A stretch of 64,000 nt of DNA from Desulfuromonadales bacterium (GTDB taxonomy: Bacteria; Desulfobacterota; Desulfuromonadia; Geobacterales; Pseudopelobacteraceae). The notes under the pieces were generated by a model, which was not told where the DNA came from, searched no databases, and saw only the letters and a program-made list of their open reading frames with translations. A program made the translations under genes and the position numbers. How positions within the stretch are numbered: position 1 is the stretch's first letter; each line of letters begins with the position of its first letter. Shown here one piece after another: positions 1-64,000 of the stretch. Location of the stretch: assembly GCA_016650295.1 (NCBI GenBank), contig JAENWA010000059.1, forward strand, positions 1-64,000, read 5' to 3'.

Positions 1-198
1 CGCTTCGCCGCCGATCCGCGTGACTACCTCGGCAATACGGGTGTCGTCGGTAGCCACAATGACCCGTGTGACCAGTGTGGATTTACAGGTGCGCTCATAC
101 ACGTGCTGGATCATCGGCTTACCGCCGATATCGGCCAGGGCCTTACCCGGAAAACGCGTTGATGCGTAGCGGGCGGGAATGACTGCTGTGATTTTCAT
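1..198 (-). CDS. kdsB: 3-deoxy-manno-octulosonate cytidylyltransferase, N-terminal part
   Basis: The first 66 residues of an enzyme that activates KDO with CTP to CMP-KDO for lipopolysaccharide inner-core synthesis in the cytoplasm. The reverse strand from an ATG at 198 reads [19 protein letters not shown], the nucleotide-binding N-terminus typical of KdsB, followed by [16 protein letters not shown] and VIVATDD. The reading frame stays open to the window edge, so the rest of the gene (family length about 250 residues) lies to the left. It is divergent from the redox operon that starts at 431. The call rests on strong motif recognition of a short piece. Confidence 0.9.
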
Positions 199-357
199 GT
201 GGAGAATAACCTTGAAAAAAAGTGCCGTAGCTGGAGCGCCAGGTTGTCCTGTGGTAGGACATGTAAGGCTACATCAAAAGCCTGGGGGTGTCAAGAATGG
301 AAAGGTCGGGATACCGTCAGACACTTCCGGCCCGCACAGGAACCTAACTTCATTTCC

Positions 358-371
358 TTGACCCGCGTCAT
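358..371. promoter_or_regulatory. FNR/HcpR-like palindrome upstream of redox operon
   Basis: The sequence TTGACCCGCGTCAT forms a TTGAC-N4-GTCA(T) dyad about 60 bp upstream of the start at 431. Sites of this shape are bound by CRP/FNR-family regulators, including HcpR, which controls hybrid-cluster and nitrosative-stress genes in anaerobic deltaproteobacteria. The downstream gene content fits this role, but one half-site is imperfect and no binding data are available. Confidence 0.4.
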
Positions 372-430
372 TAAAATACCGTCTGTTTCCGGTTATCCTG
401 CAACTATAGAAATTGACGAGGAGGTTACAA

Positions 431-652
431 ATGGAATTCAAAAACAACATCGGCGACAAAGCCATACAGGATGTTATCACGGAACACCCGGAGATCGGCG
501 AGATCCTCAATCGTTTCGAGATCGGCTGCGTCTCCTGCAAGGTGGGCATCTGCCTGCTGAAGGATGTCGTCAGCATCCACGGCCTGTCAAAAGAAGACGA
601 AGCGCGGATCGAACAGGAAATCAACCAACATCTGACAAACAAAGGAGAATAA
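431..652 (+). CDS. Hybrid-cluster-associated redox disulfide (DUF1858-like) protein
   Basis: A 73-residue cytoplasmic protein with the pattern I-x-D-V-I-x-x-H-P-E-x-G-E-I-L and a central CVSCKVGIC motif, which resembles the small DUF1858 / hybrid-cluster-protein-associated redox disulfide domain. In that family the paired cysteines are thought to act in thiol redox chemistry, often beside hybrid cluster proteins. The start at 431 is chosen because GAGGAGG lies 6-12 bases upstream; a longer start at 413 would lie ahead of the ribosome binding site. The next gene begins 4 bases after the stop, so the two are likely co-transcribed. The exact biochemical role is unknown. Confidence 0.75.
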   Translation: MEFKNNIGDKAIQDVITEHPEIGEILNRFEIGCVSCKVGICLLKDVVSIHGLSKEDEARIEQEINQHLTNKGE

Positions 653-656
653 AACA

Positions 657-1112
657 ATGGGAAATCTTGGATGCGGCTGCCCAGGCAGCATGGCAAAAGT
701 AATTGAACGACCTGAAACGACTGACACGGCACACGGAAAGGCCCCCTCGGAACTTCGTCAGTGGCCGGTACAGCTGCACCTGGTACCGCCGACGGCGCCC
801 TACTTCAAGGATGCCGACATCCTGGTCTGCGCCGACTGCGTGGCCTTTGCCATGGGGAGCATGCATCAGGATCTGCTCAAGGGCAAGGCCCTGGCCATCG
901 CCTGCCCCAAGCTGGACGACACCACCGCCTACGTGGACAAACTGGCCCATATCTTCAGCGCCAATGATATCAAAAGCATCACGGTGGCGATCATGGAAGT
1001 GCCCTGCTGTCGCGGTCTGGACGTCATGGTTCGCGAAGCCCTTCAAAAGAGCGGCCGGGATATCCCGCTGGAGAGCCTTGTAATCGGTCTCAACGGGGAA
1101 CGGAGGGTCTGA
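657..1112 (+). CDS. Cys-rich Fe-S-type protein lacking the usual ferredoxin domain
   Basis: A 151-residue protein with four cysteine groups: GCGCPG near residue 8, CADC near 58, ACPKLDD near 80 and VPCCRG near 120. The central SELRQWPVQLHLVPPTAP stretch is diagnostic of a family usually annotated as 4Fe-4S proteins in anaerobes. Family members I recall carry an N-terminal 2x[4Fe-4S] ferredoxin domain; this copy starts directly at the GCGCPG region, so it is a short, stand-alone version. It sits 4 bases after the redox-disulfide gene and its stop overlaps the hemerythrin start (TGATG). A role in electron transfer or metal-centre handling during nitrosative or oxidative stress is inferred from context only. 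Confidence 0.7.
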   Translation: MGNLGCGCPGSMAKVIERPETTDTAHGKAPSELRQWPVQLHLVPPTAPYFKDADILVCADCVAFAMGSMHQDLLKGKALAIACPKLDDTTAYVDKLAHIFSANDIKSITVAIMEVPCCRGLDVMVREALQKSGRDIPLESLVIGLNGERRV

Positions 1113-1663
1113 TGAAAACGAATATAACGCAAGCACTGGTGAATGAACACCGCCTGATACTGAGGATGATCGCCCTGCTGGAGCGGAATGCACCGCGCAC
1201 GGCCGACGGCAGCTACAGCAACTGGCAGTTTTACCTGGACGGCGTGGATTTCATCCGGAATTACGCCGACCGCTTTCACCACGCCAAAGAGGAGGATGTG
1301 CTCTTCGAGGCGCTGGTTAAAAACGGCATGCCCCGCGAGAACAGCCCGGTGGCGGCCATGCTGATGGAGCATGACCAGGGTCGGGCCTTTGTCAAGGCCA
1401 TGGAAGCGGCTGCCTCCCAGGCTCTGGCAGGCGCCGACGGCCAGAATGCCATCATCGCCGAAAACGCCCTGGCCTACGCGGAACTCCTGCGCGAACACAT
1501 CTCCAAGGAGGACGAGATCCTCTATCCGCTTGCAGAGCGGGTAATACCTGCTACCATGAGAGACAGCATCATTGAAGGGTATGCGGCAGCCGAAGCCCGG
1601 ACGGCGGCCGATTTTACCGCACGTTACGAGGCAGTGGTAAGAGGCTACGAGCAGGAACCATAG
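1112..1663 (+). CDS. Hemerythrin HHE-domain protein
   Basis: A 183-residue four-helix hemerythrin-like protein. The iron-ligand pattern is visible: LVNEHRLILRM near residue 10, FHHAKEEDVLF near 50, MLMEHDQGR near 90 and LREHISKEDEILYP near 130. These His and Glu residues match the di-iron centre that binds oxygen or nitric oxide in the HHE family. The ATG at 1112 overlaps the stop of the upstream Fe-S-type gene, which argues for translational coupling. Together with the upstream palindrome this suggests an oxygen or NO defence operon. The C-terminal 50 residues (ARTAADFTARYEAVVRGYEQ) look like an additional helix. Confidence 0.9.
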   Translation: MKTNITQALVNEHRLILRMIALLERNAPRTADGSYSNWQFYLDGVDFIRNYADRFHHAKEEDVLFEALVKNGMPRENSPVAAMLMEHDQGRAFVKAMEAAASQALAGADGQNAIIAENALAYAELLREHISKEDEILYPLAERVIPATMRDSIIEGYAAAEARTAADFTARYEAVVRGYEQEP

Positions 1664-1664
1664 A

Positions 1665-1716
1665 AAACCTCCGAGGTTTGACCCAAAGCGGGCCTAAATC
1701 AAAACTTCGGAGGTTT
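1665..1716 (+). repeat. Nested palindrome between hemerythrin and PAS genes
   Basis: AAACCTCCGAGGTTT (1665-1679) is itself a palindrome and is repeated in inverted form, with one mismatch, as AAACTTCGGAGGTTT (1702-1716). The RNA can fold as two small hairpins or one long 15-bp stem. There is no U-run after it, so it is not an ordinary terminator; it lies just upstream of the PAS gene's ribosome binding site and could modulate expression between the two genes. Confidence 0.6.
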
Positions 1717-1734
1717 ATTCGCACGGAGGAAACC

Positions 1735-2172
1735 ATGCAAGAGACGCCGACACAGGATCAGCTCTGCTCGATAATTGTCAAAGAATCCGCTGACGCCGTC
1801 ATGTTCTCCGACCGCGCCGGCCTGATCCGCCTCTGGAACAGCGGCGCCGAGCGCATGTTCGGCCATACGGAAGCCGAGGCCTTGGGAAAGTCCCTGGACC
1901 TGATCATCCCCGAAAACCTGCGCGGCAGACACTGGGAGGGTTACTACCGGGTCATGGAGAGCGGTGAGAGCCATTACAGCATAGACCTGCTCTCGGCCCC
2001 GGCCCTTCGCAAGGACGGAACTCGCATATCGACCGAGTTTTCCATGGTGCTGGTGAAGGGGGAAGACGGGAAGGTTCTCGGGGTGGCCGCCGTAATCAGG
2101 GACGTCAGCGCCCGCTGGCAGCGGGAAAAAGAGTTGAAGGAGCGGATAAAAGTGCTGGAGAACAAAGCATAG
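1735..2172 (+). CDS. Single PAS-domain sensor protein
   Basis: A 145-residue soluble protein made of one PAS fold followed by a short helix. Residues 15-130 contain the PAS hallmarks SADAVMFSDRAGLIRLWN, GAERMFGHTEAEALG and a C-terminal GKVLGVAAVIRDVSAR strand. The tail REKELKERIKVLE is a coiled-coil start that would normally lead to an output domain, but a stop follows. The start is ATG 1735 with GGAGG 6 bases upstream; a TTG at 1678 is less likely. It is probably co-expressed with the hemerythrin operon and may be a redox or ligand sensor working with a partner. Its last 28 codons are duplicated, in degraded form, near 5.1 kb. Confidence 0.85.
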   Translation: MQETPTQDQLCSIIVKESADAVMFSDRAGLIRLWNSGAERMFGHTEAEALGKSLDLIIPENLRGRHWEGYYRVMESGESHYSIDLLSAPALRKDGTRISTEFSMVLVKGEDGKVLGVAAVIRDVSARWQREKELKERIKVLENKA

Positions 2173-2241
2173 TCGTGGCTTTTGGAACTCGTTGCCTGCG
2201 ATGATACGGGTGGGTTGAGTGTGTGGAAGTGGCCGGTTATA

Positions 2242-2412
2242 TTAGGGAGTTCGATCACGCAAAGTGCTAATCTGCTCGGGTGAATACGAAGGCACTGGCT
2301 CCATGCACAGGGCATCATAGCGATTCATGGCATGTTTATCGATAAAGCCGAGCTCGTTCAAATCTCTCGCGGTCTCGTGAATTTCCTCAAGAAGGCGACT
2401 TTTATATTTCAT
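2242..2412 (-). pseudogene. Truncated NadS/HigA-type HTH antitoxin
   Basis: From an ATG at 2412 the reverse strand reads 56 residues: MKYKSRLLEEIHETARDL, then FIDKHAMNRYDALC and EPVPSYSPEQISTLRDR. This matches the N-terminal lead-in of NadS/HigA-type antitoxins, which in intact proteins continues directly into an XRE helix-turn-helix. Here a stop follows at once (LRDRTP), so the DNA-binding domain is gone. AGGTGC precedes the ATG. No toxin partner (RelE-like) is seen beside it. It is best read as a remnant left when the neighbouring island was inserted or deleted. Confidence 0.7.
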
Positions 2413-2564
2413 ATAGCACCTCCAGCAGTGACCGTTTCACAATCAACCATCAATCAAACAAATCATATCTGGCTAACTATCTGATGTTTTACAGTTAAGA
2501 GGTATAAACGAGCTATGGGCTCCCTCAATCATCAAACAACCATCAAACAAATATCGCGTTAGGT

Positions 2565-4703
2565 TCAGGCCCACCACGGCAGGTATTTTTTCGCTTTACT
2601 GCCGACAGTTTCGTCATAGCAGCGGATAAGCCCGGAAGTTGATGTCTCTTTAATTATTCTTGAAGCGGTGGCGCTGTTCTTGTCTTCAATACCGAATCGC
2701 TCGCGCAAAGTTGTGTTGGTCATAAAGTCCCGCTGGACATACCTCAGGCAGGCGTGCAGGTAGCAAGCACGGGTCCGGTCTTCCTTGGACATCTCTCTCA
2801 GTTCGCGATGGGCAAAAAGTACGGATCGAGTATGTTCGTCCGATGATTCGAATATCGGCGCAGGTAGCTGGTAAAACTCGGTCTGAAAAACCACCTTGTC
2901 TATGCCGCTTCCCCGCTCCTCACAGACACCAATGCGGCGCATGAACGAAGCAATCAGCTCGTTGCGGGATTTCGGCGGGCTGTCAAGAAACCTGTCGGTT
3001 TTGACCAGCGGCAGACCTGGATTGGTGATTTCCATGCGATTTGAAAAGATCTCCACCATCGGCGCGGTGCCGGTGACATGGAAATCCTGATGGATAATGG
3101 CGTTCGCAACCAGCTCGCGAATAGCAAGCTCCGGAAACATGGGAACTTCACGTCGTAACGCCTGCCCAATGACCTCATTGCTGGGCAACAGATTGATGAC
3201 AAAGCCGATCAATCCCTCAAATCCGCATGCATACCCCTTGGCCCCTTCTTGCTCCCGAACTGTTACTACCCGGTTTTCCCCTTTATATTGAATGACGCGC
3301 ACTGCTTTGCGTTTCAGACTACGAAAGTCGGAAAGCTTCTTTGCAAACAGCACGGCGCCAAGATTCGTGATGTTCCACTTGCCGCTTTTCCCAGGTGCAA
3401 TCATCTCATCAGCATATAAAGCCGCCAGAATACCATCACGGGATTCCGGCAAGGGGGATTTTAACAGGTCAAAATAGGCGGGATAATCCAGCAAACGAAA
3501 CAGTTCTTCCGGCCCAATATTTTCAGCGGCTATTTCCCGCTCAAAAGGGGTCTTGTCAAATACGCGCCACAACTCCCGCTCTTTTTCCGGGAAATCCTTG
3601 AGCTTCTTTTTGTAGGAGCCAACCCGGATATATTCGGTATTCCTGAACTGTACCGGATGGCGGAAAGGCGGCACGTTGTTGACCGCTTCTTCGTAGGTAT
3701 AGGCAAAGGTCGGCAAACCATCTTCGCAATGGAAGAGTTGGAAGGTGTTGTGGTCAATGATGTCGGTCGGTGTAGCCGTGAGACCCAGGGTGATGGTTTT
3801 GAAATAGTCGAGGATTTCACCATAAGTGTTGTAGATGGAGCGATGACTCTCATCAATGACGATCAAGTCGAAGAAGTGTGGCGAGAGCTGTTGTGACTCA
3901 TCTCGAATAACATTGAGCATGGTTGGATAGGTGGCTATGTAGATACGACGATCTTTGGCAATCAGCTTTTCCCCTACATTTGGCCAACGTGGTTCGTTGG
4001 GTAAATATTCTTTGAACGCTGACAATGCCTGTTCCCTTAGTGCAATGCGATCTACGAGAAAGAGTACCTTTTCCGCGTGGGATGCCCGCATCAGCGCATC
4101 AACCATGGCAATGCAGGTGCGGGTTTTACCGGTGCCGGTAGCCATCACGAGCAGGAAGTCACGTTTCTTTTGCTCGATTGCTTCCAGCACGGCGCGAATG
4201 GCGCGAATCTGGTAGTCACGGCCTGCAATATAAGTATTGATCAGCTCTTGAGTAAGCGGTTTACGGTTGCGGCGAATATATTGAAAGCGTTCCAGATCAT
4301 CGCGGGTGGGAAAGCCAACGACTTTACGGGGCGGGTAGTTGTCCAAATCCCAGAAGTAGGTTTCCAGGCCATTGGTGTAGAAACAAAAAGGAAGCTCGCC
4401 GCCCATCTGCTTGTGAATGTTGAAACAGTATTGCTTGGCTTGTTCTCGGCCGATAGCCGCATCCTTGCTGCTTTTCTTGGCTTCGACTACGGCAAGGGGC
4501 TTTGCGTCTTTGCCCAACAAGACGTAATCACTGAACTGGTGCCCTTGATAGGGGGTAAGCGGCTCACTTACCCCTTCAGGCAAACCGACCTCGATATCAA
4601 ATTCCTCGATCACCTGTGAGCGGTCAGAGACATTCCACCCTGCAGCTTGGAGATTGTGGTCAATTATTTCTTTTCGGGTGTGGTGTTCAGATTTCATCCC
4701 CAA
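2565..4703 (-). CDS. Chimera: type I restriction HsdR N-terminus/helicase fused to AlbA_2-type ATPase C-terminus
   Basis: A 712-residue protein built from two families. Residues 1-346 are a type I restriction R subunit: an endonuclease fold with D59 and E74-x-K76 (VVEAKK), a Q residue in GREQAKQY, then helicase motor 1 with Walker A ATGTGKT (188-194), DESH (284-287) and TAT (309-311). After EEAVNNVPPF (about residue 347, near base 3663) the sequence switches to the C-terminal two thirds of a schlafen/AlbA_2 plus HATPase_c_4-type protein: YIRVGSYKKKLKD, WNITNLGAVLFAKKL, ELVANAIIHQDF, ERGSGIDKVVF. The second RecA motor of HsdR and the AlbA domain are both missing. No hsdM or hsdS is in the window. 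The track start is TTG 4703 with AGGA 8 bases upstream; ATG 4697 is an alternative. In type I loci AlbA-type genes often lie near hsdR, so an in-frame deletion joining neighbours is a likely origin. Confidence 0.8.
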   Translation of the reverse strand: MGMKSEHHTRKEIIDHNLQAAGWNVSDRSQVIEEFDIEVGLPEGVSEPLTPYQGHQFSDYVLLGKDAKPLAVVEAKKSSKDAAIGREQAKQYCFNIHKQMGGELPFCFYTNGLETYFWDLDNYPPRKVVGFPTRDDLERFQYIRRNRKPLTQELINTYIAGRDYQIRAIRAVLEAIEQKKRDFLLVMATGTGKTRTCIAMVDALMRASHAEKVLFLVDRIALREQALSAFKEYLPNEPRWPNVGEKLIAKDRRIYIATYPTMLNVIRDESQQLSPHFFDLIVIDESHRSIYNTYGEILDYFKTITLGLTATPTDIIDHNTFQLFHCEDGLPTFAYTYEEAVNNVPPFRHPVQFRNTEYIRVGSYKKKLKDFPEKERELWRVFDKTPFEREIAAENIGPEELFRLLDYPAYFDLLKSPLPESRDGILAALYADEMIAPGKSGKWNITNLGAVLFAKKLSDFRSLKRKAVRVIQYKGENRVVTVREQEGAKGYACGFEGLIGFVINLLPSNEVIGQALRREVPMFPELAIRELVANAIIHQDFHVTGTAPMVEIFSNRMEITNPGLPLVKTDRFLDSPPKSRNELIASFMRRIGVCEERGSGIDKVVFQTEFYQLPAPIFESSDEHTRSVLFAHRELREMSKEDRTRACYLHACLRYVQRDFMTNTTLRERFGIEDKNSATASRIIKETSTSGLIRCYDETVGSKAKKYLPWWA

Positions 4704-5285
4704 GCGCAGTTCCTATCATAATTAGTTCTAACTTATTGAAAAGCTCCTCATACTACCCCACCCTCAGCAACCTGTCAAAGGATCAATCCCGATCAATTAA
4801 AGGCCAGCACTCCCACATCAGAAGACCACCCCCCCCAGACTTCTGCCGGCAGAATTATTAACGTAACAAGCTGTATTACAATAATAGCACCTCAAAAAGC
4901 ACCCATTTTTTTCAGCAATATTCAGCTCTACTTTACCAGATTAGCTGATACATAAACCGAGCACTTGTCAGAGAATCTGCCTGCCGGTGGACAGAAAAGG
5001 GACAACTAAGCTAAGTATGATGATGAAGAGGAAGGGAAATGTTGAGCCTACAGGTCTTTGTTACACCAGTATCTACAATCTGGAGAAGGCGGGGAATTTC
5101 CTAATAGCTGCCGTCATCAGGGACGTCAGCGCCCGCTGGCAGCACGAAAAGGAGTTGAAGGAGCGCATCCGGGTGCTGGAGAATACATAATTTATCAGCC
5201 GCCAGCCGCCAACCGGCTCACTTTTTTGGAAACGTACGCTTGAGTGCGATGTCCCGGGACTCACGCCTGTGTTGGCGCCTCGGGG
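4704..5285. other. Gene-poor, AT-rich stretch with a PAS remnant
   Basis: About 580 bases without an intact gene lie between the chimeric restriction-type gene and the histidine kinase. The only recognisable content is the degraded PAS gene end at 5107-5190, described separately. The first 280 bases are AT-rich and show no convincing promoter or coding signal. The stretch probably belongs to the right flank of an inserted and partly deleted island. Confidence 0.6.
5107..5190 (+). pseudogene. Duplicated 3' end of PAS gene
   Basis: The sequence encodes AAVIRDVSARWQHEKELKE followed by RIRVLENT and a stop, nearly the same as the last 28 codons of the PAS gene at 2086-2172 (AAVIRDVSARWQREKELKE). 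The DNA match is high with several silent and replacement changes. Upstream of 5104 the reading frame no longer resembles a PAS domain. It is a leftover of a second PAS gene or of a duplication, cut by the event that brought in the intervening DNA. Confidence 0.8.
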
Positions 5286-7409
5286 CTACTGTTTCAAGAT
5301 TTCCCTTATCACCTGTAGAGTCGTCGCGAAGTCAATCGGCTTGGAAATATAGGCGTCCATGCCGGCGTCAAAACAATTCTCCTCGTCCTTTTTAAGAGCA
5401 TGGGCGGTCATGGCGACAATAGGGATATGGCCGCCACGAGTGCGCTCTTTCTCCCGTATGGCGACGGTAGCCTCGAATCCGTTCATGCGCGGCATCTGCA
5501 CGTCCATCAGAATCAGGTCGTATTTCCCGTCTTCCCACATCTCGACAGCTGACTGTCCGTTCTCGGCGAAGTCGGTTTCGTAACCAGACATCTGCAACAT
5601 TGTTCCGAGAACCTGTCTGATCGTGTGATCGTCTTCGGCAACGAGGAGACGTGCTTTTTTTGTTTCTTCAGCGCGGGAGGCGTCATCTGCCGTCGCCGTT
5701 TTCCCTGGCGCGAAGACGGCGCTGTTCTCCGCTTCGCCCTCACCGAAAGGAATGGTACAGGAAAAAACGCTCCCTTTACCCTCTTCACTCGTGAAGCTGA
5801 TTGTTCCCCCCATACTTTCAACTATTTCCTTGCTGATGGCAAGACCCAGGCCGGTGCCGCCGTAAATGCGGGAATGCGATTCGTCAACTTGGCTGAAGAT
5901 TCGAAATAGGAGATCTCTCTTATCGTCGGGAATGCCGATGCCGGTATCGGTAACGGTAAAGGTGACTTCCCGCTTGCCGCCTGGTGCGCTGCCGCCCGCC
6001 GCGACGCATATCACCACTTTCCCCATTTCGGTGAACTTGACCGCATTGCCTGCCAGGTTCGTCAATACCTGGTTGAGCCGTGTCTGGTCGCCGATCAAAG
6101 TCTCCGGCACATCATCAGCCACTGTGAATTCAAGACCGATCCCCTTACTCTCCGCTGCAGGGAAAAGAATGTTGAACGTACTTTCCACGCATTTCCGCAC
6201 AGAGAACGGTTTCGCTTCTATCGAGAACTTACCCATCTCGATTTTTGTCATGTCGAGGATGTCGTTGAGTATCAGGACGAGGGAATGGGCCGAAGTGTGA
6301 GCTGCGTCGATGAATTTCCGCTGTTCCGCTTCCAGGTTTCCGAGAAGAACGAGATCAAGCATGCCGAGGACACCGGTCATCGGGGTGCGCAGCTCGTGGC
6401 TCATATTGGCAAGGAATTGGCTCTTGCCTCGCGTAGTCGCCTCGGCCAACTCTTTCTCCTGTTGGAGTACGTGGTTAACCGCTTCCATTAACACCACTCG
6501 ACGCGCCACTTCAGCGGCCTTTTCTACTTTCAGTTGCGCTATCTCTGTGGCCTCTTTCATCTTTTGAAGCAGCGGCCCTATTGCTCCTTCCTCCAGTTGA
6601 TGCTTGCTTGCTACCTCTTCCACTTTTAGAAACGCGCGCTCTGTTTCCTTGTTCACCTGTAGACGCGCCTCTTCTGCTGCCTCTTCCACCATTAGACGCG
6701 CCGACGCTATTGACTCTTGCGTCTCCGGTATCCCTTCTGCATTTCGAAGAGCTTCCTCTGCCGCCTCTTCCACCTTCGTAATCGCCAATTTTACTGACTC
6801 TCCTACTTTTCGAAGGGCCTCATTGGAGAACCCTTCAGTATCTCGAATCAACTTCTTAACCAGCATACTCTCGGTGATATCAAACAATGCAATGCGGCAT
6901 TCCTGTCCTGATGCGGCGACAACTGCCTCAATCTGCACGAAGAGCGGCAAGTTCCCTTCTTTCAGGAGGGCCAACTCGCATGTCTCCTTGGCAAGGCTCG
7001 CAAATACCCTTCCGAGAAAAGCGGCGAAGGCGGGACGGGCTTCGCCGACGACGCAATACCCAAAGCGCCGACCGACTAACCGGGAGCGTTCTAGCCCCAC
7101 GAGATCAGCGGCCGTGAAGTTAACCCTGTTGATAGTTCCTTCACGGTCGAGGGTAAAGTAGCCTACCGGTGCAAAATCGTAGAGGTCGGTGTACTGTTCC
7201 AGTGCCTCCTCCAACTGTTCCCTGGCTTGGCGGAGTTCCGCGTTCTGCATCTCCAGTTCGATCTGGTGCACCTGCAATTCGTGGAGAAGCTTCAGCGGAT
7301 CTTTCTCTGTTCCAAGAGGCTGTCCTGACTCGATTTCTTCTCTGAGCCGCTCTTCCGCCCGGCGGCGCAGTTCGGTATTATCAATATTCCGGACATTATT
7401 ATCAGTCAA
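5286..7409 (-). CDS. Hybrid sensor histidine kinase with PAS domain and receiver
   Basis: A 707-residue cytoplasmic hybrid kinase without visible membrane segments. Order: N-terminal coiled coil (residues 10-72), PAS (about 73-185), a long repetitive helix (190-325), HisKA with the phospho-acceptor H338 in MSHELRTPM, HATPase (about 445-560, with DTGIGIPDDK and GGTGLGLAI boxes), and a C-terminal receiver with phospho-acceptor D636 in LILMDVQMPRMNG. The helix contains recurring VEEAAEEA-type units, visible also as repeats in the DNA. The start is TTG 7409, with GGGGG 7 bases upstream. No response-regulator gene sits beside it, so the output partner is elsewhere. It is divergent from the PP-loop gene. 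Confidence 0.92.
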   Translation of the reverse strand: MTDNNVRNIDNTELRRRAEERLREEIESGQPLGTEKDPLKLLHELQVHQIELEMQNAELRQAREQLEEALEQYTDLYDFAPVGYFTLDREGTINRVNFTAADLVGLERSRLVGRRFGYCVVGEARPAFAAFLGRVFASLAKETCELALLKEGNLPLFVQIEAVVAASGQECRIALFDITESMLVKKLIRDTEGFSNEALRKVGESVKLAITKVEEAAEEALRNAEGIPETQESIASARLMVEEAAEEARLQVNKETERAFLKVEEVASKHQLEEGAIGPLLQKMKEATEIAQLKVEKAAEVARRVVLMEAVNHVLQQEKELAEATTRGKSQFLANMSHELRTPMTGVLGMLDLVLLGNLEAEQRKFIDAAHTSAHSLVLILNDILDMTKIEMGKFSIEAKPFSVRKCVESTFNILFPAAESKGIGLEFTVADDVPETLIGDQTRLNQVLTNLAGNAVKFTEMGKVVICVAAGGSAPGGKREVTFTVTDTGIGIPDDKRDLLFRIFSQVDESHSRIYGGTGLGLAISKEIVESMGGTISFTSEEGKGSVFSCTIPFGEGEAENSAVFAPGKTATADDASRAEETKKARLLVAEDDHTIRQVLGTMLQMSGYETDFAENGQSAVEMWEDGKYDLILMDVQMPRMNGFEATVAIREKERTRGGHIPIVAMTAHALKKDEENCFDAGMDAYISKPIDFATTLQVIREILKQ

Positions 7410-7809
7410 GGTGTGGCCCCCGTCTTATTAACACTGAAACTGTGTGTTTCTGGCAATGTTCTGCACTATCACAATCACAACGAGCCCGGCTATCTTGCCG
7501 TCGGTATTGAAAATCTGTCCGGCCGGTTAATCAATCAAATACCATCACGAATTATGACGATAACATCTTTTCTCTGTCACAGGTTTTGTTTTTATGGTCA
7601 AGTGTTGTTCTTTGAATGACCCAACGGTCAGAAACCAGGAAGAAAACACAAAGGAACAATAGAAGGTATCATGGGATGGAGTGCCGCTTGCTGTGTCCTG
7701 CCTTTACATTCCCTCTCCGCCTGTGCTAGCCTGTATAAAATTTCGGTCCTGTGACGCGGCGCCATCCTGACTTGATCAGCCGTATCATGGAGCCCCAGGA
7801 GCTCTTTGA
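7410..7809. other. 400-base intergenic region with divergent starts
   Basis: The region separates the histidine kinase (leftward) from the PP-loop gene (rightward) and must hold their promoters. I see no convincing -35/-10 pair, no strong hairpin and no coding remnant; the short open frames here lack ribosome binding sites and family signals. Confidence 0.5.
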
Positions 7810-8820
7810 ATGAAACGTAAAGCCCTCGCCCTCCTCTCCGGAGGACTCGACTCCACCCTGGCCGTTAAAATGATGCTCGACATGGGCATTGATGTCGAAG
7901 CCCTCAACTTCACCTCCCCCTTCTGCACCTGTACCGGCAAGAACCGCGGCTGTAAATCCGAAGCGATCCGCGTCGCCGAAGAATTCAAGATCCCCATCAA
8001 GGTCATCCACAAGGGCCTCGACTACCTGAATATCGTCCGCAACCCGCAGTACGGCTACGGCAAGGGTCTCAACCCCTGCGTGGACTGCCGGATCTACCTG
8101 CTGCGCAAGGCCAAGGAATACATGGCCGAGTGCGGGGCCGACTTCATCATCACCGGCGAGGTGCTCGGCCAGCGCCCCATGAGTCAGCGCCGCGATACCC
8201 TGCGGGTCATCGAGCGTGATAGCGGTCTGGAAGGGCTGCTGCTCAGACCGCTGTCCGCCCAGCATTTCGAACCGACCATTGCGGAACGGGAGGGGTGGGT
8301 CGATCGTGAAAAACTGCTGGCCATCAAGGGGCGCTCCCGCAAGGAGCTCTTTGAACTGGCCGAAGAGATTGATGTCAAAAACTACCCCTGTCCGGCCGGC
8401 GGCTGTCTGCTGACCGAACTGTCGTTTGTCCCCAAGATGCAGGATCTCTTCGATCACTCCGACGATCTCGACCCGCGCGACTTCCGGCTGCTCAAGATCG
8501 GCCGTCACCTGCGCGTCGGCGAGCGGACCAAGGTCATCATCGGCCGCGACGAATCCGACAACGACCTGCTGGAGGCCGCCCGCAAGGAAGGTGAAGCGGC
8601 CATCACCTGGCTGGACGGCAACACCCCGGTCGGTGTCATCACCGGCAGACAGGCCCCGGAATGTCTTGACCTGTCCGCACGAATTATGCTGCGCTACACC
8701 AAGGCCGAAAAAGGCGTCGCCTGCCGGATCAGCGTCCGCCAAAGCGGCACGGAACAGGTGCTGACGGTCTGCAACGACCTGGACGAAGAGGCAGTCAAAG
8801 GGTACATTATCTCCCTATAG
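7810..8820 (+). CDS. PP-loop ATP pyrophosphatase of tRNA-thiolation type (ThiI/MnmA-like)
   Basis: A 336-residue enzyme with the N-terminal PP-loop LLSGGLDSTLAVKM (residues 8-21), which binds ATP and adenylates a nucleotide, as in MnmA, ThiI and related tRNA sulfurases. Cysteine groups follow: CTCTGKNRGC near 39, PCVDCR near 96 and YPCPAGGC near 195; the paired cysteines could carry sulfur or a metal cluster. The last 110 residues (LRVGERTKVIIGRDESDN) resemble the NFACT-R-like RNA-binding module found in a subset of these proteins. The substrate base is not determined from sequence. The start ATG 7810 follows GGAGCTCTTTGA. A strong terminator follows 25 bases after the stop. Confidence 0.8.
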   Translation: MKRKALALLSGGLDSTLAVKMMLDMGIDVEALNFTSPFCTCTGKNRGCKSEAIRVAEEFKIPIKVIHKGLDYLNIVRNPQYGYGKGLNPCVDCRIYLLRKAKEYMAECGADFIITGEVLGQRPMSQRRDTLRVIERDSGLEGLLLRPLSAQHFEPTIAEREGWVDREKLLAIKGRSRKELFELAEEIDVKNYPCPAGGCLLTELSFVPKMQDLFDHSDDLDPRDFRLLKIGRHLRVGERTKVIIGRDESDNDLLEAARKEGEAAITWLDGNTPVGVITGRQAPECLDLSARIMLRYTKAEKGVACRISVRQSGTEQVLTVCNDLDEEAVKGYIISL

Positions 8821-8844
8821 AGCATCGGAAAATATCGCAGACAA

Positions 8845-8886
8845 AAAAACGCAACCCTCTCGCTGGAGGATTGCGTTTTTCTTTTT
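8845..8886 (+). terminator. Intrinsic terminator after PP-loop gene
   Basis: A hairpin with arms AAAACGCAACCCTC and GAGGATTGCGTTTT (one mismatch) is followed by TTCTTTTTTT. A-runs on the left make it potentially active on both strands. Confidence 0.85.
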
Positions 8887-8963
8887 TTGAACAGAAATCA
8901 AAGCCATTCAACAAACTGAAAACAGTTGTCCACGACCAAAAGTAGGTGCCTCTAGGCGAATGC

Positions 8964-9073
8964 ACGAAAGACACGAACAAACCATGCAATTTTAGCGGGT
9001 AAAGCACGACCTGTTTCGTAAAGTGCTTTCTAATGTAATGCTTTAATTTTCGTGATTTTTTCGTGTCTTTCGT
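8964..9073. repeat. Inverted-repeat element with 14-bp perfect arms
   Basis: ACGAAAGACACGAA (8964-8977) is matched by its exact complement TTCGTGTCTTTCGT (9060-9073), enclosing 82 bases that contain no gene. Sequence of this type (TTCGTGTCTTTCGTGG) recurs in many bacterial genomes as part of small non-coding mobile or palindromic elements. It lies between the PP-loop terminator and the end of yfbR. Confidence 0.55.
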
Positions 9074-9106
9074 GGACAAAAAAACGTTTTTGGGCTTATT
9101 GCACTT

Positions 9107-9715
9107 CTACCCCAGATTCAGTTCATCCAGTGACAGGCGGTAGCCGGGCAGGAACTTCTCCATAAAGTAACGCACTTCCGGCAGCGGGCTGGCGGACAGG
9201 TTTTCCTCATGTTCGGCCCGCGCCCGGCGAAATTCCAGATTGCCTGACTTTTCCTCCTCGATGCACTTGGCCAGCGCCGCGATCTTGTCGGCGGCCTTGA
9301 CCAGCGGCACATACTCGGATTCACCCTCGAAAAAGAACAGCGGCTCATACTCCCGGGCCAGTTCCGGCGGCAGCATGGCCAGCAGCTTGCGGCGGGCGCG
9401 GTCCTCCAGCTGGTGGAAGGAGCGCTTGAAGTTGGGATTGAAATGCTTGACCGGCGTCGGCATGTCACCGGTGAAGATCTCGCTGGCATCGTGGAAGATG
9501 CCGAACAGCGCGGCGCGGGAGGCATCCAGCGTTCCGTTGAAATAGGTGTTGCGGATAGTGGCCAGGGCATGGGCGATCACGGCCACATCCAGGCTGTGCT
9601 CCTGGATATTCTCCGGCACGGTGTTGCGCATCAGCCCCCAGCGGCTGATGTAGCGCATGCGGGAGAGAAAGGCGAAGAAGTCGTACTGTTCGGGCTTGGC
9701 TGGTTTTTCTTTCAT
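9107..9715 (-). CDS. yfbR: 5'-deoxynucleotidase YfbR (HD domain)
   Basis: A 202-residue HD-domain phosphohydrolase that dephosphorylates deoxyribonucleoside 5'-monophosphates in nucleotide salvage. The metal-binding residues are visible: EHSLDVAVIAH near residue 40, FHDASEIFTGDMPTPVK near 75 and VKAADKIAALAKC near 138. The N-terminal FLSRMRYISRWGLMRN is typical of YfbR. Length agrees with the family (about 200). The start ATG 9715 has AAGGA about 12 bases upstream. It stands alone, with an AT-rich leader to the right. Confidence 0.92.
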   Translation of the reverse strand: MKEKPAKPEQYDFFAFLSRMRYISRWGLMRNTVPENIQEHSLDVAVIAHALATIRNTYFNGTLDASRAALFGIFHDASEIFTGDMPTPVKHFNPNFKRSFHQLEDRARRKLLAMLPPELAREYEPLFFFEGESEYVPLVKAADKIAALAKCIEEEKSGNLEFRRARAEHEENLSASPLPEVRYFMEKFLPGYRLSLDELNLG

Positions 9716-9796
9716 GGTTGTGGTTTTCCTTGGCGACCTAACACACTGATACGTTTGGAATTTCTTTGTATCATGATACTCTCGGTACTAATAATT

Positions 9797-10222
9797 TCAT
9801 TGGGCAGCAATGATATTATCCATTCTGAGCTTCAAAGAAGCTAACAGCGAATAATGACGAATGCGAATGTTGGCAGTGAGCTCACTGGCTATCTCTTCAA
9901 TGTAGGTTTCCAATGTCATTCCATTATCCTTCAGCATTTCAATCCATTTTTCGTTGTCTTCGATCAAGCCAACATTGATAGCTTGATTGATGGCATCCCT
10001 TGGGCCACGAATATTTTTGACACCCCGACTGGTCAAATAGTCCTTGAGCAAATGCCAGGCGAGTTCGCATGTGTTTTCAAACACATGAATAAGACCAAGA
10101 TTCTCAAGGTTGCTTAAGTCCACACAGGCAATGAAACATGTAAGTTGAGCCATGGATTTATCGTAGCTGGCGAAGCGTTGTTGCCAGCGGCTATCGGGTT
10201 GGTTCATGTTTGCGTTCTCCAT
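9797..10222 (-). CDS. HI0074-type nucleotidyltransferase substrate-binding protein, orphan
   Basis: A 141-residue all-helical protein of the NTase_sub_bind (HI0074) family. The signature HVFENTCELAWHLLKDYL (near residue 47) and IEDNEKWIEMLKDNGMTLETY (near 89) are clear. Such proteins pair with a small MNT-type nucleotidyltransferase encoded next door, as a toxin-antitoxin-like module. Here no nucleotidyltransferase is found on either side: an ATG overlaps the stop in ATGA fashion but its frame closes after nine codons. The partner seems to be lost or located elsewhere. The start ATG 10222 is the first of two close ATGs (the other is 10207). Confidence 0.85.
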   Translation of the reverse strand: MENANMNQPDSRWQQRFASYDKSMAQLTCFIACVDLSNLENLGLIHVFENTCELAWHLLKDYLTSRGVKNIRGPRDAINQAINVGLIEDNEKWIEMLKDNGMTLETYIEEIASELTANIRIRHYSLLASLKLRMDNIIAAQ

Positions 10223-10323
10223 GGTTTATCCATAGATCTTATTGGAGCGTAGGCATCTTGCCTGCGTTTCGAGCGGGTTCATGCTCGAATAATTTTGCAC
10301 AGTCCATACACCCCTTGCAGGGT

Positions 10324-10794
10324 TCACTCCTCAGGCTCAATCACCCGTGCAACCTTACCGCCACATTTTTTGCATGTGCCGCTTAACACGAGCAAACGAC
10401 CAGATATTTTACCCTCGCAAAGTTGCATGGATGCACCTGTATGACACTCTCCGCACCAGACATTATCCAAAAACACTATTCTATCCTGCTCCGGAATTTG
10501 ACCCCATCGTTTCCTTGCTTCGACGGTAAGTTTCGGCAACGGTTCGACAGTTGCTTTCCTGGCAAAATACCGCTCAAAAAGCTCCCTGTCCCTGAGAAAA
10601 CCTTCCTCACTCATTCCGACTGATTTTGCCGTGCCCACGGGATTTAACAGGTATCCCTTTTCATGGAGCCGGTTCATCGTATCCCAGTCAAACCCTTTCC
10701 AAGCCCGTGCACCAAATCCTTCATGCCTATCATGTGTCACCAGGTACAGAAGCGCCAGGGTGTAGTCGTCTATCTTGTCTTCATCGAAGTCCAT
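10324..10794 (-). CDS. DUF6429-like protein with C-terminal zinc-ribbon cysteines
   Basis: A 156-residue protein of unknown function. The first 80 residues (MDFDEDKIDDYTLALLYLV, ARAWKGFDWDTMNRLHEKGY, VGMSEEGF) match the small DUF6429-type domain in which a short helical unit is repeated in many bacteria. The C-terminal 45 residues carry two pairs of cysteines (WCGECH and CKKCGG), a likely zinc ribbon that the basic domain lacks. GGAGG lies 4 bases before the ATG at 10794. No operon partner is evident; the neighbours are also poorly characterised. Confidence 0.7.
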   Translation of the reverse strand: MDFDEDKIDDYTLALLYLVTHDRHEGFGARAWKGFDWDTMNRLHEKGYLLNPVGTAKSVGMSEEGFLRDRELFERYFARKATVEPLPKLTVEARKRWGQIPEQDRIVFLDNVWCGECHTGASMQLCEGKISGRLLVLSGTCKKCGGKVARVIEPEE

Positions 10795-10879
10795 GTGACC
10801 TCCGGAGAGTGACCAACGTTCCTTATATTCTTCTCCAACGTCCCCTATATTTTCTTCTCTCGCCTCAAGCCTGATAACC

Positions 10880-11392
10880 CTATTTCTCGGAACTGGCTTT
10901 TATCATTGTGCAAATTATCGCTTGCATTTTGACAGGGTCCGACTCGTAGTCTACCATTTTATACATTCTCGCGCGTTCGCCAAAGCCAAACCTCTGATAG
11001 ATCGCTTTCTCTTCTTCGGGCAATTCTTCCAGTATGGTATGTATCATTTCGAGATGTTCCGCCTGCTGATGTTGATTTCTGGGCTGGGCCTCGGCTTCGA
11101 CCGGCGTGACTGTCTCGAGTTTCTGGGATTGATATAACTTTGTGGACTGCCGGAGGTCTTGTGCCAATTCAGCGAAATACTCGGCTGCGGCCCTCATTTT
11201 GTCGATGCTCGCGGCATCGTCCCCGGAATCAAGCGGGATAATGCCAGTGAAACCTGATTCTGATATTGTGAGGAATTCACTGTTTACATTGAGCTTAATC
11301 CGGTTGCCGTTCACCTCGACGAGTCCGCAGACAAATTCCCGATTGCTGACGTAGTTATGGTTTTTCACTGCCTCGTAATCTGCCTTTACCAT
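10880..11392 (-). CDS. Hypothetical protein
   Basis: A 170-residue acidic, soluble protein without a family I recognise. The N-terminal 60 residues look like a small beta-rich domain (FVCGLVEVNGNRIKLNVNS); the middle (85-115) is Gln/Glu-rich and probably flexible; the C-terminal 50 residues look helical and end with MQAIICTMIKASS. GGAGAGG lies 6 bases before the ATG at 11392, so translation is likely. It could be co-transcribed with the DUF6429-like gene (85 bases downstream). No signal peptide or membrane segment is seen. Confidence 0.6.
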   Translation of the reverse strand: MVKADYEAVKNHNYVSNREFVCGLVEVNGNRIKLNVNSEFLTISESGFTGIIPLDSGDDAASIDKMRAAAEYFAELAQDLRQSTKLYQSQKLETVTPVEAEAQPRNQHQQAEHLEMIHTILEELPEEEKAIYQRFGFGERARMYKMVDYESDPVKMQAIICTMIKASSEK

Positions 11393-11488
11393 GGTTGGTC
11401 CTCTCCAAAAACAAATTGTACAATAGATGCCCCTGCTTCGAAATGGATGAGGCTGCTAACCCGACCTACAAAAATACATGTGCCAGCA

Positions 11489-12637
11489 TCACACCCGCTC
11501 ATACGGTTCAAACAACCTCTTGTACTCATCCAGCGCGAAACGGTCGGTCATGCCGGCAATGTAGTCGCAGACGGTCCGTTCCAGACCGAAGTGCTCGCTG
11601 CGCAGGCGGTATTTGGGGGGCAGCAGGTTGGGATACTTGAGATAGGTTTCGAACAGCCGGGTGATGAAGATCTCCGACTTGACCCGCATCTTGTCCACCT
11701 TGTAATGGCGGTAAAGATGTTCAAACAGGAAACGCTTCAGCTCCTGATTCTGGATGGTTATATCCTCGCTGAAATGGGCGACCGCCCGGTTGACCCGGCG
11801 CAGGTCGTCCAGGGACGAGATCGACAATTGCTCCAGGTTTGCCGTAATGGTGCCGCAGATATTGCCGATCAGGAGCCCGATCAGGGCACTGATGGTCTGG
11901 TACACCAGGCGTTTGTCGTCAATGGCGGGGTACTTTTCGCGGACGCCTGCACTGACCTGTCTCCAGAGCGAGATCCGTTCCAGCATATCCAGGGTGATAT
12001 AGCCCGATTTCAGGCCGTCGTCGATGTCGTGGTTGTTATAGGCAATTTCATCGGCGTAATTGATGATCTGCCCCTCGATAGAGGGAACCACACCCGGCAG
12101 GAACTCTGCCATGGTTGCGGTCGGGGCGTCATAGGGGCTGGCATGCTTGATGATCCCTTCCCGCAGTTCCCAGGTCAGGTTGAGCCCGTTGAAACCGGGG
12201 TAGCGTTCTTCCAGCTCATCCACGACCCGGAAGGACTGCAGGTTGTGCTCGAAGCCGCCTTTCCCTTGCATCAGCCGGTTCAAGACATCCTCGCCGGTAT
12301 GGCCGAAGGGGGTATGCCCCAGGTCGTGGGCCAGGGCCAGGGCCTCGGTCAGCTCCTCGTTCAGGTGCAGCTTGCGGGCAATGGCCCGACCGATCTGGGC
12401 CACCTCCAGCGAATGGGTCAGGCGGGTACGGTAGTAATCCCCTTCGTGGTTGACGAAGACCTGGGTCTTGTACTCCAGCCGCCGGAACGCGGCGCAGTGG
12501 ATGATCCGGTCGCGGTCGCGCTCAAAGGCCGGACGCGGGTCACGAAAATCCTCCTGGTGCTTCCGTCCGCGCGACAGGGCGCTGCTGCTGGCATAACCGG
12601 CCAGATCGGTGCGTTCGGTTGATTCAGTCATCACCAT
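11489..12637 (-). CDS. dgt: Deoxyguanosinetriphosphate triphosphohydrolase-like protein
   Basis: A 382-residue HD-domain enzyme that removes triphosphate from deoxynucleoside triphosphates. Visible motifs are FERDRDRIIHCAAFRRLEYK (near 37), RTRLTHSLEVAQIGR (near 70), LAHDLGHTPFGHTGE (near 103) and YADEIAYNNHDIDD (near 190), which supply the HD metal ligands and the nucleotide pocket. The length fits the Dgt type-2 subfamily (about 380). The start ATG 12637 has GGAGG 6 bases upstream. It stands alone, 96 bases beyond the hypothetical gene. Confidence 0.92.
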   Translation of the reverse strand: MVMTESTERTDLAGYASSSALSRGRKHQEDFRDPRPAFERDRDRIIHCAAFRRLEYKTQVFVNHEGDYYRTRLTHSLEVAQIGRAIARKLHLNEELTEALALAHDLGHTPFGHTGEDVLNRLMQGKGGFEHNLQSFRVVDELEERYPGFNGLNLTWELREGIIKHASPYDAPTATMAEFLPGVVPSIEGQIINYADEIAYNNHDIDDGLKSGYITLDMLERISLWRQVSAGVREKYPAIDDKRLVYQTISALIGLLIGNICGTITANLEQLSISSLDDLRRVNRAVAHFSEDITIQNQELKRFLFEHLYRHYKVDKMRVKSEIFITRLFETYLKYPNLLPPKYRLRSEHFGLERTVCDYIAGMTDRFALDEYKRLFEPYERV

Positions 12638-12739
12638 GTAATCCCTCCACGCCGCACAATAATCTAATTGTACCGATTTTTTAACTGTTTTATCTTGAGG
12701 CTCAAAAAATATGGCAGGGAGCGGGGCTGGTTAACGAGA

Positions 12740-12789
12740 AAATGATGCTCTCACTCGACTTTCATCAATTGGTGGTGAGAGCATCATTT
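12740..12789. terminator. Long perfect hairpin between dgt and secreted-protein gene
   Basis: AAATGATGCTCTCAC (12740-12754) and GTGAGAGCATCATTT (12775-12789) are exact 15-bp inverted repeats with a 20-base loop. On the reverse strand it lies 55 bases past the stop of the gene at 12845, so it may terminate that transcript, but no long U-run follows. The unusually long perfect stem also fits a small palindromic element. Confidence 0.5.
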
Positions 12790-12844
12790 ATTAGACATTT
12801 CATACAACGACCGCATTTGCGACGGTCCGGGAGTTTTGCCGTTC

Positions 12845-13345
12845 CTAGCGCCGACCTTCACCACGATGTTCACCACCACGGTGATCGCCATCGTGTCTAT
12901 CACCGCGATGATCACCACCACGGCCTTCACCCCGCGGCCCCTCTCCAGGTCTGTGCCAGCGACCACGATAATGTTCGCGATCCCGGTCGTATTTGCGGAA
13001 TTCTCTGTCACGGAAATGACGAATATCCGCGTACCTGTGATTGCGGAGTCCCGGCGGCAGTCTGCGGGATTCAACCCCTACCCACGGGCCGTTATAGTTG
13101 CGGGACCGGTAGTAATAGCCATTGTTGTAGAGGTAGTAGTCATTGCCGATGTAGACGATGTCATAGGGTGCCCCCACCGATACGTGGAAACCGAGTGACG
13201 GCGCGTAAATGAACTCGGGGGCCGTCTGGACAACAACTGTCGGCGGCAGCGGGAGCGGTATACCGATTCTGATATCGACGCCGGCGCTAGCCGAAACAGC
13301 CACGGCGACTGCGAGAAACAATCCAAATAATAATGTTTTTTTCAT
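12845..13345 (-). CDS. Secreted protein with Arg/Gly/His/Asp-rich tail
   Basis: A 166-residue exported protein. A signal peptide (MKKTLLFGLFLAVAVAVSAS, cleavage near ASAG at 20-22) is followed by a Pro/Tyr-rich region (APYDIVYIGNDYYLYNNGYY, RSRNYNGPWVGV) similar to small periplasmic proteins of unknown function in Geobacter relatives. The last 45 residues are a low-complexity HR/GD-rich tail (GDHRGDRHDGDHRGGEHRG), which could bind metal or polyanions. AAGGAGCTGTC precedes the ATG at 13345. No partner genes are evident. Function unknown. Confidence 0.75.
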   Translation of the reverse strand: MKKTLLFGLFLAVAVAVSASAGVDIRIGIPLPLPPTVVVQTAPEFIYAPSLGFHVSVGAPYDIVYIGNDYYLYNNGYYYRSRNYNGPWVGVESRRLPPGLRNHRYADIRHFRDREFRKYDRDREHYRGRWHRPGEGPRGEGRGGDHRGDRHDGDHRGGEHRGEGRR

Positions 13346-13486
13346 GACAGCTCCTTTTCTTCCGATTATTCAACAATCAGCAGTGGGAATTAAAAACTCA
13401 TGGTTCTGTTACTTCTACGTATAATTATACCTGAAAAACAGAAAAACTGTAGCGGGTGAATATATCTATTTAGGCGAGGTCCACAG

Positions 13487-15565
<2,079 letters not shown>

Positions 15566-15588
15566 GCGCGCCTGGCTTCACGACTCAC

Positions 15589-15625
15589 AAACAAGCCCAC
15601 TACCGGTCCGGTGGAGGGCTTGTTT
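15589..15625 (+). terminator. Intrinsic terminator after rep
   Basis: AAACAAGCCC and GGGCTTGTTT are exact 10-bp arms around a GC-rich loop, 24 bases past the rep stop. The A/T-rich ends make it usable from both sides, which fits the convergent small gene to the right. Confidence 0.8.
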
Positions 15626-15656
15626 GGTTCATTCTGTTTTCGACGTGCGTTTGTAG

Positions 15657-15797
15657 TCAGTGCTTCGATATATACTTTTTAAGATCCTCTGCTACTTCCT
15701 GAGCAGCATCTTCAACCCTGGAACCTTCGCGGGCAAAGTGTCTGAATTTGGCAATGGTTTTGCCTGCATTGTTCTTTATGAGTAATTCAACATCTTG
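15657..15797 (-). CDS. Small hypothetical protein
   Basis: A possible 46-residue protein reading MQDVELLIKNNAGKTIAKF, ending with EVAEDLKKYISKH. The strand-then-amphipathic-helix pattern and the clean position between a terminator and a divergent gene argue that it is real. No good ribosome binding site is seen before ATG 15797; an upstream start at 15839 would add 14 residues. I know no family for it. Confidence 0.4.
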   Translation of the reverse strand, partial: QDVELLIKNNAGKTIAKFRHFAREGSRVEDAAQEVAEDLKKYISKH

Positions 15798-15934
15798 CAT
15801 AATAAATATACAGCCCAATCCATGCATGTCAACATACACGACAGGACTTTGCGAAAATCAAAAGACATGCTGCAGCAATCTTTCTGCTGGCTTCGTGATG
15901 AACTTTCTGCAAAAATAGCCATGGAGGTTATCCC

Positions 15935-18061
<2,127 letters not shown>

Positions 18062-18189
18062 TACATAGTCACTGCTATAATTTTTTTCAGCACCCTCTCT
18101 ATGAAAGCGTTTCATAAAGTATACTTTTTCAGAATGCCCGGTCGTGCTATAGTTGTTTTCTGATATATTTAAACAATGCGAGGATAGCC

Positions 18190-19161
18190 ATGATTCCAGA
18201 AATACCAGGAATCTTCCTGAAGCGTGCGCTTCTCTCAGCGCTGATGGCGTCAGCAGTATTCTGCTTCATCCCGCGGGACGCCCAGGCCGTTCAGTGGCAG
18301 GCACTGGCCCGCACCGGTCGTCACGAAGTCGCCATAGACAGCGGCTCCATACGATTGACCAAACTGAGCAGGCTGGCTGTCTGGCTCAGGTTCACACCGC
18401 TTGACGAACTGCAACGCAAGCAGGCTGCTGCTGAATACGGACAGAAGGCTTATCGGCTTCACCTTGAATATTACGAGATCGACTGCAGTGAACAGAGTGC
18501 CGTATCGGGTATCGTCGAAATCCTGGGTCCGGCCAGAAAACGGCTGGCCCTGGTGAAGTCGGACGGACCGCCGGAAGCCATTATTCCAGGTTCGGCACTG
18601 GATCTGGCTGCCCGGCAGATCTGTCCCGCTCTGGAGGACGACAGCGTAAGCGATGAGAATGACATAGAGTCTCCTGATAGCGGCGCACTCCCGGAAGAAG
18701 CCCAGGAGAAACAGATACCGGAAGAAGCCCGCTTCGCGATCGTGGAAGCACTTCAAAAGACCGAACGCGACCCGAAGGACCTTGAGGCTTGGCGCGGCCT
18801 CGGGAACGCCTATTATGACGCGGACAGTCCTGCACAGGCTATCGCAGCCTATGATCGGGCGCTGGCTATCAAGACCGACGACAGCAACATACTCAATGAC
18901 CAGGGCGCCATGTTTCGTCAGACGGGAGAATTCACCCGCGCCCTGGCGAACTTTGAAAAGGCACGCTCGGCAGACCAGAGTAACCTGGAGAGTCTCTATA
19001 ATATCGGCTATGTCCTCGCCTTTGACCTGAACCAGATCGACAAGGCGGTTGTTGTGTGGCGCAGGTATCTGACACTGGACAAGACCAGTGAATCATCTCG
19101 TCAGGTACTGTCGTTTATCGAGCGTTACGCTAAGCCGGACAGCAAAAACGCACGGAAGTAA
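18190..19161 (+). CDS. Secreted TPR protein with surface-adhesin-E-like domain
   Basis: A 323-residue exported protein. A signal peptide occupies residues 1-35 (cleavage near DAQA). Residues 36-150 (WQALARTGRHEVAIDSGSI, VWLRFTPLDE, YRLHLEYYEIDCSEQ) resemble the small surface-adhesin E-like domain. An acidic linker leads to two to three TPR units (190-300) with AWRGLGNAYYDADSPAQAIAAY-type repeats. The TPR part is closely similar to the TPR protein encoded at 29110, which also has the DQGAMFRQTG/DQGVMYRRVG and NIGYVLAFDLNQ/NMGILYSVDMKQ pairs. It probably acts as a periplasmic scaffold; the partner is unknown. Confidence 0.8.
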   Translation: MIPEIPGIFLKRALLSALMASAVFCFIPRDAQAVQWQALARTGRHEVAIDSGSIRLTKLSRLAVWLRFTPLDELQRKQAAAEYGQKAYRLHLEYYEIDCSEQSAVSGIVEILGPARKRLALVKSDGPPEAIIPGSALDLAARQICPALEDDSVSDENDIESPDSGALPEEAQEKQIPEEARFAIVEALQKTERDPKDLEAWRGLGNAYYDADSPAQAIAAYDRALAIKTDDSNILNDQGAMFRQTGEFTRALANFEKARSADQSNLESLYNIGYVLAFDLNQIDKAVVVWRRYLTLDKTSESSRQVLSFIERYAKPDSKNARK

Positions 19162-19232
19162 ACGTCCGTGAAAATCAAAGTGGTTGAAACAAGGCCGCTG
19201 ACATGCTACAAAAGCCACCTTCCACTATGCAT

Positions 19233-19309
19233 GCGCCCGTAGCTCAGCTGGATAGAGTACCTGGCTTCGAACCAGGGTGTCGGGAGTTCGAATCTCTCCG
19301 GGCGCGCCA
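19233..19309 (+). tRNA. tRNA-Arg (anticodon TCG)
   Basis: A 77-base cloverleaf. The acceptor arms GCGCCCG and CGGGCGC pair, the D arm is GCTC/GAGT, the anticodon stem CCTGG/CCAGG encloses the loop CTTCGAA with anticodon TCG (reads CGA, Arg), and the T arm carries TTCGAAT. The 3' CCA is encoded in the DNA. It stands alone between two protein genes and no integrated element abuts it. Confidence 0.95.
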
Positions 19310-19471
19310 ATAAAAACATCAGGTTATGGATTTTATCTGTAGCCTTTTTTTATGTGATTACCATTGGAATGGAATCAATGAGGATCTTTAGTAAGTTAGA
19401 AGTTATTTGCTGCGGTTTTCTTGCAGAAAATAACTTCGTTAACGCACTTATCCTGTTTATAAGGGCTTGGT

Positions 19472-19759
19472 ATGAATAATTCCTGCGGATCATGCAAATA
19501 CGGCCACGACACCAAATCTGGCGGTGGCAAGGCCTCACCGGGTACGGTCTGGTGCTCCCAGCGCAACATGCAGATGGGACAAAACAGGCCATTGCCCTGC
19601 TTTGTCGCAATTGGCGGCAGAATAATCAAGCGCTGCTCGGCCTGCAAACAGGCCAAACTGCATATGCCAACCGGCGGTAACCCGCGACTGGGCACGGTCT
19701 GGTGTGAAAAGAAGCATCTGGAGATCAACAAGCAGCTGTCCATGGAATGTTTCGAATAA
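19472..19759 (+). CDS. Internally duplicated Cys-rich small protein
   Basis: A 95-residue protein made of two copies of a 45-residue unit. Each has the pattern C-x2-C-K, then P-G-x-x-GTVWC, then a basic segment ending M-x-C-F or P-C-F: SCGSCKYG/GTVWCSQRNMQM/PCF in the first and RCSACKQAK/GTVWCEKKHLEI/ECF in the second. Four cysteines per unit suggest a zinc- or Fe-S-binding fold. I do not recognise a characterised family. The ribosome binding site before ATG 19472 is weak (AAGGGC). The membrane-protein gene follows after 55 bases and may be co-transcribed. Confidence 0.65.
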   Translation: MNNSCGSCKYGHDTKSGGGKASPGTVWCSQRNMQMGQNRPLPCFVAIGGRIIKRCSACKQAKLHMPTGGNPRLGTVWCEKKHLEINKQLSMECFE

Positions 19760-19814
19760 CAACCCTTACTATTTAACTGATCAGGGTAATCAATATGGAA
19801 GGCAGGATCACACA

Positions 19815-20093
19815 ATGCATTATCTGAAGTACATTCTCTTGTTACCGTTTTGGGTCATCTGCGGACAACTCTACTTTTACTCCGTCAGTCAAAAAAATGA
19901 ACAAAGGCAGCGTGGATGCCGGTCACTGGGCATTTTCTTTCTCACCATCGGCATTGTCAGTCTGGTTTCACGTGATTACTGGTTTGTTATATCAGGCCTT
20001 GCTCTAATCATGCTCGGCTTGAGGCTGACAGCCTATGGTCTCGATCGTATTGACAAAAGCATCTATATTGACCGTTGCGAAGAAGATCGATGA
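19815..20093 (+). CDS. Small membrane protein
   Basis: A 92-residue protein with three hydrophobic segments: residues 2-21 (MHYLKYILLLPFWVICGQL), 36-53 (SLGIFFLTIGIVSLVS) and 55-73 (YWFVISGLALIMLGLRL). The start ATG 19815 has GGCAGG 8-9 bases upstream; a longer frame from 19704 overlaps the Cys-rich gene and is unlikely. No family is recognised. It is the last gene of a short unit closed by the terminator at 20111. Confidence 0.55.
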   Translation: MHYLKYILLLPFWVICGQLYFYSVSQKNEQRQRGCRSLGIFFLTIGIVSLVSRDYWFVISGLALIMLGLRLTAYGLDRIDKSIYIDRCEEDR

Positions 20094-20110
20094 ATCATGC
20101 TGTTAATAAC

Positions 20111-20150
20111 AAAGCCGGGTCCCCTGCAAGGTTCCCGGCTTTTTTTTCGT
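20111..20150 (+). terminator. Intrinsic terminator
   Basis: Arms AAGCCGGG and CCCGGCTT are followed by TTTTTT. It closes the unit of the Cys-rich and membrane-protein genes; the M1 peptidase gene on the other strand ends 54 bases further on. Confidence 0.9.
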
Positions 20151-20203
20151 TCTCTTTTAGCGGTTGAAATCGAAACAATAAAGAGATTGTCAGGCCAGTG
20201 TAT

Positions 20204-22270
20204 TTAAAACCGAACGGATGTCGCTCCAGCGGTTGGCATAATTGTACTCTTGTGCCGGATCGCCCCGCGAGTAAATGTCAGGGAACCATATTTGCCATAG
20301 TGCGTGATCTTAGGCGCATACTGCTCGGCCGCCGCCTCGGAGAGCGGCTGAAAAAGGGCAGCGACCCGTTCCGACGAAGCGGGGTGCTGCTGTACCAGGA
20401 AGAGCAACCCGTCCGGGGCCTTCATCACGTCATCTTGTACTGAAAACTCCTTGCCATGAAGTGCAATCCCGGCAGGAAGCCGCGGCAACAGCGATCTCTG
20501 CTTCGGGACACCACAGAACAGCAGGTCGTGTCCCTGTATGCGGGTCGCATCAAGCTGATCCTCTCCGATCACCGCAGCCCTCCCCTGCCCCAGCGATTCC
20601 AGCAGGAGCCTGAACGTTTCCACTCGTGCCTGGCACTCCTCGGTCATGACGCCCAGGAGCTGTTTCGAAGCTTTGATGCTGTTGACGGTCACGGGTATCT
20701 CATCCTTTGCAAGGACACGAAACACTTCTGAATCGGGATCAAGTGACAGCTGCCGAGGCTCCGAGGGACTGGAGATAGTAAACGCTGTCATTCCCCCGGT
20801 GACCTGAAGAAGTTCTCGAACCGGCTGCCCGTCTGTCTCCAAGCGGAGCTGCAGCAGCAGTGCATAGAGTGGCGGGGACTGCATAACCGTGCCGGAGACT
20901 GTCCAGTCCGGCCCCTCGCGGCGGCGGGTTACTTTCGAAAGCGCCAAGCGAGGGCCTCCCGTTCGGGTCAGCCACTGTTTCATAAAGGAGGACAGGTCCC
21001 GGCCGGAACTTCGCGAGAAGGCACGCACAAAATCGCTCCAGCTGGCGGACCGGTACAGCCGCTCACGACAGATTTCCCGCAGGGCACCAAAGAAGGCGCG
21101 ATCACCGATTTCGCTGCGGATCATATGGAAAATCATGGCCCCCTTGCCGTAGCCGATAGCACGGGAGGCCGGATCAATACGGCTGATGAAACCGGAAAGC
21201 GGAAAGTCGTTATCCGGGGTCACGAGCCCGGCGTAATCAGTGAGAATCTGCATCCGGTAATCCCGCCCCTCGGCAGACGAACGCCTCTCTTTCAGCAGGT
21301 AGTCGGCCAGATAGGTAACCAGCGCCTCCGACCAGTTTCCCTCGCTCTGATCCACCTGGATTGCATTCCCCCACCAGGAGTGGGCGATCTCATGGGGGAA
21401 GCTGGTATCTATGATGAACGGAAGCCGGATGATCGAGCTGCCGAGCAGTGTGAATGAGGGGAAACCATAACCGGTCGGGAGAAAATTCTCCACTACGGCA
21501 AATTTCTCGAAGGGATAGGGACCGAACAGGTCGCTGTATAATGCGATATACCTGGCGGCCGCGGCCAGGTAGCGGGATGACAGGGATGCATTATCCGGAT
21601 AGAAGTAGGTGTAAAGATCCACCCCGGCTACCCGCCTTTCCTCGATCCGGTAGGGACCGGCGCACAGGGTCAGCCCGCCGACCGGTCGCGATTCTTCCCA
21701 GGAAGAGTGTGAGAAGCCCCCCACCGTCACCCTCGACACCCTTCTTCCGGCCGTCAGCGCCTCAATCCCGGCCGGAGCTGTAATCCGGACAGTTCGGTGC
21801 CGGGGAGTTCCCGAGGTGGCCGGATACCATCCGGCGCCTTCACCGAGAAATGTTCCCAGGGTAGAGATGGAGCCGTTCACCCCGTAGGTCGGGTACTCAC
21901 TGCTGCCGGGATGTTGAGGCAGCGGGTCGTTGAATACCGCCCGGTAGGCAACTGTTACCGAAATCGCTCCCGGTCCTGCCGATGAGGGGATATCCAGGGA
22001 AAGTGTACCATCGGCAAAGGTAAAAGGGCTTTTCGCGCCGGAGGTACTAACCGATTCGATATGTGCCGTCGGCGACAGCTTCAGGATGACTCTGTGCAGA
22101 TCCGCTGCAAACGTGATCGTGCTCTCGCCAATCAGGAGATGATCGGACGGCAGCAGGGTAACCGCTATCTCCTGCCGCTCAACCGACGGTTGCTGCCATT
22201 CGGCCGAGGCGCTGGAGACCTGGCAAAAAACAGAGAGTGCAAACACCACTCGTGCTACTATGTGACTCAC
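20204..22270 (-). CDS. Exported M1-family (gluzincin) metallopeptidase
   Basis: A 688-residue aminopeptidase-like protein. The signal peptide ends near VSSASAEW (residue 24). A beta-rich N-terminal domain (35-200) is followed by the catalytic domain with the zinc motif HEIAHSWWGN (HExxH) and the third ligand Glu in NWSEALVTYLADY. The family's GAMEN-like substrate motif is present only in altered form (GFPSFTLLGSS), as in several exported M1 relatives. The C-terminal 200 residues hold a second beta domain and a unique region. The start is GTG 22270 with GGGGG 7 bases upstream. It probably trims peptides in the periplasm or outside the cell. Confidence 0.88.
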   Translation of the reverse strand: MSHIVARVVFALSVFCQVSSASAEWQQPSVERQEIAVTLLPSDHLLIGESTITFAADLHRVILKLSPTAHIESVSTSGAKSPFTFADGTLSLDIPSSAGPGAISVTVAYRAVFNDPLPQHPGSSEYPTYGVNGSISTLGTFLGEGAGWYPATSGTPRHRTVRITAPAGIEALTAGRRVSRVTVGGFSHSSWEESRPVGGLTLCAGPYRIEERRVAGVDLYTYFYPDNASLSSRYLAAAARYIALYSDLFGPYPFEKFAVVENFLPTGYGFPSFTLLGSSIIRLPFIIDTSFPHEIAHSWWGNAIQVDQSEGNWSEALVTYLADYLLKERRSSAEGRDYRMQILTDYAGLVTPDNDFPLSGFISRIDPASRAIGYGKGAMIFHMIRSEIGDRAFFGALREICRERLYRSASWSDFVRAFSRSSGRDLSSFMKQWLTRTGGPRLALSKVTRRREGPDWTVSGTVMQSPPLYALLLQLRLETDGQPVRELLQVTGGMTAFTISSPSEPRQLSLDPDSEVFRVLAKDEIPVTVNSIKASKQLLGVMTEECQARVETFRLLLESLGQGRAAVIGEDQLDATRIQGHDLLFCGVPKQRSLLPRLPAGIALHGKEFSVQDDVMKAPDGLLFLVQQHPASSERVAALFQPLSEAAAEQYAPKITHYGKYGSLTFTRGAIRHKSTIMPTAGATSVRF

Positions 22271-22396
22271 ACCAAACCCCCGGATGCTGATGACCTTATT
22301 TTCTTCATTCCGTGAAGAAATTATACTATATTCTGAACGTTGCTAACCAGCAGTACCGCACAATCAACTTCAAACAGCTTCAGGAAGGCACCTCAC

Positions 22397-23233
22397 ATGT
22401 TCAAAACAATGCAATTGATCCTCATCCTCGTATGCTGTGCCGCTGTACCGGCCAATGCCTTTACCGATGGAGTGATCACCCGGATGAACGACAGACAGAC
22501 CGTCAGTTTTTCACAGATGATGGCGGACACGGAAGGCTCGAATGTCATTTTTGTCGCCGAAAGCCATGACAACAAAAAACATCACGAATTGGAACTCGAT
22601 GTTATCCGCTCGCTCCGGGCAAAAAAAATCCCGCTGGCAATCGGGCTGGAGATGTTTCAGTCGGACAACCAGAAACAGCTCGATGACTGGATAGAAGGCA
22701 GGGTAACGGAACAAGGCTTCAAAGCGGTCTTTGCCAGGAACTGGTCATACGACTGGTCCTTGTACAGGGATATTTTCATCTTTGCCCGCGACAATCATAT
22801 TTCGATGGTTGCCCTCAACATCCCGAAAGAAATCGTCTTCAAGGTAGCACGACAGGGCTTTGCCTCTCTGACACCCGAAGAGCGGAAGAATCTTCCCTCC
22901 GGAGTCACCTGCGACATCAACAAACCCCAAACCGAGTTTCTCAAGAAGACATTCCAGAATGTCTTCAAGCATGAGGCAAAGGGGAATGTATTCAACAATT
23001 TCTGTGAAGCGCAGGCGGTGCGTAACAACGGCATGGCAATGACCATCGCCAACGACCAGAAGAGTCATCCCGGCAGAAAACTCGTAGCGCTGGCCGGTAT
23101 CTGGCATGCGGTTAAACACGGCATCCCTGAACGTTTGACAGACAACAGCTTCAAGGTAATACTCCCGGAAATTTACGAACTGAACGCACAAAATGCCACA
23201 CCCGCACAAGCTGACTACCTGATCGGATGGTGA
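22397..23233 (+). CDS. ChaN/Tiki-superfamily haem- or iron-associated exported protein
   Basis: A 278-residue protein with a signal peptide (cleavage near PANA, residue 20). It carries the ChaN hallmarks VIFVAESHDNKKHHELELDV (His-rich start of the fold), IGLEMFQSDNQ and LVALAGIWHAVKHGIPERL. In Campylobacter, ChaN binds haem pairs at the outer membrane; other family members are proteases or have unknown roles. There is no lipobox cysteine in the usual place, so it is probably periplasmic and soluble. AGGAAGG lies 8 bases before ATG 22397. It is divergent from the M1 peptidase. Confidence 0.85.
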   Translation: MFKTMQLILILVCCAAVPANAFTDGVITRMNDRQTVSFSQMMADTEGSNVIFVAESHDNKKHHELELDVIRSLRAKKIPLAIGLEMFQSDNQKQLDDWIEGRVTEQGFKAVFARNWSYDWSLYRDIFIFARDNHISMVALNIPKEIVFKVARQGFASLTPEERKNLPSGVTCDINKPQTEFLKKTFQNVFKHEAKGNVFNNFCEAQAVRNNGMAMTIANDQKSHPGRKLVALAGIWHAVKHGIPERLTDNSFKVILPEIYELNAQNATPAQADYLIGW

Positions 23234-23319
23234 ATTGTCTCTCGAATAATCCGGCTGTTTGAAACTTCGGCCCAATTGTCTGCTGATTGTAAACTGTTAC
23301 CATCCAACTATGTCTGAAC

Positions 23320-25857
23320 CTACGTCCCCCTGGGCTTTGCCCGGCGGGTCGGCAGCGCACTCCAGGGGTCATCCGGCCAGGGATGCTTTGGATAACGCCC
23401 CTTCAGCTCTTTTTTTATCTGATGATAGGAGCCATCCCAGAACCCCTTCAGATCCAGCGTCACCTGAATCGGCCGCCCGGCCGGTGATAACAGGTGCAGC
23501 AGTACCCCCACCCGCCCGTCGGCAATGGTCGGCGTTTCGGCCAGTCCGAACAATTCCTGCAGCTTCACCGCCAGTATCGGCCGGTCTCCCTGGCAATAAT
23601 CAAGCCTGATCCGGGAACCGCTGGGCACGGCCAAGTGGGTCGGGGCCAGCTTTTCCAGGGCCTGTTTCTGACGATAATCAAGCAACGCCAGCAGAATCGT
23701 GACACAATTGAGCCCTGCCAGCTGCCGGGCTGTGCGGATGCCGGGCAGCAGCGGTCCCAGCCACTCCTCCAGCGTATCCAGCAGTGCGGCATCCGATAAA
23801 TCCGGCCAGCCGTCGTCGGGAAATACCCGCCCAAGCAGTCCGATACGAGCCTGCAGCTGATAAAACTGGTCATCCCGCGCTAACAGCTCCAGGGCAGAAG
23901 TCCGCACCGCAGCGACAACGACCGGCACCGCGGCATCCGCCGGGGGCGTTATTGCTGTTGTAGCAAGTGTAACAGCTCCATAGAGCTCCTCTCTGGCAGC
24001 CAGCACCCGCCCCTCGCGGCAATCCCAGACAAGACGGTCATCCCGCGTAATCCGTCCACCCGCTTCAGTGCGCAGCAGCTCCATATCCAGCGGCTCCGCC
24101 AGATGAATGATCCCTTCGGCCTGTTCGCCGCCATCCACCGCGACCGCTATCAGCAGGGAACTGCTCTGGATCAGCCCCTTTGACGCCAGCCGGGCTCCGC
24201 GACCGTTGGCCAGCAGATAGCGCTCGCTGCCCTGTTCGCGCTGAACAGCCACCCGGTCCGGATAAGCGGCCAGCAGCAATCGGCTTACACCCCCGCTACC
24301 GGCATGGTCAGCTGTTGCCGTGCCCGGCATTCGCCGCAGCTGGCGGGCGACCCGCTCAACCGCCTTGAGGGCCGCGGGATCGACCGATTCAGGCGCACGC
24401 CCGTTCCTGCGGTACGACTGCAAAATATCCAGCCGTTCGCTGACATCGGTCATGGGCTGAAGGTTTCCGGCTGACGGGCGCCGCCGGATAATATCCCGTT
24501 CGGAGAGCAGCGCCGCCAGGTCACAGCCGGTACTGAAGCAGCCGATCTGGCGCGAACGGAGCAGCAGGGCGGCCAGGCGCGGGTGCAGCGGCATTCGGGC
24601 CATACTGTTCCCCTGTTCTGTAATCCGGCCGGTTGCGTCCAGGGCCGAAAGTTCGGTCAGCAGGCTCCGCGCGGCTTCCATGGCCGCCGCGGGCGGCGGG
24701 TCCAGCCAGGTAAGCGTCAATGGATCGGCAACTCCCCAGGCAGCCAATTCCAGGACCAGCGCGGACAGGTCACTGTCCAGAATCTCCGGCGGGGTATGGG
24801 CGGTCATGGCGCTGAAGGTATGTCTGCTGAACAGACGATAGCAGGTTCCGGGAGCCAGCCGACCGGCCCTCCCCTTGCGCTGTTCGGCGGAGGCCTTTGA
24901 TTCCCGGACCGTCACCAGCCGGTTCATCCCGCTGCCCAGGTCATGGCGCATGCGTCGCGACAGGCCGCAGTCAATGACCGTTCGCACCCCTGCGACCGTC
25001 AGGCTGGTTTCGGCGATACTGGTTGCCAGGATAACCTTGCGCTGTTGTCCAGGCTGGATGGCGGCCTGCTGCATGTCAAAGGGGAGATCGCCATACAGCG
25101 GGTGAATGGCGATGTCGCGCTGTTCAAGTCCCGCCTCGGCCAGGCGGCTGACACAGGCACGAATCTCTCCGGCTCCGGGCAGAAACGCCAGGATATCCCC
25201 TCCAGTCTCCCTCAGGGCTCGCAGTATGGCGGCCGTCATGCGCGGCGGCAGTGGACCGTGGGGCTGGTCCTCCAGATAGATCTCCGCGACCGGGAACGAC
25301 CGACCGGCGGAACTAACGACCGGTGCACCGCCCATCAACTGTGAAAGCGGCCGGCATTCCAGTGTTGCCGACATGACCAGGATCTTAAGGTCTTCCCGTA
25401 CCTGACGCTGGACATCGAGACCGAGCGCCAGCCCCAGATCGGCGTGGATGCTTCGTTCATGGAACTCGTCGAAGATCACCATGGCAACACCTTCCAGCAG
25501 CGGATCGTTCTGGATGCGGCGGGTCAGAATTCCTTCGGTAACGACCTCAATACGGGTGTCCGGACCGCTGCATCTGTCAAAACGGATGGTGTACCCAACC
25601 GTTCGGCCGACCTCCTCGCCGATAGAGGTCGCCATCCAGCGGGCAGCTGAAACGGCAGCCAGGCGGCGCGGTTCCAGCATGAGTATACGGCCTGATTCGG
25701 GTGGAATGACGTCGAGCAGGGCCAGGGGGACACGGGTGGTCTTGCCGGCGCCGGGCGGGGCGTGCAGGATGCAGTTGGGGTTGCTGCGGATGGTCTGCAG
25801 GAGTTCGGGCAGGATCTCGTCAATAGGCAGGGATTGCATTACTGCTTTGGAAGACAT
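23320..25857 (-). CDS. hrpB: ATP-dependent helicase HrpB (DEAH family)
   Basis: An 845-residue RNA-helicase-like protein. Motifs: APPGAGKTTRVPLALL (I), LEPRRLAAVSAARWM (Ia), VIFDEFHERS (II), LVMSATLE (III), ATSIAETSLTV (V) and QRKGRAGRLAPGTCYRLFS (VI). The C-terminal HrpB-specific region ends with FWDGSYHQIKKELKGRYPKHPWPDDP, which is diagnostic of HrpB. Length matches the family. Its cellular role in bacteria is poorly known. No operon partner is evident; the start is ATG 25857 (or ATG 25839). Confidence 0.93.
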   Translation of the reverse strand: MSSKAVMQSLPIDEILPELLQTIRSNPNCILHAPPGAGKTTRVPLALLDVIPPESGRILMLEPRRLAAVSAARWMATSIGEEVGRTVGYTIRFDRCSGPDTRIEVVTEGILTRRIQNDPLLEGVAMVIFDEFHERSIHADLGLALGLDVQRQVREDLKILVMSATLECRPLSQLMGGAPVVSSAGRSFPVAEIYLEDQPHGPLPPRMTAAILRALRETGGDILAFLPGAGEIRACVSRLAEAGLEQRDIAIHPLYGDLPFDMQQAAIQPGQQRKVILATSIAETSLTVAGVRTVIDCGLSRRMRHDLGSGMNRLVTVRESKASAEQRKGRAGRLAPGTCYRLFSRHTFSAMTAHTPPEILDSDLSALVLELAAWGVADPLTLTWLDPPPAAAMEAARSLLTELSALDATGRITEQGNSMARMPLHPRLAALLLRSRQIGCFSTGCDLAALLSERDIIRRRPSAGNLQPMTDVSERLDILQSYRRNGRAPESVDPAALKAVERVARQLRRMPGTATADHAGSGGVSRLLLAAYPDRVAVQREQGSERYLLANGRGARLASKGLIQSSSLLIAVAVDGGEQAEGIIHLAEPLDMELLRTEAGGRITRDDRLVWDCREGRVLAAREELYGAVTLATTAITPPADAAVPVVVAAVRTSALELLARDDQFYQLQARIGLLGRVFPDDGWPDLSDAALLDTLEEWLGPLLPGIRTARQLAGLNCVTILLALLDYRQKQALEKLAPTHLAVPSGSRIRLDYCQGDRPILAVKLQELFGLAETPTIADGRVGVLLHLLSPAGRPIQVTLDLKGFWDGSYHQIKKELKGRYPKHPWPDDPWSALPTRRAKPRGT

Positions 25858-25929
25858 GCTGACCCTTCAGGCTCCATATATTTATACTTCAAATAGGCGT
25901 AGAATTGAACCAAAGGAAACAGATAAACC

Positions 25930-26346
25930 ATGAGAACATTAATGACCATGTTTGCAATCACACTGATGGCGGCCTCGGGAACGGCGCAGGCGGCCAAGGA
26001 TCAGGACATCTTTACAATAGAGTACTGCCCGTCCACGGCCATGACATCCAGCCAGACACCCGGTTCCCTGACAGCCAAGTTCGGCCGCCCGGGTTCCAGG
26101 GATCTCAAGCCCTATATCGGTACGGGACTGGCGTACAGCCTTCCCTCACCGCAGGATAAAACCGGTGACAATCCGACCGGAGTAAAGGCCGGTGTGGCAG
26201 GACAGGTCGGCCTCAGCATCAAACTCAGCGAACAGGCCGAGTTGAATCTTGACTACAAGCTTCTCTCTCTGACGCCGGATGCGCTGCATGGTAGTAATTC
26301 CGCATCGCCACAGCTGTTCGGACTGCGGTTGGGATGCACTTTCTAA
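25930..26346 (+). CDS. Small exported outer-membrane-type beta-barrel protein
   Basis: A 138-residue protein. The signal peptide is residues 1-21 (cleavage near AQAA). The mature part has alternating polar and hydrophobic strands (LKPYIGTGLAYSL, GVAGQVGLSIKLSEQAELNL, QLFGLRLGCTF) and ends in phenylalanine, as outer-membrane barrels do for BAM recognition. It is short for a full barrel (about six strands). AAAGGAAACAG lies ahead of the ATG. It is divergent from hrpB by 72 bases. No specific function can be assigned. Confidence 0.7.
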   Translation: MRTLMTMFAITLMAASGTAQAAKDQDIFTIEYCPSTAMTSSQTPGSLTAKFGRPGSRDLKPYIGTGLAYSLPSPQDKTGDNPTGVKAGVAGQVGLSIKLSEQAELNLDYKLLSLTPDALHGSNSASPQLFGLRLGCTF

Positions 26347-26433
26347 CCCGCTGGAAGATTGATCTGTTCAATCTCACTGCCATCTCATCGCAAGCAACGC
26401 ACGTATCCTGTTTTCAGGATTATGTGACGGGCG

Positions 26434-27333
26434 TCAAAGCCTGATCAGGTCCTCATGCGCCTCATCATGGGGGTTGATGTGGATCATCACGTCACCCACA
26501 TTGGGAAAGCCTTCAAAAATCAGTTTTTTGACCTTGGTGGCGATGTCATGGGATTCCTTGACCGTCATATTGGGATCCATATCCAGCTTCAGATCAATGA
26601 CCATGTACTGACCGGTACGCCGTCCGCGGATATCATGGACATGCTCGACCCGCTCGACACTCTCGGCCAGACGGGTGACTTTTTCGATAAAATCGGGCGG
26701 CGCGCTGCCGTCCATCAGGTCGTGGGCCGCATCCCGAAAGGTCTGGTAGCCGATGTGCAGGATGAAGAATGCAGTCAGACCGGCCGCCAGCGGGTCCATG
26801 ATGCCGAATCCGAAGAAGGCGCCTGCAACACCGATCAGGGTCGAGATCGAGGTAATGGCATCCTTGCGATGATCCTTGGCAATGGCCAGCAGAGACGGGC
26901 TGGCCAGTTCCGCACCGGTCTTCTGGGTAAAGCGGTACAGCCATTCCTTGATGATAATGGTCAGAAACGCAGCGACTACCGCGATCATCCGGGGTGACTG
27001 GAATCTTCTATCTATGATGGTGTGAATGGAACTTGACAGTATCCAGCCGCCGGTGGCGAGAATAACCAGCGACACCAGCAGCGCCGCCAGACTCTCCGCC
27101 CGGCCGTGACCATAGGGGTGCTGTTCGTCGAATGGTTTGCGACCCAGTTTGAGCGCCACCATGGTGGAAAAGATTGCCACAAAATCGCAGCCGCTCTCGA
27201 TACCATCGGCAAAAACAGCTTCCGAATGCCCCCAATGTCCGGCGGCCATCTTGAAGACCATCAGAACCGCATTGACCCAGAAGCCGATCCTTACGATCCT
27301 GTCGGCGCTGTCAAATCGTTCGTTTCGTTGCAT
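26434..27333 (-). CDS. Cation diffusion facilitator (CDF) metal efflux transporter
   Basis: A 299-residue inner-membrane protein of the CDF/ZitB family, which exports divalent metals such as zinc, iron, manganese or cobalt in exchange for protons. Six membrane segments span residues 10-200; the metal site residues appear as ADGIESGCDF in TM2 and HRKDAITS in TM5. The C-terminal cytoplasmic domain (205-295) shows the ferredoxin-like metal-binding fold with HVHDIRGRRTGQY and HINPHDE. Start ATG 27333 has GGAG 6 bases upstream, in the end of recJ, with which it is probably co-transcribed. Metal specificity cannot be told. Confidence 0.9.
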   Translation of the reverse strand: MQRNERFDSADRIVRIGFWVNAVLMVFKMAAGHWGHSEAVFADGIESGCDFVAIFSTMVALKLGRKPFDEQHPYGHGRAESLAALLVSLVILATGGWILSSSIHTIIDRRFQSPRMIAVVAAFLTIIIKEWLYRFTQKTGAELASPSLLAIAKDHRKDAITSISTLIGVAGAFFGFGIMDPLAAGLTAFFILHIGYQTFRDAAHDLMDGSAPPDFIEKVTRLAESVERVEHVHDIRGRRTGQYMVIDLKLDMDPNMTVKESHDIATKVKKLIFEGFPNVGDVMIHINPHDEAHEDLIRL

Positions 27334-27335
27334 GA

Positions 27336-29045
27336 CTACTCCGATGGACGCAGGTCCCTGATCCGCAGTTGCAGGCTGGATGACCCGTTCCATTGGTTCA
27401 TTTCCGGAAAAAATGCGATATCAATCAGCCCGGATGTTTCGCGGTCCGCCAGACTGAAGGCGATCGCAGTGAATGTGCAGTTGTCCCTGGTCAGGCGCAG
27501 ACGCAGGTGCCCTTCCCCCACCGTCCTCCGCTCAGTAACCGTCATAGTGCGCAGCATCAGAACCGGCTCGGGATTACCCATGCCGAATGGTTCGAGACGC
27601 TTCAGTTCCAGGGCCAGCTCTTTGGTTACATCAGCAGGCTGAAGCTCCGCGTCAATCGTCAGCATCGGCTCAAGGTCGCTCTCCGTCAGTCTGGCGGCAG
27701 CCTCGGCTTCGAACGATTCCGCAAAAGCAGACACATGTTCAGCCTTCAGTCCGATGCCGGCAGCATAACGATGGCCGCCAAAGCGTTCCAGAAACCGGGC
27801 ACAGGGTCCGAGTGCTTCAAGAAGATGAAATCCGGGGATGCTGCGACCGGAACCCTTTCCCATTCCATCATCCGTCAGCGCAATCAGTATCGTTGGCCGA
27901 TGATAGCGCTCAACCATGCGTGCTGCAACAATGCCGATCACCCCCTGGTGCCATTCCTCCGAGGCAAGCACTATGCTGCGCCGGGTCTGAATGCCTCCCG
28001 AGGATTCAATCCGGGCGACCGCCTGATCGAAGATGCGCCGTTCGATGGCCTGCCGCTCTGCATTGGCACTGTCCAGTTCATCGGCAATCAGCAGGGATTC
28101 ATCAAAACTGTCGCTCATCAGCAGGTCAACGCCGGGAACGGCGCTTTCCATACGCCCGGCGGCATTCAGACGCGGCGCCAGACGAAAGCCGACCTGTCCG
28201 CAGCTTACAACGCCTTCCTTGATGCCGGCAACACGTTTAAGCGCCTGCAGGCCCGGTCTTGTTGAAGAGGACAACCGTTGCAGCCCTTGAAATGCATAGA
28301 TCCGGTTCTGGTTGACCAGCGGCACTACATCGGCAATCGTACCCAGGGCAACCAGATCGAGCCAGTCCCGCAGGTCGGGAGGCGGGCTGCCTTCAAAGGC
28401 GCCATCACTCCGCAGGCCCGCCCGCAGGGCAACCAGCAGGTTGAAGGCCACTCCGACACCGGCCAGAGACTTGAATGGGTACGAACAGCCCGGTTGAAGC
28501 GGATTCAGTACGGCGCAGGCATCCGGTATCGATTCCCCTGGCGTGTGGTGATCAGTAATGATCAGATCAACACCCCGCTGTCGGCACAGAGCTGCTTCAG
28601 CCACGGCGGTAATGCCGCAATCCACCGAAATGATCAGCGAAGCGCCACGGGTGATGATGGACTCGATCGACGCGGCATTCAGGCCGTAACCGTCATCAAA
28701 ACGATTGGGGATAAAATAATCGCAACAAAAACCAGTCATCCGCAGAAAGGAGACCAGCAGCGCGGTTCCGGTAATCCCGTCCACATCGTAATCCCCGTAG
28801 ACACAGATGGTATCCCGGTTGCGGCGGGCTTGCAGGAGCCGTGCGACCGCCGCCGCCATCCCGCGCAGAAGAAATGGGTCAAGCATGTCGGCCAGTGCAG
28901 GGCTGAGAAAAGTACTGATTTCATCCGACATGCGACAGCCACGGGCAGCAAGGATCATCGAAATGACCGGGTGCAGCTGCAAATCACCGGATGGCTGCTC
29001 AGTTTCAGTTTTCGGGATGTCCCGCACTTCCCAGCGCTTGTTCAT
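27336..29045 (-). CDS. recJ: Single-stranded-DNA-specific exonuclease RecJ
   Basis: A 569-residue 5'-3' exonuclease acting on single-stranded DNA in recombination and repair. The DHH motifs are clear: CVYGDYDVDGITGTALL (near 82), ISVDCGITA, IITDHHTPGESIPDA, and GTIADVVPL; the DHHA1 part has GMGKGSGRSIPGFHL and FGGHRYAAGIGL. The length fits the shorter RecJ forms. The stop overlaps the CDF ribosome binding site. A terminator separates it from the upstream secDF operon, so it probably has its own promoter. Confidence 0.93.
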   Translation of the reverse strand: MNKRWEVRDIPKTETEQPSGDLQLHPVISMILAARGCRMSDEISTFLSPALADMLDPFLLRGMAAAVARLLQARRNRDTICVYGDYDVDGITGTALLVSFLRMTGFCCDYFIPNRFDDGYGLNAASIESIITRGASLIISVDCGITAVAEAALCRQRGVDLIITDHHTPGESIPDACAVLNPLQPGCSYPFKSLAGVGVAFNLLVALRAGLRSDGAFEGSPPPDLRDWLDLVALGTIADVVPLVNQNRIYAFQGLQRLSSSTRPGLQALKRVAGIKEGVVSCGQVGFRLAPRLNAAGRMESAVPGVDLLMSDSFDESLLIADELDSANAERQAIERRIFDQAVARIESSGGIQTRRSIVLASEEWHQGVIGIVAARMVERYHRPTILIALTDDGMGKGSGRSIPGFHLLEALGPCARFLERFGGHRYAAGIGLKAEHVSAFAESFEAEAAARLTESDLEPMLTIDAELQPADVTKELALELKRLEPFGMGNPEPVLMLRTMTVTERRTVGEGHLRLRLTRDNCTFTAIAFSLADRETSGLIDIAFFPEMNQWNGSSSLQLRIRDLRPSE

Positions 29046-29072
29046 CGGCCCTCGTCCTGCTCTTGGATAGAT

Positions 29073-29103
29073 AAAAAAAATCCCCCGGCCAGCGGGGGAT
29101 TCT
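29073..29103 (-). terminator. Intrinsic terminator at end of sec operon
   Basis: Read on the reverse strand, AATCCCCC and GGGGGATT pair and are followed by TTTTTT. It lies 7 bases past the stop of the TPR gene at 29110 and just ahead of recJ. Confidence 0.9.
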
Positions 29104-29109
29104 CAATAA

Positions 29110-29682
29110 TCATTTTTGTGTCGGCTGGCCCGGAGGAGGTGATTGCATCATGCTCTTGATCTGCATGGCGGTCGGACTGTTTGGATCCATCTGCAGATAT
29201 TTTTTCCAGATCGGGATCGCTTTTTCCGGCTGCTTCATATCAACCGAGTAGAGGATGCCCATGTTGTAAAGGCTCTGCAGGTGCCTGGGATCCAGCTGCT
29301 GCGCCTTTTCAAAATTGGCAAGCGCCTTGTCATACCACCCGACCCTGCGGTACATGACCCCCTGGTCGGTCAGTACGTTTGGGTTATTGGGCTGCAGCTC
29401 CAGAACCTTGTTGTAGGCATTGATCGCTTTTTGAGCCTGTTCGGTATCAAAATAGTCATTACCAAGCGACAACCAGGCATTCAGGTTTTTGGGGTCCTGG
29501 GCCACAATCTTTTCCGCTTCGGCAATTCGGCTGACGTAGTCTGTTGGCGAGCCGGATCCGGCCGGTATGGAGGCGGCAGACTGCTGGCTCTTGCCGGCCG
29601 TACTCATGCTGAAAATCAGAAAGCCGCCCAAAGCACCGACGATCAGTGCTACTACTGCAATCAGTATGGATTCTTTTTTCAA
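29110..29682 (-). CDS. Membrane-anchored TPR protein
   Basis: A 190-residue protein with an N-terminal membrane anchor (residues 5-27, ILIAVVALIVGALGGFLIF) and three TPR units (60-165: LNAWLSLGNDYFDTEQAQKA, PNVLTDQGVMYRRVGWYDKA, LQSLYNMGILYSVDMKQPEKA). The tail is Pro/Gln-rich. It is the last gene of the secD-secF operon, 41 bases after secF, and its neighbour position is shared in Geobacter relatives; a role near the translocon is possible but not proven. The start is TTG 29682, with AAGGAG 9 bases upstream; an overlapping ATG lies in another frame. Confidence 0.85.
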   Translation of the reverse strand: MKKESILIAVVALIVGALGGFLIFSMSTAGKSQQSAASIPAGSGSPTDYVSRIAEAEKIVAQDPKNLNAWLSLGNDYFDTEQAQKAINAYNKVLELQPNNPNVLTDQGVMYRRVGWYDKALANFEKAQQLDPRHLQSLYNMGILYSVDMKQPEKAIPIWKKYLQMDPNSPTAMQIKSMMQSPPPGQPTQK

Positions 29683-29723
29683 CGGGCATCTCCTTGAGTG
29701 AACTTACTGCGTGCTGAGCTTAT

Positions 29724-30647
29724 TCAGGCTGCAATTTCAGACTGCTTTGCCAGGGCGCGATTCTCCAGAATAACCACGATCGGGCTGGCAACGAAGACGG
29801 ATGAATAGGTTCCGACCAGGACGCCGATCAACAGGGCAAATGAAAAGTCATGTATAACCTCTCCACCAAAGAAAAACAGAGATGCCGCTGCCAGAAAAAC
29901 CGTGAATGATGTGACAATCGTACGGGAAAGAACCTCATTGATACTCAGGTTAAAGATGGTATCCATGGCGCCCTTGAGATTCTTGTGAAGATTCTCGCGG
30001 ATACGATCAAATACAACCACCGTGTCGGTCAGTGAGTAACCAGCGATGGTCAGCACCGCGGTGATGAAGAGCAGATTGATCTCTTTATCCATAATGTAGA
30101 ACACCGCAAACATGGCCAGACAGTCATGCATGGTGGCGACAATCGCGCCGATACCGAACTTGAAGTCAAAGCGCCAGGCGATGTAGAGGATAATACCCAA
30201 CAGTGAGATAACCACCGCCACCAGGGTATCCTTGCGCAGTTTGTCGCCGATCGATGGACCGATCTCCGTGGAGCTTTCCACGGTAAAGGCATTATCGGGA
30301 ACCTCTTTCTTGAAGGCAGTCTGAACAGCCTCGGCTGCCTTACCGAGGGCCAGGGACGTGTTCTTGTCCACCTTGATCAGCAGCTTGTTGCCATCCTTGA
30401 TCTCCTGGAGATCAGCCTTGGCAATACCGTTTTTGTGAAGGGCCTTGCGCGCATCTGCTATGGGCAGCGGTTTTGTGAACTTGAGCTGCATCGAGGTGCC
30501 GCCGGAAAAGTCGATTCCCATGTTGGCAGCCCCGCGACCGATCTGGATAATGCCGATGATGCCGAGTATCGAGATGATTGCCGAAATGGTAAATGAAATA
30601 TTACGTTTACCGATAAAATCTATGTTGGTCTTGCCGAGCAGTTCCAT
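29724..30647 (-). CDS. secF: Protein translocase subunit SecF
   Basis: A 307-residue inner-membrane protein that, with SecD, uses the proton gradient to complete protein export through SecYEG. It shows the SecF signature IDFSGGTSMQLKF near residue 45, the periplasmic P4-type domain, and five more membrane segments ending with FALLIGVLVGTYSSVFVASP. The family motif DTVVVFDRIREN is present at about 205. GGGGGAG precedes ATG 30647. It follows secD by 14 bases. Confidence 0.97.
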   Translation of the reverse strand: MELLGKTNIDFIGKRNISFTISAIISILGIIGIIQIGRGAANMGIDFSGGTSMQLKFTKPLPIADARKALHKNGIAKADLQEIKDGNKLLIKVDKNTSLALGKAAEAVQTAFKKEVPDNAFTVESSTEIGPSIGDKLRKDTLVAVVISLLGIILYIAWRFDFKFGIGAIVATMHDCLAMFAVFYIMDKEINLLFITAVLTIAGYSLTDTVVVFDRIRENLHKNLKGAMDTIFNLSINEVLSRTIVTSFTVFLAAASLFFFGGEVIHDFSFALLIGVLVGTYSSVFVASPIVVILENRALAKQSEIAA

Positions 30648-30661
30648 GTACGGTGCTCCCC

Positions 30662-32254
30662 CTATATGCTCATTTTCTTTATGTTTCCATTGTGAAGAGC
30701 CACATCAAATATTACCTTGGTGCCGATCAGCGAGGTAAACAGGTTAATGATGACCCCCAGACTGAGTGAAACCGCAAAGCCCTTGACCGGTCCGGTACCG
30801 AACTGGAACAGCACCGCCGCGGTAATCAGGGTGGTGATATGCGAGTCCATGATGGTCATGAAGGCCTTGTCGTAACCGGCATCCAGGGCCGCTTTCGGTG
30901 TTTTTCCCAGCTTGAGCTCTTCCCTGATACGCTCGAATATGAGCACGTTGGAGTCAACCGACATACCGATCAACAGAACAATAGCGGCGATGCCGGGCAG
31001 GGTCAGGGTCGCACCCAGGGCCGACAGGGCGCCCATCAGGTATACCACGTTCAGAACCATGCCCCAGTTGGCGACCAGACCTGATATCTTGTAGTAAATC
31101 GTCATGAAGACGACAACCAGCAAGACCCCGATCAGACCGGCATACAGGCCTTTGTTGATGGAATCCTGTCCGAGGGACGGTCCCACGGTTACGTTCTGGA
31201 TGATCTTGACCGGCGCCGGCAGAGCACCCGCACGCAGGATGATGGCCAGGTCAGCGGCGGTTTTTTCGGTAAAGCTGCCCGATATCTGGGCACTGCCGCC
31301 CGAGATACGTTCGCGAATGACCGGAGCCGAATAGATGTTGTTGTCCAGCACAATCGCGAAGCGCTTGCCGACGTTGGCAGCAGTCGCCTGATCAAACAGC
31401 CTGGCGCCCAGCGAGTTAAACTCGATGGCTACATAGGGCTGGTTGAACTGCGAATCGATACGCACCTGGGCGTCGGTCAACAGGTCTCCGGTGATCAGGG
31501 ATTTCTTCTGTAGAACAAATGGCACCTCGTTGACCGCACCGGTGGTCTGGTCAACAATGCGCTCCTTGAGAAGCTCGGCATCCTCGGGAATACTGGCTGA
31601 TGTAGGAGAAAGATCCTCCCGCACCATTTTGAATTCCAGGCGGGCAGTCTTGCCGATCAGGTCGATTGCCCGCTGAGGGTCCTTGATGCCGGGCAGCTGC
31701 ACGACGATATGATTGATGCCTTCGCGCTGGATGGTCGGCTCCGAAACACCGAACTGGTCAATCCTGTTGCGGATGGTTTCCAGCGCCTGCTGGACCGCCT
31801 TGTCCTTGCGATCCTGGGCATCCTTGTCGTTAATCCGCAGATCAAGGGCGACAAAACCGCCATCATCATGGGCCGGACCCTGCTCATACCCGGGATACTT
31901 GTCTTTGAGCAGCTTTTGAACGGCATCAGCCGTTCCTTTTTCGTAGAGAACAACCGAAACCTTGTCGGAGCCGGTCCTGGCAATCCGCTTGAAACGCAGG
32001 TTTTTGCTGTTCAGCGTGTCTTCCAGATCGGTTGCGACAATATCCAGTGTCCCCTCGACAGCCTTCTGGGTGTCCACCTCGAGTACCAGATGCGTGCCAC
32101 CCTGCAAGTCAAGGCCAAGATGGATCTTGTCCTTGGGCAATACTCCCTTCCACCATGATGGCAACGTGGTCACCAGTGTCGGAGTCAGGTAAAAAAATGA
32201 CAGCAAGACAAAAATTCCTATCAAGCTGATGCGCCAGCCGGTTCCTTTGGGCAT
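30662..32254 (-). CDS. secD: Protein translocase subunit SecD
   Basis: A 530-residue inner-membrane partner of SecF. The first membrane segment (8-27) is followed by DLQGGTHLVLEVD, the periplasmic P1 head (60-340, with NRIDQFGVSEPTIQREG) and six membrane helices with VGPSLGQDSINKGLYAGL and NVLIFERIREELKLGKTP. Length is typical of Geobacter-type SecD. AGGGAGAA lies ahead of ATG 32254. It sits between yajC and secF, the usual order. Confidence 0.97.
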   Translation of the reverse strand: MPKGTGWRISLIGIFVLLSFFYLTPTLVTTLPSWWKGVLPKDKIHLGLDLQGGTHLVLEVDTQKAVEGTLDIVATDLEDTLNSKNLRFKRIARTGSDKVSVVLYEKGTADAVQKLLKDKYPGYEQGPAHDDGGFVALDLRINDKDAQDRKDKAVQQALETIRNRIDQFGVSEPTIQREGINHIVVQLPGIKDPQRAIDLIGKTARLEFKMVREDLSPTSASIPEDAELLKERIVDQTTGAVNEVPFVLQKKSLITGDLLTDAQVRIDSQFNQPYVAIEFNSLGARLFDQATAANVGKRFAIVLDNNIYSAPVIRERISGGSAQISGSFTEKTAADLAIILRAGALPAPVKIIQNVTVGPSLGQDSINKGLYAGLIGVLLVVVFMTIYYKISGLVANWGMVLNVVYLMGALSALGATLTLPGIAAIVLLIGMSVDSNVLIFERIREELKLGKTPKAALDAGYDKAFMTIMDSHITTLITAAVLFQFGTGPVKGFAVSLSLGVIINLFTSLIGTKVIFDVALHNGNIKKMSI

Positions 32255-32313
32255 GAAGCTCGTTCTCCCTTCAGTGTGATTATCTAGTCGTTACGCTGAA
32301 AAACCAGCCAGAT

Positions 32314-34816
<2,503 letters not shown>

Positions 34817-34835
34817 TCAGAACACCACGTACCTG

Positions 34836-35972
34836 TCAACGAATGTCAGAGAGCTTTTTAAGTTCGGTGCCGGGATAGTAGTAGGATAGTATTTCGGCAT
34901 ATCCGAAGCCATCCAGCGCCCGCTGCTTGGCGCCCCACTGGCACAGTCCCACCCCATGCCCATTACCGAGGCCGGAAAAAACGGCTTCACCGTTGGCAAC
35001 CCGTACGGTGAAATTGGTGCTTTTAATAACGCTATAGCCCATAACCTTACGAAACTGATCACCGGTCAGGGTTGTTTCAGCACGTGACGAAACAACCATC
35101 ACATTCTTCAAGCGGCCTCGATTATTACGGACACCGGGGTGAATATCCGTAACACCGGAAACTTTGTACCCTGCGGCTTTCATCCGTTCTTCCATTTCCG
35201 CCAGCGAAAGCTTTGCTTCCCAGGCACTGGAGGCTGCGGCGAGACAATATGTGCAGTCCACCCCCGCCAGATAGGGTAACCGGGCACCCCACACATTTTC
35301 AGATGCCTCGGTTTTTCCGCCGCAGTTGGAATGATAAAATGCCTGGATAATAGACCCGTTATGGCTCAAGACCTCACCGGCGGTATCGGAAACTGCGCGG
35401 CGGGCACGGCTGTCCTCGATTTCGCAGCCATCATAGACCTGATCAATGACGGATGACTCAAGATGGTACAAGGATGTTCCGCGGGCTTCCTTCCTGTTCA
35501 GTGCGTAGGTCCTGGCAATAACCGCTTGGGCTTTGACAGCTTCAATAGGCCAGGCAGAGGATATTTCACAATTGATCAAACCGACCAGATACTCTTCCAG
35601 CAACAGCTCATTAACGACCAGCACTCCCTTGTCGCCAGGAGAAGCCTCAGCCACCCCGCGATAGGGCTTGCCGTTGACATAGAGCACTGATGCCCCGGAA
35701 AAAGTGAGCCGCCGGTATGCTGTCCCATTGACGATGACACTGTTTTTGCCGGTCTTGATCAGGACGGGAGTGGTGACTGCAACCGCACTGCCATTCTCAC
35801 GGGTTGCGATGATGCCGTCGCCATCTACCGTAACACTCGGGACATTTTTGAGAATGGCAACACGAATTGTTTCGGACGGCACGGCAGCATCACTCTCGTT
35901 ATGGGAAGCGACAAACTGCGGCAAACCGATCAAAAATCCCATCAGGAATATGCGTATAATAAGTGGCTTCAA
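34836..35972 (-). CDS. SpoIID/LytB-domain exported protein
   Basis: A 378-residue exported protein. The N-terminal 25 residues are a signal peptide or anchor. The SpoIID domain (about 90-375) shows YLVGLINCEISSAWPIEAVK, QAVIARTYALNRK, YDGCEIEDSRARRAVSDT, AFYHSNCGGKTEASENVWG and NGHGVGLCQWGAKQRALDG. In Bacillus, SpoIID is a lytic transglycosylase acting on denuded peptidoglycan glycans; Gram-negative homologues probably act similarly in the periplasm. The start given is TTG 35972 without a clear ribosome binding site; an ATG at 35942 is an alternative. It is probably the first gene of the queA-tgt-sec operon. Confidence 0.88.
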   Translation of the reverse strand: MKPLIIRIFLMGFLIGLPQFVASHNESDAAVPSETIRVAILKNVPSVTVDGDGIIATRENGSAVAVTTPVLIKTGKNSVIVNGTAYRRLTFSGASVLYVNGKPYRGVAEASPGDKGVLVVNELLLEEYLVGLINCEISSAWPIEAVKAQAVIARTYALNRKEARGTSLYHLESSVIDQVYDGCEIEDSRARRAVSDTAGEVLSHNGSIIQAFYHSNCGGKTEASENVWGARLPYLAGVDCTYCLAAASSAWEAKLSLAEMEERMKAAGYKVSGVTDIHPGVRNNRGRLKNVMVVSSRAETTLTGDQFRKVMGYSVIKSTNFTVRVANGEAVFSGLGNGHGVGLCQWGAKQRALDGFGYAEILSYYYPGTELKKLSDIR

Positions 35973-36336
35973 AACTTAATGATACAAACACAAATTATGG
36001 CTTCCGTCAATTTTTTTTGCTTGGCAGCGCATCCGAAGACCGCCGCATCTATTTAATTAGCACATGCAAATTGCTAACTTGGCACAATTACTGTATATTT
36101 TCCAACGCATTCGTGATATTTTTCCATAAAATCATTGCTGAAGTCAGGCCTGTCGGGCACATTATCTGTATACAAACATTCTACGGAGGTGTGGTGATTT
36201 GACTGCACCTGGAAATATGAGCACGATGCCAATCAGGTTTTATATCTATTTTCCAATATGTTATAGCAGGGCAGTCGTCACATGACCACTGCGTTGTTTC
36301 ACACGGATTTCAATCTTTACCAAGGGAATACATCTA
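35973..36336. other. Divergent intergenic region with a sigma-54-like element
   Basis: 364 AT-rich bases separate the SpoIID operon from the HD-GYP gene. TTGGCACAATTACTGTAT at 36079-36096 resembles a sigma-54 promoter facing right (GG at 36081, GT in place of GC at 36093, ten-base spacing). AAGGGAAT then precedes the GTG start at 36337. No coding remnant was found. Confidence 0.4.
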
Positions 36337-38436
36337 GTGATAAACTCGCTGAAAATTAAAATTATCGGGCTGGTTGCTTTTATAGTCATTGTTACGATCG
36401 GCATATCGTCATGGATCAATTTCTCCGATCAGAAGACAATGCAGGAGGAAATGGTTCGGCAGAGTTCTGTAGTTCTCGTCGAAAGCATCCTCACAAGTAT
36501 CCGCACCTCGATGAAACTTGGACATGCCACTGAAATCAATAATATACTCACCAGTATAAAATCACCGGAACATATCAAATCTTTGAGAATTATCAGTACA
36601 GACGGAAAGATTCTTCATTCCTCCGATAATAATCGGATCGGACAGTATATTCCACGGGAGGAACACAACTCTTTACTTGCACATGCGAATAAGGTCAGCT
36701 TTTTCATTTCCAACAAAAATGATCATTTTGACTCCTATTCCCGCATCAGCAACAGTTCCGAGTGTCATGGGTGCCATCCAGACAGCCAGGCAACCATTGC
36801 TTTTCTGGAGACAGACCTATCACTGTCCAAACATGTGCAATATATTAAAAGGATGCAGCAAAACGCCATTTTTTCCGCAGTTCTGATCATCACTCTGATT
36901 ATTGGAACTGTTTCCACCTTTCTCATTCTCTATGTTGATCGCCCTGTCAGACAACTCATCCAATCCATGCATCGGGTTGAAGCAGGTGATTTCTCTGTCA
37001 TGGCTAACATCAGCAGCAGCAATGAATTAACACTGCTTTCACGGCACTTCAATCTGATGACCATAAAACTGAAGGTGCTCATGTCAACGGCGGTCACACA
37101 TGAGCGCGAACTGACCCGTGCAGAAGATAAACTTGCACACCTCCGCAAGACACAGCAGCTGAATCTGAAGCTTGATGAACATTTCAAGGAAATCGAAAAC
37201 CTCAACGTTTCCCTGGAAGAGCGCATCGAGGAAATCGAACAGGCCAACTATACCATAACCGATCTGGCCAGTGAGCTTGAACATAAGAATCTTCACCTTG
37301 GACGCGCGGTCGAGCGGCTTTCAACCATTTACAAAATAGGACTGGCCATCAACTCGACCATGGATATCGACCGGCTGATCAATCTGATCGTGCGCACAAC
37401 TACGACCACGCTTAAAGCCACTATCGGATATATCATTCTGTATGATGCCAAAAACGGCTGTATGAATGTTACCAACCTGATTGAGAGCGGTAAACTGCTT
37501 GCGCCCAAGACATCCATACCATTGAAGGATTCCGGCGTTTCCACCTGGGTCATAAAAAATCGCCAGTCCATCCTGATCGCGGACATAAATGACATGCCGC
37601 AGTTTGACCGTTTCAGTGCTCTCGGCTACGAGCGCAGGTCGCTGATCTGTGCGCCCTTAATGGTAAAGGACGAAATTATCGGCACCATCAGTGTTGTAAA
37701 CAAGATTGATGAATCCAGATTCGATGCCGAAGAATTGGAGATGCTCAACACCATCGCTGCACAGGCAGCCATATCAATCAAGAATGCAACCCTGTATGAT
37801 GAGCAGCAGCAAACCTATCTCAATACAATCCAGGCGCTGGTTTCTGCTATCGAGGCCAGCGACAGCTACACCAGGGGTCATTCGGAGCGGGTAACCCGTT
37901 ACTCGCTGGAAATCGGCCGACGCCTGAACCTGCCGGCTGATCGCATGCAGATACTTGAGCGGGCTGCCATCCTCCACGACATCGGCAAGATCGGCATTGA
38001 TCAGAGTCTGCTTCATAAGGAGGGTAAACTGACCCCCCATGACATCATGGACTTGCAGTTGCATCCTTCAATCGGCGTGCACATCCTCGAGCCTATTGAA
38101 TTCCTCCATGATGTACGGGTATGTATTGGACAGCACCACGAAAGATTCGACGGCATGGGATACCCCAACCGGATCAAAAAGGACGAACTTTCGATAGAGG
38201 CACGTATACTTGCGATTGCCGACGCTTTCGATGCCATGACCTCTGACAGGCCTTACCGCAAAGCGCTTTCATTCGAGATCGCAATCGCTGAACTTCGCGA
38301 CAATGCGGGGACCCAGTTCGATCCTGAACTGGTAAAAGTTTTTTTACAGGTTATCGATGAAGGAGATTTTTCTCAATTCAGATTCAACGCGATACAACCC
38401 CAGCCGTATATGGTCGATGCGGTTGGCAACGCGTGA
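36337..38436 (+). CDS. HD-GYP c-di-GMP phosphodiesterase with c-type haem periplasmic sensor, HAMP and GAF
   Basis: A 699-residue transmembrane signalling protein. TM1 is about 8-27, a periplasmic domain spans 28-175, TM2 is about 176-200, followed by HAMP (201-255), a coiled coil (255-325), a GAF domain (330-490) and an HD-GYP domain (500-690) with AAILHDIGKIGI, HPSIGVHIL, and QHHERFDGMGYP. HD-GYP domains degrade cyclic di-GMP. The periplasmic domain contains SECHGCHPD, a CxxCH haem c attachment motif (C143, C146, H147), as in haem-containing sensors of Geobacter, so it may sense redox state or a gas. Start is GTG 36337 with AAGGGAA 9 bases upstream. Its stop overlaps the ABC gene. Confidence 0.92.
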   Translation: MINSLKIKIIGLVAFIVIVTIGISSWINFSDQKTMQEEMVRQSSVVLVESILTSIRTSMKLGHATEINNILTSIKSPEHIKSLRIISTDGKILHSSDNNRIGQYIPREEHNSLLAHANKVSFFISNKNDHFDSYSRISNSSECHGCHPDSQATIAFLETDLSLSKHVQYIKRMQQNAIFSAVLIITLIIGTVSTFLILYVDRPVRQLIQSMHRVEAGDFSVMANISSSNELTLLSRHFNLMTIKLKVLMSTAVTHERELTRAEDKLAHLRKTQQLNLKLDEHFKEIENLNVSLEERIEEIEQANYTITDLASELEHKNLHLGRAVERLSTIYKIGLAINSTMDIDRLINLIVRTTTTTLKATIGYIILYDAKNGCMNVTNLIESGKLLAPKTSIPLKDSGVSTWVIKNRQSILIADINDMPQFDRFSALGYERRSLICAPLMVKDEIIGTISVVNKIDESRFDAEELEMLNTIAAQAAISIKNATLYDEQQQTYLNTIQALVSAIEASDSYTRGHSERVTRYSLEIGRRLNLPADRMQILERAAILHDIGKIGIDQSLLHKEGKLTPHDIMDLQLHPSIGVHILEPIEFLHDVRVCIGQHHERFDGMGYPNRIKKDELSIEARILAIADAFDAMTSDRPYRKALSFEIAIAELRDNAGTQFDPELVKVFLQVIDEGDFSQFRFNAIQPQPYMVDAVGNA

Positions 38437-38465
38437 AGCCCCTCCATCCGCCACACGAGGAACAG

Positions 38466-39425
38466 ATGCAACCACTGCTCTCCATCACTGATCTGCATAC
38501 CGGATTCTACGGCCCGAACGGTGTTACCGCACGGGCGGTAAATGGTGTCAGCCTCTGCATTGAGAATGGAACAACCGTTGCCCTGGTCGGCGAATCGGGA
38601 TCGGGAAAATCCATGACCGCTCTTTCGGTCATGCGCCTTGTGCCGCCCCCCGGCCGCATCACCTCAGGCGACATAACGTTCGAGGGCAGCAACCTGCTCG
38701 ATCTTTCGGACGCCGAGATGCGCAAAATCAGGGGCAGCCGGATTTCAATGGTATTCCAGGAGCCGATGACCTCTCTTAACCCGGTACTGCGAATCGGAGA
38801 CCAGGTCATAGAGCCCCTGGTACTTCATCGCAGGATGACAAAAAATGAGGCGACAGACCAGGGCATCGAGCTGCTTCACAAGGTCGGCATACCTTCCGCC
38901 CGGGAGCGCATGCGCGACTATCCACATCAGTTGAGCGGCGGTATGCGCCAGCGGGTCATGATTGCCATGGCCCTGGCCTGTAATCCCGCCCTGCTGATAG
39001 CCGATGAGCCGACCACCGCCCTGGATGTAACCATACAAGCCCAGATACTGGAACTTATCGGTACGCTCAGAAAATCATCAAATATGGGTATCCTGCTCAT
39101 CACCCACGACCTGGGTATTGTGGCCGAACGCTCGGATCACACCTGTGTCATGTACGCCGGCCGCATTGTGGAAGAGGCCCCCACGCGGGAACTGCTCAAC
39201 AACCCCGGCCACCCCTATACCCTGGCTCTGCTGGCTTCTCTGCCCCAGAATTCCGCCCCCGGAAAACCGCTGGCTACAATTACGGGCCAGGCACCGGGCC
39301 TGACCGCCACCCTCCCCGGCTGCGGTTTCTGTGACCGCTGTCCGGTTGTCAGCCCTGAATGCCGGCGCGAATTGCCGCCCCTGCGCGAGGTGTCGCCGGG
39401 GCACACTGTGAGATGCTGGCAATGA
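38466..39425 (+). CDS. Oligopeptide/dipeptide ABC transporter ATP-binding protein (OppD/DppD type)
   Basis: A 319-residue ATPase of a peptide or nickel import ABC system. Walker [10 protein letters not shown]-loop [10 protein letters not shown], signature [15 protein letters not shown], Walker [13 protein letters not shown] and H-loop THDLG are intact. The C-terminal oligo_HPY extension has [18 protein letters not shown] 38466 is preferred because AGGA lies 6 bases upstream; GTG 38433, overlapping the previous stop, is the longer alternative. It is coupled to the next ATPase gene. No permease or binding-protein gene is adjacent. Confidence 0.92.
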
Positions 39426-40414
39426 CCCGTAAAGACACATTCATACTGTCTGCACAGAACCTGCACAAACAGTTCAAACTGACCTCTCCGGCGAAGAAAG
39501 GCGCGGCACTGATTGCACTTGATGATGTCAGCCTTGATCTCGCCACAGGCGAGTCACTCGGCATTGCAGGTGAATCGGGCTGTGGTAAAACGACCCTGGG
39601 TAAAATTCTGGCGGGGCTGATGAAACCTGACTACGGATCAGTAGACTTCCAGGGCACCCCTCTTTCATCACTTTCCCCGGACGATTACCGCCGGTTTCGC
39701 TGCACCACCCAGATGATCTTTCAGGATCCATTCTCTTCGCTCAACCCGCGCATGCGTATTGCGGACATTATTGCAGAGCCTCTGGTGATTTCAGGGATGA
39801 CGTCTTCAAATCTGCGTACGTCGGTAGCACAGCTGATGGAGACCGTCGGATTGTCGCCGGAACTGGCACAGCGCTTTCCCGACGAGTTTTCCGGTGGCCA
39901 GCGCCAGCGTATCGGAATTGCCCGAGCCCTGGCGGCATCGCCGCACATTCTCATTGCGGATGAGCCGGTTTCGTCGCTGGACATCTCGATTCAGGCACAG
40001 ATTATCAATCTGCTGCAAGAAATGAAAACCGGTTTCAATCTGTCGCTGGTCATCATCTCTCATAACCTGGCCGTCCTCCGGCATATGTGCGACAGAGTCA
40101 TTATCATGTATCTCGGTATAATTGTCGAACAGGGACCGGCCTCAGACATTTTCAGGCAGTGTCTGCATCCCTACACCGAGGCGCTGATCGCCGCGATTCC
40201 GAAAATTGCCGCGGACAACCGGCCGGCGGCCGTCATCCTGACCGGCGACCTGCCTTCCCCGCTTGCCATTCCTTCCGGCTGCCGGTTTCATCCGCGATGC
40301 CGCTATGCCGAGGACCTTTGCAGAAACGAAGTACCTGAATTGAAAGAAATTGTGGACAACCACTCCTCGGCCTGCCATTTTGCAACACGAATCTTTTCTC
40401 CTGTCACCGATTGA
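39422..40414 (+). CDS. Oligopeptide/dipeptide ABC transporter ATP-binding protein (OppF/DppF type)
   Basis: A 330-residue partner ATPase. Walker A GESGCGKTT, Q-loop FQDPFSSLNPR, signature FSGGQRQRIGIARAL, Walker B ILIADEPVSSLD and H-loop SHNLA are present, and the C-terminal extension carries CRFHPRCRYAEDLC. The ATG at 39422 overlaps the upstream stop as ATGA; ATG 39413 would add three residues. The two ATPases would pair under a permease dimer that must be encoded elsewhere. Substrate unknown. Confidence 0.92.
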   Translation: MTRKDTFILSAQNLHKQFKLTSPAKKGAALIALDDVSLDLATGESLGIAGESGCGKTTLGKILAGLMKPDYGSVDFQGTPLSSLSPDDYRRFRCTTQMIFQDPFSSLNPRMRIADIIAEPLVISGMTSSNLRTSVAQLMETVGLSPELAQRFPDEFSGGQRQRIGIARALAASPHILIADEPVSSLDISIQAQIINLLQEMKTGFNLSLVIISHNLAVLRHMCDRVIIMYLGIIVEQGPASDIFRQCLHPYTEALIAAIPKIAADNRPAAVILTGDLPSPLAIPSGCRFHPRCRYAEDLCRNEVPELKEIVDNHSSACHFATRIFSPVTD

Positions 40415-40441
40415 CCTGCTGACAGCGCACGAGATTTCAAT

Positions 40442-40483
40442 ATATAGATTTTCATTGACTCAATGGAAATCTATATATATATT
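40442..40483 (+). promoter_or_regulatory. Promoter with overlapping ArsR-type operator
   Basis: ATATAGATTTTCATTG (40442-40457) and CAATGGAAATCTATAT (40461-40476) form a 16-bp inverted repeat with a single mismatch. TTGACT (40455-40460) and TATATT (40478-40483), 17 bases apart, make a good sigma-70 promoter that the dyad overlaps. The arrangement fits autoregulation of the ArsR gene that starts at 40509. Confidence 0.75.
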
Positions 40484-40508
40484 TTTTTAAAAATTCAGGG
40501 GCGGTTTT

Positions 40509-40784
40509 ATGGAATTCGATATAAGCAGGAAATTCAATACAGAAGCGGAAATCCTGAAGGTTCTCGGCCATCCGATCCGGCTCAAGATTGTAGCCGGCCT
40601 TTGTACGCGAGAATGCAACGTAAAACACATCTGGGAGTGTCTCGGCCTGCCGCAGGCGACGGTTTCGCAGCATCTGGCGCTGCTCAAGCACAAGGGGATC
40701 ATCGAGGGAAAGCGTGAAGGGGTTGAGGTTCACTACAGTGTTATCAATCCACTGGCCAAAAAACTCATCTCAATGCTTGATTAA
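40509..40784 (+). CDS. ArsR-family transcriptional repressor
   Basis: A 91-residue winged-helix protein. ILKVLGHPIRLKIVAGLC, then LGLPQATVSQHLALLKHKGI (recognition helix) and REGVEVHYSV (wing) are characteristic of ArsR/SmtB repressors. Cysteines at LCTRECNVKHIWECL lie near the usual metal-binding alpha-3 helix but do not make the classic CxC box, so the signal may be a metal, a thiol oxidant or something else. GGGGCGG precedes the ATG. The operator upstream suggests autoregulation. It converges on bioC with a 4-base overlap, so its only sure target in the window is itself. Confidence 0.9.
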   Translation: MEFDISRKFNTEAEILKVLGHPIRLKIVAGLCTRECNVKHIWECLGLPQATVSQHLALLKHKGIIEGKREGVEVHYSVINPLAKKLISMLD

Positions 40785-41611
40785 ATCGTAGTGCGACTCT
40801 TCGCAATGATATAAAACACCTCATACGTAACCGGAATCATCCCGTCTGTGCCATAACGTTGGTGGTAAAGACGGGATGTTTCGTTCAGAATCCCTCTCCA
40901 CCCCAATCCTCCCGGCATGCTTTCCTGTGCCGATGACCCCGCACCGATACGCTTGATTGAACGAAGCAGTTCGGGAACACCCGGATAATAATCTGTTTCA
41001 AACTCGCTCATGATCAGTACGCTTTTGAAATCAATCCGCTCCAGGACCTTCCGGACATCCGCTAGCTCCATGAAACGGTGCAGCCGGCCTTCATATGCGC
41101 CTGAACTGCTGCTGCGCAGCTGTGCCGCATCACTATAGCACTCCTGCAGTTCATGCAGGGATTGACCGCCAAAAAACGCGATGCAGAGCAGACCATCGTC
41201 CTTCATAACCCTGTGACACTGCCGGAAGAAAACATCCAGATTCTCCAGCCACTGCAGGGTCGAGCTGGAAACGACCAGACCGAAGGCGCCATTTTTAAAA
41301 GGAAGCTGCTCGGCATCTCCATTGACCAGCAGTGCGCCTGAACTCAGGTGCTCCCGTGCATGGCAGACCATGTTATAGGCCAGATCTAGTCCGTACAGCC
41401 GTGCCTGCGGATACTGGCCGTTCAACGAGCTCAACAGCCGACCGGTACCGCAGCCGATATCAAGCACTTCTGCCGGAGTTATTTCAACATGGTTTTTGAC
41501 AAGTGTCACCAAGCGATTAACCACCCGCTTCTGTACCGACGTGTGCCGGTCATACTCACCGGCCTGCTGATCGAATGCCCTGCCGATCCTTTTTCTGTTA
41601 ATGGACAACAC
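40781..41611 (-). CDS. bioC: Malonyl-[acyl-carrier protein] O-methyltransferase BioC
   Basis: A 276-residue SAM-dependent methyltransferase that methylates malonyl-ACP and so starts pimeloyl-ACP synthesis for biotin. RIGRAFDQQAGEYDRHTSVQ at the N-terminus is diagnostic; VLDIGCGTGRLL is the SAM-binding motif I, and VVSSSTLQWLENLDVFF follows. It overlaps the end of the BioH-like gene by 14 bases and is the third gene of the bioF-bioH-bioC operon. Its stop overlaps that of the ArsR gene on the opposite strand. Confidence 0.93.
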   Translation of the reverse strand: MLSINRKRIGRAFDQQAGEYDRHTSVQKRVVNRLVTLVKNHVEITPAEVLDIGCGTGRLLSSLNGQYPQARLYGLDLAYNMVCHAREHLSSGALLVNGDAEQLPFKNGAFGLVVSSSTLQWLENLDVFFRQCHRVMKDDGLLCIAFFGGQSLHELQECYSDAAQLRSSSSGAYEGRLHRFMELADVRKVLERIDFKSVLIMSEFETDYYPGVPELLRSIKRIGAGSSAQESMPGGLGWRGILNETSRLYHQRYGTDGMIPVTYEVFYIIAKSRTTI

Positions 41612-42422
41612 TCACCTCACTTCGGAATTCTTCTAGACATGCATTGAAATAGCAACTCTGCGTAAGAAACGGTGCATGACCACAACCGGTAAACAGTACC
41701 TGACGGGCTAGCGGAATCCGTTTCGCCAAGAACTCTGACGCCTGCGGCAGACAGATCACATCACAATCTCCGTTCATAATCAGCGTCGGCAGATCGATCA
41801 GGGCCAGCTGGTCACGCAGGTCTGCTTCGACCAGCGCTTGCAAGGCTTGCAAGGCAATCGTGGTTAACGGCAACGAAACGTTTGACAACAGGTTTTGTAT
41901 CCTTACGGCCTGCTGCGGCTCGTCCAGTTCACCCGGTGCGAACATGAGGCCGGTAAACCCTTCCAGGGCGCGGCGCAGGCTGCGTTGAACCTTTCTGGCC
42001 ATACCTTCGGTTTCAATCTGCGACAAGCCGTAGCGATAATCCCCACTCTGTGTGAAGCGGGGGGTGCCGGCTATCAGTACCATGCCTGAAAGTCTCGCCC
42101 TGAGAAGCGGAAAGGTCTCAAGCGCAATCAGGCTCCCCAGCGACCAGCCGGCCAGCAGGGCATTCTGTAATCCAAGGGCTTCAAACAGCCCGGCAATGTC
42201 CGCAGCGCAGCCCTTGATGGAAAAACCGCCGGCAGGAACTGATGAGGTGCCGTGTCCCGGCAGATTAAGCACAATCACCCGGCATGAATCCGACAGTCCC
42301 TCCCGTTGCAGCTCCCATACGGCAGAGGACATGCACCAGCCGTGAATAAACACCACCGGTGTCCCTATACCGTGGTCTTCATACCAGAGGCGGCTTCCGG
42401 ATGCACTCGTATACCAGGGCAT
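41598..42422 (-). CDS. bioH: Pimeloyl-ACP methyl ester esterase-like alpha/beta hydrolase (BioH type)
   Basis: A 274-residue alpha/beta hydrolase. FIHGWCMSSAVW supplies the oxyanion loop, AGWSLGSLIAL the nucleophile elbow (GWSLG), NGDCDVICLP the acid region and GCGHAPFLTQ the catalytic His. BioH removes the methyl ester of pimeloyl-ACP at the end of the modified fatty-acid cycle begun by BioC. Placement between bioF and bioC supports this function. ATG 42422 overlaps the bioF stop as ATGA; a longer frame reaching into bioF is unlikely. Confidence 0.88.
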   Translation of the reverse strand: MPWYTSASGSRLWYEDHGIGTPVVFIHGWCMSSAVWELQREGLSDSCRVIVLNLPGHGTSSVPAGGFSIKGCAADIAGLFEALGLQNALLAGWSLGSLIALETFPLLRARLSGMVLIAGTPRFTQSGDYRYGLSQIETEGMARKVQRSLRRALEGFTGLMFAPGELDEPQQAVRIQNLLSNVSLPLTTIALQALQALVEADLRDQLALIDLPTLIMNGDCDVICLPQASEFLAKRIPLARQVLFTGCGHAPFLTQSCYFNACLEEFRSEVSVVH

Positions 42423-43597
42423 CAGATCACTCCCAGAACCTTGCCGACAGTTGCAATCCGGTCGGCGGCCCATTCCAGATCCTGGCGGCTGTGGGTGGCC
42501 ATGACCGTACAGCGCAGACGGCAGGCTCCCGCGGGAACGGTCGGCGGGCGGATGCCCTGGGCAAAGATCCCTTCCTCAAGAAGCATCCCGGAAAAACGCA
42601 TGGTGGTCTCGGCCTGATCGGTCAGAACAGGAATAATCTGGGTCGTCCCTTCCGGGAGATTGAAGCCGGCCTGGGAAAGCAGGAACCTGAAATAGTCGGC
42701 ATTTGACTGCAGGGCATCCCGAAGGCGTTTCCCCTCCGCTGACCGGACAATTTTCAGGGCTGCCAGCGAGGCTCCCAGAACGGCCGGGGGAAGTGAAGTG
42801 GAAAAAATGAAACTGCGGGCCCGGTTGATCAGCAATTCCCGCAACTCATCGGAGAGAGCGGCATATGCGCCAAAACTTCCCAGGGCCTTGCCAAATGTTC
42901 CCATCAGGATATCCACATCATCCGACACTTCCAGGAGTTCAGCAGTGCCGCTGCCATTCTCGCCAAGAACCCCGCTGCCGTGGGCATCATCCACCATCAG
43001 CACGGCATTATGAGTCTTTTTCAGGGCTACCAGTTCGCTCAAGGGCGCCAGGTCTCCATCCATGCTGAATACGGCATCCGTAACAATCAGGGCGCGGCCG
43101 GCACCACGATGCTTGATTAATAGTTCCTCCAGGACGCGCATGTCATTATGGGGATAGCGGATAAGCCGGGCGGACGAGAGTAGCGCACCATCGATAATAC
43201 TGGCATGATTGAGACGATCCGAAAATATCACATCACCTCGGCCGACCAGTGCCGATATGATACCGGTATTGGCGACATAACCGCCATTAAAGATCAGCGC
43301 TGACTCGGTGTCTTTGAATGCGGCGATTTCAGCCTCCAGAAGCTCATGAAGAGTCATGGTGCCCGATACCAGTCGGGATGCCCCGCTGGATGTGCCGTAT
43401 TGTTCAGCCGCCCTTACAGAAGCCTCTATCAGGGCGGGATGGTCGGCCAACCCCAGATAATTGTTGGAACAGAGCATCAGAATGTCACGCCCGTTCATCT
43501 CAACGTGCGGTCCCTGCTTCCCGTTCACACAACGGGTCGCCCGATACAAACCGCGAGCCCGGATCTGCGCAAGCTCTTCCTGAACCGTGATATCCAC
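42422..43597 (-). CDS. bioF: 8-amino-7-oxononanoate synthase
   Basis: A 391-residue PLP enzyme that condenses pimeloyl-ACP with alanine in biotin synthesis. Seen: [57 protein letters not shown], and [13 protein letters not shown] with the PLP-binding Lys. I prefer GTG 43597 because AGGAG lies 8 bases upstream and residues [13 protein letters not shown] then fall at the usual N-terminus; a TTG at 43648 would place the likely operator inside the gene. It heads the bioF-bioH-bioC operon; other bio genes are not in the window. Confidence 0.93.
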
Positions 43598-43608
43598 GCC
43601 TTCTCCTA

Positions 43609-43638
43609 TGTCAACTTGAATGTCAGCAAGTGTTGACA
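43609..43638 (-). promoter_or_regulatory. BirA-like inverted repeat upstream of bioF
   Basis: TGTCAAC (43609-43615) and GTTGACA (43632-43638) are exact inverted repeats with a 16-base spacer, ending a few bases upstream of the bioF ribosome binding site. BirA biotin operators are paired half-sites of this kind with a similar spacing, so biotin repression of the operon is likely. The half-site sequence differs from the E. coli one. Confidence 0.5.
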
Positions 43639-43672
43639 ATACTGACAAAAAAAATGATAGTTTTCAGGGATA

Positions 43673-43692
43673 CGGTAATTAGAAATTTACCG
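43673..43692. terminator. Small hairpin between manC and bioF
   Basis: CGGTAA and TTACCG pair around an 8-base loop, with a T-run on the right. Its T-run favours the plus strand, whereas both neighbours read leftward, so its activity as a terminator of manC is doubtful. Confidence 0.35.
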
Positions 43693-43722
43693 TTTTTATA
43701 TGTCCTTATATGTTGCACCCGG

Positions 43723-44799
43723 TCACAGAACGGAGCTGCAGCCCCGTCTGCCAAGTTCTTCAACTACCTTCTTTACATCCTGGGCACGCTCACGGTCACA
43801 GATCAACAGCGCATCCGGCGTTGATACGACTATCAGGTTGTTTACCCCGACCGTGGCTACAACCCTGGAATCGACGTAGATCAGACAGCCGGTCGAGTCA
43901 AGAGAGATATGTTCCTGGGCATTGACACACACCGTCCCGGAATCATCCGGTTCAACGACTTCCGGCAGCGAGCTCCAGCTGCCCACATCGCTCCAGCCCA
44001 TCTCCACCGGGATGACCTGCACCCTGGACGATTTTTCCATGACACCGAAATCAATGGAGACACTTGCAACAGAGCCATATACGGACTCGATCTGTTCTTT
44101 CAAGTCGGAAAGTTCCCATACGTCTCCGCTAAAAGATATTTTTGCAAGATTCCCGGCCAAATCCGGGAGATGCGCTTCGATCTCTTTCAAGATAATATCG
44201 GCACGCCAGATAAACATACCGCTGTTCCAGAAAAAGTTCCCGGCATCCAGATATCTGACGGCTTCTTTCAGCGGAGGTTTCTCCACAAAACGGCGCACCG
44301 GGAAAGGACCGGCTCCGCGCAGTTCCATATCAGCCTCGATATAGCCATAGCCTGTTTCGGGACGGGACGGCAAAATACCCAGTGTCACCAGATAGCCGTT
44401 ACGGGCGCTATGACCGGCGTTAATCAGCGTCTGCTGCAGTGCCGCTTCATCCTTGATGAAGTGGTCGGCAGGCAGCACCACCATTACACCTTCAGGGTCA
44501 TGGGCAGTGATAATGCTGGCGGCCAGACCAATGGCCGGCGCCGTGTTCCTTGCCAAAGGCTCGGCAATGACGTCGATAGGTATTTTACGGTACTGAGCCA
44601 TCTGCCGCCCGGTTTCTTCAGCCTGCAGGCTGTTGGTGATGATCAGGATTCGCTTGGGCTTGAGCGGCAGCACCCGCTCCACTGTCCTCTGGAGCATGGT
44701 CCGGTCGCCGGTAATGGATATGAGCTGTTTGGGGCATGCCGCGCGGGAAAGCGGCCAGAAACGGGTTCCGGAGCCACCGGCCAATATGACAATATACAT
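43723..44799 (-). CDS. manC: Mannose-1-phosphate guanylyltransferase
   Basis: A 358-residue enzyme that makes GDP-mannose from mannose 1-phosphate and GTP for polysaccharide synthesis. The nucleotidyltransferase motif ILAGGSGTRFWPLSR is followed by PKQLISITGDRTMLQ, VLPADHFIKDE, FVEKPP and FFWNSGMFIW; WSDVGSW is the second signature. It lacks the C-terminal isomerase domain of bifunctional ManC/AlgA; that cupin is encoded separately at 45340. ATG 44799 has GGAG 6 bases upstream. It is the last gene of the rfbB-rfbD-cupin-lipoprotein-manC run. Confidence 0.93.
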   Translation of the reverse strand: MYIVILAGGSGTRFWPLSRAACPKQLISITGDRTMLQRTVERVLPLKPKRILIITNSLQAEETGRQMAQYRKIPIDVIAEPLARNTAPAIGLAASIITAHDPEGVMVVLPADHFIKDEAALQQTLINAGHSARNGYLVTLGILPSRPETGYGYIEADMELRGAGPFPVRRFVEKPPLKEAVRYLDAGNFFWNSGMFIWRADIILKEIEAHLPDLAGNLAKISFSGDVWELSDLKEQIESVYGSVASVSIDFGVMEKSSRVQVIPVEMGWSDVGSWSSLPEVVEPDDSGTVCVNAQEHISLDSTGCLIYVDSRVVATVGVNNLIVVSTPDALLICDRERAQDVKKVVEELGRRGCSSVL

Positions 44800-44810
44800 A
44801 GAATTCTCCA

Positions 44811-45350
44811 CTACTTGTACTGGATGCGATCAATAAAATCTGCGACCTCTCGGGCGAGCAGATTGATGGCCTCGGTTGTATCAAAAACATCCCAGAGTGT
44901 CTGCCGGAAATAGGCCACTTCCTGATCACTGCCACCGTCGTGCAGCGTTCCGGAAATGGATATTCTGAAACGACTGACCCGTATGAATTTCCCCTTCAAC
45001 ACCAGAGTCGTATCAGAGGGCTTACCGTTTCTCGCTACATTCGGGAATGTAGTGCGAGCCTTGACGTAGCGTTCTATGTTCTCAGCCAGCGCAGGCGGGA
45101 TCTCTGCATAGCGGCGTTCCCTGTCACTTAACTTGGCGTCAGGACTACCGGTATAGAGCTCACTTTTGAGTTCAAAATCACGGATGATCAGGGCCTTATA
45201 GGTGGCCATATGTTTTTGATTGCTGACAACCTCCTCATCCAGAATTGTCGTGGATGTGGCGGCACAGCCGGCTGTCAGGGCAATCAGAAAAAGGCCGGAC
45301 AACAATCGGCACAGCCGGGAGAAGCTTCCTGACAGCGCGTCAGACCACAT
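44811..45350 (-). CDS. Exported lipoprotein of unknown function
   Basis: A 179-residue lipoprotein. After ATG 45350 a signal sequence ends in the lipobox LTAGC (SGLFLIALTAGCAATSTTI), so it is probably acylated and, with Ala at +2, sorted to the outer membrane. The mature domain (DTTLVLKGKFIRVSRFRI, YFRQTLWDVFDTT, LAREVADFIDRI) resembles small DUF4410-type lipoproteins. It overlaps the cupin gene by 11 bases and is followed by manC after 11. Its presence between the two halves of mannose metabolism is unexpected; a link to polysaccharide export is a guess. Confidence 0.75.
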   Translation of the reverse strand: MWSDALSGSFSRLCRLLSGLFLIALTAGCAATSTTILDEEVVSNQKHMATYKALIIRDFELKSELYTGSPDAKLSDRERRYAEIPPALAENIERYVKARTTFPNVARNGKPSDTTLVLKGKFIRVSRFRISISGTLHDGGSDQEVAYFRQTLWDVFDTTEAINLLAREVADFIDRIQYK

Positions 45351-45702
45351 CAGATTGCACGTCGCTGCGATGGTAGTCATCATCAAACCTGACGATGTCA
45401 TCCTCACCAAGGTACTCACCGCTTTGAACCTCTATGATTACCAGCGGGATCTTACCCGGATTTTCCAGGCGGTGATTCTGGCCGATGGGAATAAAGGTTG
45501 ACTCGTTGACATTAACTATCTGCTGGAGGTCTCCGCAGGTCACCAGCGCTGTACCGGATACAACAATCCAGTGTTCGCTACGATGATGATGTTTCTGAAG
45601 CGAAAGCCGTTGGCCCGGCAGCACCTCAATGCGCTTGATCTTGTAACTGCTGCTTTCGTCAAGCACCAGATATGCCCCCCACGGGCGTTCTCCACGTTCC
45701 AT
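45340..45702 (-). CDS. Cupin mannose-6-phosphate isomerase (stand-alone domain)
   Basis: A 120-residue cupin matching the C-terminal isomerase domain of bifunctional ManC/AlgA enzymes: RPWGAYLVLDESSSYKIKRI, LPGQRLSLQKHHHRSEHWIV (metal-binding His cluster), VNVNESTFIPIGQNHRLENP and IIEVQSGEYLGEDDIVRFDD. It would interconvert fructose 6-phosphate and mannose 6-phosphate, providing substrate for ManC via a phosphomannomutase encoded elsewhere. The gene sits 11 bases after rfbD and overlaps the lipoprotein gene. Confidence 0.9.
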   Translation of the reverse strand: MERGERPWGAYLVLDESSSYKIKRIEVLPGQRLSLQKHHHRSEHWIVVSGTALVTCGDLQQIVNVNESTFIPIGQNHRLENPGKIPLVIIEVQSGEYLGEDDIVRFDDDYHRSDVQSDVV

Positions 45703-45712
45703 ATCGTGTCTC

Positions 45713-46552
45713 CTAACCGTTTTGTTTGTTTCTGAGTTGCAGATAGGCTTTGAGCGCCGAACGCCAGGGTTGAGGATGAAAACCGGTATCCTGCTCCAGC
45801 TTTCCGCAATCCAGGGTTGAATACAGGGGCCTGCGGGCGGGACGATTCAGTTCGTCGGTCGTCATGCCATTCACCGTAACCGCCAGTCCGCTTTCCTCAA
45901 ATATTGCCTTTGCAAATTCATTCCATGAGCAATAGCCGGAATTGGCGGCATGATAGATCCCTCTCTGACCGGTTTTCAGGAGCGCCAGAATGGCCCCTGC
46001 CAGGTCAACCGTCCAGGTCGGTGAACCGATCTGGTCGTCAACAACGGACAGCACGTCCTTTTCCCCGGCCAACCGCAGCATGGTCTCGACAAAATTCTTG
46101 CCGTGCAGGCCATACAGCCACTGGGTGCGTACAATCAGGTGATCGGGGTTGAAAGCGGCATTCATCTCTCCCGCCAGCTTGGATTCTCCGTAGACACCCA
46201 GCGGACAGGGCGCATCATCCTCAACATAGGGGCTGCCCTTGCCGCCATCAAAGACATAATCGGTGCTGACATGCACCAGACGGGCTCCGATTTCGCGACT
46301 GGCCATGGCAAGATGTGCAACCCCCTCGCCGTTAACCTGCATGGCTGTTTCCATATTGGTCTCGCAACCGTCCACATCGGTGTAGGCCGCGCAATTGATG
46401 ACGGTCCGCGGCTTCAGGGTTTTGAGAATCCGCACCGTTGACTCCAGCGAGGTAATGTCAATCTCGTCAATATCCACACCGCGGGCCGCGTCACCGATGC
46501 AGTTGATCAGGTCGCGCCCCAGCATTCCGTTAGCACCGACAACCAGGATCAT
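45713..46552 (-). CDS. rfbD: dTDP-4-dehydrorhamnose reductase
   Basis: A 279-residue short-chain dehydrogenase that makes dTDP-L-rhamnose in the last step of the pathway. ILVVGANGMLGRDL is the nucleotide-binding motif; VHVSTDYVFDGGKGSPYVED and GVYGESKLAGE hold the catalytic Thr and Tyr-x3-Lys; VRTQWLYGLHGKNFVETML is a family signature. ATG 46552 overlaps the rfbB stop as ATGA. The epimerase rfbC and thymidylyltransferase rfbA are not in the window. Confidence 0.94.
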   Translation of the reverse strand: MILVVGANGMLGRDLINCIGDAARGVDIDEIDITSLESTVRILKTLKPRTVINCAAYTDVDGCETNMETAMQVNGEGVAHLAMASREIGARLVHVSTDYVFDGGKGSPYVEDDAPCPLGVYGESKLAGEMNAAFNPDHLIVRTQWLYGLHGKNFVETMLRLAGEKDVLSVVDDQIGSPTWTVDLAGAILALLKTGQRGIYHAANSGYCSWNEFAKAIFEESGLAVTVNGMTTDELNRPARRPLYSTLDCGKLEQDTGFHPQPWRSALKAYLQLRNKQNG

Positions 46553-47619
46553 TGCTGCCCTCCATACTGACTTTCGTAATAGGCCCGGTAGGACCCGGAG
46601 GTGACATCCGCCACCCACTCTTCATTGTCCAGGTACCAGTCGATGGTCTCGGCAATTCCGCTCTCGAATGTATAGGCCGGTTCCCATCCCAGATCGTGTT
46701 TGAGCCGGGAGGCATCAATGGCATAGCGACGGTCATGGCCGGGGCGGTCCTTGACAAATGTCACAAGTTGGCGGTTTTCGCCTGCCGGCCGGCCGAGACG
46801 CACGTCAAGCAGGTCACAGACCAGGTTGACGATGTCGATATTCTTCCACTCGTTGTTCCCGCCGATGTTATATACCGCTCCCGGCGCGGCCTGCTTGAGA
46901 ATTGTCTCGATGGCCTGGGCATGATCACGGACATGCAGCCAGTCGCGGACATTGGTGCCGTCGCCGTAGACCGGCAGCGGCTTTCTGTTGATGATGTTGT
47001 GGATCAAGAGCGGGATCAGTTTCTCCGGAAAATGGTAGGGTCCGTAGTTGTTGGAGCAGCGCGTGTTCAGAGTCGGCATGCCGTAGGTCTCATGGTAGGC
47101 GCGCACCAGCATATCCGCCCCGGCCTTGCTGGCCGAATAGGGAGAATTCGGCGAAAGCGGGGTTTCCTCCGTGAAATAGCCGGTATCACCCAGACTGCCG
47201 TACACCTCATCGGTTGAAATCTGGAAAAAGCGGAAATCCGGCACAGCGCCCGACTGCCAGTGCTTGCGGCTCTCCTCCAGGAGGATTTGACTGCCGAGCA
47301 CATTGGTTCGAACGAAGATCTCCGGTCCGGTGATGGAACGATCCACGTGCGATTCCGCTGCAAAATGAACCACGGCATCAATCTTTTCACCGGCAAGAAT
47401 GCCGGCAACGAGTGCCGCGTCTCCGATATCACCCTTCACAAAACGATAGAGCGGATTTCCGTCTATCGTTGTCAGGTTTTTGAGATTGCCGGCATACGTC
47501 AGGGCATCAAGATTGATAATCCTGCAGCCGGGATTGTTGGCAATAAAGGAATGTATGAAGTTGGAGCCGATAAAACCGGCACCGCCGGTTACCAGGACGG
47601 ATGATGGACCAAATGCCAT
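46549..47619 (-). CDS. rfbB: dTDP-glucose 4,6-dehydratase
   Basis: A 356-residue extended short-chain dehydrogenase converting dTDP-glucose to the 4-keto-6-deoxy sugar. VTGGAGFIGSNFIHSF binds NAD; HFAAESHVDRSI, FFQISTDEVYGSLGD, PYSASKAGADMLVRAYHETYG (Tyr-x3-Lys) and RCSNNYGPYHFPEKLIPL are classic RmlB motifs. ATG 47619 has AAGGAAG 10 bases upstream; a TTG at 47658 would add 13 atypical residues. It is the first gene of the sugar operon. Confidence 0.95.
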   Translation of the reverse strand: MAFGPSSVLVTGGAGFIGSNFIHSFIANNPGCRIINLDALTYAGNLKNLTTIDGNPLYRFVKGDIGDAALVAGILAGEKIDAVVHFAAESHVDRSITGPEIFVRTNVLGSQILLEESRKHWQSGAVPDFRFFQISTDEVYGSLGDTGYFTEETPLSPNSPYSASKAGADMLVRAYHETYGMPTLNTRCSNNYGPYHFPEKLIPLLIHNIINRKPLPVYGDGTNVRDWLHVRDHAQAIETILKQAAPGAVYNIGGNNEWKNIDIVNLVCDLLDVRLGRPAGENRQLVTFVKDRPGHDRRYAIDASRLKHDLGWEPAYTFESGIAETIDWYLDNEEWVADVTSGSYRAYYESQYGGQQ

Positions 47620-47740
47620 GGGGGTCGCTTCCTTTCTGTACTCACGATTGGAATTCAAAGCGTTTCTATTAGCACATTTTCTGCTAGAATGGGAGCACTA
47701 TTACAGTCGTAGATTGTCAAATACGAAAGGCGGAATTGCA

Positions 47741-47923
47741 ATGGAAAATCAGATAAAATGCAGGTGTGGAGCTGATCATCACGGGCATCTCTGTATGCTG
47801 CGCAGCAACGGTATGCACGACGAGATCGCCAGGATCAGCACAGAACCCCGCTATTACTGTTTTACCTGCGGCGGAGAGACAAACTGCGCTGAAAATCTCT
47901 GTGAACCGGCTGCAATCGAATAA
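47741..47923 (+). CDS. Small Cys-rich hypothetical protein
   Basis: A 60-residue protein: MENQIKCRCGADHHGHLCML, then RYYCFTCGGETNC and ENLCEP. Eight cysteines and the CxC and CxxC arrangement suggest two small zinc knuckles or an Fe-S site. Similar short proteins exist in Geobacter relatives as conserved hypotheticals. GGCGG lies 8 bases before ATG 47741. It is a single gene, divergent from rfbB and convergent with the LolA-like gene, whose stop is 3 bases away. Confidence 0.65.
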   Translation: MENQIKCRCGADHHGHLCMLRSNGMHDEIARISTEPRYYCFTCGGETNCAENLCEPAAIE

Positions 47924-47926
47924 CCG

Positions 47927-48547
47927 TCAATCAAGCCGAAAATCCTTCTCGGTCAGACCGGTGTTACGTCGGACTTTTTTAAATGTCATGGCGGCACGGT
48001 CACCATTTTGTTCCGTAATGATCAAGCGACGGATGGTACCATCCTCCTGAAACGTAATAGCCAGCTCCTTGATCTGGCTCTTGCCTTGAGGAGTAATTCC
48101 GAGGGTATAGATCCCGTTGGTAAGATCAGCTTGAATGGCAACCCCTTCCGGCTGGGCCGTCACCGGGGATGTCAGCTTGGAAAACCACTGTTTAAGCCCC
48201 TGTTCAGGCGGCAGTACAATCCGGTTCTTTTCCCCATCCCTGCCGCTGGTCTGTTCCATAACCGTGTCGCGCAGCGTCATTCGGGAGGCATAGGGAGGGT
48301 TGATCTCCATGATGAACTGGTCCGGCTTTCTGAAGCGAACCGTACCGGTCATAACCAGGCTGCGCTTCATCAGTTTGAGACGTTTTTCCTGGGTAATCTC
48401 GGCCGAAAAATCACTGATGCCCGCAAACCCCTTGCGCAGGGCTTCCAGCCCCTCCACTGCCGGGATTGATCTGGCCTGGGCAGAAACAGCCCCTCCTGAA
48501 ACCAGGAGTATCATTACAATCATCCGTCGCAGCATCCGGCACCTCAT
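47927..48547 (-). CDS. LolA-like periplasmic lipid/lipoprotein carrier
   Basis: A 206-residue exported protein. The signal peptide ends near VSAQARS (residue 26). FAGISDFSAEITQEKRLKLM, SLVMTGTVRFRKPDQFIMEI and GKSQIKELAITFQEDGTI resemble LolA, with an N-terminal beta-strand pair and a half-barrel. LolA paralogues occur in aryl-polyene and related clusters, where they are thought to help move the lipid-linked product. It is the last gene of the ketosynthase operon and its ATG overlaps the dehydratase stop as ATGA. Confidence 0.85.
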   Translation of the reverse strand: MRCRMLRRMIVMILLVSGGAVSAQARSIPAVEGLEALRKGFAGISDFSAEITQEKRLKLMKRSLVMTGTVRFRKPDQFIMEINPPYASRMTLRDTVMEQTSGRDGEKNRIVLPPEQGLKQWFSKLTSPVTAQPEGVAIQADLTNGIYTLGITPQGKSQIKELAITFQEDGTIRRLIITEQNGDRAAMTFKKVRRNTGLTEKDFRLD

Positions 48548-48927
48548 AAACGGCCTTCCCCCAGCGTGAGCTGAACCTTGAGCAACATGCTCTCGCCGCA
48601 GGAAACCTGGCCTTCGACCATGAACAGTCGACCGAAAGATTTCACCAACCGCACCGATACCGAAAGCAGATCACCTGCTTCCGGCAGCCTGTCGAATTCA
48701 GCCTGAGTAATGGCCGCCAGAAATCCCCCTTCGCCTTCCTGCCGGACGGTCATGATGCCGGCCAGCTGGGCAACGGATTCAACCAGCAGTACTTGGGAAA
48801 AGGTTCGGGACGAGGAGACGGTTGTTTCGGCAATCGCCGATACACCGGGAACCAGTTCAACAACCCGGTCGAGAAGCAGAAACGGATAGCGGTGCGGAAG
48901 GTATGCAGCCGGATCAGGATTGAACAG
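48544..48927 (-). CDS. 3-hydroxyacyl-ACP dehydratase-like hotdog protein, apparent CTG start
   Basis: A 127-residue hotdog-fold protein. FNPDPAAYLPHRYPFLLLDR contains the FabZ-type active-site His in LPHRYPF, and SRTFSQVLLVESVAQLAGIM is the second half of the family pattern (acidic residue in VESVAQ). The frame from the preceding stop at 48940 has no ATG, GTG or TTG before this domain. A CTG at 48927 is preceded by GGAGG with a 5-base spacer and lies in the end of the partner-ketosynthase gene, so CTG is the best start. A start at ATG 48753 would remove the active site. Its stop overlaps the LolA-like start. It would dehydrate hydroxyacyl-ACP in polyene assembly. Confidence 0.8.
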   Translation of the reverse strand: MFNPDPAAYLPHRYPFLLLDRVVELVPGVSAIAETTVSSSRTFSQVLLVESVAQLAGIMTVRQEGEGGFLAAITQAEFDRLPEAGDLLSVSVRLVKSFGRLFMVEGQVSCGESMLLKVQLTLGEGRL

Positions 48928-49963
48928 GAGAGCCTCCGCTTACGCGTATGGCAAAATATGGACCTTGTGGTGACGCTGCCAGATGCAGACCCTTTTGGCC
49001 GGATTCAAGAAAGGAGAGTAGCACCGGCAGTGCAGTTCCACCCATGGCCAGAGAACGGCCGGTAACACGTCCGATGTCGAGCTGCGGCTTACCTGAGAGC
49101 CGCTCCACAAGGGCAGACATGTCCGCAGCTGTCCCGGATAAGGAAACCAGATCGCAGCTGCCGGCAGATTCCGTTAGAAGGTCGAGTGCTTCACTCTCAC
49201 GACCGGGGACAATCATCCCGATTGTCGTGATTGATTCAACTGTTCCTTTAACTGTCGCCAAACGGCGGGCGGCATGCGCCGCGTTCTCCAGCACGATGAT
49301 GCCGCACCCTTCACCAAATGAAACAGCGCTCTGCTTCATCTGGCCCATGGCGGCAAAGCCCTTGATCATGAGCGGTATCAGATCATCCGTACCGCCGGTA
49401 AGCATGACATCGGCACGTCCCTCTTCAATGTACCGGCATGCCAGCAGAAAGGCTGACTCGGCCGAACAGAAGCGTTGCACCAATGTGGCGTTGGGTCCCT
49501 TGAAGCCGTGTTCGATGGAGGCGTTGCTGGCGGGCGCATTCGGGACGGTGTTGGGGAAAACCATCGGGAACAGCCCCTCGACGCCTGCGCTGAAATATCC
49601 GTTCAGGAATTCCGCGGAACTGGCAATTCCGCAAAAACCGCTGCCAAGTACAATCCCCACCCGTTCCGGTGCCATCTCTTTCAGATCGATGCCGGCATCT
49701 TTGAGGGCCAAGCCAACCGCGGAAACTGCAAACTGACCGCAGCGGTCCATCTTGCGGGCCTTCATGGGCGGCATGAAGTCAGAGGCCTTGAATCCGCTGT
49801 TTTTTCCCCAGCGATAGCCTTCTTTTTCGAACACATCCGCAGGAATGGCAGTGAAAGCATCTTCTCCCGCGCGCACAAGCTCCTGAATGGCTGCAATGCC
49901 CGTACCGGCCGCGGACAGCGCCGATGCACCGGTAATTACGATATCGTTAATTGTTTTTTTCAT
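48914..49963 (-). CDS. Ketosynthase-like partner subunit without catalytic histidines
   Basis: A 349-residue thiolase-fold protein similar to beta-ketoacyl-ACP synthases. The active Cys is retained (C166 in VQRFCSAES) but the two histidines are absent: the HGTGT position reads LSGTAAD and the GHxxGAAG position reads VTGRSLAMGG. That pattern suggests a chain-length-factor-like partner of the neighbouring full ketosynthase rather than an independent condensing enzyme. Classic chain-length factors replace the Cys, so this is an unusual intermediate. ATG 49963 overlaps the upstream ketosynthase stop as ATGA; the longer frame to 50029 is unlikely. The stop overlaps the dehydratase gene. Confidence 0.85.
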   Translation of the reverse strand: MKKTINDIVITGASALSAAGTGIAAIQELVRAGEDAFTAIPADVFEKEGYRWGKNSGFKASDFMPPMKARKMDRCGQFAVSAVGLALKDAGIDLKEMAPERVGIVLGSGFCGIASSAEFLNGYFSAGVEGLFPMVFPNTVPNAPASNASIEHGFKGPNATLVQRFCSAESAFLLACRYIEEGRADVMLTGGTDDLIPLMIKGFAAMGQMKQSAVSFGEGCGIIVLENAAHAARRLATVKGTVESITTIGMIVPGRESEALDLLTESAGSCDLVSLSGTAADMSALVERLSGKPQLDIGRVTGRSLAMGGTALPVLLSFLESGQKGLHLAASPQGPYFAIRVSGGSPVQS

Positions 49964-51165
49964 GAGGACAGCACCAGAGAGGTGATATTTCCGCCAAATG
50001 CAAAGGAATTGGACATGGCGATCCTGCAATCGGTCGGACGACTTCCTCCATGACCATACTCCAGGTCACATTCAGAATCTCGTCCCCGGAAATTGAGGGT
50101 TTGCGGAATAATTTTCTCATTGAGCGCAACGACCGTTGCAACCGCTTCAATGGCCCCGGCCGCTCCCAGGCAGTGCCCGGTCATGCCTTTGGTGGAAACC
50201 AGCGGGACCTCGACGGCACGCTCACCAAAAACCAGTTTCATGGCATTCGACTCGACCACATCATTGAGAGGAGTTCCGGTGCCGTGTGCATTTACCCAGC
50301 CTACCTGAGAGACATCAATAACGGACCGCTCAAGGGCTTCACTCATGACACGTGCTGCAACGATACCGCCCGGATCGGGAGCCGTCATATGATGGGCTTC
50401 ACCCGCCAGGGCATAACCGAGAACGGCGCCGTATATCCTGGCGCCCCGCGCCAATGCGTCTTCTTCACTCTCCAGAACCATGAAGGCTGCCCCTTCACCC
50501 AGTGAGATGCCGCGACGTCCATGGCTGAAAGGTGCACAGGGTTCCGGATCAACGACCCGCAATGAGTTAAATCCGGCATATGTCAGGATCGAGAGGGTAT
50601 CGGCCCCGCCTGCCACCACCGCCCGCAGCTGTCCGGTGGCCACCAGGTCGGCGCCCCAGCCAATGGCGGTGGCCGACGAAGAGCAGGCGGTCGTCACCGT
50701 ACCCTGATAGCCGGCCAATCCGTAGATGCGGGAGATATCAGTGCCGGTCTGGTCCGGCAGAACCCCCCGCAATAACGTGGGATGTTCGCGGCGTCCTTCC
50801 AGACAGGCCTTTAACCAGAACTCGGATTGGTACATGCCGGCCGCGCCGGCCCCGAGCGACACCCCCATCTCATAGGGGGAATAGACTCCCTGCACGCCAC
50901 TGTCGGTCAGCGCCTCGCCGGCGGCAATCACCCCGAACTGGTCGGAGCGCGACAAAAGCCTGGTCTCGCGGCGGTCGAAATGGTCGTGCGGATCATAACC
51001 CTTGATCTGGGCACCGATGTGAGACGGAAAGGGGGAAACGTCGAACAGGTCGATCTCCCCGATGCCGCTCGTTCCGGTCAGGAGCGCCCGGCTGAACTCC
51101 CTGACTCCCTGGCCGGCCCCGCAAAAGACCCCCATACCGGTGATCACGACACGTTTTCTGATCAT
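49960..51165 (-). CDS. Beta-ketoacyl-ACP synthase (FabF type), polyene-cluster ketosynthase
   Basis: A 401-residue condensing enzyme with a complete active site: C161 in TTACSSSATAIGW, H294 in VNAHGTGTPLND and H331 in GMTGHCLGAAGAIEA. It would elongate acyl chains from malonyl-ACP. The next gene encodes a ketosynthase lacking the histidines, so the two may form a heterodimer as in aryl-polyene and type II polyketide systems. It overlaps the reductase gene by 4 bases. There is no acyl carrier protein in the operon. Confidence 0.92.
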   Translation of the reverse strand: MIRKRVVITGMGVFCGAGQGVREFSRALLTGTSGIGEIDLFDVSPFPSHIGAQIKGYDPHDHFDRRETRLLSRSDQFGVIAAGEALTDSGVQGVYSPYEMGVSLGAGAAGMYQSEFWLKACLEGRREHPTLLRGVLPDQTGTDISRIYGLAGYQGTVTTACSSSATAIGWGADLVATGQLRAVVAGGADTLSILTYAGFNSLRVVDPEPCAPFSHGRRGISLGEGAAFMVLESEEDALARGARIYGAVLGYALAGEAHHMTAPDPGGIVAARVMSEALERSVIDVSQVGWVNAHGTGTPLNDVVESNAMKLVFGERAVEVPLVSTKGMTGHCLGAAGAIEAVATVVALNEKIIPQTLNFRGRDSECDLEYGHGGSRPTDCRIAMSNSFAFGGNITSLVLSS

Positions 51166-51902
51166 ACTATGCCGCCATCGACAACAATTGATTGTCCTGT
51201 TATATATGAAGCCCGCTCCGATGCAAGGAAGAGCACCACGGAAGCCACCTCGCCGGGTGTGCCGATTCTTGCCAGTGCAGCCCCCTTGACAACCTTCTCG
51301 ACCTCATCCTGCTTCAGGGCGGCGGTCATATCCGTAGCGATCATCCCGGCTACGACTGCATTGACGCGGATTCCCATCGGCCCGGCTTCACGGGCCAGCG
51401 ACTTGGTGAAGCTGATCGCCGCCCCCTTGGAAGCGGCATAGTTGGCCTGGCCCGGTGTTCCGATCAGAGCGGAGATGGAAGAGATATTTACAATGCTACC
51501 GCGGCGGCGCCCCATCATCTTGCGCACTCCCCACTTGCAGCAGTGAAACAGCGGATTGATATTGGAGCGGATGACCGCCTCCCAATCGTCGTCCGACATC
51601 ATGGCCAGGTAGCAGTCCCTGATAATGCCGGCGTTGTTGACCAGTACATCGATATGCCCGGACAGCCCCGCAGCAGCGTTGATCAGCCCGGTGGCGCCTT
51701 CGGAGGTGGAGACGTCCGCCTTGAGCACTGAAATCTTCCCCGGCAGGTCTGCCGACTCGTCAATCAGGGCCCGGGCCGCTTCGTCGTTATTCAGATAGGC
51801 TGCAAAGACCGTGGCCCCTTCACGGGCAAAAGCCAAGGATACAGCCCTGCCGATGCCTCTGGTCCCGCCGGTCACAACTACGATTGAATCCTTGAACTCC
51901 AT
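51162..51902 (-). CDS. 3-oxoacyl-ACP reductase (FabG type)
   Basis: A 246-residue short-chain dehydrogenase that reduces 3-oxoacyl-ACP with NADPH. VVVTGGTRGIGRAVSLAFA binds the cofactor; NNAGIIRD, NISSISALIGTPGQANYAASK (Ser-Tyr-x3-Lys) and TGQSIVVDGG are present. It is the first gene of the five-gene ketosynthase operon. ATG 51902 has GGGG 5 bases upstream; GTG 51908 is an alternative. Its position next to ketosynthases and a dehydratase argues for a dedicated role in polyene or specialised lipid synthesis rather than housekeeping FabG. Confidence 0.9.
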   Translation of the reverse strand: MEFKDSIVVVTGGTRGIGRAVSLAFAREGATVFAAYLNNDEAARALIDESADLPGKISVLKADVSTSEGATGLINAAAGLSGHIDVLVNNAGIIRDCYLAMMSDDDWEAVIRSNINPLFHCCKWGVRKMMGRRRGSIVNISSISALIGTPGQANYAASKGAAISFTKSLAREAGPMGIRVNAVVAGMIATDMTAALKQDEVEKVVKGAALARIGTPGEVASVVLFLASERASYITGQSIVVDGGIV

Positions 51903-52140
51903 AACCACCCCAGTGAATTAATTCGGGAACCACTATACGTGTCGGGCAGCAAAATGTCCAGCACGAGGCGGATGCAGAAGCAATCCGGTTTATAATACAA
52001 ACCTTCCGGGGATCATAATTTTCTGCCATTCCTCCAGATTGACATTCTCATTATTACACTGAAGATTAATCTGGTCGAAAATTCTCAATGATTGTGGTAC
52101 CGTAAACTACGAATACACCATGCCTGAAGGAGACTGTTAT

Positions 52141-52371
52141 ATGCTTGCACTAAAAGGGGTATATGAAAATGGTTCCGTTACTCTTCCCCTGCCGTTACCA
52201 ATGAAACGCCGGATGGAAGTTATCGTTACGTTCCTGGAGGAAGTTGATGATACAACCACATCCAAAGCGGACCTGAACTCGTTTTCCTTTGCTCAAAGTC
52301 GACAGATACTGAAAAATTTCAAAGGGTCATATGCTGAGGCCGTAATTGAAGAACGACGGACTGCTCTATGA
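52141..52371 (+). CDS. Antitoxin of a PIN-toxin pair
   Basis: A 76-residue protein. The start MLALKGVYENGSVTLPLPLP is a short beta unit typical of DUF104/DUF2281-like antitoxins, and the C-terminal 35 residues (FSFAQSRQILKNFKGSYAEA) form the helix that usually wraps the toxin. AAGGAG lies 9 bases before ATG 52141. The stop overlaps the PIN toxin ATG as ATGA. The gene is intact although its toxin is frameshifted. Confidence 0.8.
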   Translation: MLALKGVYENGSVTLPLPLPMKRRMEVIVTFLEEVDDTTTSKADLNSFSFAQSRQILKNFKGSYAEAVIEERRTAL

Positions 52372-52792
52372 ACGTGTTTCTCGACACTTCCGCACTTGTT
52401 AAGCTTTATCATGATGAAGAAGGTACTACTGAACTCATGGCTATCCTTACAAGAGGAATTGAAGAAATCTGGCTGTCTGAGCTTGCCATGCTGGAGTTCA
52501 GATCCGCTCTTTGGAAAAAAGTCCGCACTGGTGAACTTCCGAAGTCGGATGCTGTGAGGGTTGTTGAATGCTTCGAAAATGATCAGAATAAATTCCGGTG
52601 GGTAAGATTGAAGCTTTCGTCATACTTCAAGCCTCTGCCATGCTTATGAAATATGGCGAAAAAGGTCTGCGGACTCTCGACTCAATACAACTTGCAACAG
52701 CACTGCACCTGCAATCGCCAAATCTCCTCTGTCTCACATCCGACACTCTTCTCCGCTCATTCTTTCAAGATGAAAATTTAGTATCAGGTTGA
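52368..52792 (+). pseudogene. PIN-domain toxin (VapC type), frameshifted
   Basis: The first frame encodes MNVFLDTSALVKLYHDEEGT (catalytic Asp), LSELAMLEFRSALWKK and VVECFENDQNKFRWV. Near base 52606 the frame breaks; the family continues in another frame with KIEAFVILQASAMLMKYGEK, GLRTLDSIQLATAL (catalytic acidic residues) and CLTSDTLL. Loss of one base near GTAAGATT explains it. As it stands no full-length ribonuclease is made, so the toxin is probably inactive unless the base change is an error. Confidence 0.85.
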
Positions 52793-52849
52793 ATCTGGTT
52801 TTGGTGCCCGTTACCAAGCTCCAGCTTGCAGACAAAAGCATATAAGGGG

Positions 52850-53256
52850 TCAGTCCTTGACATGAGACAAAATATTTTCAAACCAACTCATTTCCTTCCC
52901 CAGAGAAGTATCAGTTTTCAAATCCATCAAAATCCGCTGATATGCCTTATCAACTGCAAAACCACTTATTCCACCTATTGCTACTCCGTTCCATTGTTTT
53001 AACCCGTCATCCTTGCGAGGGAAAATCAGTTATTCAATCTCTGTGATCTGGCCGCTAAACATGCAAGGCCTGGCGACGACATAAGCTGCAAATAAAGAGT
53101 CCTTAAACCTGTAGTAGCGTTCTCGAAGATTTTCAATTTCAGAGCCGTAAGGCTCCGTCACAAGCTGACCAACATATTGGCTCGGATTATCAACGTTACC
53201 ACCCTGATGTCGTCAGCTGTTAACAATCGGCTTTGTTCATCCCTCGTTAGATTCAT
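52850..53256 (-). pseudogene. Decayed gene with frameshift and internal stop
   Basis: Starting at ATG 53256 the reverse strand reads MNLTRDEQSRLLTADDIRVV; near base 53190 the coding signal shifts frame to VDNPSQYVGQLVTEPYGSEI, then RFKDSLFAAYVVARPCMFSG, a TAA stop at 53030, and continues in the same frame with GLKQWNGVAIGGISGFAVDK and MSWFENILSHVKD to a stop at 52850. Amino-acid composition is gene-like in all parts. I do not recognise the family. At least two lesions make it non-functional. Confidence 0.55.
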
Positions 53257-53439
53257 GCAGGAAAAGTGTCTTAACAAATAAAAAACCAAATATTTTGCAT
53301 CCCCTTCCATGCCATTGCATGTCACTATCGCTGCCTGCACATCTCTTCTTAATAAATATCTCGACCCTCATTTAACGTCCCGCTCCTTTCTCGCATGTCA
53401 GGATTGCCATCATGACCAGTTCTTAACCACTTGTAATAA

Positions 53440-53643
53440 CTATTTTTTCACATTGGCCTTTCAGTCTCAATCGAAGACACTACTCGAGAACATTCCTCAC
53501 GCAAATCCGTCAAGTTACCCAAAAATATCTTAAGCACACCTCTCGGCACAATTTTTGAATGCTTCCAGCCGAAAGAACAAATTAACAGATTTTTCTTTCC
53601 GGTTGAATTGGAAGAGATTCCAGCGCGGCTTGACGAATTCTGA
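53440..53643 (+). pseudogene. Coding remnant, C-terminal fragment
   Basis: An open frame of 67 codons without a start reads IGLSVSIEDTTREHSSRKSV, LGTIFECFQPKEQINRFFF and PVELEEIPARLDEF, then stops at 53643. The acidic, proline-containing C-terminus looks like the end of a real protein. No family is recognised. Confidence 0.35.
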
Positions 53644-53672
53644 TCGGTGATGGCGCTCTAAAAATGATATGA

Positions 53673-53698
53673 ATGCACCCGATGTCTGTCGGATGCAT
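53673..53698 (+). promoter_or_regulatory. Hairpin in the multicopper oxidase leader
   Basis: ATGCACCCGA and TCGGATGCAT pair (one mismatch) around TGTCTG and are followed by ATTTT, 30 bases ahead of the start at 53728. It could be a weak terminator or an operator-like dyad; it precedes the AGGAGG ribosome binding site. Confidence 0.4.
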
Positions 53699-53727
53699 AT
53701 TTTAATCTTTACTCATAGGAGGAAGTA

Positions 53728-55731
53728 ATGAAACGTTTGATGGCGGTTTTACTTTTGTGCTGTACTGGTATGCTTATTGCCGCTTGCGGCAGGGACACCA
53801 ACACCAACACCATCACGGTGGTGGAGGGCTCCTCAAAAACCACACTGCTTAATCCGCTGGCGCTGCAGCAGTTCGTCACTCCCGTGCAGATCATTCCGGC
53901 GGCAACCCCTGACACAACCACCGTACCCGGCTCCGACTACTATACTGCGGTGGCCGAACAGACCAGCGGCTATGATTTCGGCCTGCGCAAGAAGGACGGC
54001 AGCGAGTTCATTGATCCGGCCACCGGCGCCCCCATCCGGACCACGGTCTGGGGTTACACCACCAACGGCATCAAGGCCGGCTATCTGGGTGCAACCATTG
54101 AGACCCGCTCGGCTCTGGCCGGGGAGACCGGCAAACCGGTCGTGGTCAAATTCACCAACAACCTGAAAGATGCGGCCGGAAAACTCCTCACGAAGCATCT
54201 GCTGACAGTGGATCCCACCTTTGGCGGCGCCAGCAACGGCGAATCGGAAATACGCATCGTCACCCACCTGCATGGCGGACATGTGGCTCCCGAGTCCGAC
54301 GGGCACCCCGAGGCCTGGATCACAAATGACCCGAATGCCGCCACCGGTCTTCCCGCGGATCCGGTCAGCGGTCGTCCGGCACGGCCTAATGGAAACACGG
54401 TCACCTACACCTACGACAACACACAGATTGCAAACCAGCTCTGGTACCATGACCACGCCATGGGAATCACCCGTCTCAACGTCTACGCCGGTCTGGCCGC
54501 CAACTACTTTCTGAGGGACAGCGTCGAGGATGGCCTTAACCTGCCAAAGGGCGCCTACGAGATCCCGCTGGTAATCCAGGACAAATCGTTTAACGAGGAT
54601 GGCTCGCTGCATTACGACACCAACGCCCTGCTCAATCCGGACGGTTCACAGCAGACGGTTGCCGGTAAGCCGGTCTTTACCTCGAATCCCGAATTTTTCG
54701 GCAATGTCATCACCGTCAATGGCAAAGCCTGGCCCAAACTGGACGTGGAGCCACGTAAATACCGCTTCCGCATGGTAAACGGCTCCGATTCCCGCTTCTA
54801 CAACATCTGGCTGGAGCGTTCCGACGGACTACCGATACCGGCCGGGGCCATCACCCAGATCGGCAACGACGGCGGCCTTCTGCCGGCCGCAGTCGCCATC
54901 GGTGACAGCCCGGGCAACGCTCTTTTGTTTGCGTTGGCCGAACGGGCCGACGTGATCATCGATTTCTCGCAATTCCCCGCCGGCACCAGTATCACCGTGC
55001 GAAACGACGCCGACACCCCCTACCCCGATGGTGGTGATGTGAATCCCTCCACAACCGGCAAAATCATGCAGTTCAAAATTACCAAAGCCTTGGCAGGTGC
55101 GGATACGAGTGTAGTTCCTGCCACCCCCCGGGTTTTGACTCCGTTTGGTGCGCCTGCGAATACACGACTTGTCGATCTCCAGGAAAAAGAAGAGGATACC
55201 GCCTTCGTGTTCGACCCCTTCAGCGGAGCGATTGCCAAGCGTCTCAAGATTCTCCTGAACGGGCTGCCCTTCGATGCCCCCATAACCGAAAATATCCTGC
55301 TGAATAATGTGGAAGACTGGTACATCATCAACGACACGGTTGACATGCATCCGATGCATCTCCACCTGGTTCACTTCGAAGTCATTGAAAAGGGCAGCAT
55401 CCTGCCGGGCGCCTATACGCGGGCAAATGTAAATGGTCTCGGGGGCATGCCGACCGTAGCTGCCGGTGGATTCAGACCGTCAACCGAACCTGACGGAACG
55501 ATTGCTGATCCCGCTTCGCCCTATACGCTGCAGCCACAGGAGCGCGGGCACAAGGATACGGTGCGGGTACCACCGGCTGTCGAGTTGGTGGGCTCCCAGG
55601 TCCCCCCCCAGGTCTCCCAGGGCTACGTGCGCATCCGGGCCAGATTTGACCGGATTGGCACCTATATGTGGCATTGCCATATTCTGGCCCACGAGGATCA
55701 CGAGATGATGCGGCCCTTCAGGGTTCAATAA
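53728..55731 (+). CDS. Multicopper oxidase lipoprotein
   Basis: A 667-residue exported copper oxidase. The signal sequence ends in the lipobox LIAAC (C20), so it is a lipoprotein. All four copper-ligand boxes are present: THLHGGH (H180, H182), WYHDHAMG (H241, H243), DMHPMHLHLVHF near 540, and MWHCHILAHEDHEM (HCH 649-651, with M660). The spacing and sequence resemble CotA/bilirubin-oxidase-like enzymes and the Geobacter OmpB/OmpC type. Such enzymes oxidise metals or phenolics with oxygen; in Geobacter they were linked to metal oxide use. AGGAGG lies 6 bases before the ATG. Large secreted repeat proteins follow. Confidence 0.93.
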   Translation: MKRLMAVLLLCCTGMLIAACGRDTNTNTITVVEGSSKTTLLNPLALQQFVTPVQIIPAATPDTTTVPGSDYYTAVAEQTSGYDFGLRKKDGSEFIDPATGAPIRTTVWGYTTNGIKAGYLGATIETRSALAGETGKPVVVKFTNNLKDAAGKLLTKHLLTVDPTFGGASNGESEIRIVTHLHGGHVAPESDGHPEAWITNDPNAATGLPADPVSGRPARPNGNTVTYTYDNTQIANQLWYHDHAMGITRLNVYAGLAANYFLRDSVEDGLNLPKGAYEIPLVIQDKSFNEDGSLHYDTNALLNPDGSQQTVAGKPVFTSNPEFFGNVITVNGKAWPKLDVEPRKYRFRMVNGSDSRFYNIWLERSDGLPIPAGAITQIGNDGGLLPAAVAIGDSPGNALLFALAERADVIIDFSQFPAGTSITVRNDADTPYPDGGDVNPSTTGKIMQFKITKALAGADTSVVPATPRVLTPFGAPANTRLVDLQEKEEDTAFVFDPFSGAIAKRLKILLNGLPFDAPITENILLNNVEDWYIINDTVDMHPMHLHLVHFEVIEKGSILPGAYTRANVNGLGGMPTVAAGGFRPSTEPDGTIADPASPYTLQPQERGHKDTVRVPPAVELVGSQVPPQVSQGYVRIRARFDRIGTYMWHCHILAHEDHEMMRPFRVQ

Positions 55732-55754
55732 CCTCGCCAGCTGTGGCTGTATGA

Positions 55755-55949
55755 TACAAATCCGAGCGCCCATCCGGCACCACTACGTTTACTCAGGGTC
55801 GCGCTTACTCTACCACCCCGACCTGGACCTGGGATACCGCCGCCTTGGGACTCCCGGCAGGTGCCTACGTAGTGCGGGTCAACACGCGGCATGTCGGCAG
55901 TGCACTTAGCTTTGAGGCTAACAGGTCGATCAATTTTAGCCTGCAGTAA
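55755..55949 (+). pseudogene. C-terminal fragment of a secreted repeat protein
   Basis: The frame between stops at 55752 and 55947 reads GTTTFTQGRAYSTTPTWTW, DTAALGLPAGAYVVRVNTRH and SFEANRSINFSLQ, without a start codon or ribosome binding site. It looks like the last beta-sandwich unit of a surface protein and ends similarly to the giant neighbours (LNFIVQ). It is probably the remains of a gene deleted between the oxidase and the repeat proteins. Confidence 0.6.
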
Positions 55950-55975
55950 TTAGTATCTTTCATTCTAGTGGCATC

Positions 55976-56003
55976 AGAAGCGGGGTATCATTGCCCCGCT
56001 TCT
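55976..56003 (+). terminator. Intrinsic terminator
   Basis: AGAAGCGGGG and CCCCGCTTCT form an exact 10-bp stem with an 8-base loop, followed by CTTATTTATT. It closes transcription from the multicopper oxidase. Confidence 0.88.
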
Positions 56004-56414
56004 CTTATTTATTCTGAGCTGTTCCGATTGGAACGCCTGGTTTCATAGATCTATAATTCAACCCGGAATACTCAAACTGCCATTAATGTTCTCCCGGACA
56101 ATCTCCCACCAGAGGGGAATGGCTTCAAGAATCTTTCTTCTCGTACCCACACCCCCATGCAAGTTTTTTGGCAGTTACCACACTGTAATTATGCAATAAA
56201 ACTCTTTTATATCAGCTTTTTGGATTATCACTGCAATTATTTTCATACTAAACAGACTACCTGCGTAATTATGTTTACTGCAGGCAAACTACCCGTAACA
56301 AGCTGATATGATTATGCTAAATTTATTTAATTTATTTGGCACACTTCCTGTATAATATACAATATATTGTTCACAAAATTGTCTGCACAACAGACTAATC
56401 AACAAGGAGGTTGT

Positions 56415-59400
56415 ATGAAAAGTAAATCGTTTGTTTCACTCTTCACGCTCATGTTTGTACTGCTCATGAGCAGCGTAGCGAGTGCCGCCCCAACCCTCGT
56501 GTCGCCGTCCCCGAATTCTTTCGGCGAGATCGAGAGGATCACCCTCAATGACCCGGCTAACGTCTATTCAGGCGGTGTACTGGTTGTCGGGGGGGTCGAA
56601 ATGATCCTGCCCAAGAACCTGCTCATCGACCTGCCGGCCAACCGGCTCTCCCTGCAACAGATCTTCGACCAGGCGCCGGCGGCCTGCAAGGCCCAGAATC
56701 CGCCAGAAAGCGGCCTGGCAAAGGTTGACAAGTGCAACGCAACCGGCTCCGGCGGCATAGCCACCCTCTCGGCTGTGCGCACCAATGCCGGCAACGTGAT
56801 CGTCGGCGATCTTTTCATCCAGAAGGCAGCTGAAACGGTGCACGGCGTGGTCACCTACATCAACTACGACCAGGGCTACTACCGGGTCAACGGTTCGGCC
56901 ACTAACCCGGCCAATACCGGGGCCATGGTCCGTCTCAACGACCCGGGCCTCCGCCACACCATCCAGAGCGGCGCAGGCTGCGCAGGCGGCCCCAACTGCA
57001 GCCCGGACCCCCGTTTCTGCCTCGATCCGGACAACTACACTAACACCTTCACGACCGGGTACCCGATGTGTATCCCGAGCACGGTTTCCCGACCTTTCCC
57101 CGGACTTACCGGTGTTCCTGCCGGGACTGCTGTTGCTGCGGCTGACGGCACCGGCGACCTCCTCTGCCCCGACACCAACCGGACCGCGGCGCTGGTCGAA
57201 CCGGCGGTGGCGGACTCACGGCGTTTCGCTCCCGTCAAGCTCGGCGACACCGCGCTCGCGGAAGGGAATTTCGAGACCGTCGGCGGAGTCCGTTTCCTGT
57301 CGGCCCACTCATCGTCCGTCCAGAAGGCGCTCTCGACCAGAACTGCGGCAGACCAGCCCGATTACCTGTTCCTTGAGGAGGTCGGCGTCGAAGCGCCCCC
57401 CTATCAGAACCAGCGGCTGATAACCTTGTTGATCGGCTTTACCACCCTTGCAAACCCCGCCACCGACGTGGATCTCTGGACGTTGCACCGTGATCCGGTG
57501 ACCAACGAGACTCACGAGTTCCCCTTTGCTTCCGTACAGGGGTGCGACAATGCGGGTGGCGCGGGAACCTGCTCCAACCAGGGGCTCGTCGGAGCCGGCG
57601 CCAACATCTTCAAGATCCGCCACGACGTGGATTTCCTTATCGGCCCCCAACCCAAGCTCTCTCCCTGCGCCCACCTGCTGGCCTCCCGCTTTGCGACTTC
57701 GCATCCCGGCATCTGCAGCGGCGCGCCTACCACTGCTCGTGACATTGCCGTCCTGAGCCCGGTTCCCCATGAGATCATCGCCCGGACCGGCCGCAAGATC
57801 ACCAGCCCCGCCGGATCGCTCATCACCATCGACATCAACGGCAACCCTGCCACCAACGGCGAGTACCTCTTCCCGCTCGGGCTGAACCTGGGTGGGTTAG
57901 GAGTTGCGGAAATGAGCGAAGTCAACATCAACGAGCTCTTCACCCCGATTCCTTTCGAAGGTATCACCTGGAACCTCGACCGCCGTCTCGGCCCGTCCGG
58001 CTGCCTGAACAACGGCGGCGTCTGTGAAGCGGGCGCCGTCGGCAGCGCCGCCTTCGCACTTGATCCGTTCCCCTACTCCGGCCTCGACCCTCGCCTCCAG
58101 ACCAGCCTCTTGCCGAACGTTTCGTACATCGACCCGGTCTTCTCACCCACTACTCTGACCAGCTCACGGAACCGGATGTTCTCCTACGTGTTAGGCACCA
58201 ATTTTAACGGCAATGCCACTGTTATGCCCTACGCCCTTGGAACCTTCCCGGCTGATCCGCCACTGATTCAGATCAATCCGACACCAGCTCTGAACATCTT
58301 TCCGCCGGTAGTTGTTGCAGATTCTGCCACTACACCTACGGGAACCGCTGTCGTTATCAATGTTCTGGCTAACGATGTCGCGGTGCTGGGCACACTTGAT
58401 CCGCTTTCCGTAACAATTGTTACTCCTCCTGCCAGCGGCACGGCCGTGGTAAATCTCCCGGCAGGAACCATAACCTACACCCCGACAACACCGTTCTCGG
58501 TCGGGACAGCAACCTTTACCTATACCGTTGCCAACAACTTCGGTTCGGTTTCATCGCCGGCAACCGTAACCGTAACGATTACGCGAAAACCGACCGCCGT
58601 CAACGACACCGCCATAGTTCCGGCCAAGTCTTCCAGCACTATCTCTCTGGTCGCCAATGATATCGCCGGCACCAGCCCTCTTAACCTGGCATCCGTTGTT
58701 ATCGTCTCGGCTCTTCCTGCTAATGGCAGCTGCGGAACTCTGCTCAACAACCTGGACGGCAATGTGCTCTACACTGCCCCTCAGACCGTTCCAGCAGCAC
58801 CGGGCACCTGTTCCTTCAGCTACACCATCAGCGACGTCTCCTTACCGGCCCTAATTTCCAACGTCGCCACCGTAACCGTGACAATCACGGCGCCGGTTGC
58901 CCCGACAGCAGTCAACGACACGGCAACCACCACTACCGGTTTGGCGGTAATTATTCCGGTCCTGACAAATGACACGTCACCCCTCAGCGCGATCAACCCG
59001 GCCACGGTTTCGGTGAGCACCCCGACCGGCGCCATAGCACCCAACACCAATAGCGGTACAGTATCCGCCAACCTCAACGGCACGGTCACCTACACAGCCC
59101 CGCCAACAGCGGGAACCTACGTATTCTCGTACACCGTCAAAAACAGTGCCGTGACGCCGTCGATCTCCAACACCGCCACGGTGACTATCACTGTCACCCA
59201 GGGTCACATCGCCCCGACAGCGGTCAACGATACGTTCCCCAATGCGACCGTCCCGGCCCTGATAACCGCAGGTTCTCCGGTAACTCTGAACGTCCTGACC
59301 AATGACACGGCAACCACGGGTTCGCTTATCAACCCGGCTTCGGTCGCAGTTAGTGTTCCGGCAGGTAACGGTTCAGCAACCGTTGATGCTATTACCGGCA

Positions 59401-60164
59401 TAGTTACCTATACACCTCCGGCTACTGCGGGGACCTACACCTTCACCTACACCGTGAAGGACAACTTCAGCACGCCGGCAACTTCCAATGTTGCCACTGT
59501 GACCGTGACGGTGACGGTGACCGCGTCTGCGCCGCCTGCAGCAACAACCATCTTTAACCCTACCGGCAACATCAGCACAATAACACCGTCATTCTCTTTC
59601 GTCGCTGTACCTGGTGCTACTGGTTACCAACTCTTCCTTCAGAACAATACCACCGGCACAGGGGCCCCAACTGCCGTATTCACTCCTGTTCAGGCCGGGT
59701 GCGCCTCAGGTACCGGCTTATGCAGCATTACTCTGCCATCATCTCTGCTCAACAACAACGCCTATTCATGGCAAGCTTCGGCACTTAACGCAGCTGGCCA
59801 AGGACCGTGGAGTAATGGTTTGAACTTTTTTGTCGGCGCCCTTGTTCCGCCTGCACCGACTATCATCAGTCCAACCGGCACAGTAATCACTACTACGCCG
59901 GCCTTTACTTTTAACGCAGTTCCTGGAGCAACTGGTTACCAGCTCTTCCTCCAGAACAATACAACTGTAACTGGTCATACCTCGATCGTATTTACACCTG
60001 AGCAAGCGGGTTGCCCATTAAACGGTGGCAATGGCATCTGTAGCCTTAACATCAACTTTGCAACACCGCTTGTTTCGACCAACAGCTACTCGTGGAATCT
60101 TTCCGTTCTGAATGCAGCAGGACAAGGGCCGTTTAGTACAGGTTTGAACTTCATTGTACAATGA
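56415..60164 (+). CDS. Giant secreted protein with Ig-like and fibronectin-like repeats
   Basis: A 1249-residue exported protein. The signal peptide (1-26) ends near SVASAAP. Residues 27-630 form a large unique Cys-containing domain without a family I recognise (VYSGGVLVVGGVEMILPKNL, LRHTIQSGAGCAGGPNCSPD). Four cadherin/Ig-like units of the VNDTATT type start near 635, 726, 831 and 934. Two fibronectin-like units follow (1043-1146 and 1147-1249), each with PGATGYQLFLQNNTT and AAGQGP. These resemble adhesive or scaffold proteins of the cell surface. AGGAGG lies 5 bases before ATG 56415. The two final units are almost identical to those of the gene at 60824. Confidence 0.85.
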   Translation: MKSKSFVSLFTLMFVLLMSSVASAAPTLVSPSPNSFGEIERITLNDPANVYSGGVLVVGGVEMILPKNLLIDLPANRLSLQQIFDQAPAACKAQNPPESGLAKVDKCNATGSGGIATLSAVRTNAGNVIVGDLFIQKAAETVHGVVTYINYDQGYYRVNGSATNPANTGAMVRLNDPGLRHTIQSGAGCAGGPNCSPDPRFCLDPDNYTNTFTTGYPMCIPSTVSRPFPGLTGVPAGTAVAAADGTGDLLCPDTNRTAALVEPAVADSRRFAPVKLGDTALAEGNFETVGGVRFLSAHSSSVQKALSTRTAADQPDYLFLEEVGVEAPPYQNQRLITLLIGFTTLANPATDVDLWTLHRDPVTNETHEFPFASVQGCDNAGGAGTCSNQGLVGAGANIFKIRHDVDFLIGPQPKLSPCAHLLASRFATSHPGICSGAPTTARDIAVLSPVPHEIIARTGRKITSPAGSLITIDINGNPATNGEYLFPLGLNLGGLGVAEMSEVNINELFTPIPFEGITWNLDRRLGPSGCLNNGGVCEAGAVGSAAFALDPFPYSGLDPRLQTSLLPNVSYIDPVFSPTTLTSSRNRMFSYVLGTNFNGNATVMPYALGTFPADPPLIQINPTPALNIFPPVVVADSATTPTGTAVVINVLANDVAVLGTLDPLSVTIVTPPASGTAVVNLPAGTITYTPTTPFSVGTATFTYTVANNFGSVSSPATVTVTITRKPTAVNDTAIVPAKSSSTISLVANDIAGTSPLNLASVVIVSALPANGSCGTLLNNLDGNVLYTAPQTVPAAPGTCSFSYTISDVSLPALISNVATVTVTITAPVAPTAVNDTATTTTGLAVIIPVLTNDTSPLSAINPATVSVSTPTGAIAPNTNSGTVSANLNGTVTYTAPPTAGTYVFSYTVKNSAVTPSISNTATVTITVTQGHIAPTAVNDTFPNATVPALITAGSPVTLNVLTNDTATTGSLINPASVAVSVPAGNGSATVDAITGIVTYTPPATAGTYTFTYTVKDNFSTPATSNVATVTVTVTVTASAPPAATTIFNPTGNISTITPSFSFVAVPGATGYQLFLQNNTTGTGAPTAVFTPVQAGCASGTGLCSITLPSSLLNNNAYSWQASALNAAGQGPWSNGLNFFVGALVPPAPTIISPTGTVITTTPAFTFNAVPGATGYQLFLQNNTTVTGHTSIVFTPEQAGCPLNGGNGICSLNINFATPLVSTNSYSWNLSVLNAAGQGPFSTGLNFIVQ

Positions 60165-60180
60165 TTGATAGATAAAAACA

Positions 60181-60208
60181 GGGACGCAGTTCTAACGAAC
60201 TGCGTCCC
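60181..60208 (+). terminator. Terminator hairpin of giant gene
   Basis: GGGACGCAGTTC and GAACTGCGTCCC form an exact 12-bp stem with a 4-base loop, 17 bases past the stop. There is no long U-run, and a second hairpin follows. Confidence 0.75.
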
Positions 60209-60234
60209 TCTAAACCTGGGCTAATAATTAGAAT

Positions 60235-60269
60235 GAAAAAGTCGAGAGCTTATAACTTTCGGCTTTTTC
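60235..60269 (+). terminator. Second terminator hairpin of giant gene
   Basis: GAAAAAGTCGAGAG and CTTTCGGCTTTTTC pair with two mismatches; the right arm ends in a T-run, as in a bidirectional terminator. A copy exists at 63153-63187. Confidence 0.75.
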
Positions 60270-60299
60270 AATTTCCGACAGGTATTGCGGTTATAATCA

Positions 60300-60823
60300 T
60301 TCATGTCTATGGGAGCCAGTCTGTTCATCTTTCTGCTGCTCCAGACAGTCACAGCATATCAGTAACAGCCAGGGTATAAAAACGTTCACAACAAACACGT
60401 AAATTAACTCATACAGATATATCTGCCACTTTTGTTGCCTATGTTTACTGTATATAACCGGCTGTTCTGCGGGTACGAGATTATAATAAAACTTCCAATT
60501 GAATGGGCACCAACTTAAATATTATCAGCATTCTGTGTATGTTACGCGGCTATGTATCACTTTCATCAGGGCTGTCAATTAATTTGCACCTATTGGAAGC
60601 CCGCGATAATCTTGATTAATTCAATAACATATTAAAAACAGACATGAATTCAATAATACACCGACTTGGTATGTTTCATGCTATAGTGTTTAATCACTAA
60701 TTATTTCAAGTGCGATAGTAGACAGTATCCGTTACAATTTATATCATTTAACTTGCACTGCGTTACGTCGAAGCTAACTTGCAAATACCGAGTATGGCAA
60801 TCCATTCAAAAGGAGGAAAAAGT
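60300..60823. other. Leader region of second giant gene with sigma-54-like promoter
   Basis: About 520 AT-rich bases without coding signal. TTGGTATGTTTCATGCT at 60666-60682 matches the sigma-54 pattern (GG 60668, GC 60680, ten bases apart) with one mismatch in the -12 box. The start at 60824 has AAAGGAGGAAAAAGT ahead of it. No enhancer-type repeat was identified. Confidence 0.45.
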
Positions 60824-63082
60824 ATGAAAAAGTTCAATCGATTTTTCGCATCACTTCTTCCCGTACTGCTGTTGCTCACGTTCCTGACCGGAAATGCGAG
60901 TGCAGCCATGCAGTCGGTCGGCCCTAACGACCCGGTAACAACGTTACCGACCTGGTACAGGGACAACAACAACCTCGCCCTGATGCCCTGCAACGATCAG
61001 GACACTCCCTACTGTATCCTGGGCCCCCCCTTCGACGCTTTGACGGTACCGCAAGTACCTATCACCACCACCGGGCCGATAACCGAAGCCAACTTCCCGG
61101 GTGAAGGCTTCTATTACTCTGCTTCCGCAACGATGCCCATTGAAGGGGGAACACCTAATAGAGATGCCCTGCTTATTTATGTCCTGGAGTTCGCCTTCCT
61201 GGGAGGAGTGACCCCGGATACTGGCGTGACTTTTTTGCGAACAGACCTGACGGAAATGAGGAACCTGCCGCCATTAACCCACTACAGGGTAACTCATCCA
61301 TATGGCACATTCGAATTCGAAACCGACAGCCAAGGCACGACCATAAGCGGCGGCAACGCTATACGCTTTGAAGACCAGCCCGGTAATGTTTTCAACTACC
61401 TGCCGCCGTTGTTTAAGAGTGCGCCTAACACCGGCATCGGCCCGTTCCTGAGGAATGCAAACGGCACCTTGGTTGTTCATGCTGCGACCGGTAAAACCTA
61501 TATCGGCGATGCGGTTACCCCGGTCACAGTGACCGGCGGCACCAATGGCAACATCTTCAAGATTGATCGGCTGACAGGACCCGGCGGCTCACCGGTACCA
61601 GGGGCATCATGGCAAACCAATCTCTTCACCCTCATGGGCCGGGTCTTCACCGGTCAGATCCCTTCTCCCATGACCATTGATCGCGTCACCTATGCCCGCG
61701 AGGCAGCATCGGAGCAGATCGATGTATTCGCTACCGCATTGCCGACTGCCATTCTCTCCATCAGCGGCAACGGCATAACGACAACGAACCTGACCCGTGA
61801 CCTCACCCCGAATACCACCAAATATTTTGCACATATTCCGCTGGCCTCGACAACGTTGCCTACTGCACTGAACATTACCAATTCCCTGGATACTCCCCCG
61901 ATCAACTATCCGGTCACCCTCGTGGATGATGTAGTTATCACCCAGGCATCCTACAACCCCGTTACCAGGGCCATGACGATCAAGGCGGATTCCCGGGACA
62001 ATCTGGCGCCTCTGCCTACCTTGACGGTTCCACAATTCGCCGCCCCGAGGACTCTTGACGCAACGGGAACGCTGGTCAAAACCTTACCGGTAAACACCAT
62101 CCCGCCGTTGACGGTAACGGTAACCTCTTCCAAATTAGGATCGGCCACGGCCTTTGTGAGCGTCGTTACCCCGCCGGCGCCACCGGTTGCGGTGGCTGAT
62201 ACGGCAACTACAGCCGCAAACTCCGCCGTGACGATCTCCGTGCTTGCCAACGACACAACGACCGGCACTGTCACGGTAGTAACGTCGGCTCCGCTCAACG
62301 GCACGGCTGTTGCGAATGCCAACGGCACAGTGACCTTTACGCCTACAGCGGGATTCTCCGGCGCGGCCAGCTTTAGCTATACGATTAATGATACCTTTGG
62401 CCAGATTTCCAATTCAGTGTCCGTCGCCGTGACCGTCACAGGTTCAACACTGCCCGCAGCAACAACTATCTTTAACCCTACCGGCAACATCAGCACAATA
62501 ACACCGGCCTTTTCTTTTGTCGCTATACCAGGTGCTACTGGTTACCAACTCTACCTTCAGAACAACACCATAGGTACGGGAGCCCCAACTGCCGTATTCA
62601 CTCCTGTTCAGGCCGGATGCGCCTCGGGTACCGGCTTATGCAGCATTACTCTGCCATCACCTCTGCTCAACAACAACGCATATTCATGGCAAGCTTCGGC
62701 ACTTAACACAGCTGGCCAAGGACCGTGGAGTAATGATTTGAACTTTTTTGTCGGCGCCCTTGTTCCGCCTGCACCGACTATCATCAGTCCAACCGGCACA
62801 GTTATTACTACTACGCCGCCCTTTACTTTTAACGCAGTTCCTGGAGCAACTGGTTATCAGCTCTTCCTCCAGAACAACACAACTGTAACTGGTCATACCT
62901 CGATCGTATTTACGCCTGAACAAGCGGGTTGTCCATTAAACGGTGCCAATGGCATCTGTAGCCTTAACATCAACTTTGCAACACCGCTTGTTTCGACCAA
63001 CAGCTACTCGTGGAATCTTTCAGTAGTGAATGCAGCAGGACAAGGGCCGTTTAGTGCGGGTCTGAACTTCATCGTTCAATGA
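60824..63082 (+). CDS. Secreted protein with Ig-like and fibronectin-like repeats, paralogue
   Basis: A 752-residue exported protein. Signal peptide 1-27 (cleavage near NASAAM). Residues 28-450 are a unique domain (LPTWYRDNNNLALMPCNDQD, NAIRFEDQPGNVFNYLPPL, TLMGRVFTGQIPSPMTIDRV) not seen in the first giant protein and not recognised. One cadherin/Ig-like unit (VAVADTATT, about 452-545) and two fibronectin-like units (546-649 and 650-752) follow; the latter are nearly identical to those of the neighbour. AGGAGG lies 8 bases upstream. The shared C-terminus suggests a common anchoring or export function, possibly with the multicopper oxidase at the cell surface. Confidence 0.85.
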   Translation: MKKFNRFFASLLPVLLLLTFLTGNASAAMQSVGPNDPVTTLPTWYRDNNNLALMPCNDQDTPYCILGPPFDALTVPQVPITTTGPITEANFPGEGFYYSASATMPIEGGTPNRDALLIYVLEFAFLGGVTPDTGVTFLRTDLTEMRNLPPLTHYRVTHPYGTFEFETDSQGTTISGGNAIRFEDQPGNVFNYLPPLFKSAPNTGIGPFLRNANGTLVVHAATGKTYIGDAVTPVTVTGGTNGNIFKIDRLTGPGGSPVPGASWQTNLFTLMGRVFTGQIPSPMTIDRVTYAREAASEQIDVFATALPTAILSISGNGITTTNLTRDLTPNTTKYFAHIPLASTTLPTALNITNSLDTPPINYPVTLVDDVVITQASYNPVTRAMTIKADSRDNLAPLPTLTVPQFAAPRTLDATGTLVKTLPVNTIPPLTVTVTSSKLGSATAFVSVVTPPAPPVAVADTATTAANSAVTISVLANDTTTGTVTVVTSAPLNGTAVANANGTVTFTPTAGFSGAASFSYTINDTFGQISNSVSVAVTVTGSTLPAATTIFNPTGNISTITPAFSFVAIPGATGYQLYLQNNTIGTGAPTAVFTPVQAGCASGTGLCSITLPSPLLNNNAYSWQASALNTAGQGPWSNDLNFFVGALVPPAPTIISPTGTVITTTPPFTFNAVPGATGYQLFLQNNTTVTGHTSIVFTPEQAGCPLNGANGICSLNINFATPLVSTNSYSWNLSVVNAAGQGPFSAGLNFIVQ

Positions 63083-63098
63083 TTTTCTGCTGAACTAA

Positions 63099-63126
63099 GG
63101 GACGCAGTTCTTACGGACTGCATCCC
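63099..63126 (+). terminator. Terminator hairpin of second giant gene
   Basis: GGGACGCAGTTC and GGACTGCATCCC pair with a few mismatches, followed by AAAAAA. It is the copy of 60181-60208. Confidence 0.65.
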
Positions 63127-63152
63127 AAAAAACCTAGGCTAATAATTAGAAT

Positions 63153-63187
63153 GAACAAGTCGAGAGTTTATAACTCTCGGCTTTTTC
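63153..63187 (+). terminator. Second terminator hairpin of paralogue
   Basis: GAACAAGTCGAGAG and CTCTCGGCTTTTTC pair, with the T-run in the right arm; copy of 60235-60269. Confidence 0.7.
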
Positions 63188-63381
63188 AATTTCCGACAGG
63201 TATTGCAGTTATAATCAGCAAGTCAAATCCAACCCTCCGTATTCTTACGTTTTTATCTAGCGCTGTCCATGCAGAATCGTATCGACTCTTTGGTTTCTTT
63301 AGTCCACGTTGTTGTTGTATTCAACTATTATTAATCATATAACAGTGTTCAGGATGCTTTATTAGTTTTGGAGGTGCCCTC

Positions 63382-64000
63382 ATGGAGTATTTTAGAATTA
63401 TTTCTTGGTTGTTCCTGACAATTATTTTCTTAGGCTGCACTCATGTCTGGGCTACGCAGCCACTCAATCAAAATGCCAGAGATGTTGTTGCCGAAAGCCC
63501 TATCGGGCAGGTGAATGCAAACCCCTTATCGTTTGGGGCTAAGGGCGACGCCCGTTACAAGACCTCAGGCGATGGTAACGCCTTGATATCAGGTACTGAT
63601 GATACTGCAGCTCTGACATTGTTTTTGTCTGATCGAAAAAAAACTAATAGCACCGGTTCACACTTCGGGGGTTCGTCTCTGCATCTCGGTTCAAATGTGT
63701 TTAAAATAACCGGAGCTTTTACCATCAACGACCACTACACCACGGTGACCGGCGAGGGATATGGAACTTCGGTGATTCATGCTTTAACCAGTGGCGGCAA
63801 TATTGACACACCTGTTATCACATTTAACAAAGGTGCAACAGGTGATGCCTGGAACGATTTGCTTTCAGGTGGTGGGTTAAAAGAGCTAACCCTAAAAACT
63901 GATGCTTCCTCAAGAAGAAATACTGGTCTTCTGCTAGATTATGCAGAATATATGAGGTTTTCAGACATAACTATTGAAGGATTCGGTCTCAGTGCAATTA
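63382..64000 (+). CDS. Exported beta-helix (pectate-lyase-superfamily-like) protein, N-terminal part
   Basis: The first 206 residues of a secreted protein cut by the window edge. The N-terminus (ISWLFLTIIFLGCTHVWA) is a signal sequence; LGC could be a lipobox, or cleavage may occur after VWA. LSFGAKGDAR and, after a short insertion, SGTDDTAALTLFLSDRK match the start of the pectate-lyase/tail-spike superfamily, whose usual form is FGAKGDG-x-TDDTAA. Repeated short strands (HYTTVTGEGYGTSVIHAL, LKELTLKTDASSRRNTGLLL, MRFSDITIEGFG) fit a right-handed beta-helix. GGAGG lies 7 bases upstream of ATG 63382. It may act on or bind surface polysaccharide. Confidence 0.75.
   Translation, partial: MEYFRIISWLFLTIIFLGCTHVWATQPLNQNARDVVAESPIGQVNANPLSFGAKGDARYKTSGDGNALISGTDDTAALTLFLSDRKKTNSTGSHFGGSSLHLGSNVFKITGAFTINDHYTTVTGEGYGTSVIHALTSGGNIDTPVITFNKGATGDAWNDLLSGGGLKELTLKTDASSRRNTGLLLDYAEYMRFSDITIEGFGLSAI

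Follow-up and report, generated by a model that had tools for sequence, protein, structure and literature searches.

The window, a 64,000-nucleotide stretch of a Desulfuromonadales genome, ends in a locus that encodes a multicopper oxidase (MCO), two secreted repeat proteins (P0002 and P0003) with N-terminal head domains that we call P2N and P3N, and a fourth secreted protein (Table 1). Pfam assigns the ten genes 5' of the MCO to sugar, ketoacyl-synthase, SDR, LolA, DUF4410, aminotransferase and PIN families; sugar-nucleotide genes and, judged by eye, sugar-transferase genes flank the locus; and Rfam gave no match at gathering scores in positions 52500-64000. The first-pass annotation had counted the fourth protein into the system as a pectate-lyase-like beta-helix protein; that likeness was read by eye, Pfam returned no match, and only position links the protein to the MCO, P2N and P3N.

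Table 1 Features of the locus, in window coordinates
Feature	Position	Strand	Evidence
CotA-type MCO, predicted lipoprotein, 667 aa	53728..55731	+	translation, Pfam, PDB search
Repeat-domain remnant, out of frame, directly past MCO stop codon	55776..55949	+	by eye
Terminator-like hairpin of 12 pairs with a T-rich tail, in the MCO-P0002 interval	55976..56003	+	
First secreted repeat protein P0002; ATG 56415 likely start, AAGGAG (Shine-Dalgarno) ahead; open frame from 56367	56415..60164	+	
P2N head domain of P0002, ~605 residues; unmatched in Pfam, NCBIfam, PDB	56487..58301	+	
Big_9/cadherin-like repeats of P0002, four stretches	58302..59532	+	Pfam
C-terminal block CREP of P0002, common to OmpB/MofA-type MCOs of the host's family	59535..60161	+	
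Two hairpins 3' of P0002, resembling those 3' of P0003; one (60240-60268) by eye	60181..60268	+	
Second secreted repeat protein P0003; likely start ATG 60824; open frame 60779-63082	60824..63082	+	
P3N head domain of P0003, ~420 residues; all-beta model	60908..62164	+	
Big_9 repeat of P0003	62180..62425	+	Pfam
C-terminal block CREP of P0003, 95% identical to CREP of P0002	62453..63079	+	
Terminator-like hairpin 3' of P0003	63157..63183	+	
Fourth secreted protein, 596 aa, runs on to contig base 65172	63382..64000	+	Pfam: none

The MCO has a signal peptide with a lipobox-like LIAAC and four copper motifs in its translation (THLHGGH, WYHDH, HPMHLH and HCHILAHEDHEMM), all recognized by eye, and both Cu-oxidase_2 and Cu-oxidase_3 score over the Pfam cut-offs. 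Among solved structures, CotA laccases are closest (best E 2.5e-83): spore coat protein A accounts for 12 of the 13 top PDB rows (E 2.5e-83 to 8.5e-79), and the other row is named copper oxidase. CotA-type MCOs are a class with broad laccase activity. The protein stops just past the last copper motif and so lacks the C-terminal FnIII/Ig stalk of OmpB/MofA-type enzymes; no mofC-like cytochrome, SCO or FKBP gene was found among the ten upstream genes, as assigned by Pfam, or downstream, where P2N and P3N lie. Conservation of the locus, which the first-pass annotation had proposed to check, was not borne out: P2N and P3N are absent from all 14 stretches around relatives of the window MCO, which cover 12 of the 16 other genomes of the host's family that have such a relative (seven genomes with close relatives, at 60-82% identity; G346, G357, G363, G366 and a second relative in G001 lie outside the set).

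Terminator-like hairpins with stems of 12-13 pairs stand 3' of the MCO, P0002 and P0003, and the window genes are therefore likely to be expressed independently; as such sites are no commoner here than in shuffled sequence (12 vs. 10.4), the hairpins are suggestive only. Independent expression, which the first-pass annotation had held to count against its own proposal, is thus indicated in part. The intergenic hairpins and the empty neighbourhoods of the MCO relatives together led us to reject the window as one conserved operon, and a sigma-54-like element seen by eye before P0002 was dropped as too weak.

Both P0002 and P0003 carry a Sec-type signal peptide, recognized by eye, and Big_9/cadherin-like repeats detected by Pfam. 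Their heads have no match at E 1 or better in Pfam or NCBIfam and no convincing sequence match in the PDB; weak collagenase matches of the P3N profile (E about 0.02) were taken as chance. Translations and these searches confirm the earlier description of a lipoprotein MCO followed by two large secreted proteins with unmatched N-terminal domains of about 600 and 420 residues. Structure prediction, suggested at the same time, succeeded for one head: the P3N model (mean pLDDT 85) is all beta, and its final 170 residues form two tandem sandwich domains, whereas P2N folded alone reached a pLDDT of 31 and was discarded. Foldseek found nothing for the P3N model at E <= 0.001; VIA-align mostly aligned its residues 250-419 with tandem sandwich domains, among them those of cytokine receptors and adhesins (best Z 8.5), and such matches may reflect a shared domain arrangement only.

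The heads recur beside MCOs well outside the host. In named genomes (27 genomes, five phyla), 16 of 29 P3N loci have an MCO within the flanks retrieved, with 0-6.1 kb between the nearest open frames and on the same strand at 15 of the 16; it is also present at 9 of 21 loci from the phylum sample and at both plasmid loci. None of 36 control stretches contained an MCO or MauG gene (17 hand-picked stretches of P3N-bearing genomes, three of the 20 planned being nonexistent, and 19 Big_9 repeat-protein loci of the host's family, one of which itself carries P3N). No MCO was in reach at the remaining 13 named-genome loci, nine of them on short or one-sided contigs, or at 12 of the 21 phylum-sample loci; L047, L059, L064 and L066 have full flanks and P3N with no MCO in reach. 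Some entries overlap: L044/L038, L046/L037 and L045/L231 are the same loci; L203, L205, L204 and L201 share contigs with L052, L053, L056 and L066, respectively; and L048 with L054, and L069 with L070, each come from a single genome. The phylum-sample neighbourhoods leave out G337:C76 and the short tail-only matches G148:C24, G172:C24, G192:C9 and G076:C3. Both heads are rare, with P3N in 7 and P2N in 2 of 76 genomes of the host's family, and P3N in 19 and P2N in 4 of the 297 genomes of the phylum sample, all 4 of which also have P3N.

Several of the MCOs near P2N or P3N are MnxG-type. The giant MCOs that neighbour P3N at two loci match a PDB structure of MnxG (E 9e-166 for L057, 1e-133 for L118), and L043, L044 and L046 combine an mnxG-profile MCO with beta-propeller, SCO and binding-protein-cytochrome c genes, plus P3N; the sequence from L043 is one of the four that make up the mnxG profile, and those from L044 and L046 match it. 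We propose, at a probability of roughly one half, that P2N and P3N are the heads of secreted, non-catalytic partners of extracellular metal-acting MCOs. Of the first-pass interpretation, an association of the unknown domains with MCOs across bacteria, far above controls, is supported, but the gene order is not conserved beside relatives of the window MCO. It is also conceivable, if rather improbable, that these MCOs are laccases that act on organic or matrix molecules, cross-linking surface polymers, with P2N and P3N proteins as their matrix substrates; the CotA type of the window MCO and the sugar genes flanking the locus would suit such a role, whereas several partner MCOs elsewhere are of the MnxG type, at three loci within the mnx gene set, a set tied to Mn oxidation.

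P2N has neighbours of another kind as well: among its 20 loci, an MCO is near 9, a MauG-type di-haem gene near 11 and one or the other near 16 (12 of 14 genomes), and genes for SCO copper chaperones are found near P2N in Methylococcales (L198, L202, L203, L205), Acidobacteria (L207) and Paraburkholderia (L028). In G013, P2N occurs without P3N and with no MCO within 20 kb. The available text of PMC3912023 describes CorA as co-transcribed with a MauG-like protein and as binding copper at a kynurenine-containing site. In the CorA/MopE and CorB/SACCP systems, as at the MauG-bearing P2N loci, a surface protein gene adjoins a MauG-like di-haem gene; no MCO is mentioned in that text. By analogy, a MauG-type protein could oxidize P2N residues, as proposed for those systems, and so create a site at the surface from which the MCO receives copper. 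The four cysteines invariant in 8 aligned P2N members fit such copper handling, as do the MauG and SCO neighbours; but no tryptophan is conserved across all 8 (best 6 of 8), PDB profile searches returned no CorA/MopE match, and the window P2N has no adjoining MauG gene. We consider this explanation improbable.

In the host genome the two proteins are tied to an oxidase by their stalk. CREP, the 209-residue C-terminal block that they share, is present in 5 of 76 genomes of the host's family, always on an OmpB-type MCO, and in the host it is confined to P0002, P0003 and an OmpB-like MCO whose pieces on contigs 28 and 123 are probably one broken gene; outside the family, CREP of G055 lies on a truncated open frame where no MCO was detected. 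Contig 28 holds this MCO with SCO, FKBP and a one-CXXCH protein, the last called a cytochrome c by that single motif and given no family by Pfam. In Geobacter, OmpB is secreted via OxpG; Pedomicrobium has moxCBA. The contig 28 genes match the OmpB/MofA set described for Geobacter sulfurreducens and Leptothrix in the available part of PMC5566968, where Geobacter work links this MCO class to metal oxide reduction. The Geobacter link drawn by the first-pass annotation is supported through the stalk; the window MCO is shorter, CotA-type and stalkless, and the P2N and P3N heads are not MCO domains. An unlikely alternative is that P0002 and P0003 are general surface adhesins that were inserted by accident beside an unrelated laccase: orthologues of the window MCO lack the pair, terminator-like hairpins separate the genes, and the stalk-plus-hairpin block is a 95% identical duplicate; however, the restriction of CREP in the host, and a second P3N locus on contig 121, where MauG genes are adjacent and a pair of MCOs lies at a distance of 11-14 kb, argue against accident.

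If P2N and P3N proteins are such partners, they would be exported, the repeat stalk would keep the head on the cell surface, and the head would bind the MCO, the metal on which the MCO acts or the mineral, allowing electrons or metal ions to pass between MCO and mineral. The window proteins may partner the adjoining CotA-type MCO, the contig 28 OmpB-like MCO with the common stalk, or the two together; the metal may be Mn or Fe, and oxidation and reduction are both possible. A broader version, which we put forward only tentatively and regard as doubtful, makes P2N and P3N a widespread, undescribed accessory layer of metal-oxidizing MCOs (MnxG-, CotA/McoA-, split- and OmpB-type), often with a MauG-type peroxidase, that places and shapes the surface metal oxide; in the host, partner heads would have taken the place of the OmpB oxidase head on its stalk. 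Because relatives of the heads repeatedly adjoin MCOs of metal-oxidizing kinds in distant bacteria, P2N and P3N point to an accessory component of metal chemistry at the surface that has yet to be described. Little is understood of the way in which MCO metal oxidases deal with solid oxide outside the cell; two head families found repeatedly near MCOs of different types, in several phyla, offer direct targets among genes, and as markers they could tell MCO loci that handle metals from those for copper resistance or laccases. The available text of the open-licence PMC papers searched does not name P2N or P3N, and hypothetical proteins of published clusters could be members.

Among described systems, the Pseudomonas putida GB-1 mnxG operon (PMC11409713, Table 4) is matched by L043, L044 and L046 in five of its six gene kinds and more, in a comparison that covered the kinds other than SurA; that table contains no P3N-like gene, and the window has no MnxG-type MCO. 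The Slit_1812-1818 cluster of Sideroxydans lithotrophicus ES-1 encodes MCO-type proteins, an SCO and a cytochrome, with higher abundance on magnetite, and similar clusters are known from Paraburkholderia and Anaeromyxobacter, among others, according to the available text of PMC12016527. These two genera also yielded P2N here; one of the searches used 20 of the 29 named-genome P3N loci, with G386:C156 outside the neighbourhoods covered. The Anaeromyxobacter P2N has no MCO or MauG within 20 kb, and the large protein Slit_1816 is described in the same paper as a cupredoxin protein. The Bacillus Mnx complex differs in scale: MnxE and MnxF are about 12 kDa, and the P2N and P3N heads, borne on long stalks, span 420-605 residues. 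It nevertheless offers the arrangement that we propose for P2N and P3N: MnxG, described in the available part of PMC5622069 as the only characterized MCO, as of 2017, that needs accessory proteins, oxidizes Mn together with the non-MCO proteins MnxE and MnxF.

Both secreted repeat proteins that follow the multicopper oxidase (MCO) in the window share one architecture, in which a signal peptide leads into a head domain (P2N, ~605 residues, in the first; P3N, ~420, in the second), Big_9 repeats (four stretches in the first, one in the second) and a 209-residue C-terminal block; this block, with the hairpins 3′ of it, is duplicated between the two at 95% protein identity. The signal peptides and database searches bear out the first-pass annotation, which had described secreted proteins with N-terminal domains of no known family: neither head matched Pfam or NCBIfam, PDB offered no convincing match, and the families are not named in the open-licence PMC papers searched. 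The structure prediction proposed there yielded for P3N a model (from 28 sequences; mean pLDDT 85) that is all-beta apart from one short helix, its final 170 residues forming two predicted tandem sandwich domains.

The MCO carries a lipobox-like signal and all four copper motifs, and CotA is its nearest solved relative. The remnant directly 3′ of it reads as if the MCO or its neighbour formerly had a longer end. Contig 59 spans 79,135 bp of the 4.07-Mb genome, the window being its first 64 kb; ten genes lie upstream (sugar nucleotides, ketoacyl synthases, others and a PIN-domain gene, by Pfam) and sugar-transferase genes downstream on the other strand (by eye), and the genes on either side look unrelated to the MCO.

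Coordinates of features in the window and in fetched loci
Feature	Location	Coordinates	Remarks
MCO	right end of window	53728-55731	667 residues
Repeat-domain remnant	directly 3′ of MCO stop codon	55776-55949	frame-shifted, readable
First secreted repeat protein	window	56415-60164	head P2N
Second secreted repeat protein	window	60824-63082	head P3N
Fourth secreted protein	after second repeat protein, running past the window end		stop at contig base 65172
Two more secreted proteins beside P3N, families unassigned	L053, L056 (Methylococcales)	12404-16501 (L053); 15676-18553 (L056)	~230-250 and 730-1110 residues; larger L053 protein with HYR domains
Split MCO pair preceding P3N	L026 (Arthrobacter FW305-BF8)	3643-9396	Nramp and metal regulator genes near
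Two P3N-like genes, MauG-type di-haem genes, split MCO pair	L041 and L110 (second locus, contig 121 of the genome that carries the window)	15000-52900	
TPR, pseudopilin, other type II secretion-like genes	L028, before Paraburkholderia P2N-MCO cluster	1414-6331	possible export route
Window-MCO orthologue, then SCO (copper chaperone), cytochrome c-binding-protein gene, OmpB-type giant MCO	L173 (G010)	8804-19330	

The local gene order, whose conservation the annotation had proposed to check, is not kept in the stretches sampled. Of 76 Pseudopelobacteraceae genomes, 17, including its own, encode a relative of the window MCO (E <= 1e-40), and neither P2N nor P3N was found in any of 14 stretches fetched around these relatives (12 genomes, seven at 60-82% identity; some stretches short). 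Terminator-like hairpins stand 3′ of each gene, in numbers not above those in shuffled sequence. The fourth protein, annotated as a beta-helix member of the locus, had no Pfam match, and no link to the locus was found.

The heads themselves are associated with MCOs elsewhere. A five-member P3N alignment was used for a pattern-based scan of 84,980 genomes; the scan misses relatives lacking those patterns, and it found 29 P3N loci in 27 genomes, under record names from Deltaproteobacteria/Geobacter/Pelobacter, Nitrospirae, Methylococcales, Actinobacteria, Anaeromyxobacter, Planctomycetota, Anaerolineales and Acidobacteria. Six-frame HMM searches placed an MCO inside the fetched flank at 16 (L043, 44, 46, 48, 50, 52, 53, 54, 56, 57, 58, 60, 61, 62, 65, 68), on the same strand in 15 and 0-6.1 kb from P3N between nearest stop-to-stop frames. 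The HMMs include sequences from six of these loci (L043, 52, 56, 57, 60, 65), whose MCOs were first detected with an HMM that used four other MCOs, by a copper motif, or by BLAST; Pfam confirmed those of L043, L057 and L060. Nine of the 13 loci without an MCO lie on short or one-sided contigs (L042, 45, 49, 51, 55, 63, 67, 69, 70); the other four (L047, L059, L064, L066) have full flanks. Only two P3N loci were found in plasmid records (Arthrobacter FW305-BF8 and Skermanella mucosa), both with MCOs.

With the same HMMs, neither MCO nor MauG (a di-haem protein) was found in 17 hand-picked control stretches (2-20 kb, same genome set; one weak binding-protein match in L135; L146 stops ~6 kb short of an MCO pair on contig 93) or in 19 around family Big_9 repeat proteins (6-20 kb; one weak SCO match in L215); one of the latter, L223, itself holds P3N. 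The difference (16/29 versus 0/36; Fisher's test, p = 1e-7) overstates the certainty, because several loci share an order or genus and so are not independent, and many controls are shorter than the 21-kb loci.

Within the phylum sample, P3N matched in 19 of 297 genomes; an MCO is present at 9 of 21 fetched loci, and MauG without an MCO at a further two (L109, L110). In the family, P3N occupies nine places in 7 of 76 genomes, five with an MCO in the fetched flank: the window, G009, G030, G351 and contig 9 of G010 (L228), where two MCO genes and MauG are packed together with P3N. On contig 121 of the genome that carries the window, two P3N genes adjoin MauG genes and are separated by 11-14 kb from an MCO pair; on contig 33 of G010, the distances from P3N are ~18 kb to an OmpB-type MCO and 27 kb to the window-MCO orthologue. 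No MCO occurs within 20 kb of P3N in G024, and the P3N contig of G366 is only 6.3 kb.

P2N was found in 4 of the 297 phylum genomes, all with P3N, and in 8 of 20 picked for having P3N; in one genome of the family, G013, P2N occurs but P3N does not. Twenty P2N loci (14 genomes) include an MCO at 9, MauG at 11 and either at 16, counting weak matches at L206 (MCO, E 2e-8) and L207 (MauG, E 1e-7); L039, L201 and two 5-kb contigs (L195, L196) have neither. The order is P3N ... MCO, SCO, MCO, SCO, P2N, MauG in two Methylococcales (L052/L203, L053/L205), and pseudopilin genes, P2N, MauG, P2N, MCO, SCO in Paraburkholderia. A rival reading of such neighbourhoods is a copper site made by MauG.

The MCOs recur as CotA/McoA-like, giant MnxG-type (matching solved MnxG at E 9e-166 in L057 and 1e-133 in L118), split pairs with Cu-oxidase_3, and OmpB-type (L114); laccase chemistry on the matrix is another alternative for them. 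Most probably, the heads serve metal-handling extracellular MCOs as accessory surface proteins. The MCO association and the common stalk are observed; we infer that the proteins would be exported and that their heads would bind, and substrate and direction are inferred likewise. A further rival reading is that the repeat proteins are adhesins lying there by accident. The annotation's idea of partners is partly supported; a fixed local unit is not.

Elsewhere in this genome the C-terminal block occurs only on pieces at the ends of contigs 28 and 123, probably one gene; of these, that on contig 28 is an OmpB-like MCO. The block is present in five of the 76 family genomes (E <= 1e-10), in each on an OmpB-type MCO (L032, L030, L036, L182 and a fragment, L031), and G350 joins MCO, Big_9 repeats and block in one ~2450-residue protein. 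The window proteins therefore look like OmpB stalks bearing another head. However, in the more distant G055 the block sits on a frame of 2383 residues that the contig end truncates and in which no MCO was found, and in G015 a weaker profile match (E 4e-12) falls in a protein of 820 residues with one CXXCH.

The neighbours on contig 28 (SCO, a one-haem-motif protein, FKBP) are the gene kinds described for OmpB/MofA clusters in the part of PMC5566968 consulted. At L037 and L038, which duplicate L046 and L044 respectively, a ~2000-residue protein, with RCC1 repeats in the L038 copy, lies between an MnxG-type MCO and P3N. L043, L044 and L046 add P3N to the gene kinds of the Pseudomonas putida GB-1 mnxG operon, as described in the consulted portion of PMC11409713: an mnxG-profile MCO, SCO, a propeller and a gene for a binding-protein-cytochrome c.
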